Assembly: GCA_015179125.1 (NCBI GenBank)
Contig: WHVA01000210.1
Span: 116,624 to 180,623, forward strand
Direction: 5' to 3'
Length of the DNA: 64,000 bases
From: Gautieria morchelliformis
Lineage: Eukaryota > Basidiomycota > Agaricomycetes > Gomphales > Gomphaceae
Positions within the stretch are counted from its first letter, which is position 1. Every line of letters starts with the position of its first letter. The notes beneath the pieces were generated by a model that had not been told where the DNA came from, did no database searches, and was given only the letters and a program-made list of their open reading frames with translations. The position numbers and the translations under genes are program-made. This document shows, in pieces, positions 1 through 64,000 of the stretch.

Positions 1-1292
1 GCCTGACCCTTAAGCCCGAGGCTTTTGGGTGCGAAGCTCGATCGTTGCCGCCATCGACGATCGCCGTCCAAACATAGATTTATATGTACTTTATGTATCC
101 AAATATGTACTGTATCCACCTTTTTTTCCTTTCGTCCACCACACCCAGTCTCCAATGCGTCACATCGTCGTAGATAGCACCGATGATTTTTGCTTGGACG
201 GTGACGACGAGGGAGCCTCCGGAGACTATGACGATGATGCCCGTGAATACGCCGAGCAACTGGGCTTGTGGCGCCTGGGATGGCCATGGGGTGAGCGGGG
301 CGGAGTGGGGCGAATGGATGGCGGACTCACGTTTACGCTGAGCATGATGCGGAGGATGAGGCACAGCAGGAGGGGACCCCACAGGTCCTAGTCCCTAGCT
401 GGAGAATAAGGCATATTGGCTTAACTTCACGGCTCAGAGGTGGCTTGTCTGGCCCCACTGTGCTGGAGGTGATCCGGTAGCGGGCGGGGTACTTGCACCA
501 GGAGTATGGGCAGCGTAAAGCATCCTCGCCTGGCACATCTCTAACTCCCTTTCGTCTATTTTTCCCACCTCCAATGCTTTGCAATGTCACAATTTCGATA
601 GCTCGAAATCTCGCCGCAGACCACTCCTTCCGGAGAAACTGCCAGCTTTGACAAATTATCGATGGCAAATGTAAGTATGTGGCAAAATACGCGGATTGGA
701 GTGAGATGCCGGCTGTTGGAGACATGTACATACATACAACCTGTTGCAAATAACATGTACGACGTGTTGCAAAATACATGCGTATTCGATTCAGACGCCG
801 GCACTGTCCTACGCCCCGGTGACCGCCGACCGTCCTGACGCCTCTACATACGGTGCACGTGCATGAGAGCTATGAGCCTGGACGGACGTATTAGGTCTGG
901 TGTACATCTTACTGTAATCGAGTTACATAAATACAAAAGTAGATTTGTGAGATCCCCTCAGATAAGTGTACACCCCCGATATATACACCTTCTGACGGCA
1001 GCTGGCGCAAGTCCAACCTCCGGCGGGTTTGTCTGGCCTGTGCGACTGCGCCGTACGTCCCGCCGGGACATATATATGAATGGACTGTGCCGCAGCCACC
1101 GTCACAGAGGACGGGGGGCGCATAGCTGGTATTTACTGCGCTGAAACAGAGGTGCGCGAAAGAGCCCCTAGCAAATAGCGCGCTACACCTGACTCGCACG
1201 TGACCAAAAGGCGAGTCGCGGGCGTAAAAATGTGCGACGACGAACAACGAACACAATCTCGGACCAGAACCCTTTACGCATGGTAAAGCGAT
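1..1292. other. No recognisable gene
   Basis: Several short overlapping open frames occur on both strands, but none carries a motif or composition I recognise. A minus-strand frame around 80-382 has one hydrophobic stretch (LLGVFTGIIVIVSGG) that could be a membrane segment of an unrecognised exon. The stretch from about 780 to 1292 lies just beyond the stop codon of the GT17 gene and would be its 3' flank. Confidence 0.4.
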
Positions 1293-1627
1293 TCAGTCTT
1301 CGGGCGCGCGCTGGCACCCCCCGGGCAGTAAGAACTTGAACTTGTCCGCGTTTCGTATGAGGTGCTGCGGTAAGCCGACGGCACTCTGCGACCTGCTGGA
1401 CTGGTCATAAAGACGAGTCTCGGAATGTGGTGTTGGGGCTTACGCATCGGGATGCATCAGAGAGAGCATGTCTTTGTACTGGATAAGCGGTTGGCGGGGT
1501 CAGTTGGGTCGAGGACGTTAAGCGAACACTTGGCGGGACGTACGGAATATGCCTGAAGGTCGAGATGATGAATGAGTATTGAGTGCGTAGAATGGGAGTA
1601 ACGACGGACCTTGGGCAACATGTTAAA
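1293..1627 (-). pseudogene. 3' exons of a GT17-family glycosyltransferase gene, cut off by Helitron array
   Basis: This is the C-terminal part of a family GT17 protein (beta-1,4-mannosyl-glycoprotein N-acetylglucosaminyltransferase type), read on the minus strand from the array edge. The exon next to the array encodes NMLPK. A probable 57-nt intron and a 9-nt microexon (AYS) follow. Exon 1478-1444 encodes YKDMLSLMHPDA. A 48-nt intron (1443-1396, GTAAGC...AG) leads to the last exon 1395-1293, which contains [20 protein letters not shown] and GGC and ends in TGA. These are the conserved tail motifs of fungal GT17 proteins. The gene continues at 13519, 11.9 kb away. Exon phases agree across the two splice junctions I could fix. 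The microexon and its GTCCGT donor are inference. Confidence 0.78.
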
Positions 1628-2212
1628 CTAGCCAATAGACCCGTGCTTCGCACCGGGTTAGTTAAGTAAGGTTAACATCGCACAGGGGTAGTCAATAGTA
1701 TTACAGAATTATATTTGGTGAAATGAAACTACATAATTAATCAGGCTTTAGCAGCACCTGTTTGTATACAATATTACATGTTGTGTTCCCTTCCCTAAAG
1801 AACATGGACTCTGTTACAATTAGTGCAACATAAAACTGTCCATGTGAAAATGCTGCATATCGCAAGTCAATTCCTACCGTGGCCCTGTGCTGCACACCAG
1901 GATGTGGCACAGCACTGGGTAGGGACTTCCGGGGACCCATTGGATGTGAATGCACTGGGACCACTGCTAGGGTGGATACCCATGGTTAGGTCAAACACAT
2001 TGGGTAAATAAAACTTGGGATAAGTAAAATTATTCAGATAAGTAAAACACATCTTATCACAATTGAAAGTAGCTCTAAGTAATGCATCAGGGTAGGTAAT
2101 GTCTCCACCCATTTCTCCCATGTCTGTGTGCCCCTCATGGGTAGCATGTCCCTATGTATGGCATGTGTTCCCGGAGTGTAGTGTGTCCTGCAAGTATAGT
2201 GTGCGTAGCATG

Positions 2213-2882
2213 TGTTAGGACCATGCATTTCCGACTTCCGACACTCAGTTCCACTCACATTCTGACCCTCCGATAATTCCAACATTCCACCCATTGTTTT
2301 ATTCCTTTGTTCTTTTGACTCTATTACTCGGACCCACCAGACTCGCCTCACAGCACAGCAAGACCACCTGTCCAGCCCCTTTGGAGTCTCGTTGTTTCTT
2401 TATGTCAGATATACTTTCCGACCCCTTGTTCTTTTGCCATCGTTATACCCTACCCTGCACCCCCCTTGTAGTCCCCTTGTTCCCAATTAGTTAATTATCC
2501 CGCATGTCTATCCGACTTCAGCTCCCTCCAGAATTTGCTTAGTACTACACCATTACATGTTGTCTCAGCTCTTTGTATAAAAGCCCCTCATGTATGCTCG
2601 TTATTCTGCAATCAGATAATCACCTTCGATACGTGATTTCCTTTGCTCTATCTCCTGTTCTTAGCATAGCGAGTTTTGCAAGACCTCTGTCTCTCCACCT
2701 CCTGCCTTCCACCTTCCGACTCAGTTTCCAACGCAAGCTCTGACTTCTGTTTAGTTCGATATGTTCCAACTTCCGACTCGTGATCCGAAATACTTAGGAC
2801 GATAGTTCATTGGGGGTGCAACATATAAGTTGAAGCCATTGTCCTTTCTAGTTCCGACTTGCCAAAATCTTGATATGTAACA
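2213..2882 (+). mobile_element. Solo LTR of gypsy family B
   Basis: It runs TGTTAGGACC...ATGTAACA and matches the LTRs of element B along its length, including the TATAAAA box and the AATCAGATAAT segment near 2610. It is flanked by a perfect 5-bp target duplication GCATG (2208-2212 and 2883-2887). The insertion was into CATGTCCCC minisatellite DNA. A solo LTR forms by recombination between the two LTRs of a full element. Confidence 0.85.
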
Positions 2883-3058
2883 GCATGTCACCATGCATAG
2901 CATGTCCCCCAAGTGTAGCATGTTCCCCATGTGTAGCATGTTTCCCATGTGTAGTGTGTTCCCCATGTGTAGTGTGTCTCCCAAGTATATCATATGTATT
3001 ATGTCCCTTGTGTGTAGCATGTCCCCATGTGTAGCGTATCCCCCATGCATAGCATGTC

Positions 3059-3531
3059 TGTCAGGGGACACCCTGTTTTCCATTTCCAGTTCCGACTCCA
3101 TTTCCAACTCCTCTTACGGTTCCGATTCCATCTCCACCTCTGCTTTCGGAAATGATTCCGCTTCTGGGAGACCTTCCACCAGTTCTGTTTGCTTTGCCAG
3201 TTCCACTCCAATTTCCGATGTCCGCTCTCGGAACAGTGTCGGAAATCAAGCGACTCACGTAATAGGTGGCATCAAGGGTCAATCAAGGGTCAGGGAGGTC
3301 AGGGCAATGCAGGGTTGATGGCGGGTGCCAAGTGTTGTCCCTGGCTGCGCAGCGTAGTATAATACGGGCTCGCTGACATTGGGGGTCCTTAGACTTTTCT
3401 CTTTGGATTTCCCCTTGTCAGGTGAGAATCCCCTCTCTTGTATACTCTGTTCATTTATACATACTTTGGATTTCCCCCTTGTCAGTTGTGTGGTAGTGTG
3501 ATCTCCACAACCAGCCAGGGTTGCCCTTACA
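3059..3531 (+). mobile_element. Solo LTR of gypsy family C
   Basis: It runs TGTCAGGGGACACC...TTGCCCTTACA, 473 bp, and is the reverse-complement copy of the LTRs of element C at 29213-29694 and 34966-35447. Flanks ATGTC (3054-3058) and ATGTA (3532-3536) form a 5-bp duplication with one mismatch. The TATAAT box at 3357 and the AGACTTTTCT segment 34 nt downstream are conserved. It too landed in CATGTCCCC minisatellite. Confidence 0.82.
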
Positions 3532-3899
3532 ATGTACCCCAAGTATATCATGTGTAGCATGTCTCTTGTTTGTACTGTGTCCCCCATGTGTAGCATGTCC
3601 CCTGAGTGTAGCATGTCACCCAAGTATAGTGTGCATAGCATGTCCCTTGTTTGTAGTATGTCCCCATATGTAGCATAACTCTAAGAGCCTAAAAGTGAAC
3701 TTATTGTAGGTGCAGAGAAAATAAATAAATGTCAGAGGGTTTACAATGGATAATAGACTTACATTTTGCAAGCAGAGGCTGTTGTCATTAATTTTTAGCA
3801 AAGTCAAGGCAATTTTTTGGTATCTATTTTGACAAATATACAGTATATATATACATGAAAAAATAAAATAAAACAAATACATAACAATTAAAAAAAAAA

Positions 3900-4800
3900 A
3901 CAGAAACTGTTCCTAATAAATATCAAAAAAGAAGCAGATATGAGAGCAAGAAACATACCACTTGCAGCCATGACACACAGGAATGGTGGGAGCTCTGAAC
4001 CTGTGCTAGAAAAAAAAAAAAAGAAAAAAAAAAGAGGGTAAAAAAGCGAAATCTTATTGCAAGAAATGTCAGAAAAAACACACCACAGGCTATGATGATG
4101 ATCAAGAAAGGTGGGAGGCAATAAGAGGAGCAGGCCAGGCTGAAAAGCAGTCAAAAAGTGGTTAAAGAAGCGAAAATTTTAGAAGAAATACCATGGAGAG
4201 AAGCTGATCCTACTAAATGTCAAAACAACACAAATATGATAGCATGACACACACCAGATGCAGCAATGGCAGACAGGAAAGGTGGGAAACACTAAGAGGA
4301 GGAACCTGGGCTGAAAAGATGGCAAAAAGAGGATAAAAAAGCGAAAATTAGGGGAAGAAATGACAGATATGATAAGGAAAGAGCACACAGGAGGCAGTAG
4401 TGATGACCAAGAAAGGTGGAGGCAATGAGAGGAGCAACCTAAGCTGAAAAGAAGTCAAACAGAGATTAAAAAAGCGAAAATTATACCAAGAAATAGCAAT
4501 ATTTACCATGGAGAGAAGCTGATTCTAATAAATATCAAACATGATAGCAATATCAAACATGATAGCAAGACACACACCAGATGCACCAATATCAGACAGG
4601 CAAGGTGAGAGGCATTGAGAGAGGTGGCTGAAAAGAAGACAAAAAGAGGATAAAAAAGCGAAAATTATTGGAAGAAATGATAGATATTACAGGAAAAAAC
4701 ACACCAGAGCCAGTAATAACCATCAAGAAAGGTGGGAGGCAATGAGAGGAGCAGCCTAGGGTGAAAAGAAGTCAAAAGAGATAAAAAAGCGAAAATATTA
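3900..4800. repeat. About 310-bp tandem repeat, three copies
   Basis: The marker string AAAAAAGCGAAAATT recurs near 4041, 4157, 4334, 4466, 4649 and 4781, alternating between short and long intervals. This gives a higher-order period of about 293-315 bp. Each unit also contains a variant of AAGAAAGGTGGGAGGCAATGAG. Copies are diverged. It is non-coding. Confidence 0.7.
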
Positions 4801-5463
4801 ACAAAATTTACCTGAGGGGACTGTAGAGAGACAGAGAGCCCCAGTAAGAGACACAGAAAGAGCCACACACAGAGAAATCCAGTAGCAGACACAGAGAGAG
4901 CCAGACAGAGAGCCAGACAGAGAGCCAGACAGAGAGACAGCCAGCAACAGACAGAGAGCCAGCAGCATAGACAGAGAGCCAGCAGCAGACAGACAGATCC
5001 AGCAGGCACAGACACAGTGGGCAGGAGAGCCAGAGGTTGCCAGTTTGACCAGAGGAAATGGCAGCAGGAGGGTTGAGGGAAGGTGGGTGCGCGCGCGCAG
5101 CAACGTTGGACGCGAACGGGTCACGTGACCAGGAGCGCTGTTGGTCACTCGCGGCTGCGCCGCTCGCATTCAAACTCCGCCACAGTGCGTGGTTTGTTTG
5201 CATCTTAGTCAGGATTATGTCAGCGGAGCGTGCTGTTTTCATATAGCAAGGCCCACAACCGCCCCCCCTAGAACTTTATACTATAGACTAGGTGGATACC
5301 CGCGCTTCGCGCAGGGGTGCAAGTCAAACGCCTCGGTAAGGTCAAACACATCAGCAAGGTCAAACACCTTGCGTAAATCAAACTTGGGATAAGTCAAACA
5401 CATTCTGATAAGAAAATTTCTTTCAGATAAGTAAAAAACATCTTATTGATTGAAGGTAGGTAA

Positions 5464-6009
5464 TGTTATGACCATGCTGCTTGACCAACTCCGGTACCTC
5501 CATGCCTCCTCTGGCTCTATTCCGCAACGTCCACACATTGACCTTTTGATCCCCTTGTTCCTTACTATTCACATACTTCCCCTTTTGACTCTATTCACCG
5601 GCCTTCCCTACTTGACCCTTAGCATAGCAAGTCTGGAGCATCAGGAGATCCATTTGTTCCACTATCAATTAGACCCACATTCCCCTTGTTCTTTTGCCTA
5701 TTGATTGTTCTTAGTTCTACCCGGCGCCCCCTTGTAGTTCCTCTTGTTCCATATTAGTTACTTCCTCCATTTATCCTAGTTACTTTTGCTTGCACTGGAA
5801 TTGCTTACCTCTATCTTCTGACATGTTGTCTCAGCTCTTTGTATAAAGCCCAGTCATGTGTGCCTCTGTTCTGCAATCAAATAATTGACTTTGATATGTG
5901 ACTCCCTTTGCACTGTTTTCTGTTCTTACCACAGCAAGTACTTCCAAGGCCTCTGTCTCTCTGACCTCTGCCTTCCAACTCGATTTCTGATATTCTTGAA
6001 CCCTTACCT
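5464..6009 (+). mobile_element. Truncated B-family LTR inside Helitron unit 2
   Basis: It begins TGTTATGACC like the B LTR and keeps the TATAAAG box and the downstream GCAATCAAATAATTG segment near 5870. It stops abruptly at CCTTACCT, where a Helitron terminus (CTAG, 6010) begins. The missing 3' end suggests capture or truncation by the Helitron rather than an independent insertion. Confidence 0.65.
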
Positions 6010-6149
6010 CTAGGTGGATACCCATGCTTCGCAGGGGGGTGTAGGTCAAACACATTGGGTAAATCAAACTTGGGGATAAGTAAAACACATCTCATTGCAA
6101 TTGAAAGTAGCTATAAGCAACATATCAAGATAGGTAATGTCTCTACACA

Positions 6150-7110
6150 TGTTTGCATGTGCCCAAGTATAGTGTGCATAGCATGTCCCCAAGTATAGTG
6201 TGCGTAGGATGTCCTCCATGCATAGTGTGTCTCCACATGTAGTGTGTCCCCAACTACAGTGTGCATAGCGTGTCCCAGATGCATAGCATGTCCCTGGTTT
6301 GTAGCATGTCCCCAAACGTAGCGTGTCCCTAAATTATAGCATGTGTGTCCCCATGCATAGCATGTCCACACATGTAGCATGTCCCTACATGTAGTGTGTG
6401 TAGCATCTCCCTCAAGTATAGTGTGCAAAGTGTGTCCCCCATGCATAACATGTCCCCCAAGTATAGTGTGCATAGCATGTCCTTTGTTTGTAGTGTGTCC
6501 CCCAAGTATAGCATGTGTAGAATGTCCCTTGTTTGTAGTGTTTTCCCCTGTAGTGTGTCCCTTGTTTGTACCGTGTCCCCCAAGCATAGTGTGTCCCCAC
6601 ATATAGTGTGCACATCTCCATGCATAACATGCGTGTCTCCACGCATAACATGGGTGTCCCCAAGCATAGCGTGTGTGTCCCCATGGATAGCATGCTTGTC
6701 CCCATGGATAGCATGCTTGTCCCCACGCATAACATGCGTGTCCATGCATAGCATGTGTGTCCCTATGCATAGCCTGTCTGTCCCCAAGGATAGTGTGTCC
6801 CCACATGTGGCATGCATGTCCCCATGCATAGCATACATGTCCCCAAGCATAGGGTGCATGTCCCCATGCATAACATGAGTGTCCCCATGCATAGCATGCG
6901 TGTCCCCAAGCATAGCGTGTGTCCCCACGCATAACATGTGTGTCTCCATGCATAACATGAGTGTCTCCACACATAGCATGCATGTCCCCAAGCATAGCGT
7001 GCGTGTCTCCACACATAACATGCATGTCTCCACGCATAACATGTGTGTCCCCATGCATAGTGTGTGTAGCATGCCCCTCAAGTATAGCATGTGTAGCATA
7101 TCCCCAAGGG
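6150..7110. repeat. CATGTCCCC-type minisatellite
   Basis: A diverged tandem array of 18-22 bp units such as GCATAGCATGCGTGTCCCCAT. All three frames stay open on both strands in places. That produces artefactual peptides rich in MHGDTHVM or SPCIACV repeats. Confidence 0.9.
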
Positions 7111-7139
7111 CCTCAAAGTGAAGCAAGCAGAGGCTGTTA

Positions 7140-7870
7140 CTACTTATTAAATTTTAGCAAACTCAGGGACATGTATCAATATCTATTTTGTGACATATAC
7201 AGACATAAATAAAATAGTCAAGGAAACCATATTTAAGCAGCTGCTGTCATTAATTTTTAGCAAAGTCAGGATTATCTATTTTGCGAAGAAATGTCAAGAA
7301 AATGTCCAGTACATGTAAGCTGAAGCTGTTATTAATTTTAGCAAAGTTAGGATTATCTATTTTTCGAAAAATGTCAAAAAAATGCACTGTACATTTAACC
7401 TGGAGCTGTTGTCAATTTTGACAAAGTCAGGATAATTTATTGATATCTATTTGCGAAAAAATGTCAAAAAGTACAGTACATTGAAGCAGAAGCTGTGATT
7501 AATGCCCAGCCAAAGCCAGAGAAGCCCAGAGACTGACAGAGAAACCCAGAGCCCAGCCAAAGCCATAGTAAGCCAGCCACCAGTATAGCCAGAGAGGAGT
7601 GCCTGGTAAGCAGCTTTACAGTAAATAAAACAATAAAACAAACCACATTTAAAAGCAGAATCTATTGTCATTAATTTTAGAGGAAACTTATTGATGTCAA
7701 TTTTCGAAAAAAACGTGAAAAATATTGATATTAAAACATTTTTTTCAGCAGTCTTTGGATGTTATTTAAATCTATTTTCGAAAAAAATCACAAAAATATA
7801 ATACACATGTGACAATACTATATGATGAAAAAAAAAAGAACCAATAAAATTACCAACACAAATAAAATAC
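7140..7870. repeat. AT-rich CGAAAA repeat block
   Basis: Degenerate 70-90 bp units built around TTTGCGAAAAAATGTC, TTTTCGAAAAAATG and GCAAAGTCAGGAT. The same block recurs at 9660-10160 and 12330-13020 in other units of the array. It is non-coding. Confidence 0.75.
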
Positions 7871-8119
7871 ATGGCAATGCATTAACAAAAAGATATTACC
7901 TACCAATAGATAGCCAGCCTTCCAAAGCAATAGACATCCCAGCCAGCTAAAGGAGGAGACAGCAGACAAAGCAGACAGCAGACAGCAGACAGCAGACAGC
8001 AGACAGCAGACAGAGCAGACAGCAGAGAGAGGAATCGCCGGTTGGGCAGGTTCCTGGTGTTCCCTCCTTACCGTTCGGCCTTTATACCGCGTGCGCGTGT
8101 CGTGCACGGACCACGCTCG

Positions 8120-8345
8120 CATATGCGCGCTCTGGTCGCGAACGGGTCACGTGACCGCTGCGCAGCGTTCTATGCTCGCGGCTGCGCCGCTCGACGCTGA
8201 CCTAATTTGGAACGCAAACGGTCACGTGACCATGCTGCGCAGCGTTCTTGGCTCGCGGCTGCGCCGCTCGCGTCCGATTGGCCAGCTGACTAAGGCTGAC
8301 CTAAAACCTGACATAAGCTCGACGCCCACAACCCACTGAGCTGTT
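8120..8345. repeat. Palindrome cluster next to Helitron 5' terminus
   Basis: GGTCACGTGACC occurs twice (near 8146 and 8220), each followed by GCTGCGCAGCGTTC and GCTCGCGGCTGCGCCGCTCG. The same cluster lies near 5115, 10350 and 13300, always 100-250 bp from a unit's 5' end. CACGTG is the core site of fungal bHLH proteins of the Cbf1 type. The role here is inference. Confidence 0.75.
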
Positions 8346-8359
8346 TTCATATAGTGTAA

Positions 8360-10529
8360 CTAGGTGGGTACCCGCGCGAAGCGCGGGGGTGTAGGTCAAG
8401 CGCCTTGGTAAGGTCAAATGCATAAGTAAGGTCAAGTGAATCAGTAAGGTCAAGTGAATCAGTAAGGTCAAGTGAATCAGTAAGTTCAAGTGCATTGGGG
8501 TAAATAGGATCATGCAAAATATATCCCTGATCACATAGTATCATGAATCATGTATGCACCCATGGAACAGCCGAACATGCAGAGCTCTCTCTCGACCTCT
8601 GGGATGGGCCTCCCAGCGACTCTAGACATGAAAGTGGTAATAGTCTTGACTGAATCATCAGAGATTATAAGATTGCGCCAATTGTCATAATCAACAGGTT
8701 TCAAAGCTTGTGCATTGTGAAATAGATCCAATAGTGATCTTGGGGATCCTGAATGTTGACAATGTGGTTACATCAATATGCCAGCTGATCCTCCGGTGAC
8801 ACTCTCACAGAACCAGAAACAATACCAAAATCAGAAATGGGGGAAGACCCAAAGTGCAGTTGGATAGCATGTCCTCACACGTAACGTGTCCTCACAGGTA
8901 GCGTGTCCCCACACGTAACGTGTCCTCACAGGTAGCGTGTCCCCACACGTAACGTGTCCTCACAGGTAGCGTGTCCCCACACGTAACGTGTCCTCACAGG
9001 TAGCATGTCCCCACAGGTAGCGTGTCCTCACAGGTAGCATGTCCTCACAGGTAGCATGTCCCCACACGTAACGTGTCCTCACAGGTAGCGTGTCCCCAAA
9101 CGTAGCGTGTCCTCACAGGTAATGTGTCCCCACAGGTAGCATGTCCTCACAGGTAGCGTGTCCTCACAGGTAGCGTGTCCTCACAGGTAGCGTGTCCTCA
9201 CAGGTAGCGTGTCCCCACACGTAACATGTCCTCACAGGTAGTGTGTCCCCAAACGTAGCGTGTCCTCACAGGTAATGTGTCCCCACAGGTAGCGTGTCCC
9301 CGCACATAACGTGTCCTCACAGGTAGCGTGTCCCCACACATAACATGTCCTCACAGGTAGCGTGTCCCCACACGTAATGTGTCCTCACAGGTAGCATGTC
9401 CCCACACATAACGTGTCCCCACTCCCCACACGTAACATGTCCTCACAGGTAGTGTGTCCCCGCACATAACGTGTCCTCACAGGTAGCGTGTCCCCACACA
9501 TAACGTGTCCCCACTCCCCACATGTAACGTGTCCTCACAGGTAGCGTGTCCCCACACGTAACGTGTCCTCACAGGTAGCATGTCCCCACAGGTAGCGTGT
9601 CCCCACACGTAACGTGTCCCCACAGGTAGCGTGTCCTCACACGTAACATGTCCTCACACATATCAGGGACATGTATCAGTATCTATTTATATAGACATAA
9701 ATAAAATAGCAAAAGAAACCACATTTAAGCAGCTGTTGTCATTCATTTTAGCAAAGCCTGGATAATTTATTGATATCTACCTTTTGAAAAAATGTCAAAA
9801 AATGTAGTGTACATTTACCCTGAAGCTGGTATTAATTTTAGCAAAGTCAGGACAATTCATTGATATCTATATTTATTTTTCAAAAAAAGATAATAAAAAA
9901 CACACTACATTAAAACAGAAGTTGTTATCAACTTGAGCAAAGTCAGTCTAAGTTATTGATATCCATTTGCGAAAAAATGTCAAAAGAATTTACAGGATAG
10001 TTAAGGTGGCTGAGGTTAGCCAGTTAGATTTATTGATGTCTATTTGCGAAAAAATATTGAAAAATGCACAGGATATGTAAGTTGGCTATTGTTAAGGTTA
10101 GCAAGTTAGGTTTATTGATAACTATTTGCGAAAAAATATTGAAAAAATAAACAGGCCATTCAAGCAGAAGCTGGTGTCAATTCACAGCCAAAGGCAGAGA
10201 AGCCCAGAGACACCCAGAGACACCCAGAGCCAAGCCAAAGCAATAGTAAGCCCACCAGTACAACCAGAACACAGAAAGACACCAGTGGGGAGTGTGGTTC
10301 TGCAGCAAAGGGTCGTGCACGGACCACCCTCGCGTATGGTCGCGACGAATGTGAACCGGTCACGTGACCTGGGACGCTGCTGCGCAGCGTCAATGGTCTG
10401 GCCTGGGCCAGGGGCCTAGGCTCGCGGCTGCACCGCTCGCTCCGCTGACCTAATTCTTACATAACATTATTTGTAACATTATTAGTCAGCGGTGCGCCCA
10501 CAACCCACTGAGCGCGTTTCACTCTTAGA
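8360..10529 (-). mobile_element. Helitron-like unit 3
   Basis: Left end CTAGGTGGGTACCCGCGC with a perfect stem GCGCGAAGCGCG, right end ...CACTCTTAGA, which is TCTAAGAGTG on the minus strand. It holds TAAGGTCAAGTGAATCAG repeats (8400-8500), a unique stretch (8540-8860), its own minisatellite (8870-9660), CGAAAA repeats and the palindrome cluster. A 66-codon frame at 8531-8731 (minus) has no recognisable motif. Confidence 0.72.
8870..9662. repeat. TAGCGTGTCCTCACAGG minisatellite
   Basis: About 40 tandem units of 19-20 bp alternating between GTCCTCACAGGTAGC and GTCCCCACACGTAAC variants. It is related in sequence style to, but distinct from, the CATGTCCCC arrays of units 2 and 4. Confidence 0.9.
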
Positions 10530-13518
10530 CTAGGTGGATACCCGCGCTTCGCGCGGGGGTGCAAGTCAAACGCCTCGGTAAGGTCAAATGCCTCGGTAAG
10601 GTCAAACACATCAGCAAGGTCAAACACCTTGGGTAAATCAAACTTGGGATAAGTCAAACACATTCGCCATGCCTCCTCCTCTGGCTCTATTCCGCAACAT
10701 CCACACTTTGACCTTTTGATCCCCTTGTTCTTTACTATTCACATACTTCCCCTTTTGACAGTATTCACCGGCCTTCCCTACTTGACCCTTAGCATAGCAA
10801 GTCCAGAGCATCAGGAGATCCATTTGTTCCACTATCAATTAGACCCACATTCCCCTTGTTCTTTTGCCTATTGATTGTTCTTAGTTCTACCCGGCACCCC
10901 CTTGTAGTTCCTCTTGTTCTGTATTAGTTACTTACTCCATTTATCCTAGTGACTTTGCTTGCACCGGAATTGCTTACCTCTACCTTCTGACATGTTGTCT
11001 CAGCTCTTTGTATAAAACCCAGTCATGTGTGCCTCTGTTCTGCAATCAGATAATTGACTTTGATATGTGACTCCCTTTGCACTGTTTCCTGTTCTTACCA
11101 CAGCAAGTACTTGCAAGGCCTCTGTCTCTCTGACCTCTGCCTTCCAACTCGATTTCTGATATCCAACTTAACTCGATTCTTGAACCCTTACCTCTAGGTG
11201 GATACCCATGCTTCACATGGGGGTGTAGGTCAAACGCCTCAATAAGGTCAAATGCATCAGCAAGGTCAAACACATTGGGTAAATCAAACTTGGAATAAGT
11301 AAAACACATCTCATTGCAATTGAAAGTAGCTATAAGTAACACATCAAGATAGGTAATGTCTCTACACATGTCTGCATGTGCCCAAGTATAGCATGCATAG
11401 CATGTCCTCCATGCATAGCCTTGAATATAGCATGCTTATTGTGTCCCTGGTTTGTAACATGACCCCACACATAACATGTCCCCAAGTATAGTGTGCGTAG
11501 CATGTCCTCCATGCATAGTGTGTCTCCACATGTAGCATGTCCCTGGTTTGTAGCATGTCCCCAAACATAGCGTGTCCCTAAATTATAGCATGTGTGTCCC
11601 CCATGCATAGCGTGTCCACATGTGTAGCTTGTCCCTACATGTAGTGTGTGTAGCATCTCCCTCAAGTATAGTGTGCAAAGTGTGTCCCCAATGCATAACA
11701 TGTCCCCCAAGTATAGTGTGCATAGCATATCCTTTGTTTGTAGTGTGTCCCCCAAGTATAGCATGTGTAGAATGTCCCTTGTTTGTAGTGTTTTCCCCTG
11801 TAGTGTGTCCCTTGTTTGTACCATGTCCCCCAAGCATAGTGTGTCCCCACATATAGTGTGCACATCCCCATGCATAGCATGCTTGTCCCCATGCATAACA
11901 TGCGTGCCTCCATGCATAACATGGGTGTCCCCAAGCATAGCATGTGTGTCCCCATGCATAGCATGCTTGTCCCCACGCATAACATGCGTGTCCCCATGCA
12001 TAGCCTGTCTGTCCCCAAGAATAGTGTGTCCCCACATGTGGCATGCATGTCCCCATGCATAACATGCGTGTCTCCACGCATAACATGCGTGTCTCCAAGC
12101 ATAACATGCGTGTCTCCAAGCATAACATGCGTGTCCCCAAGCATAGCGTGTGTGTCCCCACGCATAACATGTGTGTCTCCATGCATAACATGAGTGTCTC
12201 CACACATAGCATGCGTGTCCCCAAGCATAGCGTGCGTGTCTCCACGCATAACATGCGTGTCCCCATGCATAGTGTGTGTAGCATGCCCCTCAAGTATAGC
12301 ATATCCCCAAGGGCCTCAAAGTGAAGCAAGCAGAGGCTGTTACTATTTATTAACTTTTAGCAAACTCAGGGACATGTATCAATATCTATTTTGTGACATA
12401 TACAGACATAAATAAAATAGTCAAGGAAACCATATTTAAGCAGCTGCTGTCATTAATTTTTAGCAAAGTCAGGATTATCTATTTTTCGAAAAAATGTCAA
12501 GAAAATGTCCAGTAAATGTAAGCTGAAGCTGTTATTAATTTTAGCAAAGTTAGGATTATCTATTTTTCGAAAAATGTCAAAAAAATGCACTGTACATTTA
12601 ACCTGGAGCTGTTGTCAATTTTGACAAAGTCAGGATAATTTATTGATATCTATTTGCGAAAAAATGTCAAAAAAGTACAGTACATTGAAGCAGAAGCTGT
12701 GATTAATGCCCAGCCAAAGCCAGAGAAGCCCAGAGACTGACAGAGAAACCCAGAGCCCAGCCAAAGCCATAGTAAGCCAGCCACCAGTATAGCCAGAGAG
12801 GAGTGGCTGGTAAGCGGCTTTACAGTAAATAAACCAATAAAACAAACCACATTTAAAAGCAGAATCTATTGTCATTAATTTTAGAGGAAACTTATTGATG
12901 TCAATTTTCGAAAAAAATATTGATATTAAAATTATTTTTTTCAGCAGTCTTTAGATGTTATTTAAATCTATTTTCGAAAAAAATCACAAAAATATAACGT
13001 ACATGTGACAACTATATGATGAAAAAAAAAAAAGGAACCAATAAAATTACCAGCTTTTATTACATGGCAATCTATTAAAAAAAAAGATATTACTTATCAA
13101 TAGCCAGCCAGCCATAGCAATAGACATCCAGCCAGCTAAAGGAGGAGACAGCAGACAGCAGCCAGCAGCCAGAGCAGACAGCAGAGAGAGGAATCGGCGG
13201 TTGGGCAGGTTCCTGGCGTTACCTCCTTACCGTTCGGCCTTTATACCGCGCGCGCGTGTCGTGCACGGACCACGCTCGCGTATGCGCGCTCTGGTCGCGA
13301 ACGGGTCACGTGACCGCTGCGCAGCGTTCTATGCTCGCGGCTGCGCCGCTCGACGCTGACCTAATTTGGAACGCAAACGGTCACGTGACCATGCTGCGCA
13401 GCGTTCTTGGCTCGCGGCTGCGCCGCTCGCGTCCGATTGGCCAGCTGACTAAGGCTGACCTAAAACCTGACATAAGCTCGACGCCCACAACCCACCGAGC
13501 TGTTTTCATATAGTGTAA
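10530..13518 (-). mobile_element. Helitron-like unit 4, near-duplicate of unit 2
   Basis: Left end CTAGGTGGATACCCGCGC, right end TATAGTGTAA beside host T. The internal order is identical to unit 2: TCAAAC repeats, truncated B LTR (about 10665-11193), second terminus at 11194, minisatellite (11380-12310), CGAAAA repeats, GCAGACA tract and palindrome cluster. It differs by small indels. Its right end is the true right boundary of the whole array within the GT17 gene. Confidence 0.75.
11380..12310. repeat. CATGTCCCC-type minisatellite (unit 4 copy)
   Basis: The same array as at 6150-7110, with expansions and contractions of the 20-bp unit. Long open frames on both strands are artefacts of the repeat. 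Confidence 0.88.
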
Positions 13519-14131
13519 TAGGAATAGGAATATATCCGTACCCTCGCATATCACCTTCTGAATCCTCGCTGGAGAGAGAAGGGACCCATCTCCCCCAATA
13601 CAATCGGCATGCGAGAAACCTACGCAAACCACAGATAAGTACAGCAATTTGAGCCAAAGTCACCACCGTGAACTGAAAAAACGCACCTTGCATTTTCGTC
13701 ACGAACTCGTGGATATACCTGAAACAATAACTGCAGCGCCCGTCAACGTCAACGTCAGCCACCGGTGGCGCACGCAGCCGCAGCCGCAGCCAGCCATGAG
13801 AGACGCCGCACCTGCAATGCCACCCCGCATCCGCCAACACGACGTCCGTCGCCTTCGAGTGCATGTAAAGCTCACGGGCGTCCCATTCGTGTATCTGCGC
13901 GCGCCAGCTCCCCCAACCGTACGGCCACTCGAACGAGTATATGTAGTTGCGCATCTGGAGGTGCAGCGGCGACGGCGCCGCGCACGCCTTAATCAGACAC
14001 AGGGTATGCGCGGCCGGGATCTCATCCACGTCCGAGAAGACGACGAGCAGGCGCGCCTGCGCGGGGACATGCGCGTTGATCAGCGCGGTCATCGCAGCGC
14101 GCTGGTCGCGCTCGACGTCGAACGCAGTCTC
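13519..14131 (-). pseudogene. Central exons of the GT17-family glycosyltransferase gene
   Basis: On the minus strand, exon 14131-13687 encodes the GT17 core: LLVVFSDVDEIPAAHT (DxD-type metal site SDVDEIP), LQMRNYIYSFEWPYGWGSWR, and AGWHC...CSYCFRYIHEFVTKMQ. A segment between AGWHCRCG and RCSYCF is an extra CG-rich insertion unlike the family. A 67-nt intron (13686-13620) leads to exon 13619-13519 with GFSHADCIGGDGSLLSP and VICEGTDIF, where the Helitron array begins. The continuation (NMLPK...) is at 1627. The 5' exons are missing: at 14132 an LTR-like sequence starts. The family adds N-acetylglucosamine to N-glycan mannose in the Golgi. This copy cannot make the full enzyme. Confidence 0.82.
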
Positions 14132-15569
14132 TGTTAGGGATCGTCCACAAAGTAGCTACCTATTTATGAACATTTACTAGGTAGTTAATTAGTTTCAAAT
14201 GTCCTCAAGGAAGGTTGTATTAATATTTCTATGCTACACTCACATTGGGTCCACAAGATACAACAATCTCTTGATAGTTTAGCTAAGAATCCCCACGGTC
14301 ACATGACTATCACATGACCTCAAAAACAGCTCAAAGTCACCTGATCATCCACAGTCACCTGACAATCACCTGACCTCATAGTCACCTGATTATCTACAGT
14401 CACCTGACAATCACCTGACCTCAAAGTCACTTGATTATCTACGGTCACCTGACAATCACATGACACAGTCACATGACCTCAATCCAGCATGAAGTCACAT
14501 GACTTTCCTTCGTCACATGATAATCACATGAGCGTGGGAGTTTCTTACATACTCTTAGCTTTACTGTCACAGAGCTGTGACTTTAACCCAATATAGCAAT
14601 AGAACCTTCCACAGCCTTCCAATAGTTTCCAAACCTTTCCTGAAGCTTCTCTAAGCTTCCACAAGGTTCTTCACAGTAGTAGAAGCCTCTACAAGGTTCC
14701 TGGCAGTAGTTACATAAGCTAGATGCAGTATAAATAGCCTGCAGTTTTAGCAGTGAAGCAATCAATCATCTTTCACCCAAACCACTCATACCTTGAGTAA
14801 CTGAAGTGTGACTTCAACACAGCCTTGTACCGAAGTACTGGCTCACTGACTTGGCTACAGTCTAAGATTGCAGCAACTCTGATTGGCTCTGAGAAGTACA
14901 AGAGTGCTCTATTTTAATTGCAGCAGGCTCTGACTAATCGGCTGTGAACAGCAACATTACTAAGAGTAACTGATTAGTAATCCTGTACCATTAGACGCCA
15001 CTCTGAGCAGTGATCTAATAGACTTGGTTATTAGTTATTCAATTCACACAATAGATTATTAACTTAACTCTGAGTTAAGTGGGTTAATAGCCTTTTGAGT
15101 AATTGATCTTTCTTGATCAATCAACGCACTACAGATATTAACCTAACTCAGGGTAAGTGAGTTAATATCCTACGTTTGTTGAGTTGGAAAACCAGAAAAG
15201 CCACAAGAATAGTGACATACTTGAACTGAGGAAGAGTTCAAGCGCAGAACTATCTTTTCACGTCTTGGGGATTATTGTTGTCTTTAATTCACTCGACCCG
15301 CGGTCCTAAGACTCTAGGTAGCTTTCCCGCTTAAAGTATCTGGACCCTTGGACGCCTATAAACATTCTTTGACCTCACAAAGTATTGCACAATCTAAGAA
15401 CTACACGTGTTCAGTTAAATCTCTATTGCTACACTTCCTGTACCAATACTGATTCTGATTGTTCACCGGAGTATAATTTCTTAATTGGGTTCTCCGTTAA
15501 AATAGTTTCGAAGCTTGCGTGTGCTTGTAAAGTCAAATCTCTGATTGAACTTTAGAATTGTGTTTAACA
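14132..15569 (+). mobile_element. LTR-like sequence interrupting the 5' side of the GT17 gene
   Basis: It starts TGTTAGGGATCG directly after GT17 exon sequence and contains a tandem CACATG/CACCTG site cluster (14310-14535), a TATAAATAG box at 14729 and a long AT-rich leader. One possible end is TTTAACA at 15569. I found no matching second copy and no target duplication, so family and exact right end are uncertain. There are no coding motifs. Confidence 0.45.
14310..14535. promoter_or_regulatory. Tandem GTCACATGA / GTCACCTGA cluster upstream of a TATA box
   Basis: At least ten copies of TCACATGA, TCACCTGA or their complements, in a pattern that repeats about every 60 bp. They lie 200-420 bp upstream of TATAAATAG (14729). 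The arrangement looks like an LTR U3 enhancer of E-box-like sites. The function is inferred from layout only. Confidence 0.5.
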
Positions 15570-15714
15570 CCACAGTTTTACGTTTAGTTCAACGGGTTCC
15601 AAAACAGTGCCCCCGATACAATCTCTCGCCGCCTGGTCCATGCACAGCTCAGCCCTGGGCTTTAAAAGGCGTCGGGATGTGAGGCGACGGGTCCATTCCA
15701 CCACTTGATACCTC

Positions 15715-17130
15715 ATGGCTGATAATGAATCGTCTCCTTTCTCCGTACTTATTGAGCGAACGCGGGTAAAGCTGAAGGTTCGCCCTGACTTTCGGGGGAC
15801 TTGCACGAAGAGGTGGAGGAATGGGTTGCCGAAGCTGAAGAGCTTCAGGTAAGAGTAGCTCTCAGATCAAGTCTTTCGCTGAACACCCGATCATAGGCTG
15901 AGCTGCGGACCACCTTGCGTGTCGAAGCGATCGCGGATCCCGACTTCGAACGTCCGTCGGATGTAGACGACTTGGTGAAGGAGGTGAAGGAAGCGAAGGA
16001 GTGGCTCGGGGGTGCAGGATTCCTGCTTAGCCCAGAGTTCCTTGATGCCGGGATGAACGCAGTGCAAGGGGCGACAGCTTCGTGGGGCCCGTCGAAGGAA
16101 GCCGAGGTAGTGGGGGATGCTGCGAAGGAGCTTGAAAGTACGTTACACGTATCTGTTTGTTTAGCCAGGCTAATTCGGAGCTCTGTCAAAGATCCTGCTC
16201 CTGTTGTTGAGCCCATCGCTGCACCACCGGAATCGCTCCGACCCTCGACTGTAGGTCCGTCAATAGGCACGAAACGTCGACCGATGTTTCTTTCGTCCGA
16301 GGACGAGGGCGACGATGCTCCGACACCGAAGAAGCCGCGCAAGGAATGCGTTCGGAGCCCTACGCCCGAGATCATCGCAGTCGAGCCAACTCCTGCCCAA
16401 TGTCGCAAGGGTCGGGCAAATGCGCTGGTTGCCGAAGCGGACAAGGTCCCGCAATCGGTGGCGAAACATGGCTACCCTGAGCATGCATATTTGCTCGGGT
16501 GGCTGATCTATCAAGGGGTAAGCAGCATCGATCTTTGTCGAAGTACTTCGCCCGCTGACTGCATGCTTCTCTGTAGCACGACATATTGAAGAGGCCTGCG
16601 AAGTGTGGGCGATGTCTTCGCTATGGTCACACCTGCAGTGGTGAGGCGGGGAAGATGTGTGGGCGATGTATTCGTGATCGCCAGGGCTGTGTCGCGGCAG
16701 AGGGTAAGTCCCCTCTTTCTCCATTCGTCCTACATCGTCCGAACTCATGTGGAGTCCTTATCCCTCCTCTAGAGTATGTGGCGAAGGACGAGAAGGATGG
16801 TCGAGAGCCAGAGGTAAAGGAGCGAGGATCGAAAGGGAAGAGTAAGGGGAAAGCAAAGGATAAGGGATTGGCGACGGGTTCGTCCTCGATTTCGTCGAAG
16901 GGCGTCCTTGGTAAGCCTGTTGAATCCGCTTCCCGAATATCTTCGGCTGATTCCCAGATACCCCCGAAGGCACCCGAACATCTACGCTGGCCGGCGAGGA
17001 GAGGGTGGAGGATCTGGTGGAGAGGTCGGAGGAGTTGATGAGGAGTGTGTCTCGAAAGCTCAACGATTTGAGCGGAGAGGTTTTAGAACTAGAGGGGGTC
17101 CAGGCGATGATCAGAAAATTAACGAAGTAG
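15715..17130 (+). CDS. Zn2Cys6 / coiled-coil protein gene, antisense gene of retroelement A
   Basis: Five exons: 15715-15848, 15897-16517, 16577-16703, 16773-16910 and 16958-17130 (TAG), with introns of 47-69 nt and consistent phases. The protein would be about 397 residues if one missing G in the G5 run near 15794 is allowed; as read, exon 1 is frameshifted. The middle holds CGRCLRYGHTC and, after 7 residues, CGRCIRDRQGC. This is an exact CX2CX6C-X7-CX2CX6C binuclear zinc cluster of the GAL4 type. The N terminus is acidic and helical (EEVEEWVAEAEELQAEL) and the C terminus a coiled coil (ERVEDLVERSEELM). It runs opposite to the gag of element A and sits where the 3' end of A is expected, as in element B. 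The target is unknown. Confidence 0.7.
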
Positions 17131-17394
17131 GGTAGGGGTTGTTGTATAAACAATCTGAACATAGGAATATTTTCTTGCATTTTTCATTTCTGTTTTTCTT
17201 TTCGAGGGTGCTTTTAAGCCTTGGGTCCCTTCGGGGGCTTCGTGTCAGTGTAGGCGAAGCTGTGCGAAGGGGGCATTCCCCCCTTTATGGTACATGTCGC
17301 CCCGACGGGTAAAATGCGTGGGGGTGATTCGGGACGCTGTTTGGGAGAAGGAATGGTTCGCTACCCTTGTCAGACGTCTGGTGGAAGAGCCGAG

Positions 17395-17905
17395 GTGTAA
17401 TAGAGTTCGTCCAATCGCTGTGTTCGGGGCGTAACCCGAGGATAGCGGGGATATGTATAAAGCGGAGGTCTGGAGGACTCGGTAGAGTTATGCTTAATAG
17501 GCCTTTGTGGAAGTAGCGAATAGTTTGCTGTCCATGTCAAACGTCTGTGCGAAAACAGGAAGATTCGGGATAGGAAAGAGCGAACAAAGAAACGACACCT
17601 GGAGGAAGATCCAAGGTGTAATAGAATCTGTCCAATCACTGTGTTTGGGGCGTAACCCGAGAATAGCGGGGACGAGTATAAAGCAGCGATATTGAGGACT
17701 CGTTAGAGTGATGCTCGATAGGCTTTTGCTGAGGTAGCGAACAGTTCGCCGTCCATGTCGAACGTCTGTGTGAAAACAGGAAGATTCCGGATAGGAAAGA
17801 GCGAACAAAGAAATGACACCTAGAGGGAGATCCAAGGTGTAATAGAGTTGTCCAATCGCCGTGTTCGGGACGTAACCCAAAGATAGCGGGGGCGAGTGTT
17901 CGGAA
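17395..17905. repeat. 220-bp tandem repeat, 2.3 copies
   Basis: GTGTAATAGAGTTCGTCCAATCGC-like starts recur at about 17395, 17614 and 17834. The copies share GCGTAACCCGA, GATAGCGGGG and AAACAGGAAGATTC. It lies between the gag end and the antisense gene of element A, where pol would be expected. Confidence 0.85.
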
Positions 17906-18240
17906 TGTATGTCGAAGGCACCTGAAGAGTGGTATGTGGGAAAACTATCTATTGAAGTAGAGTTTGTTCTGAATGAGACGGATATGTACGTGTTTGGCGA
18001 ATGGGACAAGTAGTGGCTAGTGTGTTTTTACAAGGAGGAGGAGATAGAGATATTTGTGCGAGGATTTTTGAGAACTAGGATGAGAGGGGAAAGAATCAGA
18101 GACCGAGAAGGTGTACATGGATGGGAAGAGGTGAAGGAGGCAGGATAGTCAAAGCGAACAGATACAGGGATTCATACAAAGTGGGTAAGGTCGTTGTTCG
18201 ATGGGCTAAAACGAGCCATTTTTAACACCACAGAGGGGTC
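17906..18240. other. Non-coding part of element A
   Basis: Purine-rich sequence between the tandem repeat and the gag stop codon. No reverse transcriptase, integrase or protease motif can be read on either strand. Confidence 0.5.
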
Positions 18241-18246
18241 GCGAGC

Positions 18247-19137
18247 TTAACATTCCACGGGAGAGCTTTCGCCACCTTCGGGAACCTCTTCGAGAATCGC
18301 AACCTGGGGGTCGCCTTCGAGAGTGAAGATGACTCTGCCAGTAGTTGGGGCAGACTCTTGGAAGTGGCACCCCTTCGCGTGATGTGTGGGGGTTTCGCCG
18401 CAATAAGGGCAAAGGCCTTTGGTTTTTCGTCGCTCTTTCTTGGCTTCAGTAAGACATCCGGTAGCATCGAGGATGCCGGAAAGATCTTTCTGTTCGTCGG
18501 GCTTGGCTGCGGCAGGGGGTCTGGGTCGAGCGTTAGCACGTGGTGTAACAGAAGGTTCGGAAGAAGAAGGGGGACGAATAGAGGTTGTAATCTGCTTTTC
18601 GCCTTGGCACTCCCAGTAGCGATTGTCGATGCGAAGAGCCTGACGTTTGAGATCGTCGAGGCTTTCGGGACGTTCGTAGGAGAGCATGTGGTCTTTGATG
18701 CGCTCGGCGAGGCTGTTGTAGAAGGCGTCGTAAAGGCCGGCATCGTTCCACTCGACGTAAGAGGACAACTCAGTGAATGTGGTCATGTGGCGATTGACAC
18801 GATGGGTGTTGAGCATTTTGAGCCTGCGAATAGCTCGCTCGGACACCTGGATGATGTCGGCCTGACCGAAAAGACGATTAAGTTCGTCTACAAAGATAAG
18901 CCAGTTGCTCCAAATGGGAGGTTCTGGGAACTGAATTAGAAAAGGCTGCCACCAGATCAAGGCAATGTCGCTGAGGTAGGATGCTGCGTAGGAGACTCGC
19001 TGTCGCTCCTGCTGGAACTTTCGGGGCTTGTTGTCGAAGACCATGATACAACTAGCGATGAATGTTCGGAGGAGGCGAGGTTCTTTCCCTGTGAATTTGT
19101 CAGGCTTCGCAGCATCGGAATCACCATCAGGGGCGGC
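18247..19137 (-). pseudogene. Gag of element A, C-terminal half
   Basis: Minus-strand Ty3/gypsy capsid: DKFTGKEPRLLRTFIASC, SYAASYLSDIALIWWQPF, SYVEWNDAGLYDAFYNSLAERIKDHM and RIDNRYWECQ, then a zinc knuckle variant CPYCGETPTHHAKGC (CX2CX5HX4C). It stops at TTA (18247). The frame joins seamlessly to 27203, with PQ continuing into AAPDGDSD, once the nested element B and one copy of its CTGAG duplication are removed. There is no pol downstream. Confidence 0.85.
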
Positions 19138-19142
19138 CTGAG

Positions 19143-19861
19143 TGTTACGACCGTTCATTTCTGACTTCTGACCCTCAGTTCCGCCACACCTTCCGCCCCT
19201 CCGATATTTCCGCAGCACCTTCCGCCCCTCCGATATTTCCGCAGCACCTTCCGCCCCTCTGTTATTTCCGACATTCCACCCCTTGTACATTTCCCTTGTT
19301 CTTTCGACTCTATTACTTGGACCCACCGGACCCTTTTCATCGTTCATCAAGACCATATATCCGGTCACCCTTGTAGTTCGTTGTCAGATATGTTTTCCCG
19401 ACCCCTTGTTCTTTGCCATTGTTCTACCTTACCCTGAACCCCCCTTGTAGTCCCATTGTTCCCAATAGTTAGTTCCCACGCATTGTCTACTCGACTTCCA
19501 TTTCCTCCAGAATTTGCTTGGTACCATATCATTACCTGTTGTCTCAGCTCTTTGTATAAAACCCCCTCATGTATGTCTGTTATTCTGCAATCAGATAATC
19601 GCCTTCGATACTTGATTTCCTTCGTTCCACCTCCTGTTCTTAGCACAGCGAGTCTAGCAAGATCTCAGTCTCTCCACCTTCCGTCTTCTGCCTTCCGCCT
19701 CAGTTCCGACTCAAGTTCCGACCAAACCTTTGGTTCAGTACTTTCCGACTTCCGACTCAGTTCCGAAATACTTAGGACGATAGTTCATTGGGGGCGCAAC
19801 CTACAAGTTGAAGCCGCTGTCCTTTCCAGTTCCGACTTAGCGGAAATCTCGATACGTAACA
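19143..19861 (+). repeat. 5' LTR of element B
   Basis: 719 bp, TG...CA ends, TATAAA at 19555-19560. It is 29 bp longer than the 3' LTR because of an extra CCGCAGCACCTTCCGCCCCTCCGATATTT-type repeat near 19200-19260. Confidence 0.93.
19555..19599 (+). promoter_or_regulatory. LTR promoter and inferred mRNA 5' end used as primer
   Basis: The TATAAA box starts at 19555. AATCAGATAAT at 19589-19599, 34 nt downstream, is where transcription should begin. This 11-mer is the exact reverse complement of the primer-binding site at 19864-19874. Confidence 0.75.
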
Positions 19862-19863
19862 GT

Positions 19864-19874
19864 ATTATCTGATT
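19864..19874 (+). promoter_or_regulatory. Self-priming primer-binding site of element B
   Basis: ATTATCTGATT begins two bases after the LTR end. It is perfectly complementary over 11 nt to AATCAGATAAT in the LTR. Tf1 of fission yeast is known to prime reverse transcription by pairing the first 11 nt of its mRNA to the PBS; the geometry here is the same. Confidence 0.78.
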
Positions 19875-19894
19875 CCCACCCGATAACTATCACT

Positions 19895-21288
19895 ATGCCT
19901 CCTCGTACCACAGCTACTTCAGCTCGAGCAGGAGCTGTCGAAGCTCTCTCTTATTTTGGCAGCCTTAGATCCACAGCACCAAGGCACGCGGAACCCTCGG
20001 GCAGCTCTTGTGCCGACGATGAGCTCTCCGATGCTATTCCGCAACGATTCGAAGAAGTTCCCGACGCTAATCCCGACGACAATCCCGACTATGACGGAAA
20101 CTCGACGAGTAGCAGCGGCGAACAAACAGCAGCGTCATTACGACGCCCAGCTCCACCACCACCACCTCCACCAGGACCACCTCCAGGCGGCCCTCATGGT
20201 GGCCCACCCGGCGGTCCTCCACCTCCAATTCCACCTCAGATTCCCGCCAACCCAGTTCCGCCCGCGCCAGTTCCGGATCTTGCACAAGCCATCGCCATGC
20301 TAGCCGGACAACTCCAGCACCCGGCCCAAGCACCACCACGACCCAAGACAAAGGTCCGCGAACCAGATCAGTTCGACGGTTCCGACCCCAAGAAGCTCCA
20401 GCCGTTTCTGGTCCAGCTCCAACTCAATTTCCGTGATCGCCCCGACGCCTTTCCTGACGACGAACGGAAGGTCAATTATGCCCTTTCCTATCTCCGAGGC
20501 ATGGCTCTCGACTACTTCGAACCCGCCCTCATGGATCCGTTCGCTCTTGTCGACTGGGCCGACGATTACCACAACTTCGTTTCCAAACTCCGCAGCAACT
20601 TCGGACCATTTGACATGGAAGCCGATGCGGAAAATGAACTCGATAAGCTTCGCATGAAAGACACTCATAAGATAGCTAAATATATCGTCACGTTCCAGCA
20701 GCTCGCTCCTCAAGTCCAATGGGGAGAAGCCGCACTCCGACGCCACTTTTACATGGGCTTGCCATCCTGCATCAAGGATGAAATTGCCCGCGTCGGAAAA
20801 CCCGCCACCCTTACCTACCTCCGCAACCTCGCCCAATCCATCAATTCGCGCTACTGGGAAAGACACTCCGAGATTGCTCGCGAAACATCCACCCAGAGCA
20901 AGAACGGCAAGTCTTCCGACAAGAAGTCTGACAAAGACAAGAAGAAAACCAATTCCGGAAACAACAACTCCGGAACAACAGTTCCGGATCCAACTCCGGC
21001 AACTGGAACAACAATAACACCCCTCGCAACAACCAGGCCTCTGGTTCCAACACCAACGCCTGAAAGAGCACTCCGGACCTTTCCGACAAACTTGGGAAGG
21101 ATGGAAAACTAACCCCTGTAGAACGCCAGCGTCGCATGGACAACAACCTTTGCCTTTTCTGCAGCAAAGGCGGTCACGTCGCTCACGACTGCACTCGTGC
21201 TTCCGCCTCCGCTGCCAAAGCCAAGGGCCACGCAGCAAAGACGGAAGAGAAATCCGAAGCGGCTCCCACTGCGGATTCAAAAAAATAG
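19895..21288 (+). pseudogene. gag: Gag of element B
   Basis: It starts MPPRTTATSARAGAVEAL 34 nt after the LTR. A proline-rich stretch (PPPPPPPGPPPGG) is followed by the gypsy capsid (KVREPDQFDGSDPKKLQPF, NYALSYLRGMALDYFEP, YIVTFQQLAPQVQWGEAAL, SINSRYWERHSE). Near 20965 the frame shifts by one base. The rest (SGNWNNNNTPRNNQ, then TGA at 21061, then the zinc knuckle CLFCSKGGHVAHDC) is in another frame, ending TAG at 21286. The capsid half would be made as a 405-residue product lacking the knuckle. Pol follows by a -1 shift. Confidence 0.9.
21279..21285 (+). promoter_or_regulatory. Candidate -1 ribosomal frameshift site
   Basis: The heptamer A AAA AAA is in the gag (zinc-knuckle) frame, directly followed by the gag stop TAG (21286). 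Slipping back one base enters the pol frame, which is open from there. This matches the X XXY YYZ rule. A weak downstream stem (CCTC...GAGG, 21298-21320) is possible. Confidence 0.65.
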
Positions 21289-24200
21289 TCAGCAGTCCTC
21301 CGGCCTCCGCACGAGCTGAGGGCTGTGTTGACCCCATTCGTGCGACAAACGAGGTTAAACTCAACGCATCCGCTCTTTCGTCCTCCGACTCCCTCTTTGT
21401 TCCGCTCACTTCCGACACAATTTCCGCATCCCCATTTACCGCATTGATCCACTCCGGTTTGACTCATTGTTTCCTCGATTCCGACTTTGTTTTGAAACAT
21501 AAACTTCCGACCCGCAACATTCCGACAATTCCGCTCCGCCTTTTCGACGGATCTTCCAACACGGCAATTTCTCAAGTCGTGGATCTGTCTATCCGTTTCG
21601 CTACTGGGGACAACCATGAAGTTACGTTTTACGTTACTCCGCTAGATGCTAGCTGTTCCGTTGTACTAGGACACAATTGGCTCACCCGATATAATCCGTC
21701 GATTAACTGGGCATTGGGTCAAATACAGTTCCGTACCCCGGATCAACTTCCGTCTATTCCGATGTCGTCCGCAAAGATGGCTCAGGCCTCTTCTGCAACT
21801 CCGCTTGTGGATTCAGTTCCACACTCCGGTCCCGCTTTAGCACCTCCATCCCTCGAAGCTCCTCGAATTGCGCTCGTCTCCGCCACCGCTTTCCGAGTAT
21901 TGCAACGGCAAGAAGATATGACCGTTTTCCAGCTTCACCTTTCCGACTCGGCTTCAGTCAAGGCTCGTTCCGCCTCGACTTCTGCTCCGGTCGACATGAG
22001 CTCAGTACCGGAAGAATATCGTGACTTCCCGGACGTGTTCAATAAGGCCAAAGCCGACAAACCTGCTGAACATCGACCTTACGATTTGAAGATAGATTTG
22101 GAAGAAGGAGCATCTCCGCCCCTTGGACCGATCTACTCCCTTTTGCAAAGTGAACTCCAGACTCTCCAAGAGTTCGCCGATGAACATCTCAACATGGGTT
22201 TTATCCGCCCTTCGCTGTCTCCGCACGGCGCTCCGGTCCTTTTCGTCAAGAAGAAGGATGGATCTCTCCACCTCTGCGTCGATTTCCGCAGACTCAATGC
22301 CCTCACTAAGAAGGACAAATATCCACTTCCGCGCATTTCCGACCTACTCGACACTCCCCGCAGGGTGAAGATCTACACCAAAATCGACCTCCGGCACGCT
22401 TATCACCTTGTCCGCATCCGCGAAGGTGACGAGTGGAAAACCACTTTCCGCACCCGCTACGGTGCTTTTGAGTGGGTTGTCATGCCTTTTGGTCTAACCA
22501 ATGCTCCCGCCGCTTTTCAGCGATTCATGAACGACGTATTTTCCGACCTCCTCGATGTATGCGTTCTAGTCTACATTGACGACATCCTCATTTATTCTGA
22601 CACACCGGAAAAACATCGGGAACATGTCCGCGAAGTACTCCGCCATCTACGCAAACACCATCTCTACACAAAAGCAGAGAAATGCGAATGGCATCGCAAC
22701 ATGGTTGAATACCTCAGCTACATCCTCTCTCCTACGGGTCTTACCATGGCAGAGGACAAGGTCAAGGCAATTCAAGAATGGCCGGAACCCTGACGTGTTA
22801 AGGATGTGCAGTCCTTCCTTGGCTTCGCCAACTTTTACCGGCGTTTCATTTATAATTTTTCCGACATTACTGTTCCGCTCACGCGTCTCACCAGGAAGGG
22901 TGCCCCATGGAATTTCACTCCGGAATGCCATTCCGCATTTGAAGCCCTCAAAGTGGCCTTCACCACGGCTCCCATACTCGGTTTCTGGATTCCTGATGCC
23001 CAACTTGTACTCGAAACCGACGCTTCCGACTACGCGCTAGCCGCCATTCTTTCCATCATTTCCCCTGACGACGGAGAAATTCATCCAATCACCTTTCATT
23101 CCCGCACCTTTTCCGCCCCGGAACTCAACTACGACGTCCACGATAAGGAACTACTTGTGATTTTCGAAGCCTTCAAAATTTGGAGACACTACCTCAAAGG
23201 TCCAACCCATCCGATCGACGTTGTAATGGATCATAAGAACCTTGAGTATTTTGCAACTACTAAGATTTTGACTCGCCGTCAAGTCCGCTGGTCTGAATAT
23301 CTCTCACAGTTCAACATGGTGATCCGCTTCTGCCCCGGAAAGCTCGGAGCAAAACCCGACGCGCTCACTAGACGTTGGGACGTCTACCCAAAAGAGGGAA
23401 GTAGCGACTATGCCAGCATTAATCCGCACAATTTCCGTCCAGTATTCTCTACTGAGCAACTGGCATCGTCCCTGCGTGCCACAGCATTGCAATTTCCGCT
23501 ACTCCGCGCCTCAATTATTATGGACACCGAGTCTCTCCATTCCGACATCCGTTCCGCACTCCGTTCCGACCCTATCTCCGCAGCCCACCTCGATGACCCC
23601 ACCAGTCCTGGATGGTCCCTCGATTCCGACGGATTTCTCCGGTACAAGTCCCGGATTTACGTTCCGGATACCAACGATCTACAACTTCACGTGCTCCAGC
23701 AAAGCCACGATCATCCGCTCTCAGGACACCAAGGCCAGAACAAAACCCTCGACATAATCCGACGTACCTATACTTGGCCCCTCCTCTGCACGATGGTCCA
23801 AGACTACTGCAAGTCATGCACCACCTGTATGCGAGCCAAGCCTCAACGTCACAAACCCTACGGCCTCCTGAAGCAACTCCCGATCCCGGAACAACCGTGG
23901 AATTCGATATCCATGGATTTCATTGAGAAACTTCCTAAGTCATCTGGCTATGATACCATTCTAGTGATCGTTGACAGCCTGACAAAGCAGTCCATCTTTA
24001 TTCTGACCTACGACACCATAACTTCCGCCCAGCTCGCACAGCTCTTCGTGCTTCACGTCTTTTCCAAGCACGGAATCCCTTCCCATGTCACTTCCGACCG
24101 TGGTTCCGAATTTGTGTCATCCTTTTTCCGCACACTCGGCAAGGCTCTCGACATGAAGCTCCACTTCACTTCCGGTTATCATCCCGAAGGAGACAGACAA

Positions 24201-24992
24201 ACGGAACGTACTAATCAGACCCTTGAGCAGTATCTCTGTGTCTATTGCAACTACCAACACAGCAATTGGTCCGACCTTCTTCCGCTCGCGGAATTTGCCT
24301 ACAACAATGCACCTTCCGCTACCACCGGAATTTCACCCTTTTACGCCAACAAGGGCTACCACCTGAATCTCGCCATCCACCCTGAACGCGACCTCGCCTC
24401 TGCAAGAGCCTGAGATTTCGTTGTGGAACTTGACGACCTTCATCAGCACCTCCGAGAGAACATTTCCGCTGCACAAAAGAGATATCAAACTTCCACCGAT
24501 CGGAAACGGCTTCCGCAACCGGCATTCGAGATTGGTGACAAAGTCTTTGTCAAAGCTGAAAACTTCCGCACCACTCACCCCTCGAAGAAGCTCTCCGAGA
24601 AATACCTTGGCCCTTACGAGATCATCGCCAAGGCCGGCAGTCGTTCTTTCACCCTCAGGCTTCCTGACAATATGCGTGCAGTACATCCGGTATTCCATGT
24701 CTCTATGCTTGAGCCAGCAGTTCCGAACACAATTCCAAATCGAGAACAACCTCCGCCTCCGCCAGTTGTCATTGACGGAGAACCGGAATATGAGATCTTG
24801 GAAATTCTCAACTCCAAGCTCGACAGAAGATACCGCTGCCAACTCCAGTACCTAGTCAAGTGGGCAGGCTATGAAAACACCGATGAAGAGACCTCGTGGA
24901 TTTCCGCCATGGAACTAGACCACGCCTCTGACCTCATCTCTGATTTCCACAAGTCTTATCCTGATAAGCCTGGCCCCATTTCCGCACCCTAG
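21286..24992 (+). pseudogene. pol: Pol of element B: PR, RT, RNase H, integrase, chromodomain
   Basis: All in one frame. The protease segment reads LIHSGLTHCFLD, where the catalytic Asp of D-S/T-G is His. RT has FGLTNAPAAFQRFMN and the catalytic YIDD. RNase H has LETDASDYALAAIL and YDVHDKELL. Integrase has the HHCC region (HPLSGH...CKSCTTC), the DDE triad (MDFIEK, TSDRGSEF, TERTNQTLEQ) and GYHPEGDRQTER. A chromodomain follows (EYEILEILNSK, QYLVKWAGYE, TSWISAMEL). Two in-frame TGA codons interrupt it, at 22791 (where PEP-R-RVKDVQ is expected) and 24411 (ARA-R-DFVVEL). Repair of those codons by readthrough is unlikely, so this copy is probably inactive. Confidence 0.93.
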
Positions 24993-25122
24993 TCATTTCC
25001 GACCTCATTTCCGACACCCATCCCTTTCTTACAGTTCTCAAATCATTGTTAAAATCCGATTAAATTTCCGTTACGCTAATTTCTGACATTTCAAGAAAAT
25101 TGTTACAAGTCACCCTGACACC

Positions 25123-26390
25123 CTACTCCTCCCTCATTGTCTCCACCTCAACCTCTTCCTCCGCTTCCGGCTCTTTTTCCGCCTCTCCTACCTCGACACT
25201 CACCAACTCCGTTTCCACCCTTTCCCTCGTTTCCGCCCTTTGGTTCGTACCCACTTCCGCCTTGTTCTCCTGCTCCTGCATGCGCACCTCCATGTGATCC
25301 CGGAGCAAGTCGTTCCGCCACCGGAATTCCCGCTTGAACTGTTCCAAAACCGTCGACATGACGGTCATTTGGTTTTGGAATGACAACAACTGTTGTTCCT
25401 GGACCACCGCCATCTCTGCAAGGAGGTTCCGGATCCCCCGTTGGGTTTTCTGGATGCCCCTCAAGGAATCGGCGATATCAAGCAAAGGAGATACCATGGA
25501 GAAGCAGTTGAGCACCGCTGTCTCCGAGTTTCCGGTCACCGGAAATCCTTCTGCGGCCTTCTTTCCGCTCGGTCCCGGTTTCGACTTGGGGGTTTCAGGC
25601 CCCTCGGTCTCGACCCTGCGCCTTTTCCTTTCCACCCTCACGGCACAACCGTCAACGACACAGCGCCTCTTCTTGTCCCGACATTGTTCGCAGGAAGTTT
25701 CCCACGGATTCTTGGACCACACGCAGTCCCGCCCCTTGGTTTCGCATGGGTCGCACGGGGCTTTCTCTTCTTCATCATCATCCCTCGTTTTCCGTTTCCT
25801 CGTAGCAGGATTTTCCGGCCCCAACTCCCGCAACTCCAGTATCCACATCATCTTCTCTTTCCGAGCCTTTTGGAACTCGTCCGCCCTCCATTTCCGCTCC
25901 GCAACGATGTTAGGCATGGGAGCACCTTCTTTCTGCTTCCCCTTGCCCTCTGGAGTCGGCATGCTTTCCGCACTGCTTTCCGCTTCTGACTCCCCCTTGG
26001 ATTCTATGACTCTCTGGCAGTTTTTCCGTGAGCTCCGGAACACCACACATGACATTTCCGACTCACCTGGGATTTCCCTGCCTTTTCCGCCGCGGCCTTG
26101 GCTTCCGCAGCTTTTTTCGCCACGTCCCGTTTCCGCTGCTCCTCGCGGAGGCGCGACTCTTCCTCATGGCATTTACGGCTCTTTTCCTCCATCTCCTTCT
26201 GCTCCTGCTCCCGACGCTCCTGTTCCTTGTGCTCTTTCTCCTTGCGCTCCTCCTCCAGACACTCCCTCTCTTTCCGCGTGGCTTCCTCGGCCTCACGCTT
26301 TTCGGCCAGTTCCTTCTGCGCAAGCATGTCAGCAAAATGTTGCTTCATCTCAGCGCTGGTCATTTTGGAGAAGTCGACTGGAGTGCTCAT
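25123..26390 (-). CDS. Antisense Zn2Cys6 / coiled-coil gene of element B
   Basis: Exon 1 26390-26067, intron 26066-26014 (GTGAGT...CTGCCAG, 53 nt), exon 2 26013-25123; 404 residues, no interruption. The N terminus is a highly charged coiled coil (MKQHFADMLAQKELAEKREAEE, residues 1-100). Residues around 190-225 hold CDPCETKGRDC and, 10 residues on, CEQCRDKKRRC. This is CX2CX6C-X10-CX2CX6C, fitting the GAL4 consensus, flanked by basic stretches (RVERKRRRVE). A second helical region follows (LLDIADSLRGIQKTQRGIRN) and a Glu-rich tail. It lies convergent to pol, between the chromodomain and the 3' LTR. The intact frame contrasts with the broken gag-pol. It may be a regulator of the element or of host transcription; this is inference. 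Confidence 0.82.
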
Positions 26391-26512
26391 GGTGGATCAA
26401 AAAAAAGACGCGTCTTGTTTCCCACCTATCTTTCGAACTCCGACACGTTTGTTCACAGGTCACGTGATTCCGACTTGTGGTCTCGCGGGGCTCGACCTTA
26501 GAAGGGAGATAC

Positions 26513-27202
26513 TGTTACGACCGTTCATTTCCGACTTCCGACCCTCAGTTCCGCCACACCTTCTGCCCCTCCGATATTTCCGCAGCACCTTCCGCCCCTC
26601 CGTTATTTCCGACATTCTGCCCCTTGTACATTTCCCTTGTTCTTTTGACTCTATTACTCGGACCCACCGGACCCTTTTCATCGTTCATCAAGACCATATA
26701 TCCGGTCACCCTTGTAGTTCGTTGTCAGATATATTTTCCCGACCCCTTGTTCTTTGCCATTGTTCTACCTTACCCTGAACCCCCCTTGTAGTCCCATTGT
26801 TCCCAATAGTTAGTTCCCACGCATTGTCTACTCGACTTCCGTTTCCTCCGGAATTTGCTTAGTACCATATCATTACCTGTTGTCTCAGCTCTTTGTATAA
26901 AACCCCCTCATGTATGTCTGTTATTCTGCAATCAGATAATCACCTTCAATACTTGATTTCCTTCGTTCCACCTCCTGTTCTTAGCACAGCGAGTCTAGCA
27001 AGATCTCAGTCTCTCCACCTTCCGTCTTCCGCCTTCCGCCTCAGTTCCGACTCAAGTTCCAACCAAACCTTTGGTTCAGTACTTTCCGACTTCCGACTCA
27101 GTTCCGAAATACTTAGGACGATAGTTCATTGGGGGCGCAACCTACAAGTTGAAGCCGCTGTCCTTTCCAGTTCTGACTTAGCAGAAATCTCGATACGTAA
27201 CA
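26513..27202 (+). repeat. 3' LTR of element B
   Basis: 690 bp, TGTTACGACC...ATACGTAACA, preceded by the purine tract AGAAGGGAGATAC and followed by the CTGAG duplication. It carries the same TATA box and AATCAGATAAT as the 5' LTR. Confidence 0.93.
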
Positions 27203-28527
27203 CTGAGGGTAGGCGAAAGGAAAGGGATAATAGGGGTTCCATGGGAACCCTGATTGCGGCCAAGGCCCTCCACCAAAGGGTGGAGGTGGGCCAGGAGGTC
27301 CGGGGGGCCCGGGTGGTCCGGGAGGCCCGATCGGAGGTACTCCGAAATGGGGAAATGGTGGCCCGAGAGGTGGTGGAGGAGGCGGTGCAGGCCTGCCAGG
27401 TGGGGCAGGAATCTGTGCCGGGGGTTGCTGCGGGGGAGGTCGTCCTGCGAAGGGGAGAGGCTGTCCCGCGAATGGAAAAGGCGCAGGCCCGCCAGGTGGG
27501 GCAGGAATCTGTGCCGGAGGGTGTTGTGGGGAGGTTGTCCTGCGAAGGGGAGATGTTGTCCCGCGAATGGAAGAGGCACAGGCCCGCCAGGTGGGGCAGG
27601 AATCTGGGCTGGAGGTTGGTACAGGGGAGGTTGTCCCACAAACGGGTGAGGTTGTCCTGCGAATAGAGGTGGGGCACTACCGAAAGGTAAAGCATTCGGG
27701 TCATAATAGGGTACGCCAGTAACGGGATAGCCAAGATTTTGCTCAGGCGCAGGGTCAGCGTGATGTTCCTGGTCCGCCACAGGTGCCTCGCAAGGGGGAG
27801 TGGGTTGAGAGCTGGCTCGAGTATGGTCACTATGTATTGAATGGTGAAGACTGCGAAGAGCCTGCGAAGAGTGTGAGGAAGCATGTGAGTGATGCGAATG
27901 AGATGAAGAATTGTGCGAAGCGGGTGTGCGAGCCCAAGATTCTACGTGTACAGGAGTGGTTTGCCTAGAATTGAGAGGAGATATAGGCTGGGGGTTAAGA
28001 GGACGCTGGGCATAGTGCACATCGAGAAAGGGGTTCGGAGTATGACTAGGCGAAGCAGGTGGCAAGTGGGGTCGTGCGAAGGCCGATTGTAATCGGAGTC
28101 CTGAAGTACTGACAATCTGAGGAAGCCTAGAAGGATAAGGCCCTTGAAATGTGCTAGGGTCCTGTAGGCGACCACTGGGCGAATTAGGGGCAAGTAAGCG
28201 GTGTAAAGAATTGGCACTGGGTCGATGACTAGATGTGGGGGTGTTGGCTGAGAGTGGTCGCTGAGGGGAGAAGTGTTGTTCGCCTGGAGTCAGCTGCTGT
28301 TGAACGTCAAAATGAGGCGGAGATGCGTGTTCGGGGACCGGATGATGTGGTGTAGGCTGAGATGCAGACATGGCGACGAGGCGGGAGAAAGGGATGATGT
28401 CCTCTGTGGGATTTTGTGAAGGGAACGAGGCGGAAGCTGTTCGCCTCTGGAGTGGTGCTGGGGTCGGAACCGGACCTGTCGAGCGAGTTCTATGGACGAC
28501 AGGGTTTTCTTGTTGTGTAGATGACAT
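27203..28527 (-). pseudogene. Gag of element A, N-terminal half
   Basis: It begins MSSTQQENPVVHRTRSTGP, 32 nt after the end of the 5' LTR. It is a long proline/serine-rich disordered region (SQPTPHHPVPEHASPP, HNSSSHSHHSHASSHSSQ) ending in collagen-like PPGPPGPPGPP repeats. A one-base shift near 27525 splits it into two frames; the second frame leads to NPYYPFPFAYPQ at the insertion point of element B. The full gag would be about 738 residues. Confidence 0.8.
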
Positions 28528-28558
28528 GAAAAAAATAGGGTAATGCTTTGACTGTAGC

Positions 28559-29212
28559 TGTTAGTTCAATTATACTGTCAAGATTGGTTTTTAGGCGTTA
28601 ATATCGTGTATTAGTGAACACAGCGAATGCCCGAATAACTTGTGTGAATAAGTATGCCGTTCGGCGAATAGGTGAACCGATGAATGTTCACGAAACAAGA
28701 GGGTTGCCCGAACAGGGATTGCCCTACCTACAGTCATAGCGAAATAGCTCGCAGCACTTGACGACGTAACGTACAAGATATCACGGAAGGGCTGTCTAAG
28801 TTTCGATGGTCGCTTCGCTGGCAAAGGTGCTCCTTCAGAGCCCTTCGCCAACAGCACAGAAGATAGTTCGAAGGCTAAGGTAATGAAGATGAAGTATGAG
28901 AACTCACCAGTGATGCCTAAGTCCTTGGCTGGTTGAAGATAGAAATCTTCAAGGAGAGGCTCAAGACGATGATCACAGCGAGGTCAAGTTTGCACAAGAT
29001 GGACGACGTATGATAATTGAACTGGGGAATATACATGCGAATGTAAACTACTTATATCGAATGCTCGTAGGGCATCAGCGAATAGGAAAGAGGCCGTCAC
29101 AGGTCAGGGTTGGATTGGGGTGCGCAGTCATGATACTAGGTAGATGGAATAAACATACAATAGAGTGAGGGAAGAATGCGAATATGAAACGGCAGAGAGT
29201 AAAGGGGGTGAA
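28559..29212 (-). repeat. 5' LTR of element A, inner part
   Basis: In minus orientation the LTR ends ...GAACTAACA at 28559. After two bases follows TACAGTCAAAGC (28556-28545). It matches 11 of 12 positions of TACAGTCATAGC on the plus strand at 28729-28740, so it is complementary to that part of the LTR transcript, a weaker self-priming signal. Outer LTR sequence continues at 35448 after nested element C. Confidence 0.6.
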
Positions 29213-29425
29213 TGTAAGGGCAACCCTGACTAGTTGTGGAGATCACACTACCACACAACTGACAAGGGGAAATCCAAAGTATGTATAAATGAACGGAGTA
29301 TACAAGAGAGGGGATTCTCACCTGACAAGGGGAAATCCAAAGAGAAAAGTTTAAGGACCCCCCAATGTCAGCGAGCCCGTATTATACTACGCTGCGCAGC
29401 CAGGGACAACACTTGGCACCCGCCA

Positions 29426-32400
29426 TCAACCCTGCATCCCCCTGACCCTTGATCGACCCTTGATGCCATCTATTATGCGAGTCGCTTGATTTCCGACACT
29501 GTTCCGGGAGTGGAAGTCGGAAATTGGAGTGGAACTGGCAAGGCGAACAGAACTGGTGGAAGTTCTCCCAGAAGCGGAACCATTTCCGAAAGCGGAGGCG
29601 GAGATGGAATCAGAACCGGAAGCGGAGTTGGAAATGAAGTCGGAACTGGGTGTGGTGTCGGAACTGGAAATGGAAAACAGGGTGTCCCCTGACATCACCC
29701 CCCCTCTAGCGTGCTGCGTCCTCGAAGCACGGGACACGAGGGATTGAAATGCCAGCGAGCGGATTCGGCGGGGGGCACCGGGATGCGTCCTATAGAACTC
29801 ACAGAGTTTGTCTGGAGCGGAAACATCTTGCTCCGGGACCCACGAATTCTCTTCGTACCCATACCCTTCCCATTTCACGAGGAATTGGAGTCGTCCTCGC
29901 ACAAACCGGCTGTCCAGGATCCGTTCCACCACATAGTGCTCTTCCCCATCTACAATTTCCGGCGTAGGTGGCGGATGAGCCTTCCGACCTGGAATTGGGT
30001 CTTCAAGCATAGGGAGTAAGTTCACCACGTTGAAGACGGGGTGGAGGCGTGACATGGACATCGGAAGTCAGAGGCGGTATGCATTCCGTCCAACCCTCCG
30101 CGTCACTGTGAAGGGCCCAAGGTAGCAGTGGGAAAGCTTCTGCGAAGGGCGTGTGGTGCGGATGTCACTTGCATCTAGGTACACCTTGTCTCCAACTTGG
30201 TACTCCGGGGCAGGAACCCGGCGTTGGTTGTAGTACCTTGCCATGTCATCCTTGGCCTTCGCAAGGGCCGACTTGGCTTCCGAAAGGGTGGAGTCCATGC
30301 GGTCTCGGAACTCATTGACCGTCTCGAGTTGGGACTCTGCCTGGCGTGGTTCGAAGCCCATCCGCGGGTGTCGTCCGGAGTCGAGCATGAAGGGAGTCTG
30401 TTGTGTGGCGGAATGGACATGGTTGTTGTATTGGAATTCCGCCAGCGGAAGTAATTCATCCCAGTCATCCTGCCTCTCATTGACAAAGAGGCGGAGATAT
30501 TGCTCCAACTCCTGATTGACCTGTTCCGTCTGTCCGTCACCCTGCGGATGGTACGCTGTGGTGGTAGCCAGCTTTATGCCGAGCAGTCGGTAGAGCTCCC
30601 GAGTCAGTTCCGTGACAAACTGCGGACCTCGGTCGGAAACAACTTGCTTCGGGAGCCCATGCAACTTCCAGACATGTGCAAGGAACAGGCGGGCCGCTCC
30701 GAGGGCTGTGATCGTCGTGTGCGTCGGAATGAAGTGGGACACCTTGCTTACTGAATCCACGACGTTCATGATCGCATCGTAGCCATGAGACTCTGGGAGT
30801 TCAACGATGAAGTCGACACTGATGGTGTCCCAGCGGGACTTGGGAATCGGAAGCGGAACAAGTTCTCCGATGGGCGGATGTCGTTGCGCTTTGGTTCGGA
30901 GACAAAGGTCACACGTCTTCACGTACTGTCCGATGTAGCGGGACATCTGAGGCCACCAGTAATTCCGAGCCACTAACTCCAGCATCTTCCACCTGCCAGC
31001 ATGCCCAGCGACCCGTGTGTCATGGTGCTGGGACACGATGCGACGGCGGAGGTCTGCCCCACCTGGAACATAGACCTTGCCTCTGAAGTGGAGCAGTCCA
31101 TCACGTTCCGACCATTCTGCTGCCCGTACAGACCGTGAGTGCCCTTTCCGGAGTTCCTCCACTGCCTTCACCACCGACTCCTCCTTCTCTCCATTCCGGT
31201 ACTGCCTCCGGACATCCCGGAGCATTTCCGCTTCCGCCCCAACTGCAGTCACTCCTTCTAGGGCACGGATTGCAAAGAGACTTGGGGGGAGCAGTGTCAT
31301 ATCCGCGTTGTCTCCACTTCCGCTTCCATGATCTGCGCGGCGGGATAGGGCATCGGGCTTTCCCATGGTGCGGCCGGGGCGGTGGTGGAGCATGAAGTCA
31401 AACCGGGACAGGTGTAGGGACCACCGTGCTTGTCGTCGGTTTAGCTTCTTAGACGTGCGGAAATACTCGAGGTTCTTGTGGTCTGTCCAGATCTCAAAAG
31501 GGCATAGAGCACCCTCGAGGAAGTGTCGCCACTCCTCCAGCGCTCGGATGATTGCCAGCATCTCCTTGTCATGGATCTCATAGTTCCGCTCGACCGGACT
31601 AAGGCTCTTAGAGAAGAAGGCAATCGGATGCCACCCCCCATCATCTTCCGATGACTGCTGTGACAAGACCGCTCCGGTAGCTGCGTCGGAAGAATCCGCC
31701 TCGACTCGATAAGGGCGAGAGTCGTCGGGAGAGATCAGGACCGGGGCGGAAGTGATCAGCTCCCTGAGTTTGTCAAAGGAAGCCTGTTCCGGCTCTCCCC
31801 ACCGCCATCCAACCTCCTTCTTGGTGAGGTCGAAGAGGACACGGGCGTGGCAGGAGAAGTCCCTGATGAACCGCCGGTAGAAATTGACAAACCCAACGAA
31901 GGACTGGACCTCCTTCTTGTTTCGCGGCACGGCCAGTCCGATACACCGGAAACTTTGACGGGGTCCATTTCCACCTTTCCTTCCGACACAATCACCCCAA
32001 GATACTCTATCCGTGTCCGCTCAAATTCGCACTTTTCCGGCTTGAGACACAGGTTGTACTCCCGGAGCCGTTCCAGCACTCTCCGCACGACTTCCCGATG
32101 TTCGGACATTGTTTTTGTGAAGATGAGGATGTCATCGAGGTAGACGCAGACAACCCCTTCTGCTATCATGTCGCGGAAAATGTCATTCATCATCATCTGG
32201 AACGTGGCGGGACTGTTGGTGAGGCCAAAGAACATGACCTGTGGCTCAAAGAGTCCTCGGTTGGTGCGGAATGCGGCCTTCCATCGTCTCCCTCCCAGAT
32301 CCGGACATTGTTGAAGCCCCAGCAGACATCCAGCTTAGCGAAGTACCTCGCCCCGCGGAGTTGTGTGATCAGTTCGGAAATGAGTGGAATGGGGTACCGG

Positions 32401-33610
32401 TTCTTGATCGTGATCGCATTCAAGGCCCGGTAGTCCTGCACAAGTCTGAGCGAGCCGTCCTTCTTCTTGATGAAGAACACCGGAGATGCCATGGGTGACT
32501 TGGAGGGGCGGATCCTCCTTGTACGGAGGTTTTCCGCAAGGAATGCACCAAGCTCTACCTGCTCCTTGGGTAACAGCGGGTAGACTTTGCAGTTGGTGGG
32601 CTTTGACCCAGGCTCCAACTCGATGGCGTGGTCCCACAGCTTCCGTGGAGGCAGGGTATCAAACGACTCCTTGGAAAAGACGTCCTCGAACTCTCGCAGG
32701 TACTCCGGAATTTCCGCCTCTACTCTATCATGCCTTTTGGAGGCTTCAGCAAGGCGTTGCGAAATATTTCCGGTGGCGCGGATTTGTTCCACTTCCGGCG
32801 GAAGGTTTACGTACAGCAAGCGCTCCCCTTCCGCCAGAATGTCTTCCGGGCCGAGTCGGATGACGTCGGAATCGGAATCGGAATCGGAAGTGGGATCCGG
32901 TTCAAATTCCGCTTCCGAGGCTTCTTCTGCAAGCAGTGGATGGGGGCCAGAACGACATGTCTGTATGAGCCGTTCGGTCTTCCGCTGCTCCTGGCGCTCC
33001 TTCCGCGCTTCCGACCTGCACATGTGACACTTGGCTGGACATTGACTCATCAGTACCTTCCGCGTCTTCCAATTGATCTCCGGGTTGTGCTCCTGAAGCC
33101 AGGTAAACCCGAGGATGATGTCCTGCTTCCCCAGGCTGGTGACTGCGAAGGAAGTGCGTTCTGAGTGTCCATCGTAGCGGAGAATTGTGTCTACTATCTC
33201 CATGATGGACCCTGCCTCATTGGGGCTTCCATCCACATTGAACACCGGGATTGCATGTTGCAACTTCCGCGTGGTCAGTCGGTTCCGTTCCACATAGCCC
33301 CGATCCATAAACTGACCAGTGGCCCCACAATCGACAAGGGCGGGTCCGGATTTGACTTCCGCCGTATCTGTCGTCTGGATCTGCACCTTAATGACTAGTG
33401 ACTTGGGGCCAGGGGTGGCAGCAACAACATAGCGCTTCGGAAGGCGTCTCTCCCAAGGGCGGATGCGGGATGGATGGGGTGTCGGATTTGGTTTTTGTGT
33501 GACTTTATCCGGTGGGTCTGTACGAAGTGAGGGGTGTGGGGGCTTTCATTCTCTACTTCAAGACAGGCAAACCGGTTATGTACAGGCAGCAGGGGCACAC
33601 ATCTCACCCG
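29426..33610 (-). pseudogene. pol: Pol of element C
   Basis: Protease PALVDCGATGQFMD (33330 region); RT split by one-base deletions near 32285 and 31920, with catalytic VYLDD in between (FFGLTNSPATFQMMMN); RNase H (VEADSSDAATGAVLSQ, EIHDKEMLAI); integrase (HDTRVAGHAGRWKM...CDLCLRTKAQRH, VDFIVELPES, VSDRGPQFV, TEQVNQELEQYL); TGA at 30068 after NAYRL; then a chromodomain (EHYVVERILDSRF, FLVKWEGYGYEENSW). The frame runs into the 3' LTR before stopping. Confidence 0.92.
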
Positions 33611-34778
33611 CTGCGTGTCACAAAATCCGACGCATCTTCCGCTTCCGGTGGACCATGTTCCGCATTTTCGGAAATTCCTTCCGCAGTGGGCACTCCGCTT
33701 ATGTCCGCAAGCACGAGGAACTCTGGAAGAAGCTCGAGTTTCTCCTCCGTGGTCATAAGCCGGATGTCAAAGGCTTGGGGGCACTCGCGAGCATAGTGGC
33801 CTGGTTGTCGACAGCGGAAGCAGGTGATAGTTCCGTGGCCTTTTCCGCGCATGCGGTCAACATCCATCGGGGCAGGGCCACTCTTCGAGGGAGGGGGCTA
33901 TGGTTCCTAATAGGAGCAGGCGGAGCAAGCATGGGAAATATTTTCCGTGTGGGAATGAATGCGCTTCCGGGTTTTGACACAGGTGGAGTAGGACGAGTGG
34001 AACTGCGTGTCATGTTCCGGCTCGTCTCTACGAAGGCCTCATTTGCTTCCCTGTTCCGGGACACCCTCTGTGCAGCTCGGTACCACCCTTCCGGGTCATC
34101 AAAATCCGGAGCTCCATCCCCAAGCAGCGCAACTTGGTTCTGGAGTGTCGGATCAAGTCCTCGTCGGAATTTGATGACAAATGTCTTGTCGTCGTCATAT
34201 TCCGCAAGGTCGATGAGCTCCTGGAAGCGATCGATGTAGTCGTCGACCGGATCCTTGGCCTGGTACCAGCTTGTCCCCTCGAGCTTCGTAAGGGCTGTGA
34301 GCTGCTCGTTTTTCGGGCAGAACTGGTCGGAAAATGTCTTCTCGAAGGCGTCCGAGTCCCGGAAGTAGTTCCCCTTGCCCTTTGCTTCATGTCGGATCAC
34401 CTTGTTTGCAAAACGGGCTGCGTGGTCCGATTTGAAAAAGGACAATGTCCAGTGAATCCGAGCCTGGTCGTTTGGAAAGAGGTCTCCGACAATTGCGAAG
34501 TAGATGCTGCATGTGTTGAAGAATGCGCGTCCCTTCTCCCGATCTCCGTCAAAGTCCGCCGGAGTTGCGGGTTTGACCTTTGCTAACTTCGCGGACTTTC
34601 TCTCTTCCGCTAGTTCCACTTTTCCAAAATCCGGATCATCCAGCATTTCATTTCCACCACTTTGTGGAATATCTAAGTTAGCCAAGATCACTTGTAAGGC
34701 TGTTTCAATCGCGTCGGTCTTCATCCGGTTCCGCGTCAATTCCTCCTCCATATTCCGAAGACGATCATCCGGATCCAT
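33604..34778 (-). pseudogene. gag: Gag of element C
   Basis: MDPDDRLRNMEEELTRNRM, capsid segment (FFNTCSIYFAIVGDLFPNDQ, SFFKSDHAARFANKV, DPVDDYIDRFQELIDLAEY, KFRRGLDPTLQNQV), then a one-base shift near 33885. The zinc knuckle CFRCRQPGHYARECPQAFDIR is in the other frame, ending VTRSG-stop. The homologous gag in C2 is intact, so the break is specific to this copy. Confidence 0.9.
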
Positions 34779-34953
34779 GTTGGAAGGAGAAATATGGGAC
34801 GGGATTTCCGAGGTTGGGAGCTCGACGTAAGAAGAGGGGCTGTCGTATGCTGTGTGTGCGGAAGAGGTTGCGATCTCCGAGTCGCTGTCTCCGATTCCGA
34901 ACGCACCTATGGCAGCTGCAACGCGCAGTACGACCGCTGGTCCTCTAGGGGAG

Positions 34954-34963
34954 AGACTTTTCT
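34954..34963 (-). promoter_or_regulatory. Self-priming primer-binding site of element C
   Basis: On the minus strand AGAAAAGTCT starts two bases after the 5' LTR end (34966). It is exactly complementary over 10 nt to AGACTTTTCT inside the LTR (35105-35096), which lies 34 nt downstream of TATAAT (35139). The arrangement and spacing are the same as in element B. Confidence 0.75.
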
Positions 34964-35447
34964 GCTGTAAGGGAAACCCTGACTAGTTGTGGAGATCACA
35001 CTACCACACAACTGACAAGGGGAAATCCAAAGTATGTATAAATGAACGGAGTATACAAGAGAGGGGATTCTCACCTGACAAGGGGAAATCCAAAGAGAAA
35101 AGTCTAAGGACCCCCCAATGTCAGCGAGCCCGTATTATACTACGCTGCGCAGCCAGGGACAACACTTGGCAGCCGCCATCAACCCTGCATCCCCCTGACC
35201 CTTGATCGACCCTTGATGCCACCTATTATGTGAGTCGCTTGATTTCCGACACTGTTCCGAGAGTGGAAGTCGGAAATTGGAGTGGAACTGGCAAGGCGAA
35301 CAGAACTGGTGGAAGTTCTCCCAGAAGCGGAACCATTTCCGAAAGCGGAGGCGGAGATGGAATCGGAACCGGAAACGGAGTCGGAAATGGAGTCGGAACT
35401 GGGTGTGGTGTCGGAACTGGAAATGGAAAACAGGGTGTCCCCTGACA

Positions 35448-35846
35448 GCGAAGGCACTTATGGACAAAACCATGTCTTGGGACCCGCATACACGCTACCC
35501 TGCACGGACTCTTCGTTTACTGGGTTGATCCCGCACGACCTATGGAACGAACGCCCTGCGAACGCACTTTGGCCATACAAACACCCAATGGGGTTGGATT
35601 AAGAAGATGATGGGGCTAATGATGAACCATCATGCCGGGTGAATGGTATCGATCATATTTGATGGTGTGCCTGCTGGCGAAATGCGCGAGCAGCGAATAG
35701 TGGTTCGGAGGATGGGACGAACAGCGAGTAGAGTGGACGTAGAGGAGGAGTGGTCGGTAGGTGCGGCGAACTCTGAGGAAGATGCTAGGGAGTGATGAGG
35801 GGGAACATGGAGGTAGCGCGGTAGGAGAAATAAACCGGTCATGACA
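35448..35846 (-). repeat. 5' LTR of element A, outer part
   Basis: Continues the A LTR after nested element C and ends, in minus sense, with TGTCATGACCGG at 35846. It is similar to 43640-44025. Beyond it lies C2 protease sequence, so A appears inserted in C2, though the other side of C2 pol is not found left of A. Confidence 0.7.
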
Positions 35847-36002
35847 AATACGAGGATGACGTCTTGCTTCCCCAGGCTGGTGACTGCAAAGGAAGTACGT
35901 TCGGAGTGTCCATCGTAGCGGAGAGTTGTGTCTACTATCTCTGTGATGGACCCTGCCTCATTGGGGCTTCCATCCACATTGAACACCAGGATTGCACGTT
36001 GC
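35847..36002 (-). pseudogene. C2 pol fragment (protease region), left of copia E
   Basis: Encodes NVDGSPNEAGSITEIVDT and YDGHSERTSFAVTSLGKQ, as in the protease region of element C. It ends with GTTGC (35998-36002), the target duplication of copia E. The rest of C2 pol is absent. Confidence 0.85.
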
Positions 36003-36547
36003 TGTCAGCAACTAGGGGTTATGGCAGGGAAGGTTAGGTAGAGTTCTTAGAAAGCTAGAATCAAATACACTCTCTCAGTGAATTTATTGTCACTGATATA
36101 TTAATACAGTACCTAGAATCAAATACACTCTCTCAGTGAATTTATTGTCACTGATATATTAATACAGTACCTAGAATCAAATACACTACATGATTTTCAG
36201 TCAGCATGCTATGTAAATATGAAAGATACTACTCGCCTCTGTCAGTGAATTTATTGTCACTGAGAGAGGAGCACTATCCTGTCTCAGAAGGCATATACGT
36301 GCACCCGGCCCTTTAGCGCCCAAGGGCTCGCGCGTCGAAGTCATTTCAAACTCCGCTGGGTGCAGCCGCCTGTGAAAATAGAAATAACAGAATGAAAGGA
36401 AGAGGTAGAGAGTGACTGGAAATTTTCGAAAATAAGCAGAGAAATGGATGCATGGTACAAGAACAATGTGAGAAGATATTGAAACACCACACAATAAATC
36501 AAATATATTATGCTTGATTTGGTGCAGGAGCATAAATGCACCCAACA
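36003..36547 (-). repeat. 3' LTR of element E
   Basis: 545 bp. It contains a direct duplication of 58 bp (start CTAGAATCAAATACACTC, about 36055-36170) that is single in the 5' LTR; otherwise the two LTRs are nearly identical, indicating a recent insertion. Confidence 0.93.
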
Positions 36548-36560
36548 CGCCCCCTCAAGC

Positions 36561-39483
36561 TTAATATATTCCGATTTTCTCGTTGAGGATTCTCACTCTA
36601 GGACTAGGAAGTCCTTTAGTGAGAAGATCGGCTAGCATGTGTTCCGTTGGTAGGTACACAAGCTTAATTTCTTCATCTTCGACTATATCTCAGATGAAAT
36701 ATAATCTAATGTCGAAATGCTTGGTCCTTGTGTGTTGTTGAGTGCCATAGACAATGGCAATGGCTGATTGATTGTCTGAATAAAGTTTTATGGGACAATT
36801 CAGCGGTTGGAATACTTCAGAAATAAAGTGGCGTATCCATAAGGCTTCTTTGCTCGCATGAGTCAGGGCAACAAATTCGGCTTCAGTTGATGATAGGGCT
36901 ACTATGGATTGTTTTTGACAACTCCATGATACTGTCCCTCCATCAATCTGAAAAATATAAGCCGAGTATGAGTGCCTGTGCTCTTGTGAAGCCCAATCCG
37001 CATCTGAATACCCAATGAGGCCGTCTCGATTTTTCCCAAGTGTCAATTTGTAGTCCATCGTGCCTTTTAGATATTTAAAGACACGTTTGACTGCATGCCA
37101 ATGTGTTGGACCTGGGTTTTCGAGGAATTGAGAAAGTAATGACACTGCGAATGCAATGTCTGGTTGAGTGGCTACAGCTGCCCACATCAATGATCCTATC
37201 GCTTGTCTGTATGGAATTCTTGACATCTTCTGTTTGTCTTCGTCTGTGGAAGGGCATTGGTCCCTGGATAATTTAACGGCTGGGTCGAGAGGCGTGAAAA
37301 ATGTTTTGGCATCATCCAGATTGAATTTTTTGATGATTTTCTGGATGTATGCGGCCTGTGATATTGCAATCGATTTGTTATTCCAATCTCTTTCGATTTT
37401 GAGGTTCAAAAGCCAGTGAATCTTGCCTAGATCTTTCATACTGAAGATCTGGGCAAGGTCATGCTTTACCCCATCGAGGATTGGTTGACTCTCAGCTGTA
37501 ATAGTGAGGTCATCTACTGCCGTTGCAATGATCGCATGCCCTCTCGGTCCACGTCTGCAAAATACAGCTCCATCCGAAGCTGATTTAGTGAACCCTAACT
37601 TGAGAAATTCACCACTCAGACGTTTGTACCATTCCCTTCCAGACTGTTTGAGGCCGTAAAGTGCTTTCTTCAGCAGGAGGACATCATCTTTGTCTCTGGT
37701 CTCATATCCATATGGCTGTCTCATGTAAATGGGTTCTGGCAGTGTAGCATTCAAATACGCACTGTCCACATCCATTTGGTGAATAGGCCAGTTGTTCCTG
37801 GCAGCAATGGCACATATAATCCGTAAGGAATTCATCCGAGAAACAGGTGCATAGGTTTCATTGTAGTCGACTCCAAAACTTTGTGTAAAGCCTTGGGCGA
37901 CCATCCTTGATCTAGGTGTAATTGGTTCACCTTCTGGATTGTGTTTCCAGAGGAATACCCATCTGTTTCCGACAATATTTGCCCCAGGAGGTGGTTTAAA
38001 CACTTCCCATACACCTTTGTCGAGTAGCACCTTGTACTCTTTATCCATCGATGCTTTCCACATAGGATCATTTAAGGCTTCATCTGCATTGCTAGGCTCA
38101 GTCTGATTCAAGTCCGGCAGCACTTTATCTGTGTTTTGATCAGAGGTCGAAAGTGTACTGATGGCAAGGTTATAATCACTGATGCCGTCAGTTTCAGAGG
38201 ATAAATCTTGTTCAAATAATTTGTCTCGATAGTCCTCAATGTCCTCGTAAGCTAGTGTAGTGATGTCTGCACCAGCATGTCTCTTAGCTTGAGATCTTGT
38301 TACGGGACCACTTGGGGCTGGCTGCACCTGCTGCTGACGGATCCTCTCGCTTCTCCTTGTTGGAGCAGCTTCTTTAGGTCTTACATCAACAGTCTGACTG
38401 GGTTGCAGCTCCTTCAGACGTTCCTCTGGTTCACATCATCAATTTCTTCGATCTTTGCCTCCTGACTAAGCGACTAGGCATGGGTTCTGGCGCCGAAATG
38501 GCCTGTATCACTTTTCTGGACGTAGGTAGCTGTGACTCTTCAATAGAAATGATTGGAGCTTTGCCCCCCTTCATCTCTGAGTCAAATATAACATTCCGCT
38601 CAACAGAAACCTTCTGAGAGTCAGGCCAGTAGATGCAGTGACCATGGCTCTGTCCAGAGATTCCTATCCACCGAGCTCTTTTGGCATGGGCTGCTAGTTT
38701 GTTTCCCTCTTTGACTTTAACGTAGACTTCAATTCCCCACACGTGTATGTCCTTCAGGTTCGGTTTCTCGTGATGGATCATTTCAAAAGGGGTTTTGTCT
38801 GGCAAAGCTCTTGTGTGTGTCCGATTCCTAAGATAGTTGGCATGCAAAATTGCATGCCCCCATAGAGTCTTAGGAAGACTTGATTCCAATAGCATGGCAC
38901 GAGCTCTTTCAACTAGAGTTCGGTTTAAACGTTCAGCAACACCATTTGACTCTGGGGTGTCGTGTACGGTTAACCGATGCTTCGTGCCTTGCTTGGCTAA
39001 ATGCTGTTCAAATTCCGAGCTTGTGTATTCGCCCCCTCTGTCGGAAACAAGTGCTTTGATGTGCATGTTCCTCTGTCGAAGCATCAAAGCATCGTAGAGT
39101 TTGTATTTTGAAAATGCTTCCGATTTGTTTGCCATCAAATAGATAACCGATTCCCTTGAGTAGTCGTCGATGAAAGACACATAATAAGATTTCTTGTCAA
39201 TTGTGGAGTGTCTCGCTGGTCCCCAGACATCAGAATAAATTCTGTCGCCGAATTTTGAAGATCGGCTTCTGGGTTCCTGAGGAAGTGATTTGCGTGCAAT
39301 CTTCGCCTGAATGCACGCATCGCAAACAACCTTGTCACCTTTTGAGCTCAATTCAATGCCTAATATCATGCCATGGTTGAGCAAATGCTGTAGGGACTTT
39401 TGTGAAATGTGCCCCATTTTTTGATGTATCTCTATGGCTGATGCGCATATATGCGCTTCGGCACTTGTGTGTTGTAAGTCAAA
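36561..39483 (-). pseudogene. pol: Pol of element E: integrase, RT, RNase H
   Basis: Integrase (MGHISQKSLQHLLNHG, CDACIQAKIARKS, SDVWGPARHST, FIDDYSRESVIYLM, VSDRGGEYTSSEF, NGVAERLNRTLVERAR) ends at 38431 by a one-base frameshift. RT follows from about 38425 (NRWVFLWKHNPEGE, YAPVSRMNSLR, MDVDSAYLNATLPEPIYM, QPYGYE, catalytic AVDDLTI). RNase H has YSDADWA, ALSSTEAEFVAL, YSDNQSAI and HTRTKHFDIR. A TGA at 36690 interrupts it before the conserved tail LPTEHMLADLLTKGLP, and TAA at 36561 ends it. Confidence 0.93.
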
Positions 39484-40806
39484 TCAATATAAGCCATTCA
39501 GCTTCGGTGCTTGCATCAATATCCTGCCTTTGCGATTGGATATTGTGCATTTCTGATCGGCTATTTGTGTGTTGTAGCCTGCATCATCGCACCGGCCGAT
39601 CGAGATGAGGGTAACAGCCATTTTGGGCGCGTAGAACGTATCCTTCAATGTAATGTTCACAGTCTTATCTCCAACTTTATTAGATAGCATGAGTGAGCCT
39701 GAACCGAAGGCATCAAAAGTGCCTTTGTTGGCTGCACGAATTGTGCGCGGCTGTGAGAATGCACTGTAATCCCTCAATAAATTCTTGTGAGGGGTCATAT
39801 GTGCGGTCGTTCCAGTGTCGAGGATAACAACAGTGTCCAGAGATAAACTACTCAAATTGGAGCAGTCGAAGTTGGCGAAAGCGGCTGGACTGCCACTCTC
39901 ATCCTCCTCAGAGGACACTTCTTCGGCAACATTCGCCTTGGCTTTGCCTTTCTTCTTTTTGGCTTTGGCTTTCTTTTTCTGACGTGGCCCCTGGCCTTCT
40001 TTACCACCTCCTTTATCCCAGCAACTCTCAATAGCATGTCCAGGCTTGTGGCAATTAGTGCATGTAGACACCTTCAGGTCTTTCTGGCCCTTCTGCCCTT
40101 TCGTAGATGAACCAATAAATGCCTGCTCTTCTTGTGAAATATTGAGGGTCTTTCTCCTGTCGTATTGAGCCTTTAGTACTCTGATAATATCATCAGGCAC
40201 TAAGGGCATTCCACATTCTTCGAGCGACATGGTAAGGGCATTCATAACTGCCTCATAGGAGGGTGGAAGTGACGCAAGGATGATATCGGTGAACTCTCCT
40301 TCAGAAATTCTGGCTCCCATCTCATTGAGACGAGCATAGAGGTCTTGGGCCTTGTCCAAGTGATCTCTCAAGTCTCCATCCTCAGGACACCTCATACTGC
40401 GAAGCTGTCTCTGTAGGTTGGTGAGGACCATCTTGGGCTTTTTGGTCATCTCATTGACCAATGCATCCCAGACTTCTTTTGCTGTATGTCTCTTCTGTAG
40501 CATCAGAGCTAGTGACTCTGACACTGAGACGATTATTTGGGTTTTGGCCTGCCCTTCTCTGGCAAGATACTTCTCCAGCTTCTTCTCAGCCTTCTCTATC
40601 TGAGTTTCCTCAGCTTCTGTAAGAATATGGCCTGGGGGCATGACTGGAGGATCAGGAGGTCGAATGGCTCTCCCTTCTATATGCCTGAGTAGATTTTTGG
40701 ACTCAAAATAACTTGTGAGAGTAGCTCGCCACAGAGGCCAATTACTTCCATCTGTTGCAAGCTTCTCCACACCCAAAAGCTTCTGCGAAGTGTCTGCGGG
40801 GCCCAT
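39484..40806 (-). pseudogene. gag: Gag-protease of element E
   Basis: The ATG at 40806 (MGPADTSQKLLGVEKLATDG) lies seven bases inside the internal region. UBN2-type copia Gag (LRSMRCPEDGDLRDHLDKAQ, ASLPPSYEAVMNAL), zinc knuckle CTNCHKPGHAIESC, Lys-rich linker, protease VVILDTGTTAHMTP (catalytic DTG). It ends KLNGLY-TGA; the frame continues open into integrase, so the TGA (39484) stands where one amino acid, usually Arg in this family, is expected. Confidence 0.9.
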
Positions 40807-40811
40807 AACCC
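40798..40811 (-). promoter_or_regulatory. Primer-binding site of E complementary to tRNA-iMet anticodon arm
   Basis: Directly after the 5' LTR the minus strand reads AGGGTTATGGGCCC. Its complement GGGCCCATAACCCT corresponds to the anticodon stem-loop of eukaryotic initiator tRNA-Met (CAU in GGGCCCAUAACCC). Priming by a 5' half of tRNA-iMet is known for Drosophila copia. The gag ATG is inside the site. Confidence 0.72.
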
Positions 40812-41300
40812 TTGTCAGCAACTAGGGGTTATGGCAGGGAAGGTTCGGTAGAGTTCTTAGAAAGCTAGAATCAAATACACTCTCTCAGTGAATTTATTGT
40901 CACTGATATATTAATACAGTACCTAGAATCAAATACACTACATGATTTTCAGTCAACATGCTATGTAAATATGAAAGATACTACTCGCCTCTCTCAGTGA
41001 ATTTATTGTCACTGAGAGAGAAGCACTATCCTGTCTCAGAAGGCATATACGTGCACCCGGCCCTTTAGCGCCCAAGGGCTCGCGCGTCGAAGTCATTTCA
41101 AACTCCGCTGGGTGCAGCCGCCTGTGAAAATAGAAATAACAGAATGAAAGGAAGAGGTAGAGAGTGACTGGAAATTTTCGAAAATAAGCAGAGAAATGGA
41201 TGCATGGTACAAGAACAATGTGAGAAGATATTGAAACACCACACAATAAATCGAATATATTATGCTTGATTTTGGTGCAGGAGCATAAATGCACCCAACA

Positions 41301-42919
41301 GTTGCAACTTCCGCATGGTCAGTTGGTTCCATTCCACATAGTCCTGGTCTATAAACTGACCAGTGGCCCCGCAATCGACAAGGGCGGGTCCGGATTTGAC
41401 TTCCGCCGTATCTGTCGTCTGGATCTCCAGGGTGTCGGAACGGTTTTTGTGTGACTTTATCCGGTGGGTCTGTACGAAGTGAGGGGAGTGGGGGCTTTTC
41501 ATTCTCTACTTCAAGACAGGCAAACTGGTTATGTACAGGCAGCAGGGGCACACATCTCACCCGCTGCGCGTCACAAAATCCGACGCATCCTCCACTTCCG
41601 GTGGACCATGTTCCGCATTGTCGGAAACCTCTTCTGCAGTGGGCATTCCGCTTATGTCTGCGAGTGCGAGGAACTCTGGAAGGAGCTCAAGCTTCTCCTC
41701 TGTGGTCATAAGCCGGATGTCAAAGGCTTGGGGGCACTCGTGGGCATAGTGGCCTGGTTGTCGGCATCGGAAGCAGGTGATGGTTCCGTGGCCTTTTCCA
41801 CGCATGCGGTCAACATCCATCGGGGCAGGGCCACTCTTTGAGGGAGGGGGGCTAGGGTTCCTAATAGGAGCAGGCGGAACAACCATCGGAAATATTTTCA
41901 GTGTGGGAATGAATGCACTTCCGGGTTTTGGCACGGGTGGAGTAGGACAAGCGGAACTGCATGTCATGTTCCGGTTTGTCTCCACAAAGGCCTCGTTTGC
42001 TTCCCTGTTTCGGGACACCCTCCGCACAGCTTGGTACCACCCTTCCGGGTCATCGAAATCCGGAGCTCCATCCCCAAGCAGTGCAACTTGGTTCTGGAGT
42101 GTCGGATCAAGCCCTCGTCGGAATTTGATGACGATCGTCTTGTTGTCGTCATACTCCGCAAGGTCAATGAGCTCCTGGAAGCGGTCAATGTAGTCATCGA
42201 CCGGATCCTTGGCCTGGTACCAGCTGGTCCCCTCGAGCTTCGTAAGGGCTGTGAGCTGCTCGTTTTTCGGGCAGAACTGGTCGGAAAATGTTTTCTCGAA
42301 GGCGTCCCAGTCCCGGAAGTAGTTCCCCTTGCCCTTTGCTTCATGTCGGATCACCTTGTTTGCAAAACGGGCTGCGCGATCCGACTTGAAAAAGGACAAT
42401 GCCCAGTGAATCCGAGCCTGGTCATTCGGAAAGAGGTCTCCGACAATTGCGAAGTAGACGCTGCATGTGTTGAAGAATGCGCGTCCCTTTTCCCGATCTC
42501 TGTCAAAGTCTGCCAGAGTTGCGGGTTTGACCTTTGCCAACTTCACGGACATCCTCTCTTCTGCCAGTTCCGCTTTTCCGAAATCCGGCTCATCCAGCAT
42601 TGCATTTCCACCACCTTGTGGAATATCTAACTTAGCCAAAATCGTTTGTAAGGCTGTTTCAATCGCGTCAGTCTTCATCCGGTTCTGCGTCAATTCCTCC
42701 TTCATATTCCGAAGGCGATCATCCGGATCCATGTCAGAAGGGGAAATATGGGATGGGATTTCCAGGGTTGGGAGCTCGACGTAAGAAGAGGGGCTGTCGT
42801 ATACCGTGTGCGCGGAAGAGGTTGCGATCTCTGAGTCGCTGTCTCCGATTCCAAACGCACCTATGACGAATGCAACGCGCAGTAGGACCGCCGGTCCTCT
42901 AGGGGAGAGACTTTTCTGC
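41301..42919 (-). mobile_element. Element C2, truncated C-family copy (gag side)
   Basis: Internal region of a second C element. From its 5' LTR (42920-43346) it runs through gag and into the protease, where copia E is inserted, and continues at 35847-36002. Everything downstream of the protease is missing. Confidence 0.88.
41557..42732 (-). CDS. gag: Gag of element C2, intact frame
   Basis: 392 residues from MDPDDRLRNMKEELTQNRM to VTRSG. Capsid (FFNTCSVYFAIVGDLFPNDQ, SFFKSDRAARFANKV, DDYIDRFQELIDLAEYDDNK) and zinc knuckle CFRCRQPGHYAHECPQAFDIR in one frame. Because the frame also stays open upstream, a start before 42732 is possible. It lacks a functional pol in cis. Confidence 0.88.
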   Translation of the reverse strand: MDPDDRLRNMKEELTQNRMKTDAIETALQTILAKLDIPQGGGNAMLDEPDFGKAELAEERMSVKLAKVKPATLADFDRDREKGRAFFNTCSVYFAIVGDLFPNDQARIHWALSFFKSDRAARFANKVIRHEAKGKGNYFRDWDAFEKTFSDQFCPKNEQLTALTKLEGTSWYQAKDPVDDYIDRFQELIDLAEYDDNKTIVIKFRRGLDPTLQNQVALLGDGAPDFDDPEGWYQAVRRVSRNREANEAFVETNRNMTCSSACPTPPVPKPGSAFIPTLKIFPMVVPPAPIRNPSPPPSKSGPAPMDVDRMRGKGHGTITCFRCRQPGHYAHECPQAFDIRLMTTEEKLELLPEFLALADISGMPTAEEVSDNAEHGPPEVEDASDFVTRSG

Positions 42920-43346
42920 TGTAAGGGCAACCCTGGCTGGTTGTGGAGATCACACTACCACACAACTGACAAGGGGAAATCCAAAGAGAAAAGTCTAAGG
43001 ACCCCCAATGTCAGCGAGCCCATATTATACTACACTGCGCAGCCAGGGACAACACTTGGCACCCACCATCAACCCTGCATCCCCCTGACCTCCCTGACCC
43101 TTGATCGACCCTTGATGCCACCTATTATGCGAGTCGCTTGATTTCCGACACTGTTCCGAGAGTGGAAGTCGGAAATTGGAGTGGAACTGGCAAGGTGAAC
43201 AGAACTGGTGGAAGTTCTCCCAGAAGCGGAATCATTTCCGAAAGCGGAGGCGGAGATGGAATCGGAACCGGAAACGGAGTCGGAAATGGAGTCGGAACTG
43301 GGTGTGGTGTCGGACCTGGAAATGGGAAACAGGGTGTCCCCTGACA
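42920..43346 (-). repeat. 5' LTR of element C2
   Basis: 427 bp, minus sense TGTCAGGGG...CCCTTACA. It is shorter than the LTRs of C because the middle GTATACTC/ATACATAC segment is missing. It is inserted in A-type LTR sequence. Confidence 0.9.
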
Positions 43347-44263
43347 CTCTGGTTGAAGATAGAAATCTATAGGAGAGGGCTCAAGACGATGGTCACAGTG
43401 AGGTCAAGTTTTGTGCAAGATAGACGTATGATAATTGAACTGGGGAATATACATGCGAATGTAAACTACTTATATCGAATGCTCATATGATATCAGCAAA
43501 TAGGAAAGAGGCTGTCTTGAGTCAGGGTTGGGTAGGGGTGCGCAGTCAGGATACAAATAGATGAAACACATATACAATGGAATGAAAGAGGTGTGTGAAC
43601 ATGAAACAATGGGGAGGAAAGAGGGCAAAGGTACCTATGTACGAAAACATGCCTTGAGACCTGCATACACGCTACCCTGCATGGACTCTTGGCCTGCTGG
43701 GTTGATCCCACATGATCTATGTGTAGGATGTCCCGCGACTGCATTCTGGCCATAGGAACACTCAAAGGGGGTTGAGTCAAGAAGGTGATGGGACCAGTGA
43801 TGAACCATCAAGTCGGGTAAAGAATGTTGATCGTGTTTGATGGCGTGCCTACTTGCAAATGATGCGAGTAGTGAATGGTCGTTTGGCGAATGCGGTGAAG
43901 GGTGAATGGAATGAACATAGAAGAGGTGTGGCCAAAGGGAAGGGTGAAGCTGAGGGAACATGGAGGAGGATTGGTGAAAGGGAACACAGGGATAGCTGGG
44001 TACAAGAAATAAACGAGTCATGACATCCGGCCATAGGAACACCCAAAGAGGGTTGAGCTGAGAAGGTGATAGGACTAGTGATGGACCATCGAGCTGGGTA
44101 AAGGACGTCGATCGTGTTTTGATGGCGTGGCTACTGGTAAATGATGCGAGTAGCGAATCACTGTTCGGCGGATTCGGCAAAGAGCGAACGGGGCGAACAT
44201 AGAAGTGGAGTGATGAAAGGGAGGATGGAGTTACTGGGTGTAAGAAATAAACAAGTCCTGACA
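43347..44263 (-). repeat. A-type LTR sequence (A2) with duplicated outer end
   Basis: 43347-43640 matches 28930-29212 and 43630-44025 matches 35453-35846 of LTR A, so it is a second A-family LTR broken by C2. The outer 240-280 bp is present twice in tandem (43747-44025 and 44026-44263), each ending GTC(A/C)TGACA. No internal A sequence follows. Confidence 0.75.
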
Positions 44264-44955
44264 CCTTCATGCATGAGGGCAAGAGAAGTGTAGAGATTCA
44301 GATATTGGAAAGCAGGGTTAGCACTAGCTATGACCCATATGGCTTCAATCATTCCCTACAACCCTCTCAACCACCTAATCCTTCACCAGCCCCATCAATT
44401 GATTTGGAAGGTCAAGCATTGCCTCAGAGGCTGTTCATGTGGAGTAGAGATGTGTGGTTCCAGATTGTTGGTTGGCTCAGGGGTTAAGGACGACTCATTA
44501 TTGTCTCCATGAGTCACTATTGTTCTTCATGACTTGTGCTGGTTTTTATTGACTCATTATGACTCAGTTCCCCTATTGTGTACCATATCAGCTTTATTGT
44601 TCTGACTCCTCTTCATGACTTGCCTGACTCATTGTGACTCATCCCTCATGTTGTTCTGACTGCTTCTCATACTCACCTGACTCACTCTGACTCACTCTGA
44701 CTCATTCTGACTCATGGTGACTCATGGCTCCTAATCACGGACTCTTCCACTTAGAAATAATAGATAGAAAAACATTTTATTTTCTCTATAAATACAGCTA
44801 TTCCACTGTATGTTACTGTGAAGATGTAGATCTTAAGGCCTTGTGTCACAAGGGCAGACAGAACTTGACCAAGGTGTGGTATTCTGGATGCTACATAGTG
44901 ACAGTGTAAGGTAAGATACAATTAAGCTGGGGAACCGCCAGGCGGTTCCCACACA
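44264..44955 (+). other. Promoter-like repeat with TGACTCA cluster
   Basis: 44500-44720 has a dozen TGACTCA or near matches, then CTATAAATAC at 44787. From 44840 the sequence is shared with 48370-48540. A 72-codon frame at 44269-44487 has no recognisable motif. It is probably an LTR U3 or the end of a Helitron unit. Confidence 0.5.
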
Positions 44956-44959
44956 CTAG
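44930..44959 (+). repeat. Helitron-like 3' terminus (hairpin + CTAG)
   Basis: GGGAACCGCC-A-GGCGGTTCCC, a perfect 10-bp stem, then ACACA and CTAG (44956-44959). It is directly followed by CTATACAGTGGGG, which resembles a Helitron 5' end. The same junction recurs at 48453-48490. Confidence 0.65.
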
Positions 44960-45599
44960 CTATACAGTGGGGTCTTGTGGACCTGCCCCCCCCTTCATAA
45001 TCTACTTCTTTACACCCTTCCCTTCTAGAATGAACCCACCGGGTGAGCCAAAAGGAGCACCCCTTTGACCTTGAGAAAGGGATGGGTGTATGGACCGGGT
45101 CATTCTGATGTACATTGGAATAACTCCAGATCTGATGCCTCAGATCTGACATGAGTGGCATCATGGCAGATGTGTCAGCACAGTGCCAACACACCTGTTC
45201 TGGTGGTCAGCATTTGGTTGTGCTGGCAAAGCTGGCACTCCCAGGTTGTAGTGGGTGGTTGGTTGGTTTGAGGCCATGCTTCCTTCCCCCTCTGAACCGA
45301 AAGCTACAGTTGAGAACAACTTGGGTGCTCTCAAGCCCACAAACAGGTAATGCTTTTGGGGAACTGAACAGCCAATGATCTAGGCATCATTGGCACACCT
45401 AACTGCAAAGGATAGCAGTTATGCCATTGTAGGACCCAGCAGGGTCCTACACAAGGACCAACCAAGTGGTCAATAATTGGCTGCTTTGTGACACAATGTC
45501 ACCCATAGGGCTTGGGGGAGTCCTATGCAAGGAAATTACCAAAGCAGCCAATACTTGACTGCTTCATGCTGCAATGGCCCATGACTGAATGGGCCAGTA

Positions 45600-48100
45600 G
45601 CTGCAGCAGAAGGGCATTGTGTCCATGGGCCTGGACACAATGGATGCACATTTGCGTGCACACATGGCATGCAACATTGGCAGCAGTGCAGCTTCTGCAG
45701 CTGCCTTCCTCAGCCTGCTGGGGGACCTTCATGTCATGTGGACAACATGCCACAGGTGGCGGCTCTGCTCGGGAGGGGGGACCCCACAAGAGGCACATCC
45801 CAGCAGTGTCCAAGGCTGCTGGGCACTCCATATGGCACATGCCTGCAGCTGCAACATGTGCGGGTACAGCTTCGTGCCTGCGAGCAAGATCACCCCCACT
45901 GTCTTCATGAAAGCCGGGGGCTTTCTGTGTGGCCTAGGGCCCACCTTGGATGAGGTTGGTGACACAGCAGTCGTGATATACACCGTGACCGGGAGCTTCT
46001 GGGGACCTTTAGTGGGCCCCCAGATGCAGATGCATACCCTCCCCCCTTGACAGGAGAGATCATGGTGGCCGGGGCTGGCTCTGTGCGGCAGGGAGCCCCA
46101 GCAACCTGGGTGCCTGCTGGGGACCTGGTACACCACGTGAGGCCCACTGTGGAGGCAGGTGGCCCTGAAAGAGGCCGTGAGGGTGGGTGGGTGGAGCAGC
46201 ATGATGGGTGTGACGCCTGGCAGGCTCTGGGGACCCCTGGAGGGTCCCCAGAGGTGGATGTATGCCCCATAGGGAGGATAATCAAAAAGGTCATGTGATA
46301 CAGCATATATGAGTATATAATATATATTATAAGAGTATTAATAACAACATATAGGAATATATAGTAGTATTTATAAGGAGAATAATAGATGTTATTAGAA
46401 GATTCTGTATATATTTAAACATCTTGGAGATATATATACATATGAGAGAGTATTTAGTATGAATAGTTATAAGAGAGAGTATTAGACTACAATATAAAGT
46501 AATAGTAGTTGTCTAGATATTTGTAATATATATGAAAAGGAGTATTAATATGAACAGTTATAATGATATTATAAGTGTATATTAAAATTGGGTGGAAAAA
46601 ATAAGAAGAGGCATAAAAATCAAAAGAGGTGTTCTTGTCAGTGGAGTCACCGCTTGGGAGGGACAAAAGTAGAATTATTTATATCCCAACAATAAAATTA
46701 CCACATACTTTCAGGGTCTTCTTTTCTATAATCTGAGAATAAAATGGGTGAAGCTACATATAATAAAAATTTATGAGCATCCGCCTAGGGTGTGCACCAC
46801 CATTCCTGCTCGCGCCCAACGAGTGGGGCAACAGGGGCAGCAGGGGCGGTCCCTGAGGCCACGTATTATTTTAATGTTAGAGGTACTTGGGGCATGTGCA
46901 TTGACTCGAGCGCAGGGGACTAGGGCTTGTGACTCGAAGCCGGACAGATTAGATTCGTGTTGTTTCTACGGTACATGGAGTGCGACTTATACTATGGTGG
47001 ATAGGAGTCTTGGCACAGGCTAAATAGATAAATATGCTGCGGCTGATGCGTATATGCAGCCGGCTCCCTACAGATGAGCCACGGTCCGTGTATTTGGTTT
47101 TGGCTATAGTGCTCGGATCTTGTTGCGCGCGTGATGCCTCGGCTCGGCTTCAGTGGCTCGTGCAATCCAGCACGCATGCTGGATAGCCTTGACTCATGAC
47201 TCGTGTATATGCACATATGTGCGCAACACCACGTGCCAGCGTGGATGCAGCGGAAGGCCTGTGCTGTCATGCAGAGACGTGCCCCAGCAGCATGCCTGTC
47301 TGCTGGGGACCTGGGGTGTCACATGGGGCCCACCTTGGATGGGGGTGGGTCTGTAGGCGGCTGTGAGCGTGGGCAAAAGGGGCTGCATGGCGGGTGCAGC
47401 ACCTGGTGAGCTCTGGGTGGATACACACTCTAGGGAGTGTGCACCACCGTTCCTGCTCACTGGGAGTGAGCAGGAAGGCGGGGATGGCACCTGGGGTGCG
47501 CAGATGACGTTGTGCACCAGGGGCAGTGTGCACAACCTCTGGCCAACTCTGGGGGCCTCTAGAGGGTCCCCAGAGGTGTATGCACACTCTAGAGAGCGTG
47601 CAACACAGTTCCCGCTTGCTGGGAGCAAGCAGGGCCACCCCTGGGGCTGTGGGCGAGGGTGGATGACCTTGCATGCAGGGCGTGGTGTTCGCGACACCTG
47701 ACTGGCACTGGGGGCCTCTTGAGGGTCCCCAGAGGTGGATGCACGCTCTGAGGAGTGTGCATCACCATTCCTGCTTGCTGGGAGAGAGAAGGGCGGCCAG
47801 GGTGGGTCCTGGGGCTGTGCACGACTGTGGATGGCGTTGTGCGGCGCTGGCAGCTTACATAGGCCTTCCAGGGTCCTGGGGGGCTCTTGGGGGTTCCCCA
47901 GGGTGGATGCACACATGCCATGGGGCATGTGCAGCCATCAATGTGTGCCTGGGGTGATCTAGGGCATTGATGTGCCATGTGGATGGTGAAGGCAGCATCA
48001 ATGAGCGCGGCATCACATTGTATGTCATACATAGCATGGCTGGCCTGCCAGGCCGGCTGCTGGGAGGCCTGACGAGGCTGGGGGTGCCATGGTGCATGGA
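45600..48100. repeat. GC-rich degenerate tandem repeats (about 157 bp period)
   Basis: The core GGGTCCCCAGAGGTGGATGCACNCTCT...GTTCCTGCTTGCTGGGAG recurs at about 47410, 47566, 47723 and 47885, with older copies near 46240 and 45990. Open frames across it on both strands have no domain signal. The AT-rich arm 46274-46765 interrupts it. Confidence 0.7.
46274..46765 (+). repeat. Left arm of 0.5 kb inverted repeat
   Basis: From GGAGGATAATCAAAAAGGTCATGTG to GGGTGAAGCTACAT; it is the reverse complement, with scattered differences, of 48695-49247. Very AT-rich. It is not a gene. Confidence 0.8.
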
Positions 48101-48694
48101 TGCACCCTAGAGGGACACAATCACATTCATCCATGTGGCCTCTGCCCAGAACCATGCCTTGCTGGGTGTCATCTTGCAAGCCTTCACCCAGTGAGCGAGT
48201 CGTCCCTTCCTCTTCTCCATCATTGAGTCCAACTTTGACTTGGAGTGTTCCCACGATGAAAACCTCGTGGCAAGAGTGTTCTCACTGGCGACCCATCGTC
48301 TGCACTGCAGTCTTTTTCAAGATGCTGCAGGAAGTTCCAACAGGTGGAACTGGTATGGCTTAATACCTGTTTATCACAAGGGCACGCTGAATTCAACCAG
48401 TTTGTGGTAATTCAGATGCTACGTAGTGACAGCGACAGGTAAAGATTAAGCTGGGGAACCACCAGGCAGTTCCCACGCACTAGCTATACAGTCGGGTCTG
48501 TTGGACCCCCCCCCTCAGAATCTACTTCTTTACAGTTACTTTAGCCAGAAAAATCCCTTTGCACACATCTTGCACATGCTCAAATCAGTATAGAACTGAT
48601 CTCAAGCCATACTTGCTGTTTTGAAGAGTCTCAAAGCTTGTATACTAATCAGAGATTAGTTACTTGTCTTTAGGCCGATGCTGGCAACTTTTTA

Positions 48695-49247
48695 TTGCAT
48701 GTAGCTTCACCCATTTTATTCTCAGATTATAGAAAAGAAGAGGGTGAAAGTATATGGCAAGTTTATTGTTGGGATATAAATAAATTTACTTTTGTCCCTT
48801 CCTGAGCAGTGGCTCCGCCGACAAGACTGCCTCTTTTGATTTTTATGCCTCTTCTTATTTTTTCTACCAACTTTTAATATATACTATATCATTATAACTA
48901 TTTATATTAATACTCCTTCTCATATATATTACAAATATCTAGACAACTACTATTACTTCATACTGTACTCTAATACTCTCTCATTATAACTATTCATACT
49001 AATACTCCTACTCATATCTGTTAGAAGTATCTGTCCAAGTATCTATTACTCTATCTTGTAGTCTAATATTCTCTTATATGTATATATATCTCCGAGATGT
49101 TTAAATATATACAGAATCTTCTAATAACATCTATTATTCTCCTTATAAATACTACTATATATTCCTATATGTTGTTATTAATACTCTTATAATATATATT
49201 ATATACTCATATATGCTGTATCACATGACCTGTTTGATTAACCTCCT
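48695..49247 (-). repeat. Right arm of 0.5 kb inverted repeat
   Basis: From ATGTAGCTTCACCCATTTTATTC to CACATGACCTGTTTGATTAACC. It is somewhat longer than the left arm because of internal tandem TATTACTC units. The arms are separated by 1.9 kb. Confidence 0.8.
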
Positions 49248-49790
49248 TACTATATGGTTTTACAGATTTACAAGTTCCACGGACAGCTAACTACGTCCAT
49301 TCGACCATTGCCTCCATACTGAGCCAAATACTCGGATCAACACGGCCGTACAATACGGATCAGATACCCAATGATAGCTACATGATTATCCTATTGTACA
49401 AGAGTATGTACATGTAGGTTTGTTTTCTAAATTGTCCCCATATCTTGACTCCACTCCAGGCATAAATCCCCGCATATATGCAACCCCTTTGGTCCACTTC
49501 CCTCCACCCGCTTTTCCCTGCCCAATCCTCTGTGCATTCTACATTAGTTAGTGATGCCCTTGTATATATAAAGCAGCTATGAAGTGTCAGAATTAAATCA
49601 CCAGGAAATTCACTTCCAGTCACTGTCAGATTCATAGTAGTACTCACTACAGCTTGAGATTAAGCTGCCGAGTCTACTGTCCCCTCTATGCACCATATAT
49701 GCGCTTTGTATAGTTTGACATAGTGTAGTATTCAGTATCTCACCCTCCAAGACACCCCAAGTCAATCAAAATCCCCTAGACCATCGAGAG
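49248..49790. other. No gene seen
   Basis: AT-rich sequence with a strong TATATATAAAG box near 49562 but no linked open frame of substance. It may be another degraded LTR. Confidence 0.4.
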
Positions 49791-50244
49791 TGTTAGGCAC
49801 TATCCCATCACTTCACTCTGAATTCATTGAAAAGCTTTTATTTCAGTACTTAGACTTAGCCTGAAATGCCGGCCGAGCTGAGGTTTGGAACAAGGGGCTT
49901 GGCTTCAACTTTGTAGGTTGTGCCCACTCAGTGTTCTGCCCTAATTTTCGGATTGGAGTTTGGCTTCAAGCTGAGAGGTTCAGGAAACAGATATCAGAAG
50001 TGAGACTGATGTATGAGGATCTAAGTCATTATCAGAACTGAGGAATTAGTGCACATGATGGGGGGTAAAGCAGGAATCAGGAAAAGGGCATCATTGTCCA
50101 GATCCGGATTCAGATGATAAGAAAGATAAGAGATGATTGGATAGGAATGGAACAGGACTAGCTAAGAATAGAAGTCAGGGTGAAAAGGGAAGGGAAAGCT
50201 GAGGCCAGGGCCTTGGGACTGGATTCAGGCATGGGGCATTAACA
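49791..50244 (-). mobile_element. 3' LTR remnant with polypurine tract
   Basis: Minus sense TGTTAATGCCCC...GTGCCTAACA, 454 bp, preceded (50258-50245) by the purine tract ATAAGGGGGAGATAC. Only this end of the element is recognisable. The rest of the stretch to 50640 holds no readable pol. Confidence 0.6.
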
Positions 50245-50640
50245 GTATCTCCCCCTTATGGCCAAACCCATGAGGCCATAAGCAAGATCCTGGAGATTGC
50301 TGGGGTGAGAGCTAATATAAGCTTTGTTTCACATCTCTGCTTCTTGCCTTCTCTTCTTATCACATCAAAAGCTCACAAACAAAAATGTCTCACACCTAGG
50401 AGCCCACAATTGATGAACTTGATGTAGAACTTGTGAAACAACAGCAGGAGTTGGATATGCATGTCTGATTGCTGTAGGGACAAGTTCTGAATGTATTTCT
50501 CTAATTCTTGGTTGAGGATCTATTATCATAGTAAAGTGGTGTGAAACTATGTGAATTGTTGGGGGAATACGAAATGTGGCAGAGGGCCTACTCAAACTAA
50601 TCCCGTTTTGTTTCACCTAGAGAACCAGGAAAGGCTACAG

Positions 50641-53600
50641 CTAAGTTGGCATGGTCAGTATGTTGGGATGCTCCTCACCCATGACCCTCTTCCTTGCCTC
50701 TAATATTTGAACCTCCAGCTCTTCAGCATCTTTCCACTGACCCTGAGTCTGATAGGCATAGGCAACATTGCCCATGGTGATCAGTGTGTCGGGATGTGCC
50801 TCACCCAGGACCTTCTTCCTGGCCTTCATGACTTGAACCTCCAGCTCTTGAGCATCCTTCCACTGGCCCAGACATTGACAGGTTGCAGCAAGGTTGGCCA
50901 TGGCAGTCAGTGTGTTGGGATGCTCCTCACCCAGGACCCTCTTCCTTGCCTCCATGACTTGAACCTCCAGCTCTTTAGCATCTTTCCACTGGCCCTGAAT
51001 CCGATAGGCATAGGCAAGGTTGCCCATGGAGATCAGTGTGTCAGGATGTGCTTCACCCAGGAGCCTCTTCCTTGCCTTCATGACTTGAACCTCCAGCTCT
51101 TCAGCATCCTTCCACTGGCCCAGACATTTACAGGTTGTAGCAAGGTTGGCCATGGCAGTCACTGTCTGAGATGCTCCTCACCAAGAATTCTCTTCCTTGC
51201 CTCCATGACTTGAACCTCCAGCTCCTTAGCATCCCTCCACCGGCCCTGAGTCCGATAGGTGCAGGCAAGATTGCCCATGGTGGTCAGTGTCTGAGGATGC
51301 TCCTTACCCAGGATCCTCTTGCTTGCCTCCATGACTTGAACCTCCAGCTCTTCAGCATCCTTCCACTGGCCCAGATTCTGATAGGTCATACCAAGGTTGC
51401 CCATGGCAATCAGTGTATCAGGATGCTCCTCACCCAGGACCCTCTTGCTTGCCTCCATGACTTGAACCTCCAGCTCTTCAGCATCCTTCAACCAGCCCAG
51501 ACTCTGATAGGTTGTAGCAAGGCCACCCATGGCATTAAATGTCTCAGGATGTTCCTCACCCAAGACCCTCTTCCTTGCCTCCATGACTTGAACCTTCAGC
51601 TCTGCAGCATCCTTCCACCGGCCCTGAGTCCAATATGTAACAGCAAGGTTGCCTATGGCAGCCAGTGTCTTGGGATGCACCTCACCCAGGACCCTCTTGC
51701 TTGCTTCCATGACTTGAATCTCCAGCTCTTCAGCAGCCTTCCACTCGCCCAGATTCCGATAGGTTGCGGCAAGGTTGCCCATGGCAGTCAGTGTGAAGGG
51801 ATGCTCCTCACCAAGGGCCCTCTTCCTTGCCTCCATGACTCGAACCTCCAGCTTTTCAGCATCATTCCAACGACCCAGAGACTGACAGGTTGCAGCAAGA
51901 TTGCCCATGGCAGTCAGTGTCAGGGGATGCTCCTCACCAAGCTCCCTCTTCCTTACCTCCATGACGTGAGCCTCCAGCTCCTCAGCATCCTTCCACCGGC
52001 CCTGAATCTGATAGGTAGAGGCAAGGTTGCCCATGGCAGCCAGCGTCTGGGGATGCTCCTCACCCAGGATGCTCTTCCATGACTCCATGAATGGAACCTC
52101 CAGGTCTTCAGCATCCTTCCATCGCCCTGCCTCATAGAACACATTTACAAATCTGTATGCCAGGATTGAATATACACCTTTTGTGGGTAGCCCATTAATA
52201 TGAGGCAGGAGTGTTCTCCTAAAAGCATAATCCTCTGCACTATTTTCATCTGGGACAGAAAGTGCTAGTATCTGCATTGTGCACCATTGGTTACTCTCCT
52301 GCTCTGTCACCTCCAGTCTCTCTCTAGCCCAAGTATGTACTAGTGGATGAAGGAAAAATGTGCCTTCTCCCTCATAAGTACTAATCAGCGAGTAAGAAGT
52401 TAATTCATTAATGACCTCCTGAAATTGAAAGTCGCTCCAGCTACCATCTGTGGTTTGAAAGTTACGCAGAAGCTGTTTTGCATCACCAAATGGCCCATCT
52501 AGGTCTATGAGAGCTGCCTTCTGAAATATGCTCTTGGAAATGCCCTTATAATGCAGAAATGCACACAGGTGTAGCAGCCTTGCCGCTATGGGGCTTAGCC
52601 TTTTAAAGCTAATCTCCCATGTTGCATAAACTGCCCACTGATAATCATCTATCATCTGCACAGAATGCTTGCTCATCAGCTGGGCCTGATCTTTCTGGAA
52701 CATCTTCAGGTAGTCATTTAAGCTACATCCCTTTGACATATAAGCACCTGCTTGTACAATGGCCAGGGCAAGATAGCCAAGTTCTTTGGCAATTAGACAT
52801 GCCACACCACAGTTCTTTGTAGAATCTTTGGCTATTGAGATCATGAGGAGCAAATGAATTGCTTCATCAGGCTTCATGCCTGACACATGACAGTTGGAGG
52901 TGGGTGCATGCACACGACACTCCACATTGCGACTTGTCACAATGATGTTTCCATGCTTGCATGCTGGGAAGTACGTTCGAAGGTTTATGTCTGGGTCATC
53001 AGCATTGTCAAGGAAGAGCAGCCACCCTTGGTGTTGTCCAGAAAGCCAGAGAAGAGCATCCTTGGCAGTCTTGCCAATACTCCCCTCCCGAGCAATATCC
53101 TCAAGGCCAGACTCTATAGTGGACACACTACTTGCATCAATGTGATAGACTCTCCAGAAACTAATATAAAACAGGTTAGTCCAAACTTAACAGACCCAGG
53201 TGAACTGCCCCACCAGTCATAAAACTTATCAATGAATGTCAATGCAATCTGTGTTTTTCCTGCCCCACCAAGCCCATACAAGACAAAGATATGCTGTTCC
53301 TCCTTAGCAGTGAATGCCTTGTCTGGGAAGAAGTATCTCTCAAGTTGCAAAAGGATGTCAACTTGTCCAGTAAATCTGCTTGTTGGTGGAGGACAAGTCT
53401 TACAGGGAGCTCCATGTTTACCCAAGAGCTCACCGGCAGTGCTAGGGCCTATAATACCTACCATAAAACATATGTCATCAGCTGCAGGGCATTGCAAGTT
53501 GGAAGCACTCAGTTGTCTGACAGCTATTGCTTGCCGCCGCTCCTTGAGAGCAATGACAGCAGCAGTTACCATCTTGTCTACTTTTTCCCGCCGAAGATGC

Positions 53601-54747
53601 TGCAACGTGTGCGTTGTCACCTCAGCCAACTTTTCCCACTGTGTCAATGTGACATTCTGCAATCCCTGCTCCACATTGAACCGGAAGTAGACACTCGGTG
53701 CAGATCTGAAGCGCCGCTCAGTTTCCTCCGCTGTTGCCTCACATTCTGTGGTGATCTTCTTCAACACCTGGGCTACATCTAAAGGTATGACATTGTTAAA
53801 CCGACCAGGTGCCGGCAGGCTCGTAGTGGCGACGTATCCAGTGCCGATACTGACGATGCAGGCAATATGTTGGTGCGGAAATATATGTTCTGCTTCGTTG
53901 AGGATTTGCTTGATAGGATTGTTGCAACCCAGGCCGGCATCAACGAAGGGTTCATGCATAGGTGGTATGCCAATGACAATCCGTTTAAAAAAGGTAGGAG
54001 CAGCTGACGTAGCACGAGCGGCCTCCCATATGGCGCAGTCGAATGATTCGTACTTGTCTACGGTGTACGTACGGAAGAGGCGGGGTGTACTCATGTTATT
54101 TGCGGGCATCGCGCAGACGAAACTAGGTAACGGTCAGCCATGTACCAAGTCAACAAGAAGCGGCAACGTGAACAGACGTTTTGCATACTTCGCTGCTTGG
54201 TCTTGGATCGAACATGCGTGCGTCAGGGTCACCAGTCGATTCCTCGATGATGGCCTTGATAGCGATCTCCAACTTGCTAGCCTTGAACATTCCATCCTTC
54301 CAAAATGGTTTCTTATTCGAGAACACTTGTGAGGCGAATTTGCCATAGGCTTCGACCGCTTTATCTACGGACAGGTGCAGGCGGCCCAGCATGAGCGCTA
54401 TGAGCCTGCATGGAACGTATTAGAGAGCGACGGCGATCTAGAAGTAGGTAACTAACCCGCCTGTGCTTGTGCCGCAGATTAAGTCGAAATATTCGCAAGG
54501 AAGTGGGGTCGTGGGTCGCCCTTCTTGGCGCTGGATTCTTTGCATGATTTCTTGTAGGATGATGAGTTCGGACAAGCCACGGATGCCCCCGCCATCTGCT
54601 GAGGGAGTCAGAAGGTGGTCACATAACGAGCATGAAGACATTACCGAGTGAAAGCAACCTAAGTCCGGCGCCCTGGTGCTCATCGATTTGCGTGGTGTGG
54701 GTGGATTCAATGCCTGTTATTCCTGCCGCAAGACCTGAAGTAGACAT
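50641..54747 (-). CDS. NLR-type protein: patatin-like phospholipase, NB-ARC, 12 TPRs
   Basis: Exons 54747-54645, 54595-54457, 54405-54179, about 54122-53214 and 53160-50641. Patatin domain: LRLLSLDGGGIRGLSEL (oxyanion DGGGIRG), GTSTGG (nucleophile Ser in GxSxG), AAPTFFKRI, and FVDAGLGCNNP with catalytic Asp. NB-ARC: P-loop GLGGAGKTQ, GWLLFLDNADD (Walker B), NIIVTSRN, LGYLALAIVQAGAYM, and FLHPLVHTWARERL. The C terminus has 12 kinesin-light-chain-type TPRs of 42 residues (GRWKDAEELEVQVMEARKRVLGEEHP type). Fungal NLR-like proteins with this layout are thought to sense non-self or stress and to activate the N-terminal lipase. A one-base deletion at about 51168 splits the last four repeats, and splice phase at the 54178/54123 intron is off by one base, so the allele may be broken or mis-assembled. 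Confidence 0.85.
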
Positions 54748-55696
54748 GACCTACATCCATGAAGATTCGTCAGACCGCCCCCTTGATTGCGTCCCAGAAT
54801 ATCCTTTGCTTACCGTTGAGGATACCGAGGATGGCATTACGATTGGCGGCGTTTTGTCATGCCTGGATGAGGGGAAAGCTTTGGCGATCTGCTCGCTATG
54901 GCCCTTGTTGGAGGTCATGCCAGTGGTCTGTGAAAAAGAAGGGGGCAGTAGAGAACTGGCAACTGCGGTGAGAATGTGGGAATGAGAAGACTTCGACAAG
55001 TCACAGCTGACAGCAAACAGGTAGGCATTGTGATTCTTGTGCACAGTATCTGAGGTTCGACGGGCAACGCCGCGGCAGTAGGCTTACATAAAAATGTCGC
55101 GCAGGCAGCCTCTCTAGAACGACTCTGTGAACGATGGTGCTACGTACGATGTATTGCCCTAAGCCAGAACTAAACATGGCAGAGAAATCTAGTGCATAGT
55201 GTCGATCCAAAGTACGGATGTATGAAGGCCAAGCTAAGTGCGTGAAGGAGGTTTAGTCGTGAACGACCACCACCCTCTTCATCCCCTCAAAGATGGTGAA
55301 GAGGGAGTCAGGTCTGCATGGTGCGTTCAACGCGGGTGCCAACCCGTACCTTTCCCCTTGCCAACCAACCTTCATGAAAAGGCCAACCGCAACCCCCCGC
55401 GGAACAGCTCACCCACATGCATGAAGCCATCAAAACACCTACGAAAACCCCCACGAAACAAGCTCACAAAGAATCCACGAACCTATACCGCCCCGATGCC
55501 GACGCACTGCCTAGTGCATGAAACGTGAAGCGCGAAGCGATGCATGATGTTGTTAGACGATGCACGTAACGTCTATCGTCTAGGGCCGGGGGGGAGTGTA
55601 ATCGTGTGCCTTTGCGCGCTCATGCGCTGCCATTCGATTCTGCGCCCCCGCCTTCCCGCTCTGCCCCACGCCCGCACTGGCCTCCCCATACTCACT
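54748..55696. other. Intergenic; no gene supported
   Basis: Upstream region of the NLR gene. Short open frames (for example 54632-54985 plus) overlap its first exon and look like shadows. No known protein motif. Confidence 0.4.
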
Positions 55697-56260
55697 CTAC
55701 GCAGTAAGCTCCGCATGCCCTATCTTGACCGACTTGGCATGGAGCGCATCCGCGTTGCGCCTGTAATAGGTTACGATGCGCTCCAGGAGGTCGGGGGTCG
55801 AGGTATACGGGGCGCGGTGAATTTGCCTGGGGCGAGAAAGGGGGGAGATGTGGAAGGAGGGGATGCGAATCAATGGTGAGAGACGCGGGGAATAAAGCGG
55901 GTGAGCTGGACACACCGCTCAGCGCGCGTCATGGCCCTGCAGGCCTTGTGGGCGTGTACACGCTCGTCGGAGCAGACGCCGACGATGAGGTAGACGGCGG
56001 GGAATGAGATTCTGGCTTGGTGGAGCGGCCCGAGCGGGAGGGCGTGGCCTGCGAGCAAGGGTCAGTCATAAGTGCAACGGTCCCAAAAGGGACTTGGGAG
56101 GAGGGCCACCCATGTTGGAAGAGCAAGTATAGGCCTGGGGGTGGGAATGAGGGGAGATCGACGATGTGAGGTTAGTAAACGGTGGCAGAGCTGGGGCGAC
56201 AGCGACGCGCCATCGGCATACACACGAACGTGGCGTGCGACAGGGGGCCGGGTGAGGTGC
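55697..56260 (-). pseudogene. Choline-phosphate cytidylyltransferase fragment
   Basis: Minus-strand pieces of CCT (CTP + phosphocholine to CDP-choline, Kennedy pathway): RHVRVYADG (56240 region), LYLLFQHG, HALPLGPLHQARISFPAVYL with IVGVCSDERVHAHKACRAMT, then a jump to STPDLLERIVTYYRRNAD and KIGHAELTA-stop at 55697. The catalytic HxGH is QHGH here, the RYE motif is lost (AERC), and the segment between AERC and STPD, which should complete the catalytic fold, is missing. One splice donor (GG) is not usable. It is a decayed paralogue, not the functional housekeeping gene. Confidence 0.7.
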
Positions 56261-57969
56261 TCTTGGGGGCTACGCGGACGACGGCTTGTATTTCGGCGGG
56301 GGGTAGTGGGGAGGGTAGCGGCGTTGACGGCGATGGAGCTGTCTGTCACGGTGCGCGTGGGGCCACGGTACGGTGAGGTGTGTGTCACTCGCGTTGGTTG
56401 GACTGCGCGCCTCGCCCGCATTTGACAGGCTGGATTATACGAGCACGGGCGGGCGATGGTCTGCAGCGTGCGCGAACTCTAATTCGGGAGGTGCGGCGAC
56501 AACGACGGGAGTGGCATGCCTTCGCCGCGTGGCGCGTTCTCGCCGTCGCTCGGTACACTGTGTCAGCGACACATCGAGACCGACAGTCCTTCCCACAAAA
56601 AGCCGGATAACGCCCCGTCCCTCGCAATAATCAATACGTAAACAAAGTACAGTGCGCGCGGGAAGAGACCGCCAAGCACGTATTAGCATGCGGCTAACGA
56701 ACACCTTGCTCTCGTGCGGCGTCGAGCATACGGACGGCGAGCCCGTAGACATGTACGGCGCGGCTGGGTGGTGTGGCGCAGGCCCAAATAGGCATGAAAC
56801 GGAGTTACCGTATTAGGGTACGGCCGCAAGTTAGCAGCGATTGTTACGGCTCGGCTGTCGGCCACACGGCCGATCTCAGACACGACACTAAAAATAGTGC
56901 TTCTTGCACTAGAGACCCCGCCAACGTCCGCGCAATCCCGCGCAGCCGTACCATGACCAACATCGCCGGGATATGTTAGGTGCTCACCGTCATCGACCGT
57001 ATACTGAGTGGCACTGCTAAGCACGACAGAGTGAGAGGAAGCACTAGTAGAATATGACATGTTACAACAATACACGCTACATGTTCTAACAGCACGCAGC
57101 TCGATTCACGATTCACAATCCAAACTACACGCACACTATCCGCCTGGAATGCGAAACGCACAACGTCTATACTGTAAGTAGTCTAGTCGATTCGCCCCCA
57201 CCGTGAAGGTCAAAACGTGCCACAATGACCCGGCAGGTCTCATTCCTGTCGCCGTGTCGGACACCCTCTCCCTTCTGAAACCGATTCCGAGCGCACGATC
57301 CCCGGTCATGCAGGGCGTGTATCGCATAACCCCTTGCTTCACTTAATTGTCACAGTCGCGCTCCTCTGGCCGCCGTACCCGCTTTATACCCACGCGTCCC
57401 ACATGTCCTAACACGTCCAACGACCTCAATGCCACCCGACAGGCACCAAACTCGGCACCCTCGCACCGCCCCACACCAGGACCGGTGACAGGCCGCGGTG
57501 CGACGGGGGGGAACTTGTTGAGGTTCGGCTTCGTGCAGTGTGGTTGCGCGGGCAGCTGTCAGTGAGGGGAATGCGGCGACCCTGCGGGAGGGATGAAGGA
57601 TAAGACTGCAGGGTTCTGTTTCCGGGAGGAGAGGATGGTGGTGGCGGTTGGTGGGTTCACGCAGGCGCGTTCCGTATATTTTCCCGTGCGGGGGCATGGG
57701 GTGTTTGCGGGGTGCGGGACCCCGCACATGTCTCGCACGGGCACCGTCCGTCCTCTGCGGCGAACGCCGTGCCCGTTTCCCACGTACGCGTGCGGATTGT
57801 GCGAGAAGGAGCCGCAGCTAGGGGGACAGACTAGAGACATCTTCATGAGCTCGTGCCGTGGATGGGGGAGGCGGAGTCTGGGGAGAAGGTGGCGCTGCGT
57901 AAGAGGGAGGAGGCACATGAATGGGGTGTACTACGGGATGGGGGCGGGGATGTGTTTCCAGGGTCGGCA
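56261..57969. other. GC-rich region without a recognised gene
   Basis: Overlapping open frames on both strands. A minus-strand proline-rich frame (PPPSYAAPPSPQTPPPP, 57850-57960) could be a 5' remnant of the CCT gene or chance. I see no motif that decides it. Confidence 0.35.
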
Positions 57970-58982
57970 TTAGTGATGCACGGGGCTCGGGCTCAAGCCT
58001 GGAGCCGAGCCCAGCCGAGCCTGATTTGGCCGAGCCTAGCCCGGGCCCAGCCCGCATTGAGTCCACCAAGTGGGCCGGGCTTCTAATTTGCAGAAGCCCA
58101 AGCCCCGGGCTTGAGCCCGGGCTTTGCTGCACTTATATAGTATAACTTTGCCTTGATTTGGACGGCAACTGTACATACATGAAACAAGGTTATTTCTCTC
58201 GTTCTGCCTCCTGCCCAAAGCCATATGTCGGGGATCACCAACAACAGTCGACCGAAGCGCAAAATTACCGTAACGGAGAAAGTCCTCGACCCCAGCAATG
58301 CCTCCATTCCAGCACTTGCTTCACATCATCAGGCAGCAGCTACAGCTGCCGTGGCAAAACGTACGTCTCGCTGCGGCAAAACTGCCCTCCGCTCCATCGC
58401 CAGAGTGCATTGGTGGACGGGCTGTGGAGGGATCTGGAAATACCTCTCATACTGGTGAAACCACTGGCCACACAGAGGATGCACTCGGTGGAGATGTGGC
58501 GAAGAAGCTTGCCGCAGGCAACAATTCTTCCCGCATGAATAAGCGGAAGACTCTTGACATTGTTGAACTCACCGATTCAGAATTGCATGCAAATCGCGAC
58601 CTTGATGAATTTTTTGAAGAACCAGCGGCTGTGACTGGCAAGGACGGAAAACTTCACAAATGTCGTGCGTGTAAATTTTGTGGGTATGTGGGTCTAATTG
58701 ATATCATGGTTGAGACAATAACATGCTGTCATCTATTATCCAGTACAAGTGCACTTGCCGACATCGATAAGAGCGATGATGAATCAGAGAACATTTACTA
58801 TTGATGCTACGGCGTAATCATAATTTTTTTTCATATTTGTTTTTTTTTCATAGCTGAAGCCGGGCTCGAGCCCACGCCGAGCCTGACTAATGGGCTGGGC
58901 TCGAGGCTTCACTGAGCCTGAGCCTGCTAAAGCCGAGCCCAAGCCCGGGCTTTCCGAGCCCAGCCCGGCCCGTGCATCACTA
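57970..58982 (+). mobile_element. Short hAT-like element with BED-finger remnant
   Basis: Ends are inverted: TAGTGATGCACGGG (57970) and CCCGTGCATCACTA (58982). They sit within longer GC-rich subterminal palindromic repeats (GGGCTCGGGCTCAAGCC, AGCCCGGGC). Inside, a plus-strand frame around 58460-58803 contains KLHKCRACKFCGYVG, resembling the start of a BED zinc finger, but no DDE/RW dimerisation domain. No 8-bp duplication is evident at these ends, so the superfamily is inferred from terminal style. Confidence 0.55.
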
Positions 58983-59498
58983 GGTGTACATGAGAGTTGG
59001 ATTTCTACGAGGGTGAAATATGAGAGGTATTATCGCGGGTATAGGAGCCAACCGCTATTCATATCTAATTAGACGGCTCCACCCATCCGACGTCACCCTC
59101 TAACTATAGATGTCACACTGGGTACCGCAGGTGCTGGAGGTATTGGGGTACGCGACGGCCTTACAGTACTGCAAAATAGACGGTCTTGATATGATCCTCC
59201 GAGGATCACATCAAGATCATCTATGGCCGAGAATCGGGTGAAGGGATCAACAGCGTCCTAGCCACTAGTGAGACAAATTGATGCGTCGACACTGTATCCG
59301 TCGGAGGCAGGCCCAGGTACGTGGTTTGGCTGCGGCCTATAATAGGAATCCTCGCCAGTCCGTTTCCTTTCGTACTTCAGCGGGACCACGTCTGTTACTG
59401 CGAGTTTGGGTTATTAGAGGTCAAATCAGTATGCACACCCGTTCAATGCGGTTCATGTGTGCAGTTGTGAATTTCTCACCTCTCTAGAAGGGTTCATT
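58983..59498. other. Upstream region of the phospholipase B gene
   Basis: No gene. It holds an inverted repeat of about 16 bp arms (59182-59217, GGTCTTGATATGATCC / GGATCACATCAAGATC), roughly 285 bp before the start codon. This is a possible operator-like or chance hairpin. Confidence 0.4.
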
Positions 59499-61890
59499 AT
59501 GTTTTCATGGAGAAACAGCGTCGCTTTCTTGGTGCTATGTCCCTTGTCGATCGCAGCACTCACTTCTGGCCCGTCATTCCCAACGCCTGTTGCGTGTCCT
59601 TCTAGCGGTACTCTCGTCCGCTCGGCAGGTACAGGCCCAGCGCAGCTGTCCCCGGGGAGAATTCATACATCTCCACTCGCGCAAGCACCGTCCTCCCTGG
59701 AGCGTGGAACACCTATCTTAAGAATGTGCTCTCCACATCGCCTACTCCTAATCAGGCCCAGGCCGGCATACATAATATCCTCACTTCGCAGAGTGCGCGC
59801 TTGCCCAAGCTTGGAATTGCCGTGTCGGGCGGTTCATACCGCGCCGCGCTCTTCGGTGCCGGCGTCTTAAGTTCGCTGGACGCGCGCAACAGTACTGCTG
59901 CCCAAAAGACAGGAACAGGCGGTCTCTTGCAGGCCGCATCGTATCTGTCTGGTATTTCGGGCGGCTCGTGGCTCGTGACATCCCTTGCCCAGGCCAACTT
60001 CCCCACCATCGCCGACCTGACCTTTCCGCCTGCCGCACAGCTCAACTCGGGCTTGGGGAACGCCGCCTTCGGAGGCTGGCTTGCCCAATTTGACCTGACG
60101 AACCCGGGTCCGACTGCAAACGACACGCTAGCGTACGTCGAGGCCATCCTCGCCGAAATCGCCCCAAAGTTCGCTGCTGGCTTCCCCGTTACGATCACGG
60201 ACGTGTGGGGCAAAGCGATCACGCGACATTTCGTGAATGGGACGACGCCGCAGGATATTCTGGCCGAGGGCGCGCACGGTGCAGGTATCTTGTTCTCGGA
60301 CATCGCGAAAGTGTACGTCCCAAGTCCCTGCATCTAGATCTGTTTGTCCGAGTACGAGTATGTGGGGCCTGAATTTTGGTTTATAGTCCGTCTTTCGTCG
60401 CGCACGAACAGCCATTCCCCATCCTGATTGCAGACTCTATCCCGCCCAGACCTAACGCATCCGAGACCGTGCCTGGTGAAACGGTCCCCCTGACGAGTGA
60501 GTTGTGGGAGTTCAATGTCTGTATGTCCAGCTTTTCATTGTTCGTCCCATTCCGGCGCGGCACGCTGACTCGGAGACCACCCATGAAACCTTTAGTCGAG
60601 AGCGGATCATTTGACCCCATGCTCGCGTCGTTTGTCCCCACCTCCCTCCTGGGGTCGGTTAATGCGAGCAAATGCGTCGCCGGATTTGACCAGGCGGGCT
60701 ATATCGCCGGCATTTCGAGCGACTTGTTCAACGAGTTTAACGGTGAGTTTATCTCCTTCGTGTCCACCCTTCCCACACTATCACCTCTCGCCTGGACTGT
60801 CGGCGTTATGTTCCTTCCCCTGAGTTCTGAGTTTATATAGCTGGAATGAAACTTATGCCGTGGTATCGTAGTTTCGGCGGCTGCTCTTTTAGCCTCCCCC
60901 GCTGGGCCCATAATCGAACTCATCAATGCCACGTTTGGGCCTCAGGAGGTTCGCCTCGACTCGGCGGCTGTACCAAATCCCTTCAAGGGCATAAACCCTG
61001 TGCGTGCCACTGCCTTGCCTTGCATTTTTTCTTTCAGCTATGGCTTTCGGTTTCTTCGCCCACAAATACTTATTCTCTGACACAGAATACGTTTGCGAAC
61101 ACGAACGAGGATTTCGTTACGTTGGTCGACGGGGGATCTGACGGGGAACAGATACCCATCCAGCCTTTACTGGTCGGCGCGAGGGCGGTCGACACTATCA
61201 TTGCGATTGATGCGGTACGTACGTCCGCCGGGACCGTTTTTTTTTAATTGTCAGGTGTCTGTTGCTCACGAAGCTTGGAATTCGAAGTCTGCTGATACCG
61301 CTGACAACTTCGCGAACGGCACAGACTTCATCGTACGTATCAACCCGGGTGCGAAAAAGCGTCCATCTGATCTTTCCATCCATCCCTACATAGAATTCCG
61401 CCAAACGCGCCGCGCTATTCGGCTCTCTCTACCCATTCCCCACCATCCCCTCCACCGCCGACATCTTCGTGCAGCAAAACCTCACGCGGCACCCCACGTT
61501 CTTCGGGTGCAACGACTCGGTGGAGACGCCTATGATCATTTACATCGCGAATGGCGGGCCGCCGGCGGACGGTGCGGCGCCGGTGACGGGCACGCCGAGG
61601 CTGCAGACTACGTATACGCCTGAAGAGGTGCGTCTGCGCGCTGAAGGGTGATTTGGCCTGACGCGCTGATGCAAACTAAACTCCTCTATGCAACTTGCAA
61701 CTGAATACTAGGTTCGGGCGTTCATAGACCAAGCGTTTGATATCGCGACGCAGGGCATCGACGGGGATGCCTCTGACTGGGGGACGTGTCTCGCGTGTGG
61801 TGTGGTGTGGAGAAGGCGCGCGCGAGGGCGGGGGTGCCGCGGCTGAGCGTGTGCAGCGCGTGCTTGGAGCGGTACTGCTGGAATGGGTGA
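59499..61890 (+). CDS. Phospholipase B / lysophospholipase, secreted
   Basis: Eight exons: 59499-60312, 60387-60520, 60596-60742, 60872-60999, 61086-61214, 61288-61332, 61394-61627 and 61712-61890. The N-terminal signal peptide is MFSWRNSVAFLVLCPLSIAALTSG. Motifs: GIAVSGGSYRAALFGAG (nucleophile Ser; canonical SGGGYRAM), YLSGISGGSWLV, PSFVAHEQPFPIL, WEFNVFESGSFDPML, AGPIIELINATFGP, NEDFVTLVDGGSDGEQIPIQPL (catalytic Asp), TFFGCN and a Cys-rich tail CSACLERYCWNG. Family members hydrolyse acyl chains of (lyso)phospholipids at the cell surface or outside. Two frameshifts: one base at the C4G4 run near 59665, and two bases in the GTGTGG run near 61800. They make the gene either a recent pseudogene or mis-assembled. 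Exon 6 could start earlier at 61255 in frame. Confidence 0.85.
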
Positions 61891-62239
61891 GGTGGATATG
61901 GACACGCACAGGTGGGCACCGGGCAGCGCACGACTTGGATGTTCTTCGTGTTCGTGTTCGTCTTCTTGCGGGCTTGGGGTGTGGGTCTGGGTGTGGACTA
62001 GGACCAGGACAGGGCCGGGATAGCGCAAGAGGGATAGCTAATGAGTCTCGGAGGGCCTCCAATTGGCTTGGTGGTAGCGGCCTCAAGGTTAAATACCAAT
62101 AATGTGCCGTGCGCTGCCTCAGACGGTACTAAGGGCGCCGATCTCAAATATCCATAATTCTCTAAATTGTTCTTTTTGATGTATATAGTAAATCTAATTA
62201 TTGTGTCCTACTGGCATAATTTGCTTGCCTCCCTCCCTC
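61891..62239. other. Intergenic between convergent genes
   Basis: Terminator side of both the phospholipase B gene and the minus-strand gene to the right. There are no open frames of note. Confidence 0.5.
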
Positions 62240-63964
62240 TCACACCTTCTTAGCAAGCTTCCTTATAGCCTTTCTAGCCGCTCCTTTGATGAAATTCACG
62301 TCACCCCCATGACATCCCGATGTTGGCCATGAGCACATCAGCCGTCACCTCCTTCAGTTCATTTAGGAAGTAAACGTTGTTTGCTTCAAATTTACCTTTG
62401 AATTCGTCAATGTTCCACCCCCTAGCCTCAGGCCAATTACGGACATCGTCAAGAAACTCTTTGATGCTTGGGTAAGCAATGTCACTGGGAGTCGCAGGGG
62501 TCAACTGTTCCGGTCTCTTGTCAGGAATTGACTGGAGTAACAGGGCGGTTCAGGACCATGTTCTGAGCAAACATTCGATAGTCAATTGGTGGGAACATCA
62601 TCATAGGAAATGATCCTTGAAGACCCAATGCCAGCACCGGGCAGGTTCGCCGTTGACCCTTCATCGGTCTTCTCTTTTTGAATGGAGTCTTTGCGATAAT
62701 GGAAATCTTCGAAGTGAGCGTTGTTTGGAGGAACTTTCAGAGTGACCCCGTGAATGTTAGAAACCTAAATTCGCATTATTAGCAGCGAGTAATACATATA
62801 AATGCAAAGGTTGTACTCACCAAGGCTGTTACCCAGGACTGGAGTTGGCACCATGATAAATGCGTGTGCTCTCCTTCTTATTCAGTTTGCAGACTTTTGA
62901 AGCACATGCCGGTTTGCCACAGTTTGAATACTCTGCCTTCAACGCCTCCATGAAATCCCTTTCCCGTTTTGTCGGTAGGCCATGCTCTTCGATCTCAGAT
63001 CCTTCAGTGTCAGAATCGGCGTTCAAGTCCTGAATACGAGCTTTCTTCTTTTTGCCCCTGCCAGCTGCATTTGTCACAGTTTTGTCCCTTTTCCTGGAAA
63101 GTGTATGGCGAAGCGATGCGATGTACTATAATTCTTATAATATCAGATGCGGCTGCCATGCGAAGTCACACGCACACGTACACTTTCATCCAGAACGATG
63201 TCTACTTCCACCCACTGGCATCGCCCTTTTTCTTCCTTGCCTGAGCGCCCTTCACATCATCCTTGAGGTTGTCCCAGTCCTCTTCTTTTGCCAGTTTCGA
63301 AAGGTGTTTATCTCGCACACCTTTGAGCCGGTAAGCTAGGTGCGGCATCTTTTTCACTGTTTGATAGCACCCTATCGCTTTGAAGATACGTTCCTCGACC
63401 TTCTTGTAACTGACATTGGCAGGAAGCTTCACACGCTCAACAAACCCTTCGGCTTCAGTGCCGTCCGGAACACGCAAGATAATTACTAGGCCGTGAAATG
63501 AGCATCAAATTATAAATGAAAAATATGATGGCATACCAGGTTCATCAATATCCTTTACCTGTTTGGGAACTGCCACCTCTACTAACTCTTCAGACTCTGA
63601 GTCTCGATTAGGGTCGTTGGGCTCGGCTTCGGACTCGGATGCACTTTGAGCCGGCTGGGTCTCTTCCTCATATGAAGACCCTGACTCAGATTCTAAGTCT
63701 TCAAAAGTTACTTTTTTTGCCGCCTACGTTGTCGGTCGAAAAGTGCTAGTAGTTTGAACAGATTCTAAATAACTGGTGAGCTTGAAATAGCATCTTATAT
63801 ATAAACCGACCTTTGCCCTGAATTCCCGCTATGTCAGGTACAGTTCCTCTGGAGGTTCTTTGACCTTTTTCTTGCTCGTGTTGACTTGGTGGGCTGTCTT
63901 TTATTTTTGTTATTTCCCATTGTTGGTAAGGCAAGTCGAACTTGGTCGGGTTATGCCGATTCAT
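62240..63964 (-). CDS. Uncharacterised charged protein, multi-exon
   Basis: I do not recognise the family. The minus-strand frame segments, in order, are: MNRHNPTKFDLPYQQWEITK (63964), an acidic stretch FEDLESESGSSYEEE (63710-63550), VKLPANVSYKKVEERIFKAI and KHLSKLAKEEDWDNLKDD (63477-63202), a basic then acidic segment GRGKKKKARIQDLNADSDTE (63077-62829), HGVTLKVPPNNAHFEDFHYR, SIKEFLDDVRNWPEARGWNI (62504-62301) and the tail FIKGAARKAIRKLAKKV, stop at 62240. Introns of about 45-60 nt separate several parts. At least two one-base shifts (near 62515 and in the C5 run at 62307) and a TAG near 63724 suggest decay or sequence error. Pattern (acidic linker, Lys-rich blocks) suggests a nuclear protein. 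The start may lie beyond the window. Confidence 0.5.
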
Positions 63965-64000
63965 AATAGGCGCTTGCGCGCTGCACCATCGACAACACCC

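Follow-up and report, generated by a model that had tools for sequence, protein, structure and literature searches.

Antisense genes with putative zinc clusters and family-specific 5-base tags in two fungal LTR-retrotransposon families: a candidate self-recognition system

The window analyzed here, a stretch of 64,000 nucleotides from Gautieria morchelliformis, contains a gag-pol gypsy element with an antisense gene (element B, 19143..27202, plus strand), which has inserted into the gag gene of a second element, A. Self-comparison, sequence reading and motif counts placed the 5' LTR of B at 19143..19861 (15 copies of TTCCG) and the 3' LTR at 26513..27202 (14 copies), both on the plus strand, with CTGAG repeats at 19138-19142 and 27203-27207; the two LTRs show 18 differences over 690 sites. 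According to the ORF list, gag of B is an open frame of 405 aa (19895..21112, plus), and pol (21150..24992, plus) occupies one frame in three open stretches, the first two ended by stops at 22793 and 24413, respectively. The middle stretch has 4897 protein relatives, several of them annotated with PF00385, and the pol tail was named chromodomain-like by eye. For element A, the ORF list and an A-type gag search gave two gag parts on the minus strand, 27203..28527 (part 1, interrupted by the B insertion) and 18247..19142 (part 2, with a CX2CX4HX4C knuckle); with 150 of 1481 candidates scored, part 2 has at least 150 matches in its own genome. The 5' LTR of A (28576..29212, minus) has matches in loci L042, L058, L069, L075 and others. 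No pol lies between A gag and the A antisense gene. Homology of the window copy to other A copies ends at 15603, and copy L042 continues about 750 bp past that end to an A-type LTR. A further gypsy family, C (29213..35447, minus; LTRs at 29213-29694 and 34966-35447), leaves no space for an antisense gene.

The B antisense gene (25123..26390, minus) lies between pol and the 3' LTR. The initial annotation had described a spliced gene of 404 residues opposite gag on the 3' LTR side, and this open frame was recovered at 26390..25123. Exon 1 (26390-26067) encodes a Glu/Lys/Arg-rich helix, and exon 2 (26013-25123) a basic stretch, the zinc cluster, a helical stretch and an acidic tail. The intron between them (26066..26014, 53 nt, GTGAGT...CCAG) is, of seven candidates that preserve the open frame, the sole one whose donor reads GTGAGT; across aligned copies, the splice sites are GT in 32 of 32 and AG in 30 of 32. 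The A antisense gene (15715..17130, plus) was delineated in several exons by comparing frames between the window and other copies. Its position opposite gag on the 3' side and its exact X7 cluster agree with the initial annotation, but the proposed product of about 397 residues was not reproduced, because several introns interrupt the gene and, in the window copy, exon 1 departs from the frame preserved in other copies. Both antisense genes are probably spliced. Coiled coils in the two proteins were judged from composition alone.

A scan of all six frames of the window for CX2CX6C-X5-12-CX2CX6C returned only two matches, the B cluster (CX2CX6C-X10-CX2CX6C, 25755..25660, minus; CDPCETKGRDCVWSKNPWETSCEQCRDKKRRC) and the A cluster (CX2CX6C-X7-CX2CX6C, 16604..16690, plus; CGRCLRYGHTCSGEAGKMCGRCIRDRQGC). 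A chance origin was rejected, as 60 simulated windows with the same dinucleotide make-up gave no match. The B pattern was found in 32 of 33 copies, including that in the window, and an alignment of 14 rows showed six invariant cysteines and two invariant lysines, with the KK of the basic half unchanged throughout; the best-conserved part of the B protein is not the cluster. The label "exact GAL4-type" given to these clusters holds for the cysteine spacing, but not for the order of the halves, which look swapped, or for the Pfam score of the window copy. Against the Zn_clus cut-off of 21 bits, this B copy scored 15.8 (14.9 with the longer ORF) and A scored 10.9, and 12 of 14 members matched the profile with E-values no higher than 1, the best being 1.7e-4. 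The second half of the B cluster (ORF residues 120-132) aligns to profile positions 1-13, and in A the match, at an E-value of only 0.52, pairs residues 2-18 with positions 16-31; in these alignments the halves appear in reversed order relative to GAL4. The two proteins resemble GAL4-type Zn2Cys6 regulators in their six-cysteine spacing, helical stretches and, in B, basic CxxCRxKKxxC half, and differ from them in half order, in the sub-threshold score of the window copy and in being encoded antisense by retrotransposons. No relative of the antisense proteins was found in a database of 5.8 billion proteins (0 of 493 and 0 of 7713 candidates scored), which includes relatives 75% identical to B pol. 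Two scans of viral_contigs gave no relative of B pol, and the single match among solved structures, at E 8.7, is meaningless.

The antisense genes are element-borne, linked to LTR or gag, and under purifying selection. In the B loci fetched, an LTR adjoins the gene in 30 of 30, and in 27 of 30 the end of pol lies beside it in antisense orientation; among 93 A matches, 52 have gag within 6 kb on the opposite strand and one shows another arrangement. The median dN/dS of B exon 2 is 0.21 (30 copies), and the A exons range from 0.07 to 0.34, with the strongest purifying selection within the gene at the cluster exon (0.074, 30 copies). In linkage and in purifying selection, the genes behave as the initial annotation had surmised. 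Its suggestion that the intact B frame hints at selection is borne out across copies by dN/dS, but not by the window copy itself, which would have gained no new stop with a probability of 0.65 under substitutions alone. The B antisense gene has also been exchanged among element backbones. A host gene that was captured and does nothing for the element would fit the fact that no database relative indicates an origin; nevertheless, the dN/dS values disfavor such a passenger, the splice sites and cysteines are conserved, and the gene is kept in two families, one of them without pol, which makes this explanation barely credible.

Besides their antisense genes, A and B each carry a characteristic 5-mer. 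Element B contains 107 TTCCG on its sense strand versus 16.9 expected (the highest of 300 simulations was 27) and 26 on the other strand; TTCCG ranks first among 5-mers in each of 30 B loci, and its density in B is about 15-16 per kb counting both strands. In A, TTCGC occurs 36 times versus 8.7 expected (8-9 per kb) and is among the top three 5-mers in 28 of 30 loci. The two tags are mutually exclusive, each being near background in the other family. They are dense in their own family compared with copia, family D and host loci, a pattern broken by family C, in which both strands bear the B tag (TTCCG/CGGAA, 41 and 58). One tag is found per 60-130 bp of element DNA, with sites in the LTRs, in gag, in pol and, for B, also within the antisense gene (19.0 TTCCG per gene versus 11.7 simulated). 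An order-3 model accounts for most of these counts from 4-mers (86 of 107 in B, 26.9 of 36 in A).

Such 5-mers might also arise from mutation or codon bias, for example through escape from CpG or TCG hypermutation, with the antisense gene unrelated to them. Both tags contain CpG, the tagged families A, B and C have a high, gene-like CpG o/e in contrast to the low values of copia and D, and TCG-directed hypermutation has been reported in some basidiomycetes (PMC12730594). These CpG values would also suit an anti-silencing role of the antisense protein, but they may reflect age, since a CpG-poor stretch (2001-3500, 0.52) contains a B-like LTR relic. Against mutation or codon bias, B without its tags retains a CpG o/e of 0.90, TCG is part of the A tag and absent from the B tag, and each family has one particular 5-mer. 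TTCCG also exceeds synonymous-shuffle expectation in gag, pol and antisense exon 2 of B; TTCGC does so clearly only in the first part of A gag. At B tag sites with unchanged amino acids, identical codons were found in 318 of 437 cells versus 236.9 expected. In pol, TTCCG is not better conserved than other 5-mers (0.710 versus 0.712 and 0.735). The B tag exceeds codon needs and is maintained while individual sites turn over, an upkeep that mutation bias does not readily explain, and we regard such bias as an improbable source of the tags.

Alternatively, the tag may act in RNA, UUCCG in the sense transcript serving as a signal for packaging, export or stability while the antisense protein has some other role. 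The marked strand asymmetry of the B tag (107 to 26), a feature not needed for duplex binding, and the distribution of sites along the whole transcript speak for this possibility; in family C, however, the tag has the same total density (15.9 versus 16.5 per kb in B) on both strands, and a role in RNA seems a poor prospect.

The best reading of the antisense protein is a putative DNA-binding regulator that would act on the element. Zinc-cluster proteins of fungi are typically promoter regulators. The protein could be a transcription factor for the LTR or for its own promoter, either an activator or a copy-control repressor, with the 5-mers recognized by a host factor of which several gypsy families take advantage. 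Such an arrangement would suit the typical role of these proteins, the tags inside both B LTRs and the presence of TTCCG without the gene in family C, which also runs counter to a strict coupling of tag and gene. On the other side, A and B differ in tags and proteins within one genome, the coding sequence overall is as tag-dense as promoters would need to be, and the tag is present in both of the two gene-bearing families that the comparison covers. We consider this alternative unlikely, although it is the strongest of those weighed here. As the family 5-mers extend over LTRs, gag, pol and the B antisense gene, the predicted target of the protein is probably more than the LTR alone. Gal4 Lys18 contacts CGG (PMC5559640), and the B tag TTCCG contains CCG; the A cluster half, CGRCIRDRQGC, lacks KK, and the A tag lacks CGG. 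Tag flanks showed no covariation with the two clades of the B protein, which have the same tag and flanks.

Our leading interpretation, held tentatively and at slightly less than even confidence, is that the antisense gene serves two LTR-retrotransposon families as a functional accessory gene, whose protein binds the tags of its own family and counteracts silencing. The protein would be made from an antisense transcript, dimerize via its helices and bind own-family 5-mers in duplex DNA as address tags. By coating the element, it might open or demethylate it and sustain transcription, a VANC-like combination of self-recognition and anti-silencing that would spare host genes. Family C, with the tag and without the gene, would use the B protein in trans. 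The conserved antisense gene and the family tag suggest that the protein lets an element recognize its own kind and perhaps escape silencing. Although it has no pol, element A has kept a gene and a tag of its own, which implies that the gene serves something family-specific. Several observations count against this interpretation: the tag of family C, the comparison of just two gene-bearing families and the tag and flanks common to both B protein clades, the ordinary conservation of TTCCG in pol, the limited excess over synonymous shuffles in A, the order-3 fit, the strand bias in B, the possible effect of age on CpG content, the place of the cluster outside the best-conserved part of the B protein, and the sub-threshold Pfam score of the window copy. 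A broader proposal, possible but more doubtful, is that fungal LTR retrotransposons independently evolved self-recognition through a family-specific 5-base address that includes coding sequence and an antisense zinc-cluster reader with swapped halves that would keep active just its own family, with pol-less A keeping its own pair and abundant C being a cheater that took on the B address and has no reader.

The closest parallel is VANC of the Arabidopsis VANDAL transposons (PMC5735166, PMC10398659), which is likewise encoded by the element. As described there, VANDAL motifs are short, dense in their own family, rare in others and mostly in one orientation, and related families have different motifs. 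VANDALs are DNA transposons, whereas A and B are LTR retrotransposons, and VANDAL motifs lie in non-coding tandem repeats, whereas the present tags are scattered and include coding sequence. VANC proteins are anti-silencing proteins, while binding and demethylation by the A and B proteins are only proposed; Pfam scans of the latter detected no VANC-like domain. The antisense additional ORFs of LTR retrotransposons (PMC7264820) are similar in position, orientation, retention in many copies and presumed nuclear role. B, like them, has its gene antisense to gag-pol between pol and the 3' LTR in many copies; in A the gene is opposite gag, with no pol. Those ORFs lack a zinc cluster, the review records no clear similarity for any of them except a transposase-28 domain in Retand, and the accessible text of PMC7264820 does not mention a family-wide tag. 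The antisense gene brtn in Boty-like gypsy elements of Botrytis cinerea (Zhao et al. 2011, Virology, as mentioned in PMC7264820 and PMC8365987) is also an additional gene of a fungal gypsy element, likened here by description and not by protein, and its host is an ascomycete. TET/JBP dioxygenases of fungal DNA transposons (PMC12730594) are element-encoded and thought to counter methylation, but they are enzymes and have no family-specific tag in that account. A TET/JBP search of the own genome matched nothing, its controls included, and so does not indicate absence.

The role of antisense genes for LTR retrotransposons is an unsolved problem, their functions being given as unknown in the accessible part of a review (PMC7264820). 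It becomes directly testable here, because the tags provide each protein with a predicted binding site. If the interpretation is true, self-recognition by scattered motifs would have at least two origins, one among plant DNA transposons and one among fungal retrotransposons; motif saturation of coding sequence would be a new constraint on retrotransposon evolution, as well as a simple marker for locating more such systems.

With respect to tag arrangement, the commonest spacing between B tags in the same orientation is 12 bp, with 8 pairs versus an average of 1.5 per spacing.

Element B, a gypsy element on the plus strand, occupies 19143-27202 and is flanked on both sides by CTGAG. Its LTRs lie at 19143-19861 and 26513-27202, and the ORF list places gag at 19895-21112 and pol, as three open stretches in one frame, at 21150-24992. 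B was inserted within the gag of element A, a minus-strand element whose LTR runs from 29212 to 28576 and whose gag starts at 28527, is broken at 27203/19142 and ends at 18247. Between the A gag and the A antisense gene, imperfect tandem repeat units of ~220 bp, which vary among copies, are present at 17378-17897. A further piece at 2256-2882 (~81% identity to the B LTR) is, judged by sequence, what remains of an older member of the B family or of a relative.

The B antisense gene encodes 404 aa and has a single 53-nt intron, and the A antisense gene (ATG at 15715) has several exons. A TATA-like CTTTAAAAGGCG, common to copy L042, lies upstream of the A gene, and exon 1 of the window copy departs from the frame kept by its relatives. 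The six-cysteine pattern (CX2CX6C-Xn-CX2CX6C) matches in the window only at the A and B clusters, and was found in none of 60 simulated windows. The initial annotation had described an exact GAL4-type cluster in both genes; the pattern holds, but the order of its halves seems not to fit the Pfam profile. The second half of the B cluster aligns to the start of the profile and the first half of the A cluster to its later part (E 0.52); a swap of the halves is thus suggested, clearly by B and weakly by A. The basic half of B reads CEQCRDKKRRC, in which both lysines of KK are invariant (14 aligned copies) and stand where GAL4 has Lys17 and Lys18. According to PMC5559640, Gal4 Lys18 touches the guanines of CGG. 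Splice sites of the B gene are retained across copies (GT in 32/32, AG in 30/32), as is the cluster pattern (32/33). In B, identity is 0.83-0.86 in the cluster blocks and up to 0.93 in others, so the cluster is not the best-conserved part of the B protein. The B intron (26014-26066; L010-L038 and L069-L071) has an identity of 0.918, compared to 0.846 and 0.866 for the exons, and it is unusual for an intron to be more conserved than its own exons.

Searches of the host genome (122 Mb in 1113 contigs; the window is G000:C239:116624-180623) resulted in at least 138 rows for B exon 2 (132 of 719 candidates scored) and 93 matches for the A cluster (105 candidates, all scored). The antisense genes are indeed tied to elements. 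An LTR is present in all 30 fetched B loci, window copy included (only a 149-base piece in L038), and the antisense pol end in 27 of them. With the best 150 of 1481 A-type gag candidates, at least 52 of the 93 A matches have such a gag on the opposite strand within 6 kb, and one has another arrangement; with a median offset of 2.1 kb, a pol would not fit into A. The dN/dS comparison proposed in the initial annotation was also carried out, using the best-matching copies, whose pairs are not independent. The NG86 median was 0.21 for B exon 2 (435 pairs, 30 copies, 3 with stops) and 0.16 for the B pol end (253 pairs, 23 copies, 7 with stops; 7/30 loci left out because the pol match was missing or too short). 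The A cluster exon gave 0.074 (30 copies, 6 with stops) and the other A antisense exons 0.18-0.34 (22-27 of 30 copies, 1-7 with stops).

Each of the two families carries its own 5-mer tag. TTCCG occurs 107 times on the B sense strand versus 16.9 expected (maximum in 300 simulations, 27) and 26 times on the opposite strand; an order-3 model, in which enriched 4-mers are already built in, predicts 86. This strand bias would also be compatible with a role of the tag in RNA. Compared with 500 synonymous shuffles, TTCCG is in excess in gag (9 vs 2.05; 0/500 reach it), the pol stretches (20 vs 7.9, 19 vs 4.9 and 6 vs 2.5; reached by 0, 0 and 3) and antisense exon 2 (14 vs 7.3; 0/500), and weakly so in antisense exon 1 (4 vs 2.0; 33/500). 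It ranks first among 5-mers in 30/30 B loci and in L069-L071. On the A gag strand, TTCGC occurs 36 times versus 8.7 (order-3 model, 26.9); gag shows a clear excess in its first part (13 vs 5.7; 0/400 synonymous shuffles) and a weak one in its second (reached by 23 and 18 of 400); the two stretches tested of the A antisense gene have no TTCGC excess over synonymous shuffles. TTCGC/GCGAA ranks in the top three 5-mers of 28/30 A loci, the exceptions being L041, where TTCCG is second, and L051. Densities of TTCGC/TTCCG per kb on both strands are 7.9/1.9 in A (29 loci), 1.3/15.1 in B (30 loci), 1.8/2.0 in host loci (L001-L008) and 1.4/0.9 at 44500-64000.

Across 32 copies, the B antisense exons retain their TTCCG sites in 0.679 of cells (other CG 5-mers 0.453, all 0.459), the 3' LTR in 0.730 (0.655, 0.673) and pol in 0.710 (0.712, 0.735); retention is thus not raised in pol. 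At 18 B antisense sites with the amino acid unchanged, codons are identical in 318/437 cells versus 236.9 expected. In simulations that ignore shared ancestry, TTCCG per copy was 19.0 vs 11.7 in the B antisense gene (B itself 20; 13.75 shared), 13.2 vs 10.2 in the 3' LTR and 5.7 vs 4.3 in the pol end, the latter two within ~1.6 and ~1.2 SD of a single simulation; 22/29 copies of the A antisense gene gave 6.7 vs 4.1 for GCGAA and 4.2 vs 2.7 for TTCGC. Synonymous divergence (23 copies) is 0.52 for the B antisense gene versus 0.19 for the pol end. Between and within two antisense clades, drawn by eye from the cluster region, dS is 0.63 and 0.31, whereas pol (0.19, 0.18) and LTR distance (0.079, 0.071) hardly differ. 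Backbones have probably swapped B antisense genes with one another.

Own tags were thus found in 2/2 families with the gene, and a tag, namely that of B, in 1/3 families without it. The latter is family C, a gypsy family (29213-35447, parts also in L072-L075) with no room for an antisense gene. Its TTCCG/CGGAA, beyond synonymous expectation (L072 included), lies on both strands without bias at the total density of B (1.8/15.9 per kb). A tag borne without the gene allows a host factor as reader. From four fetched loci, we infer that family C accounts for most matches of a chromodomain search (best 150 of 2658 candidates scored; many frames >1400 aa). Over the 7.6 kb covered, gypsy D (L080 and L081; 1.05/0.39 per kb) lacks both a tag and an antisense zinc-cluster gene, and the copia element (1.6/1.6 per kb) has no 5-mer tag. 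This copia element, at 36003-41300 on the minus strand with ~99% identical terminal repeats, interrupts a gypsy element akin to family C.

The closest working analogue of such putative tag-reading proteins is VANC21. According to PMC5735166, the YAGTATTAY motif bound by VANC21 is densely packed in a single orientation in VANDAL21 and rare in other elements, and VANC21 causes the VANDAL21 family to lose methylation. If the zinc-cluster proteins act likewise, each would bind the tag of its own family; we infer both the step from tag correlation to binding and that from binding to anti-silencing. CpG o/e is 1.0 in B loci, 0.96 in A loci, 0.87 and 0.92 in C and 0.94 in host loci, compared with 0.57 in copia and 0.52 in gypsy D, but it is also low (0.30-0.32) at 44500-54200, which includes an NLR-like ORF. 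These values fit escape from methylation. Age by itself could produce this pattern, as the stretch with the B-like LTR relic (2001-3500) is also low, at 0.52. CpG transitions run at 2.0x (B) and 1.6x (A) the non-CpG rate, and the host genome has methylase-like exons (three matches).

A protein-database search with B pol gave 4897 matches among 7989 scored, with identities of up to 75%. Among the matches listed, those that carry organism names come from Pisolithus, Meripilus, Trametes, Antrodiella and Pleurotus, which marks the window as fungal and presumably from the class Agaricomycetes. The B antisense protein has no relative in the database (0/493 and 0/7713 candidates). Among the papers listed from a mainly open-access literature, covered by title and abstract opening, none describes an antisense zinc-cluster gene in fungal gypsy/Ty3 elements or an LTR-retrotransposon anti-silencing system of this kind. 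The subject of Zhao et al. in 2011 is reportedly brtn.

Elsewhere in the window, two long repeats (5505-8364 and 10675-13522) are 89% identical, and the many short tandem repeats at 5500-13500 give long chance ORFs in several frames. The NLR-like region at 51159-54109 on the minus strand (CpG o/e 0.30; domains assigned by eye) comprises two ORFs: one that is patatin-like and nucleotide-binding-like and, after it, one of near-identical TPR-like repeats, whose DNA tandem repeats are ~80-84% identical.
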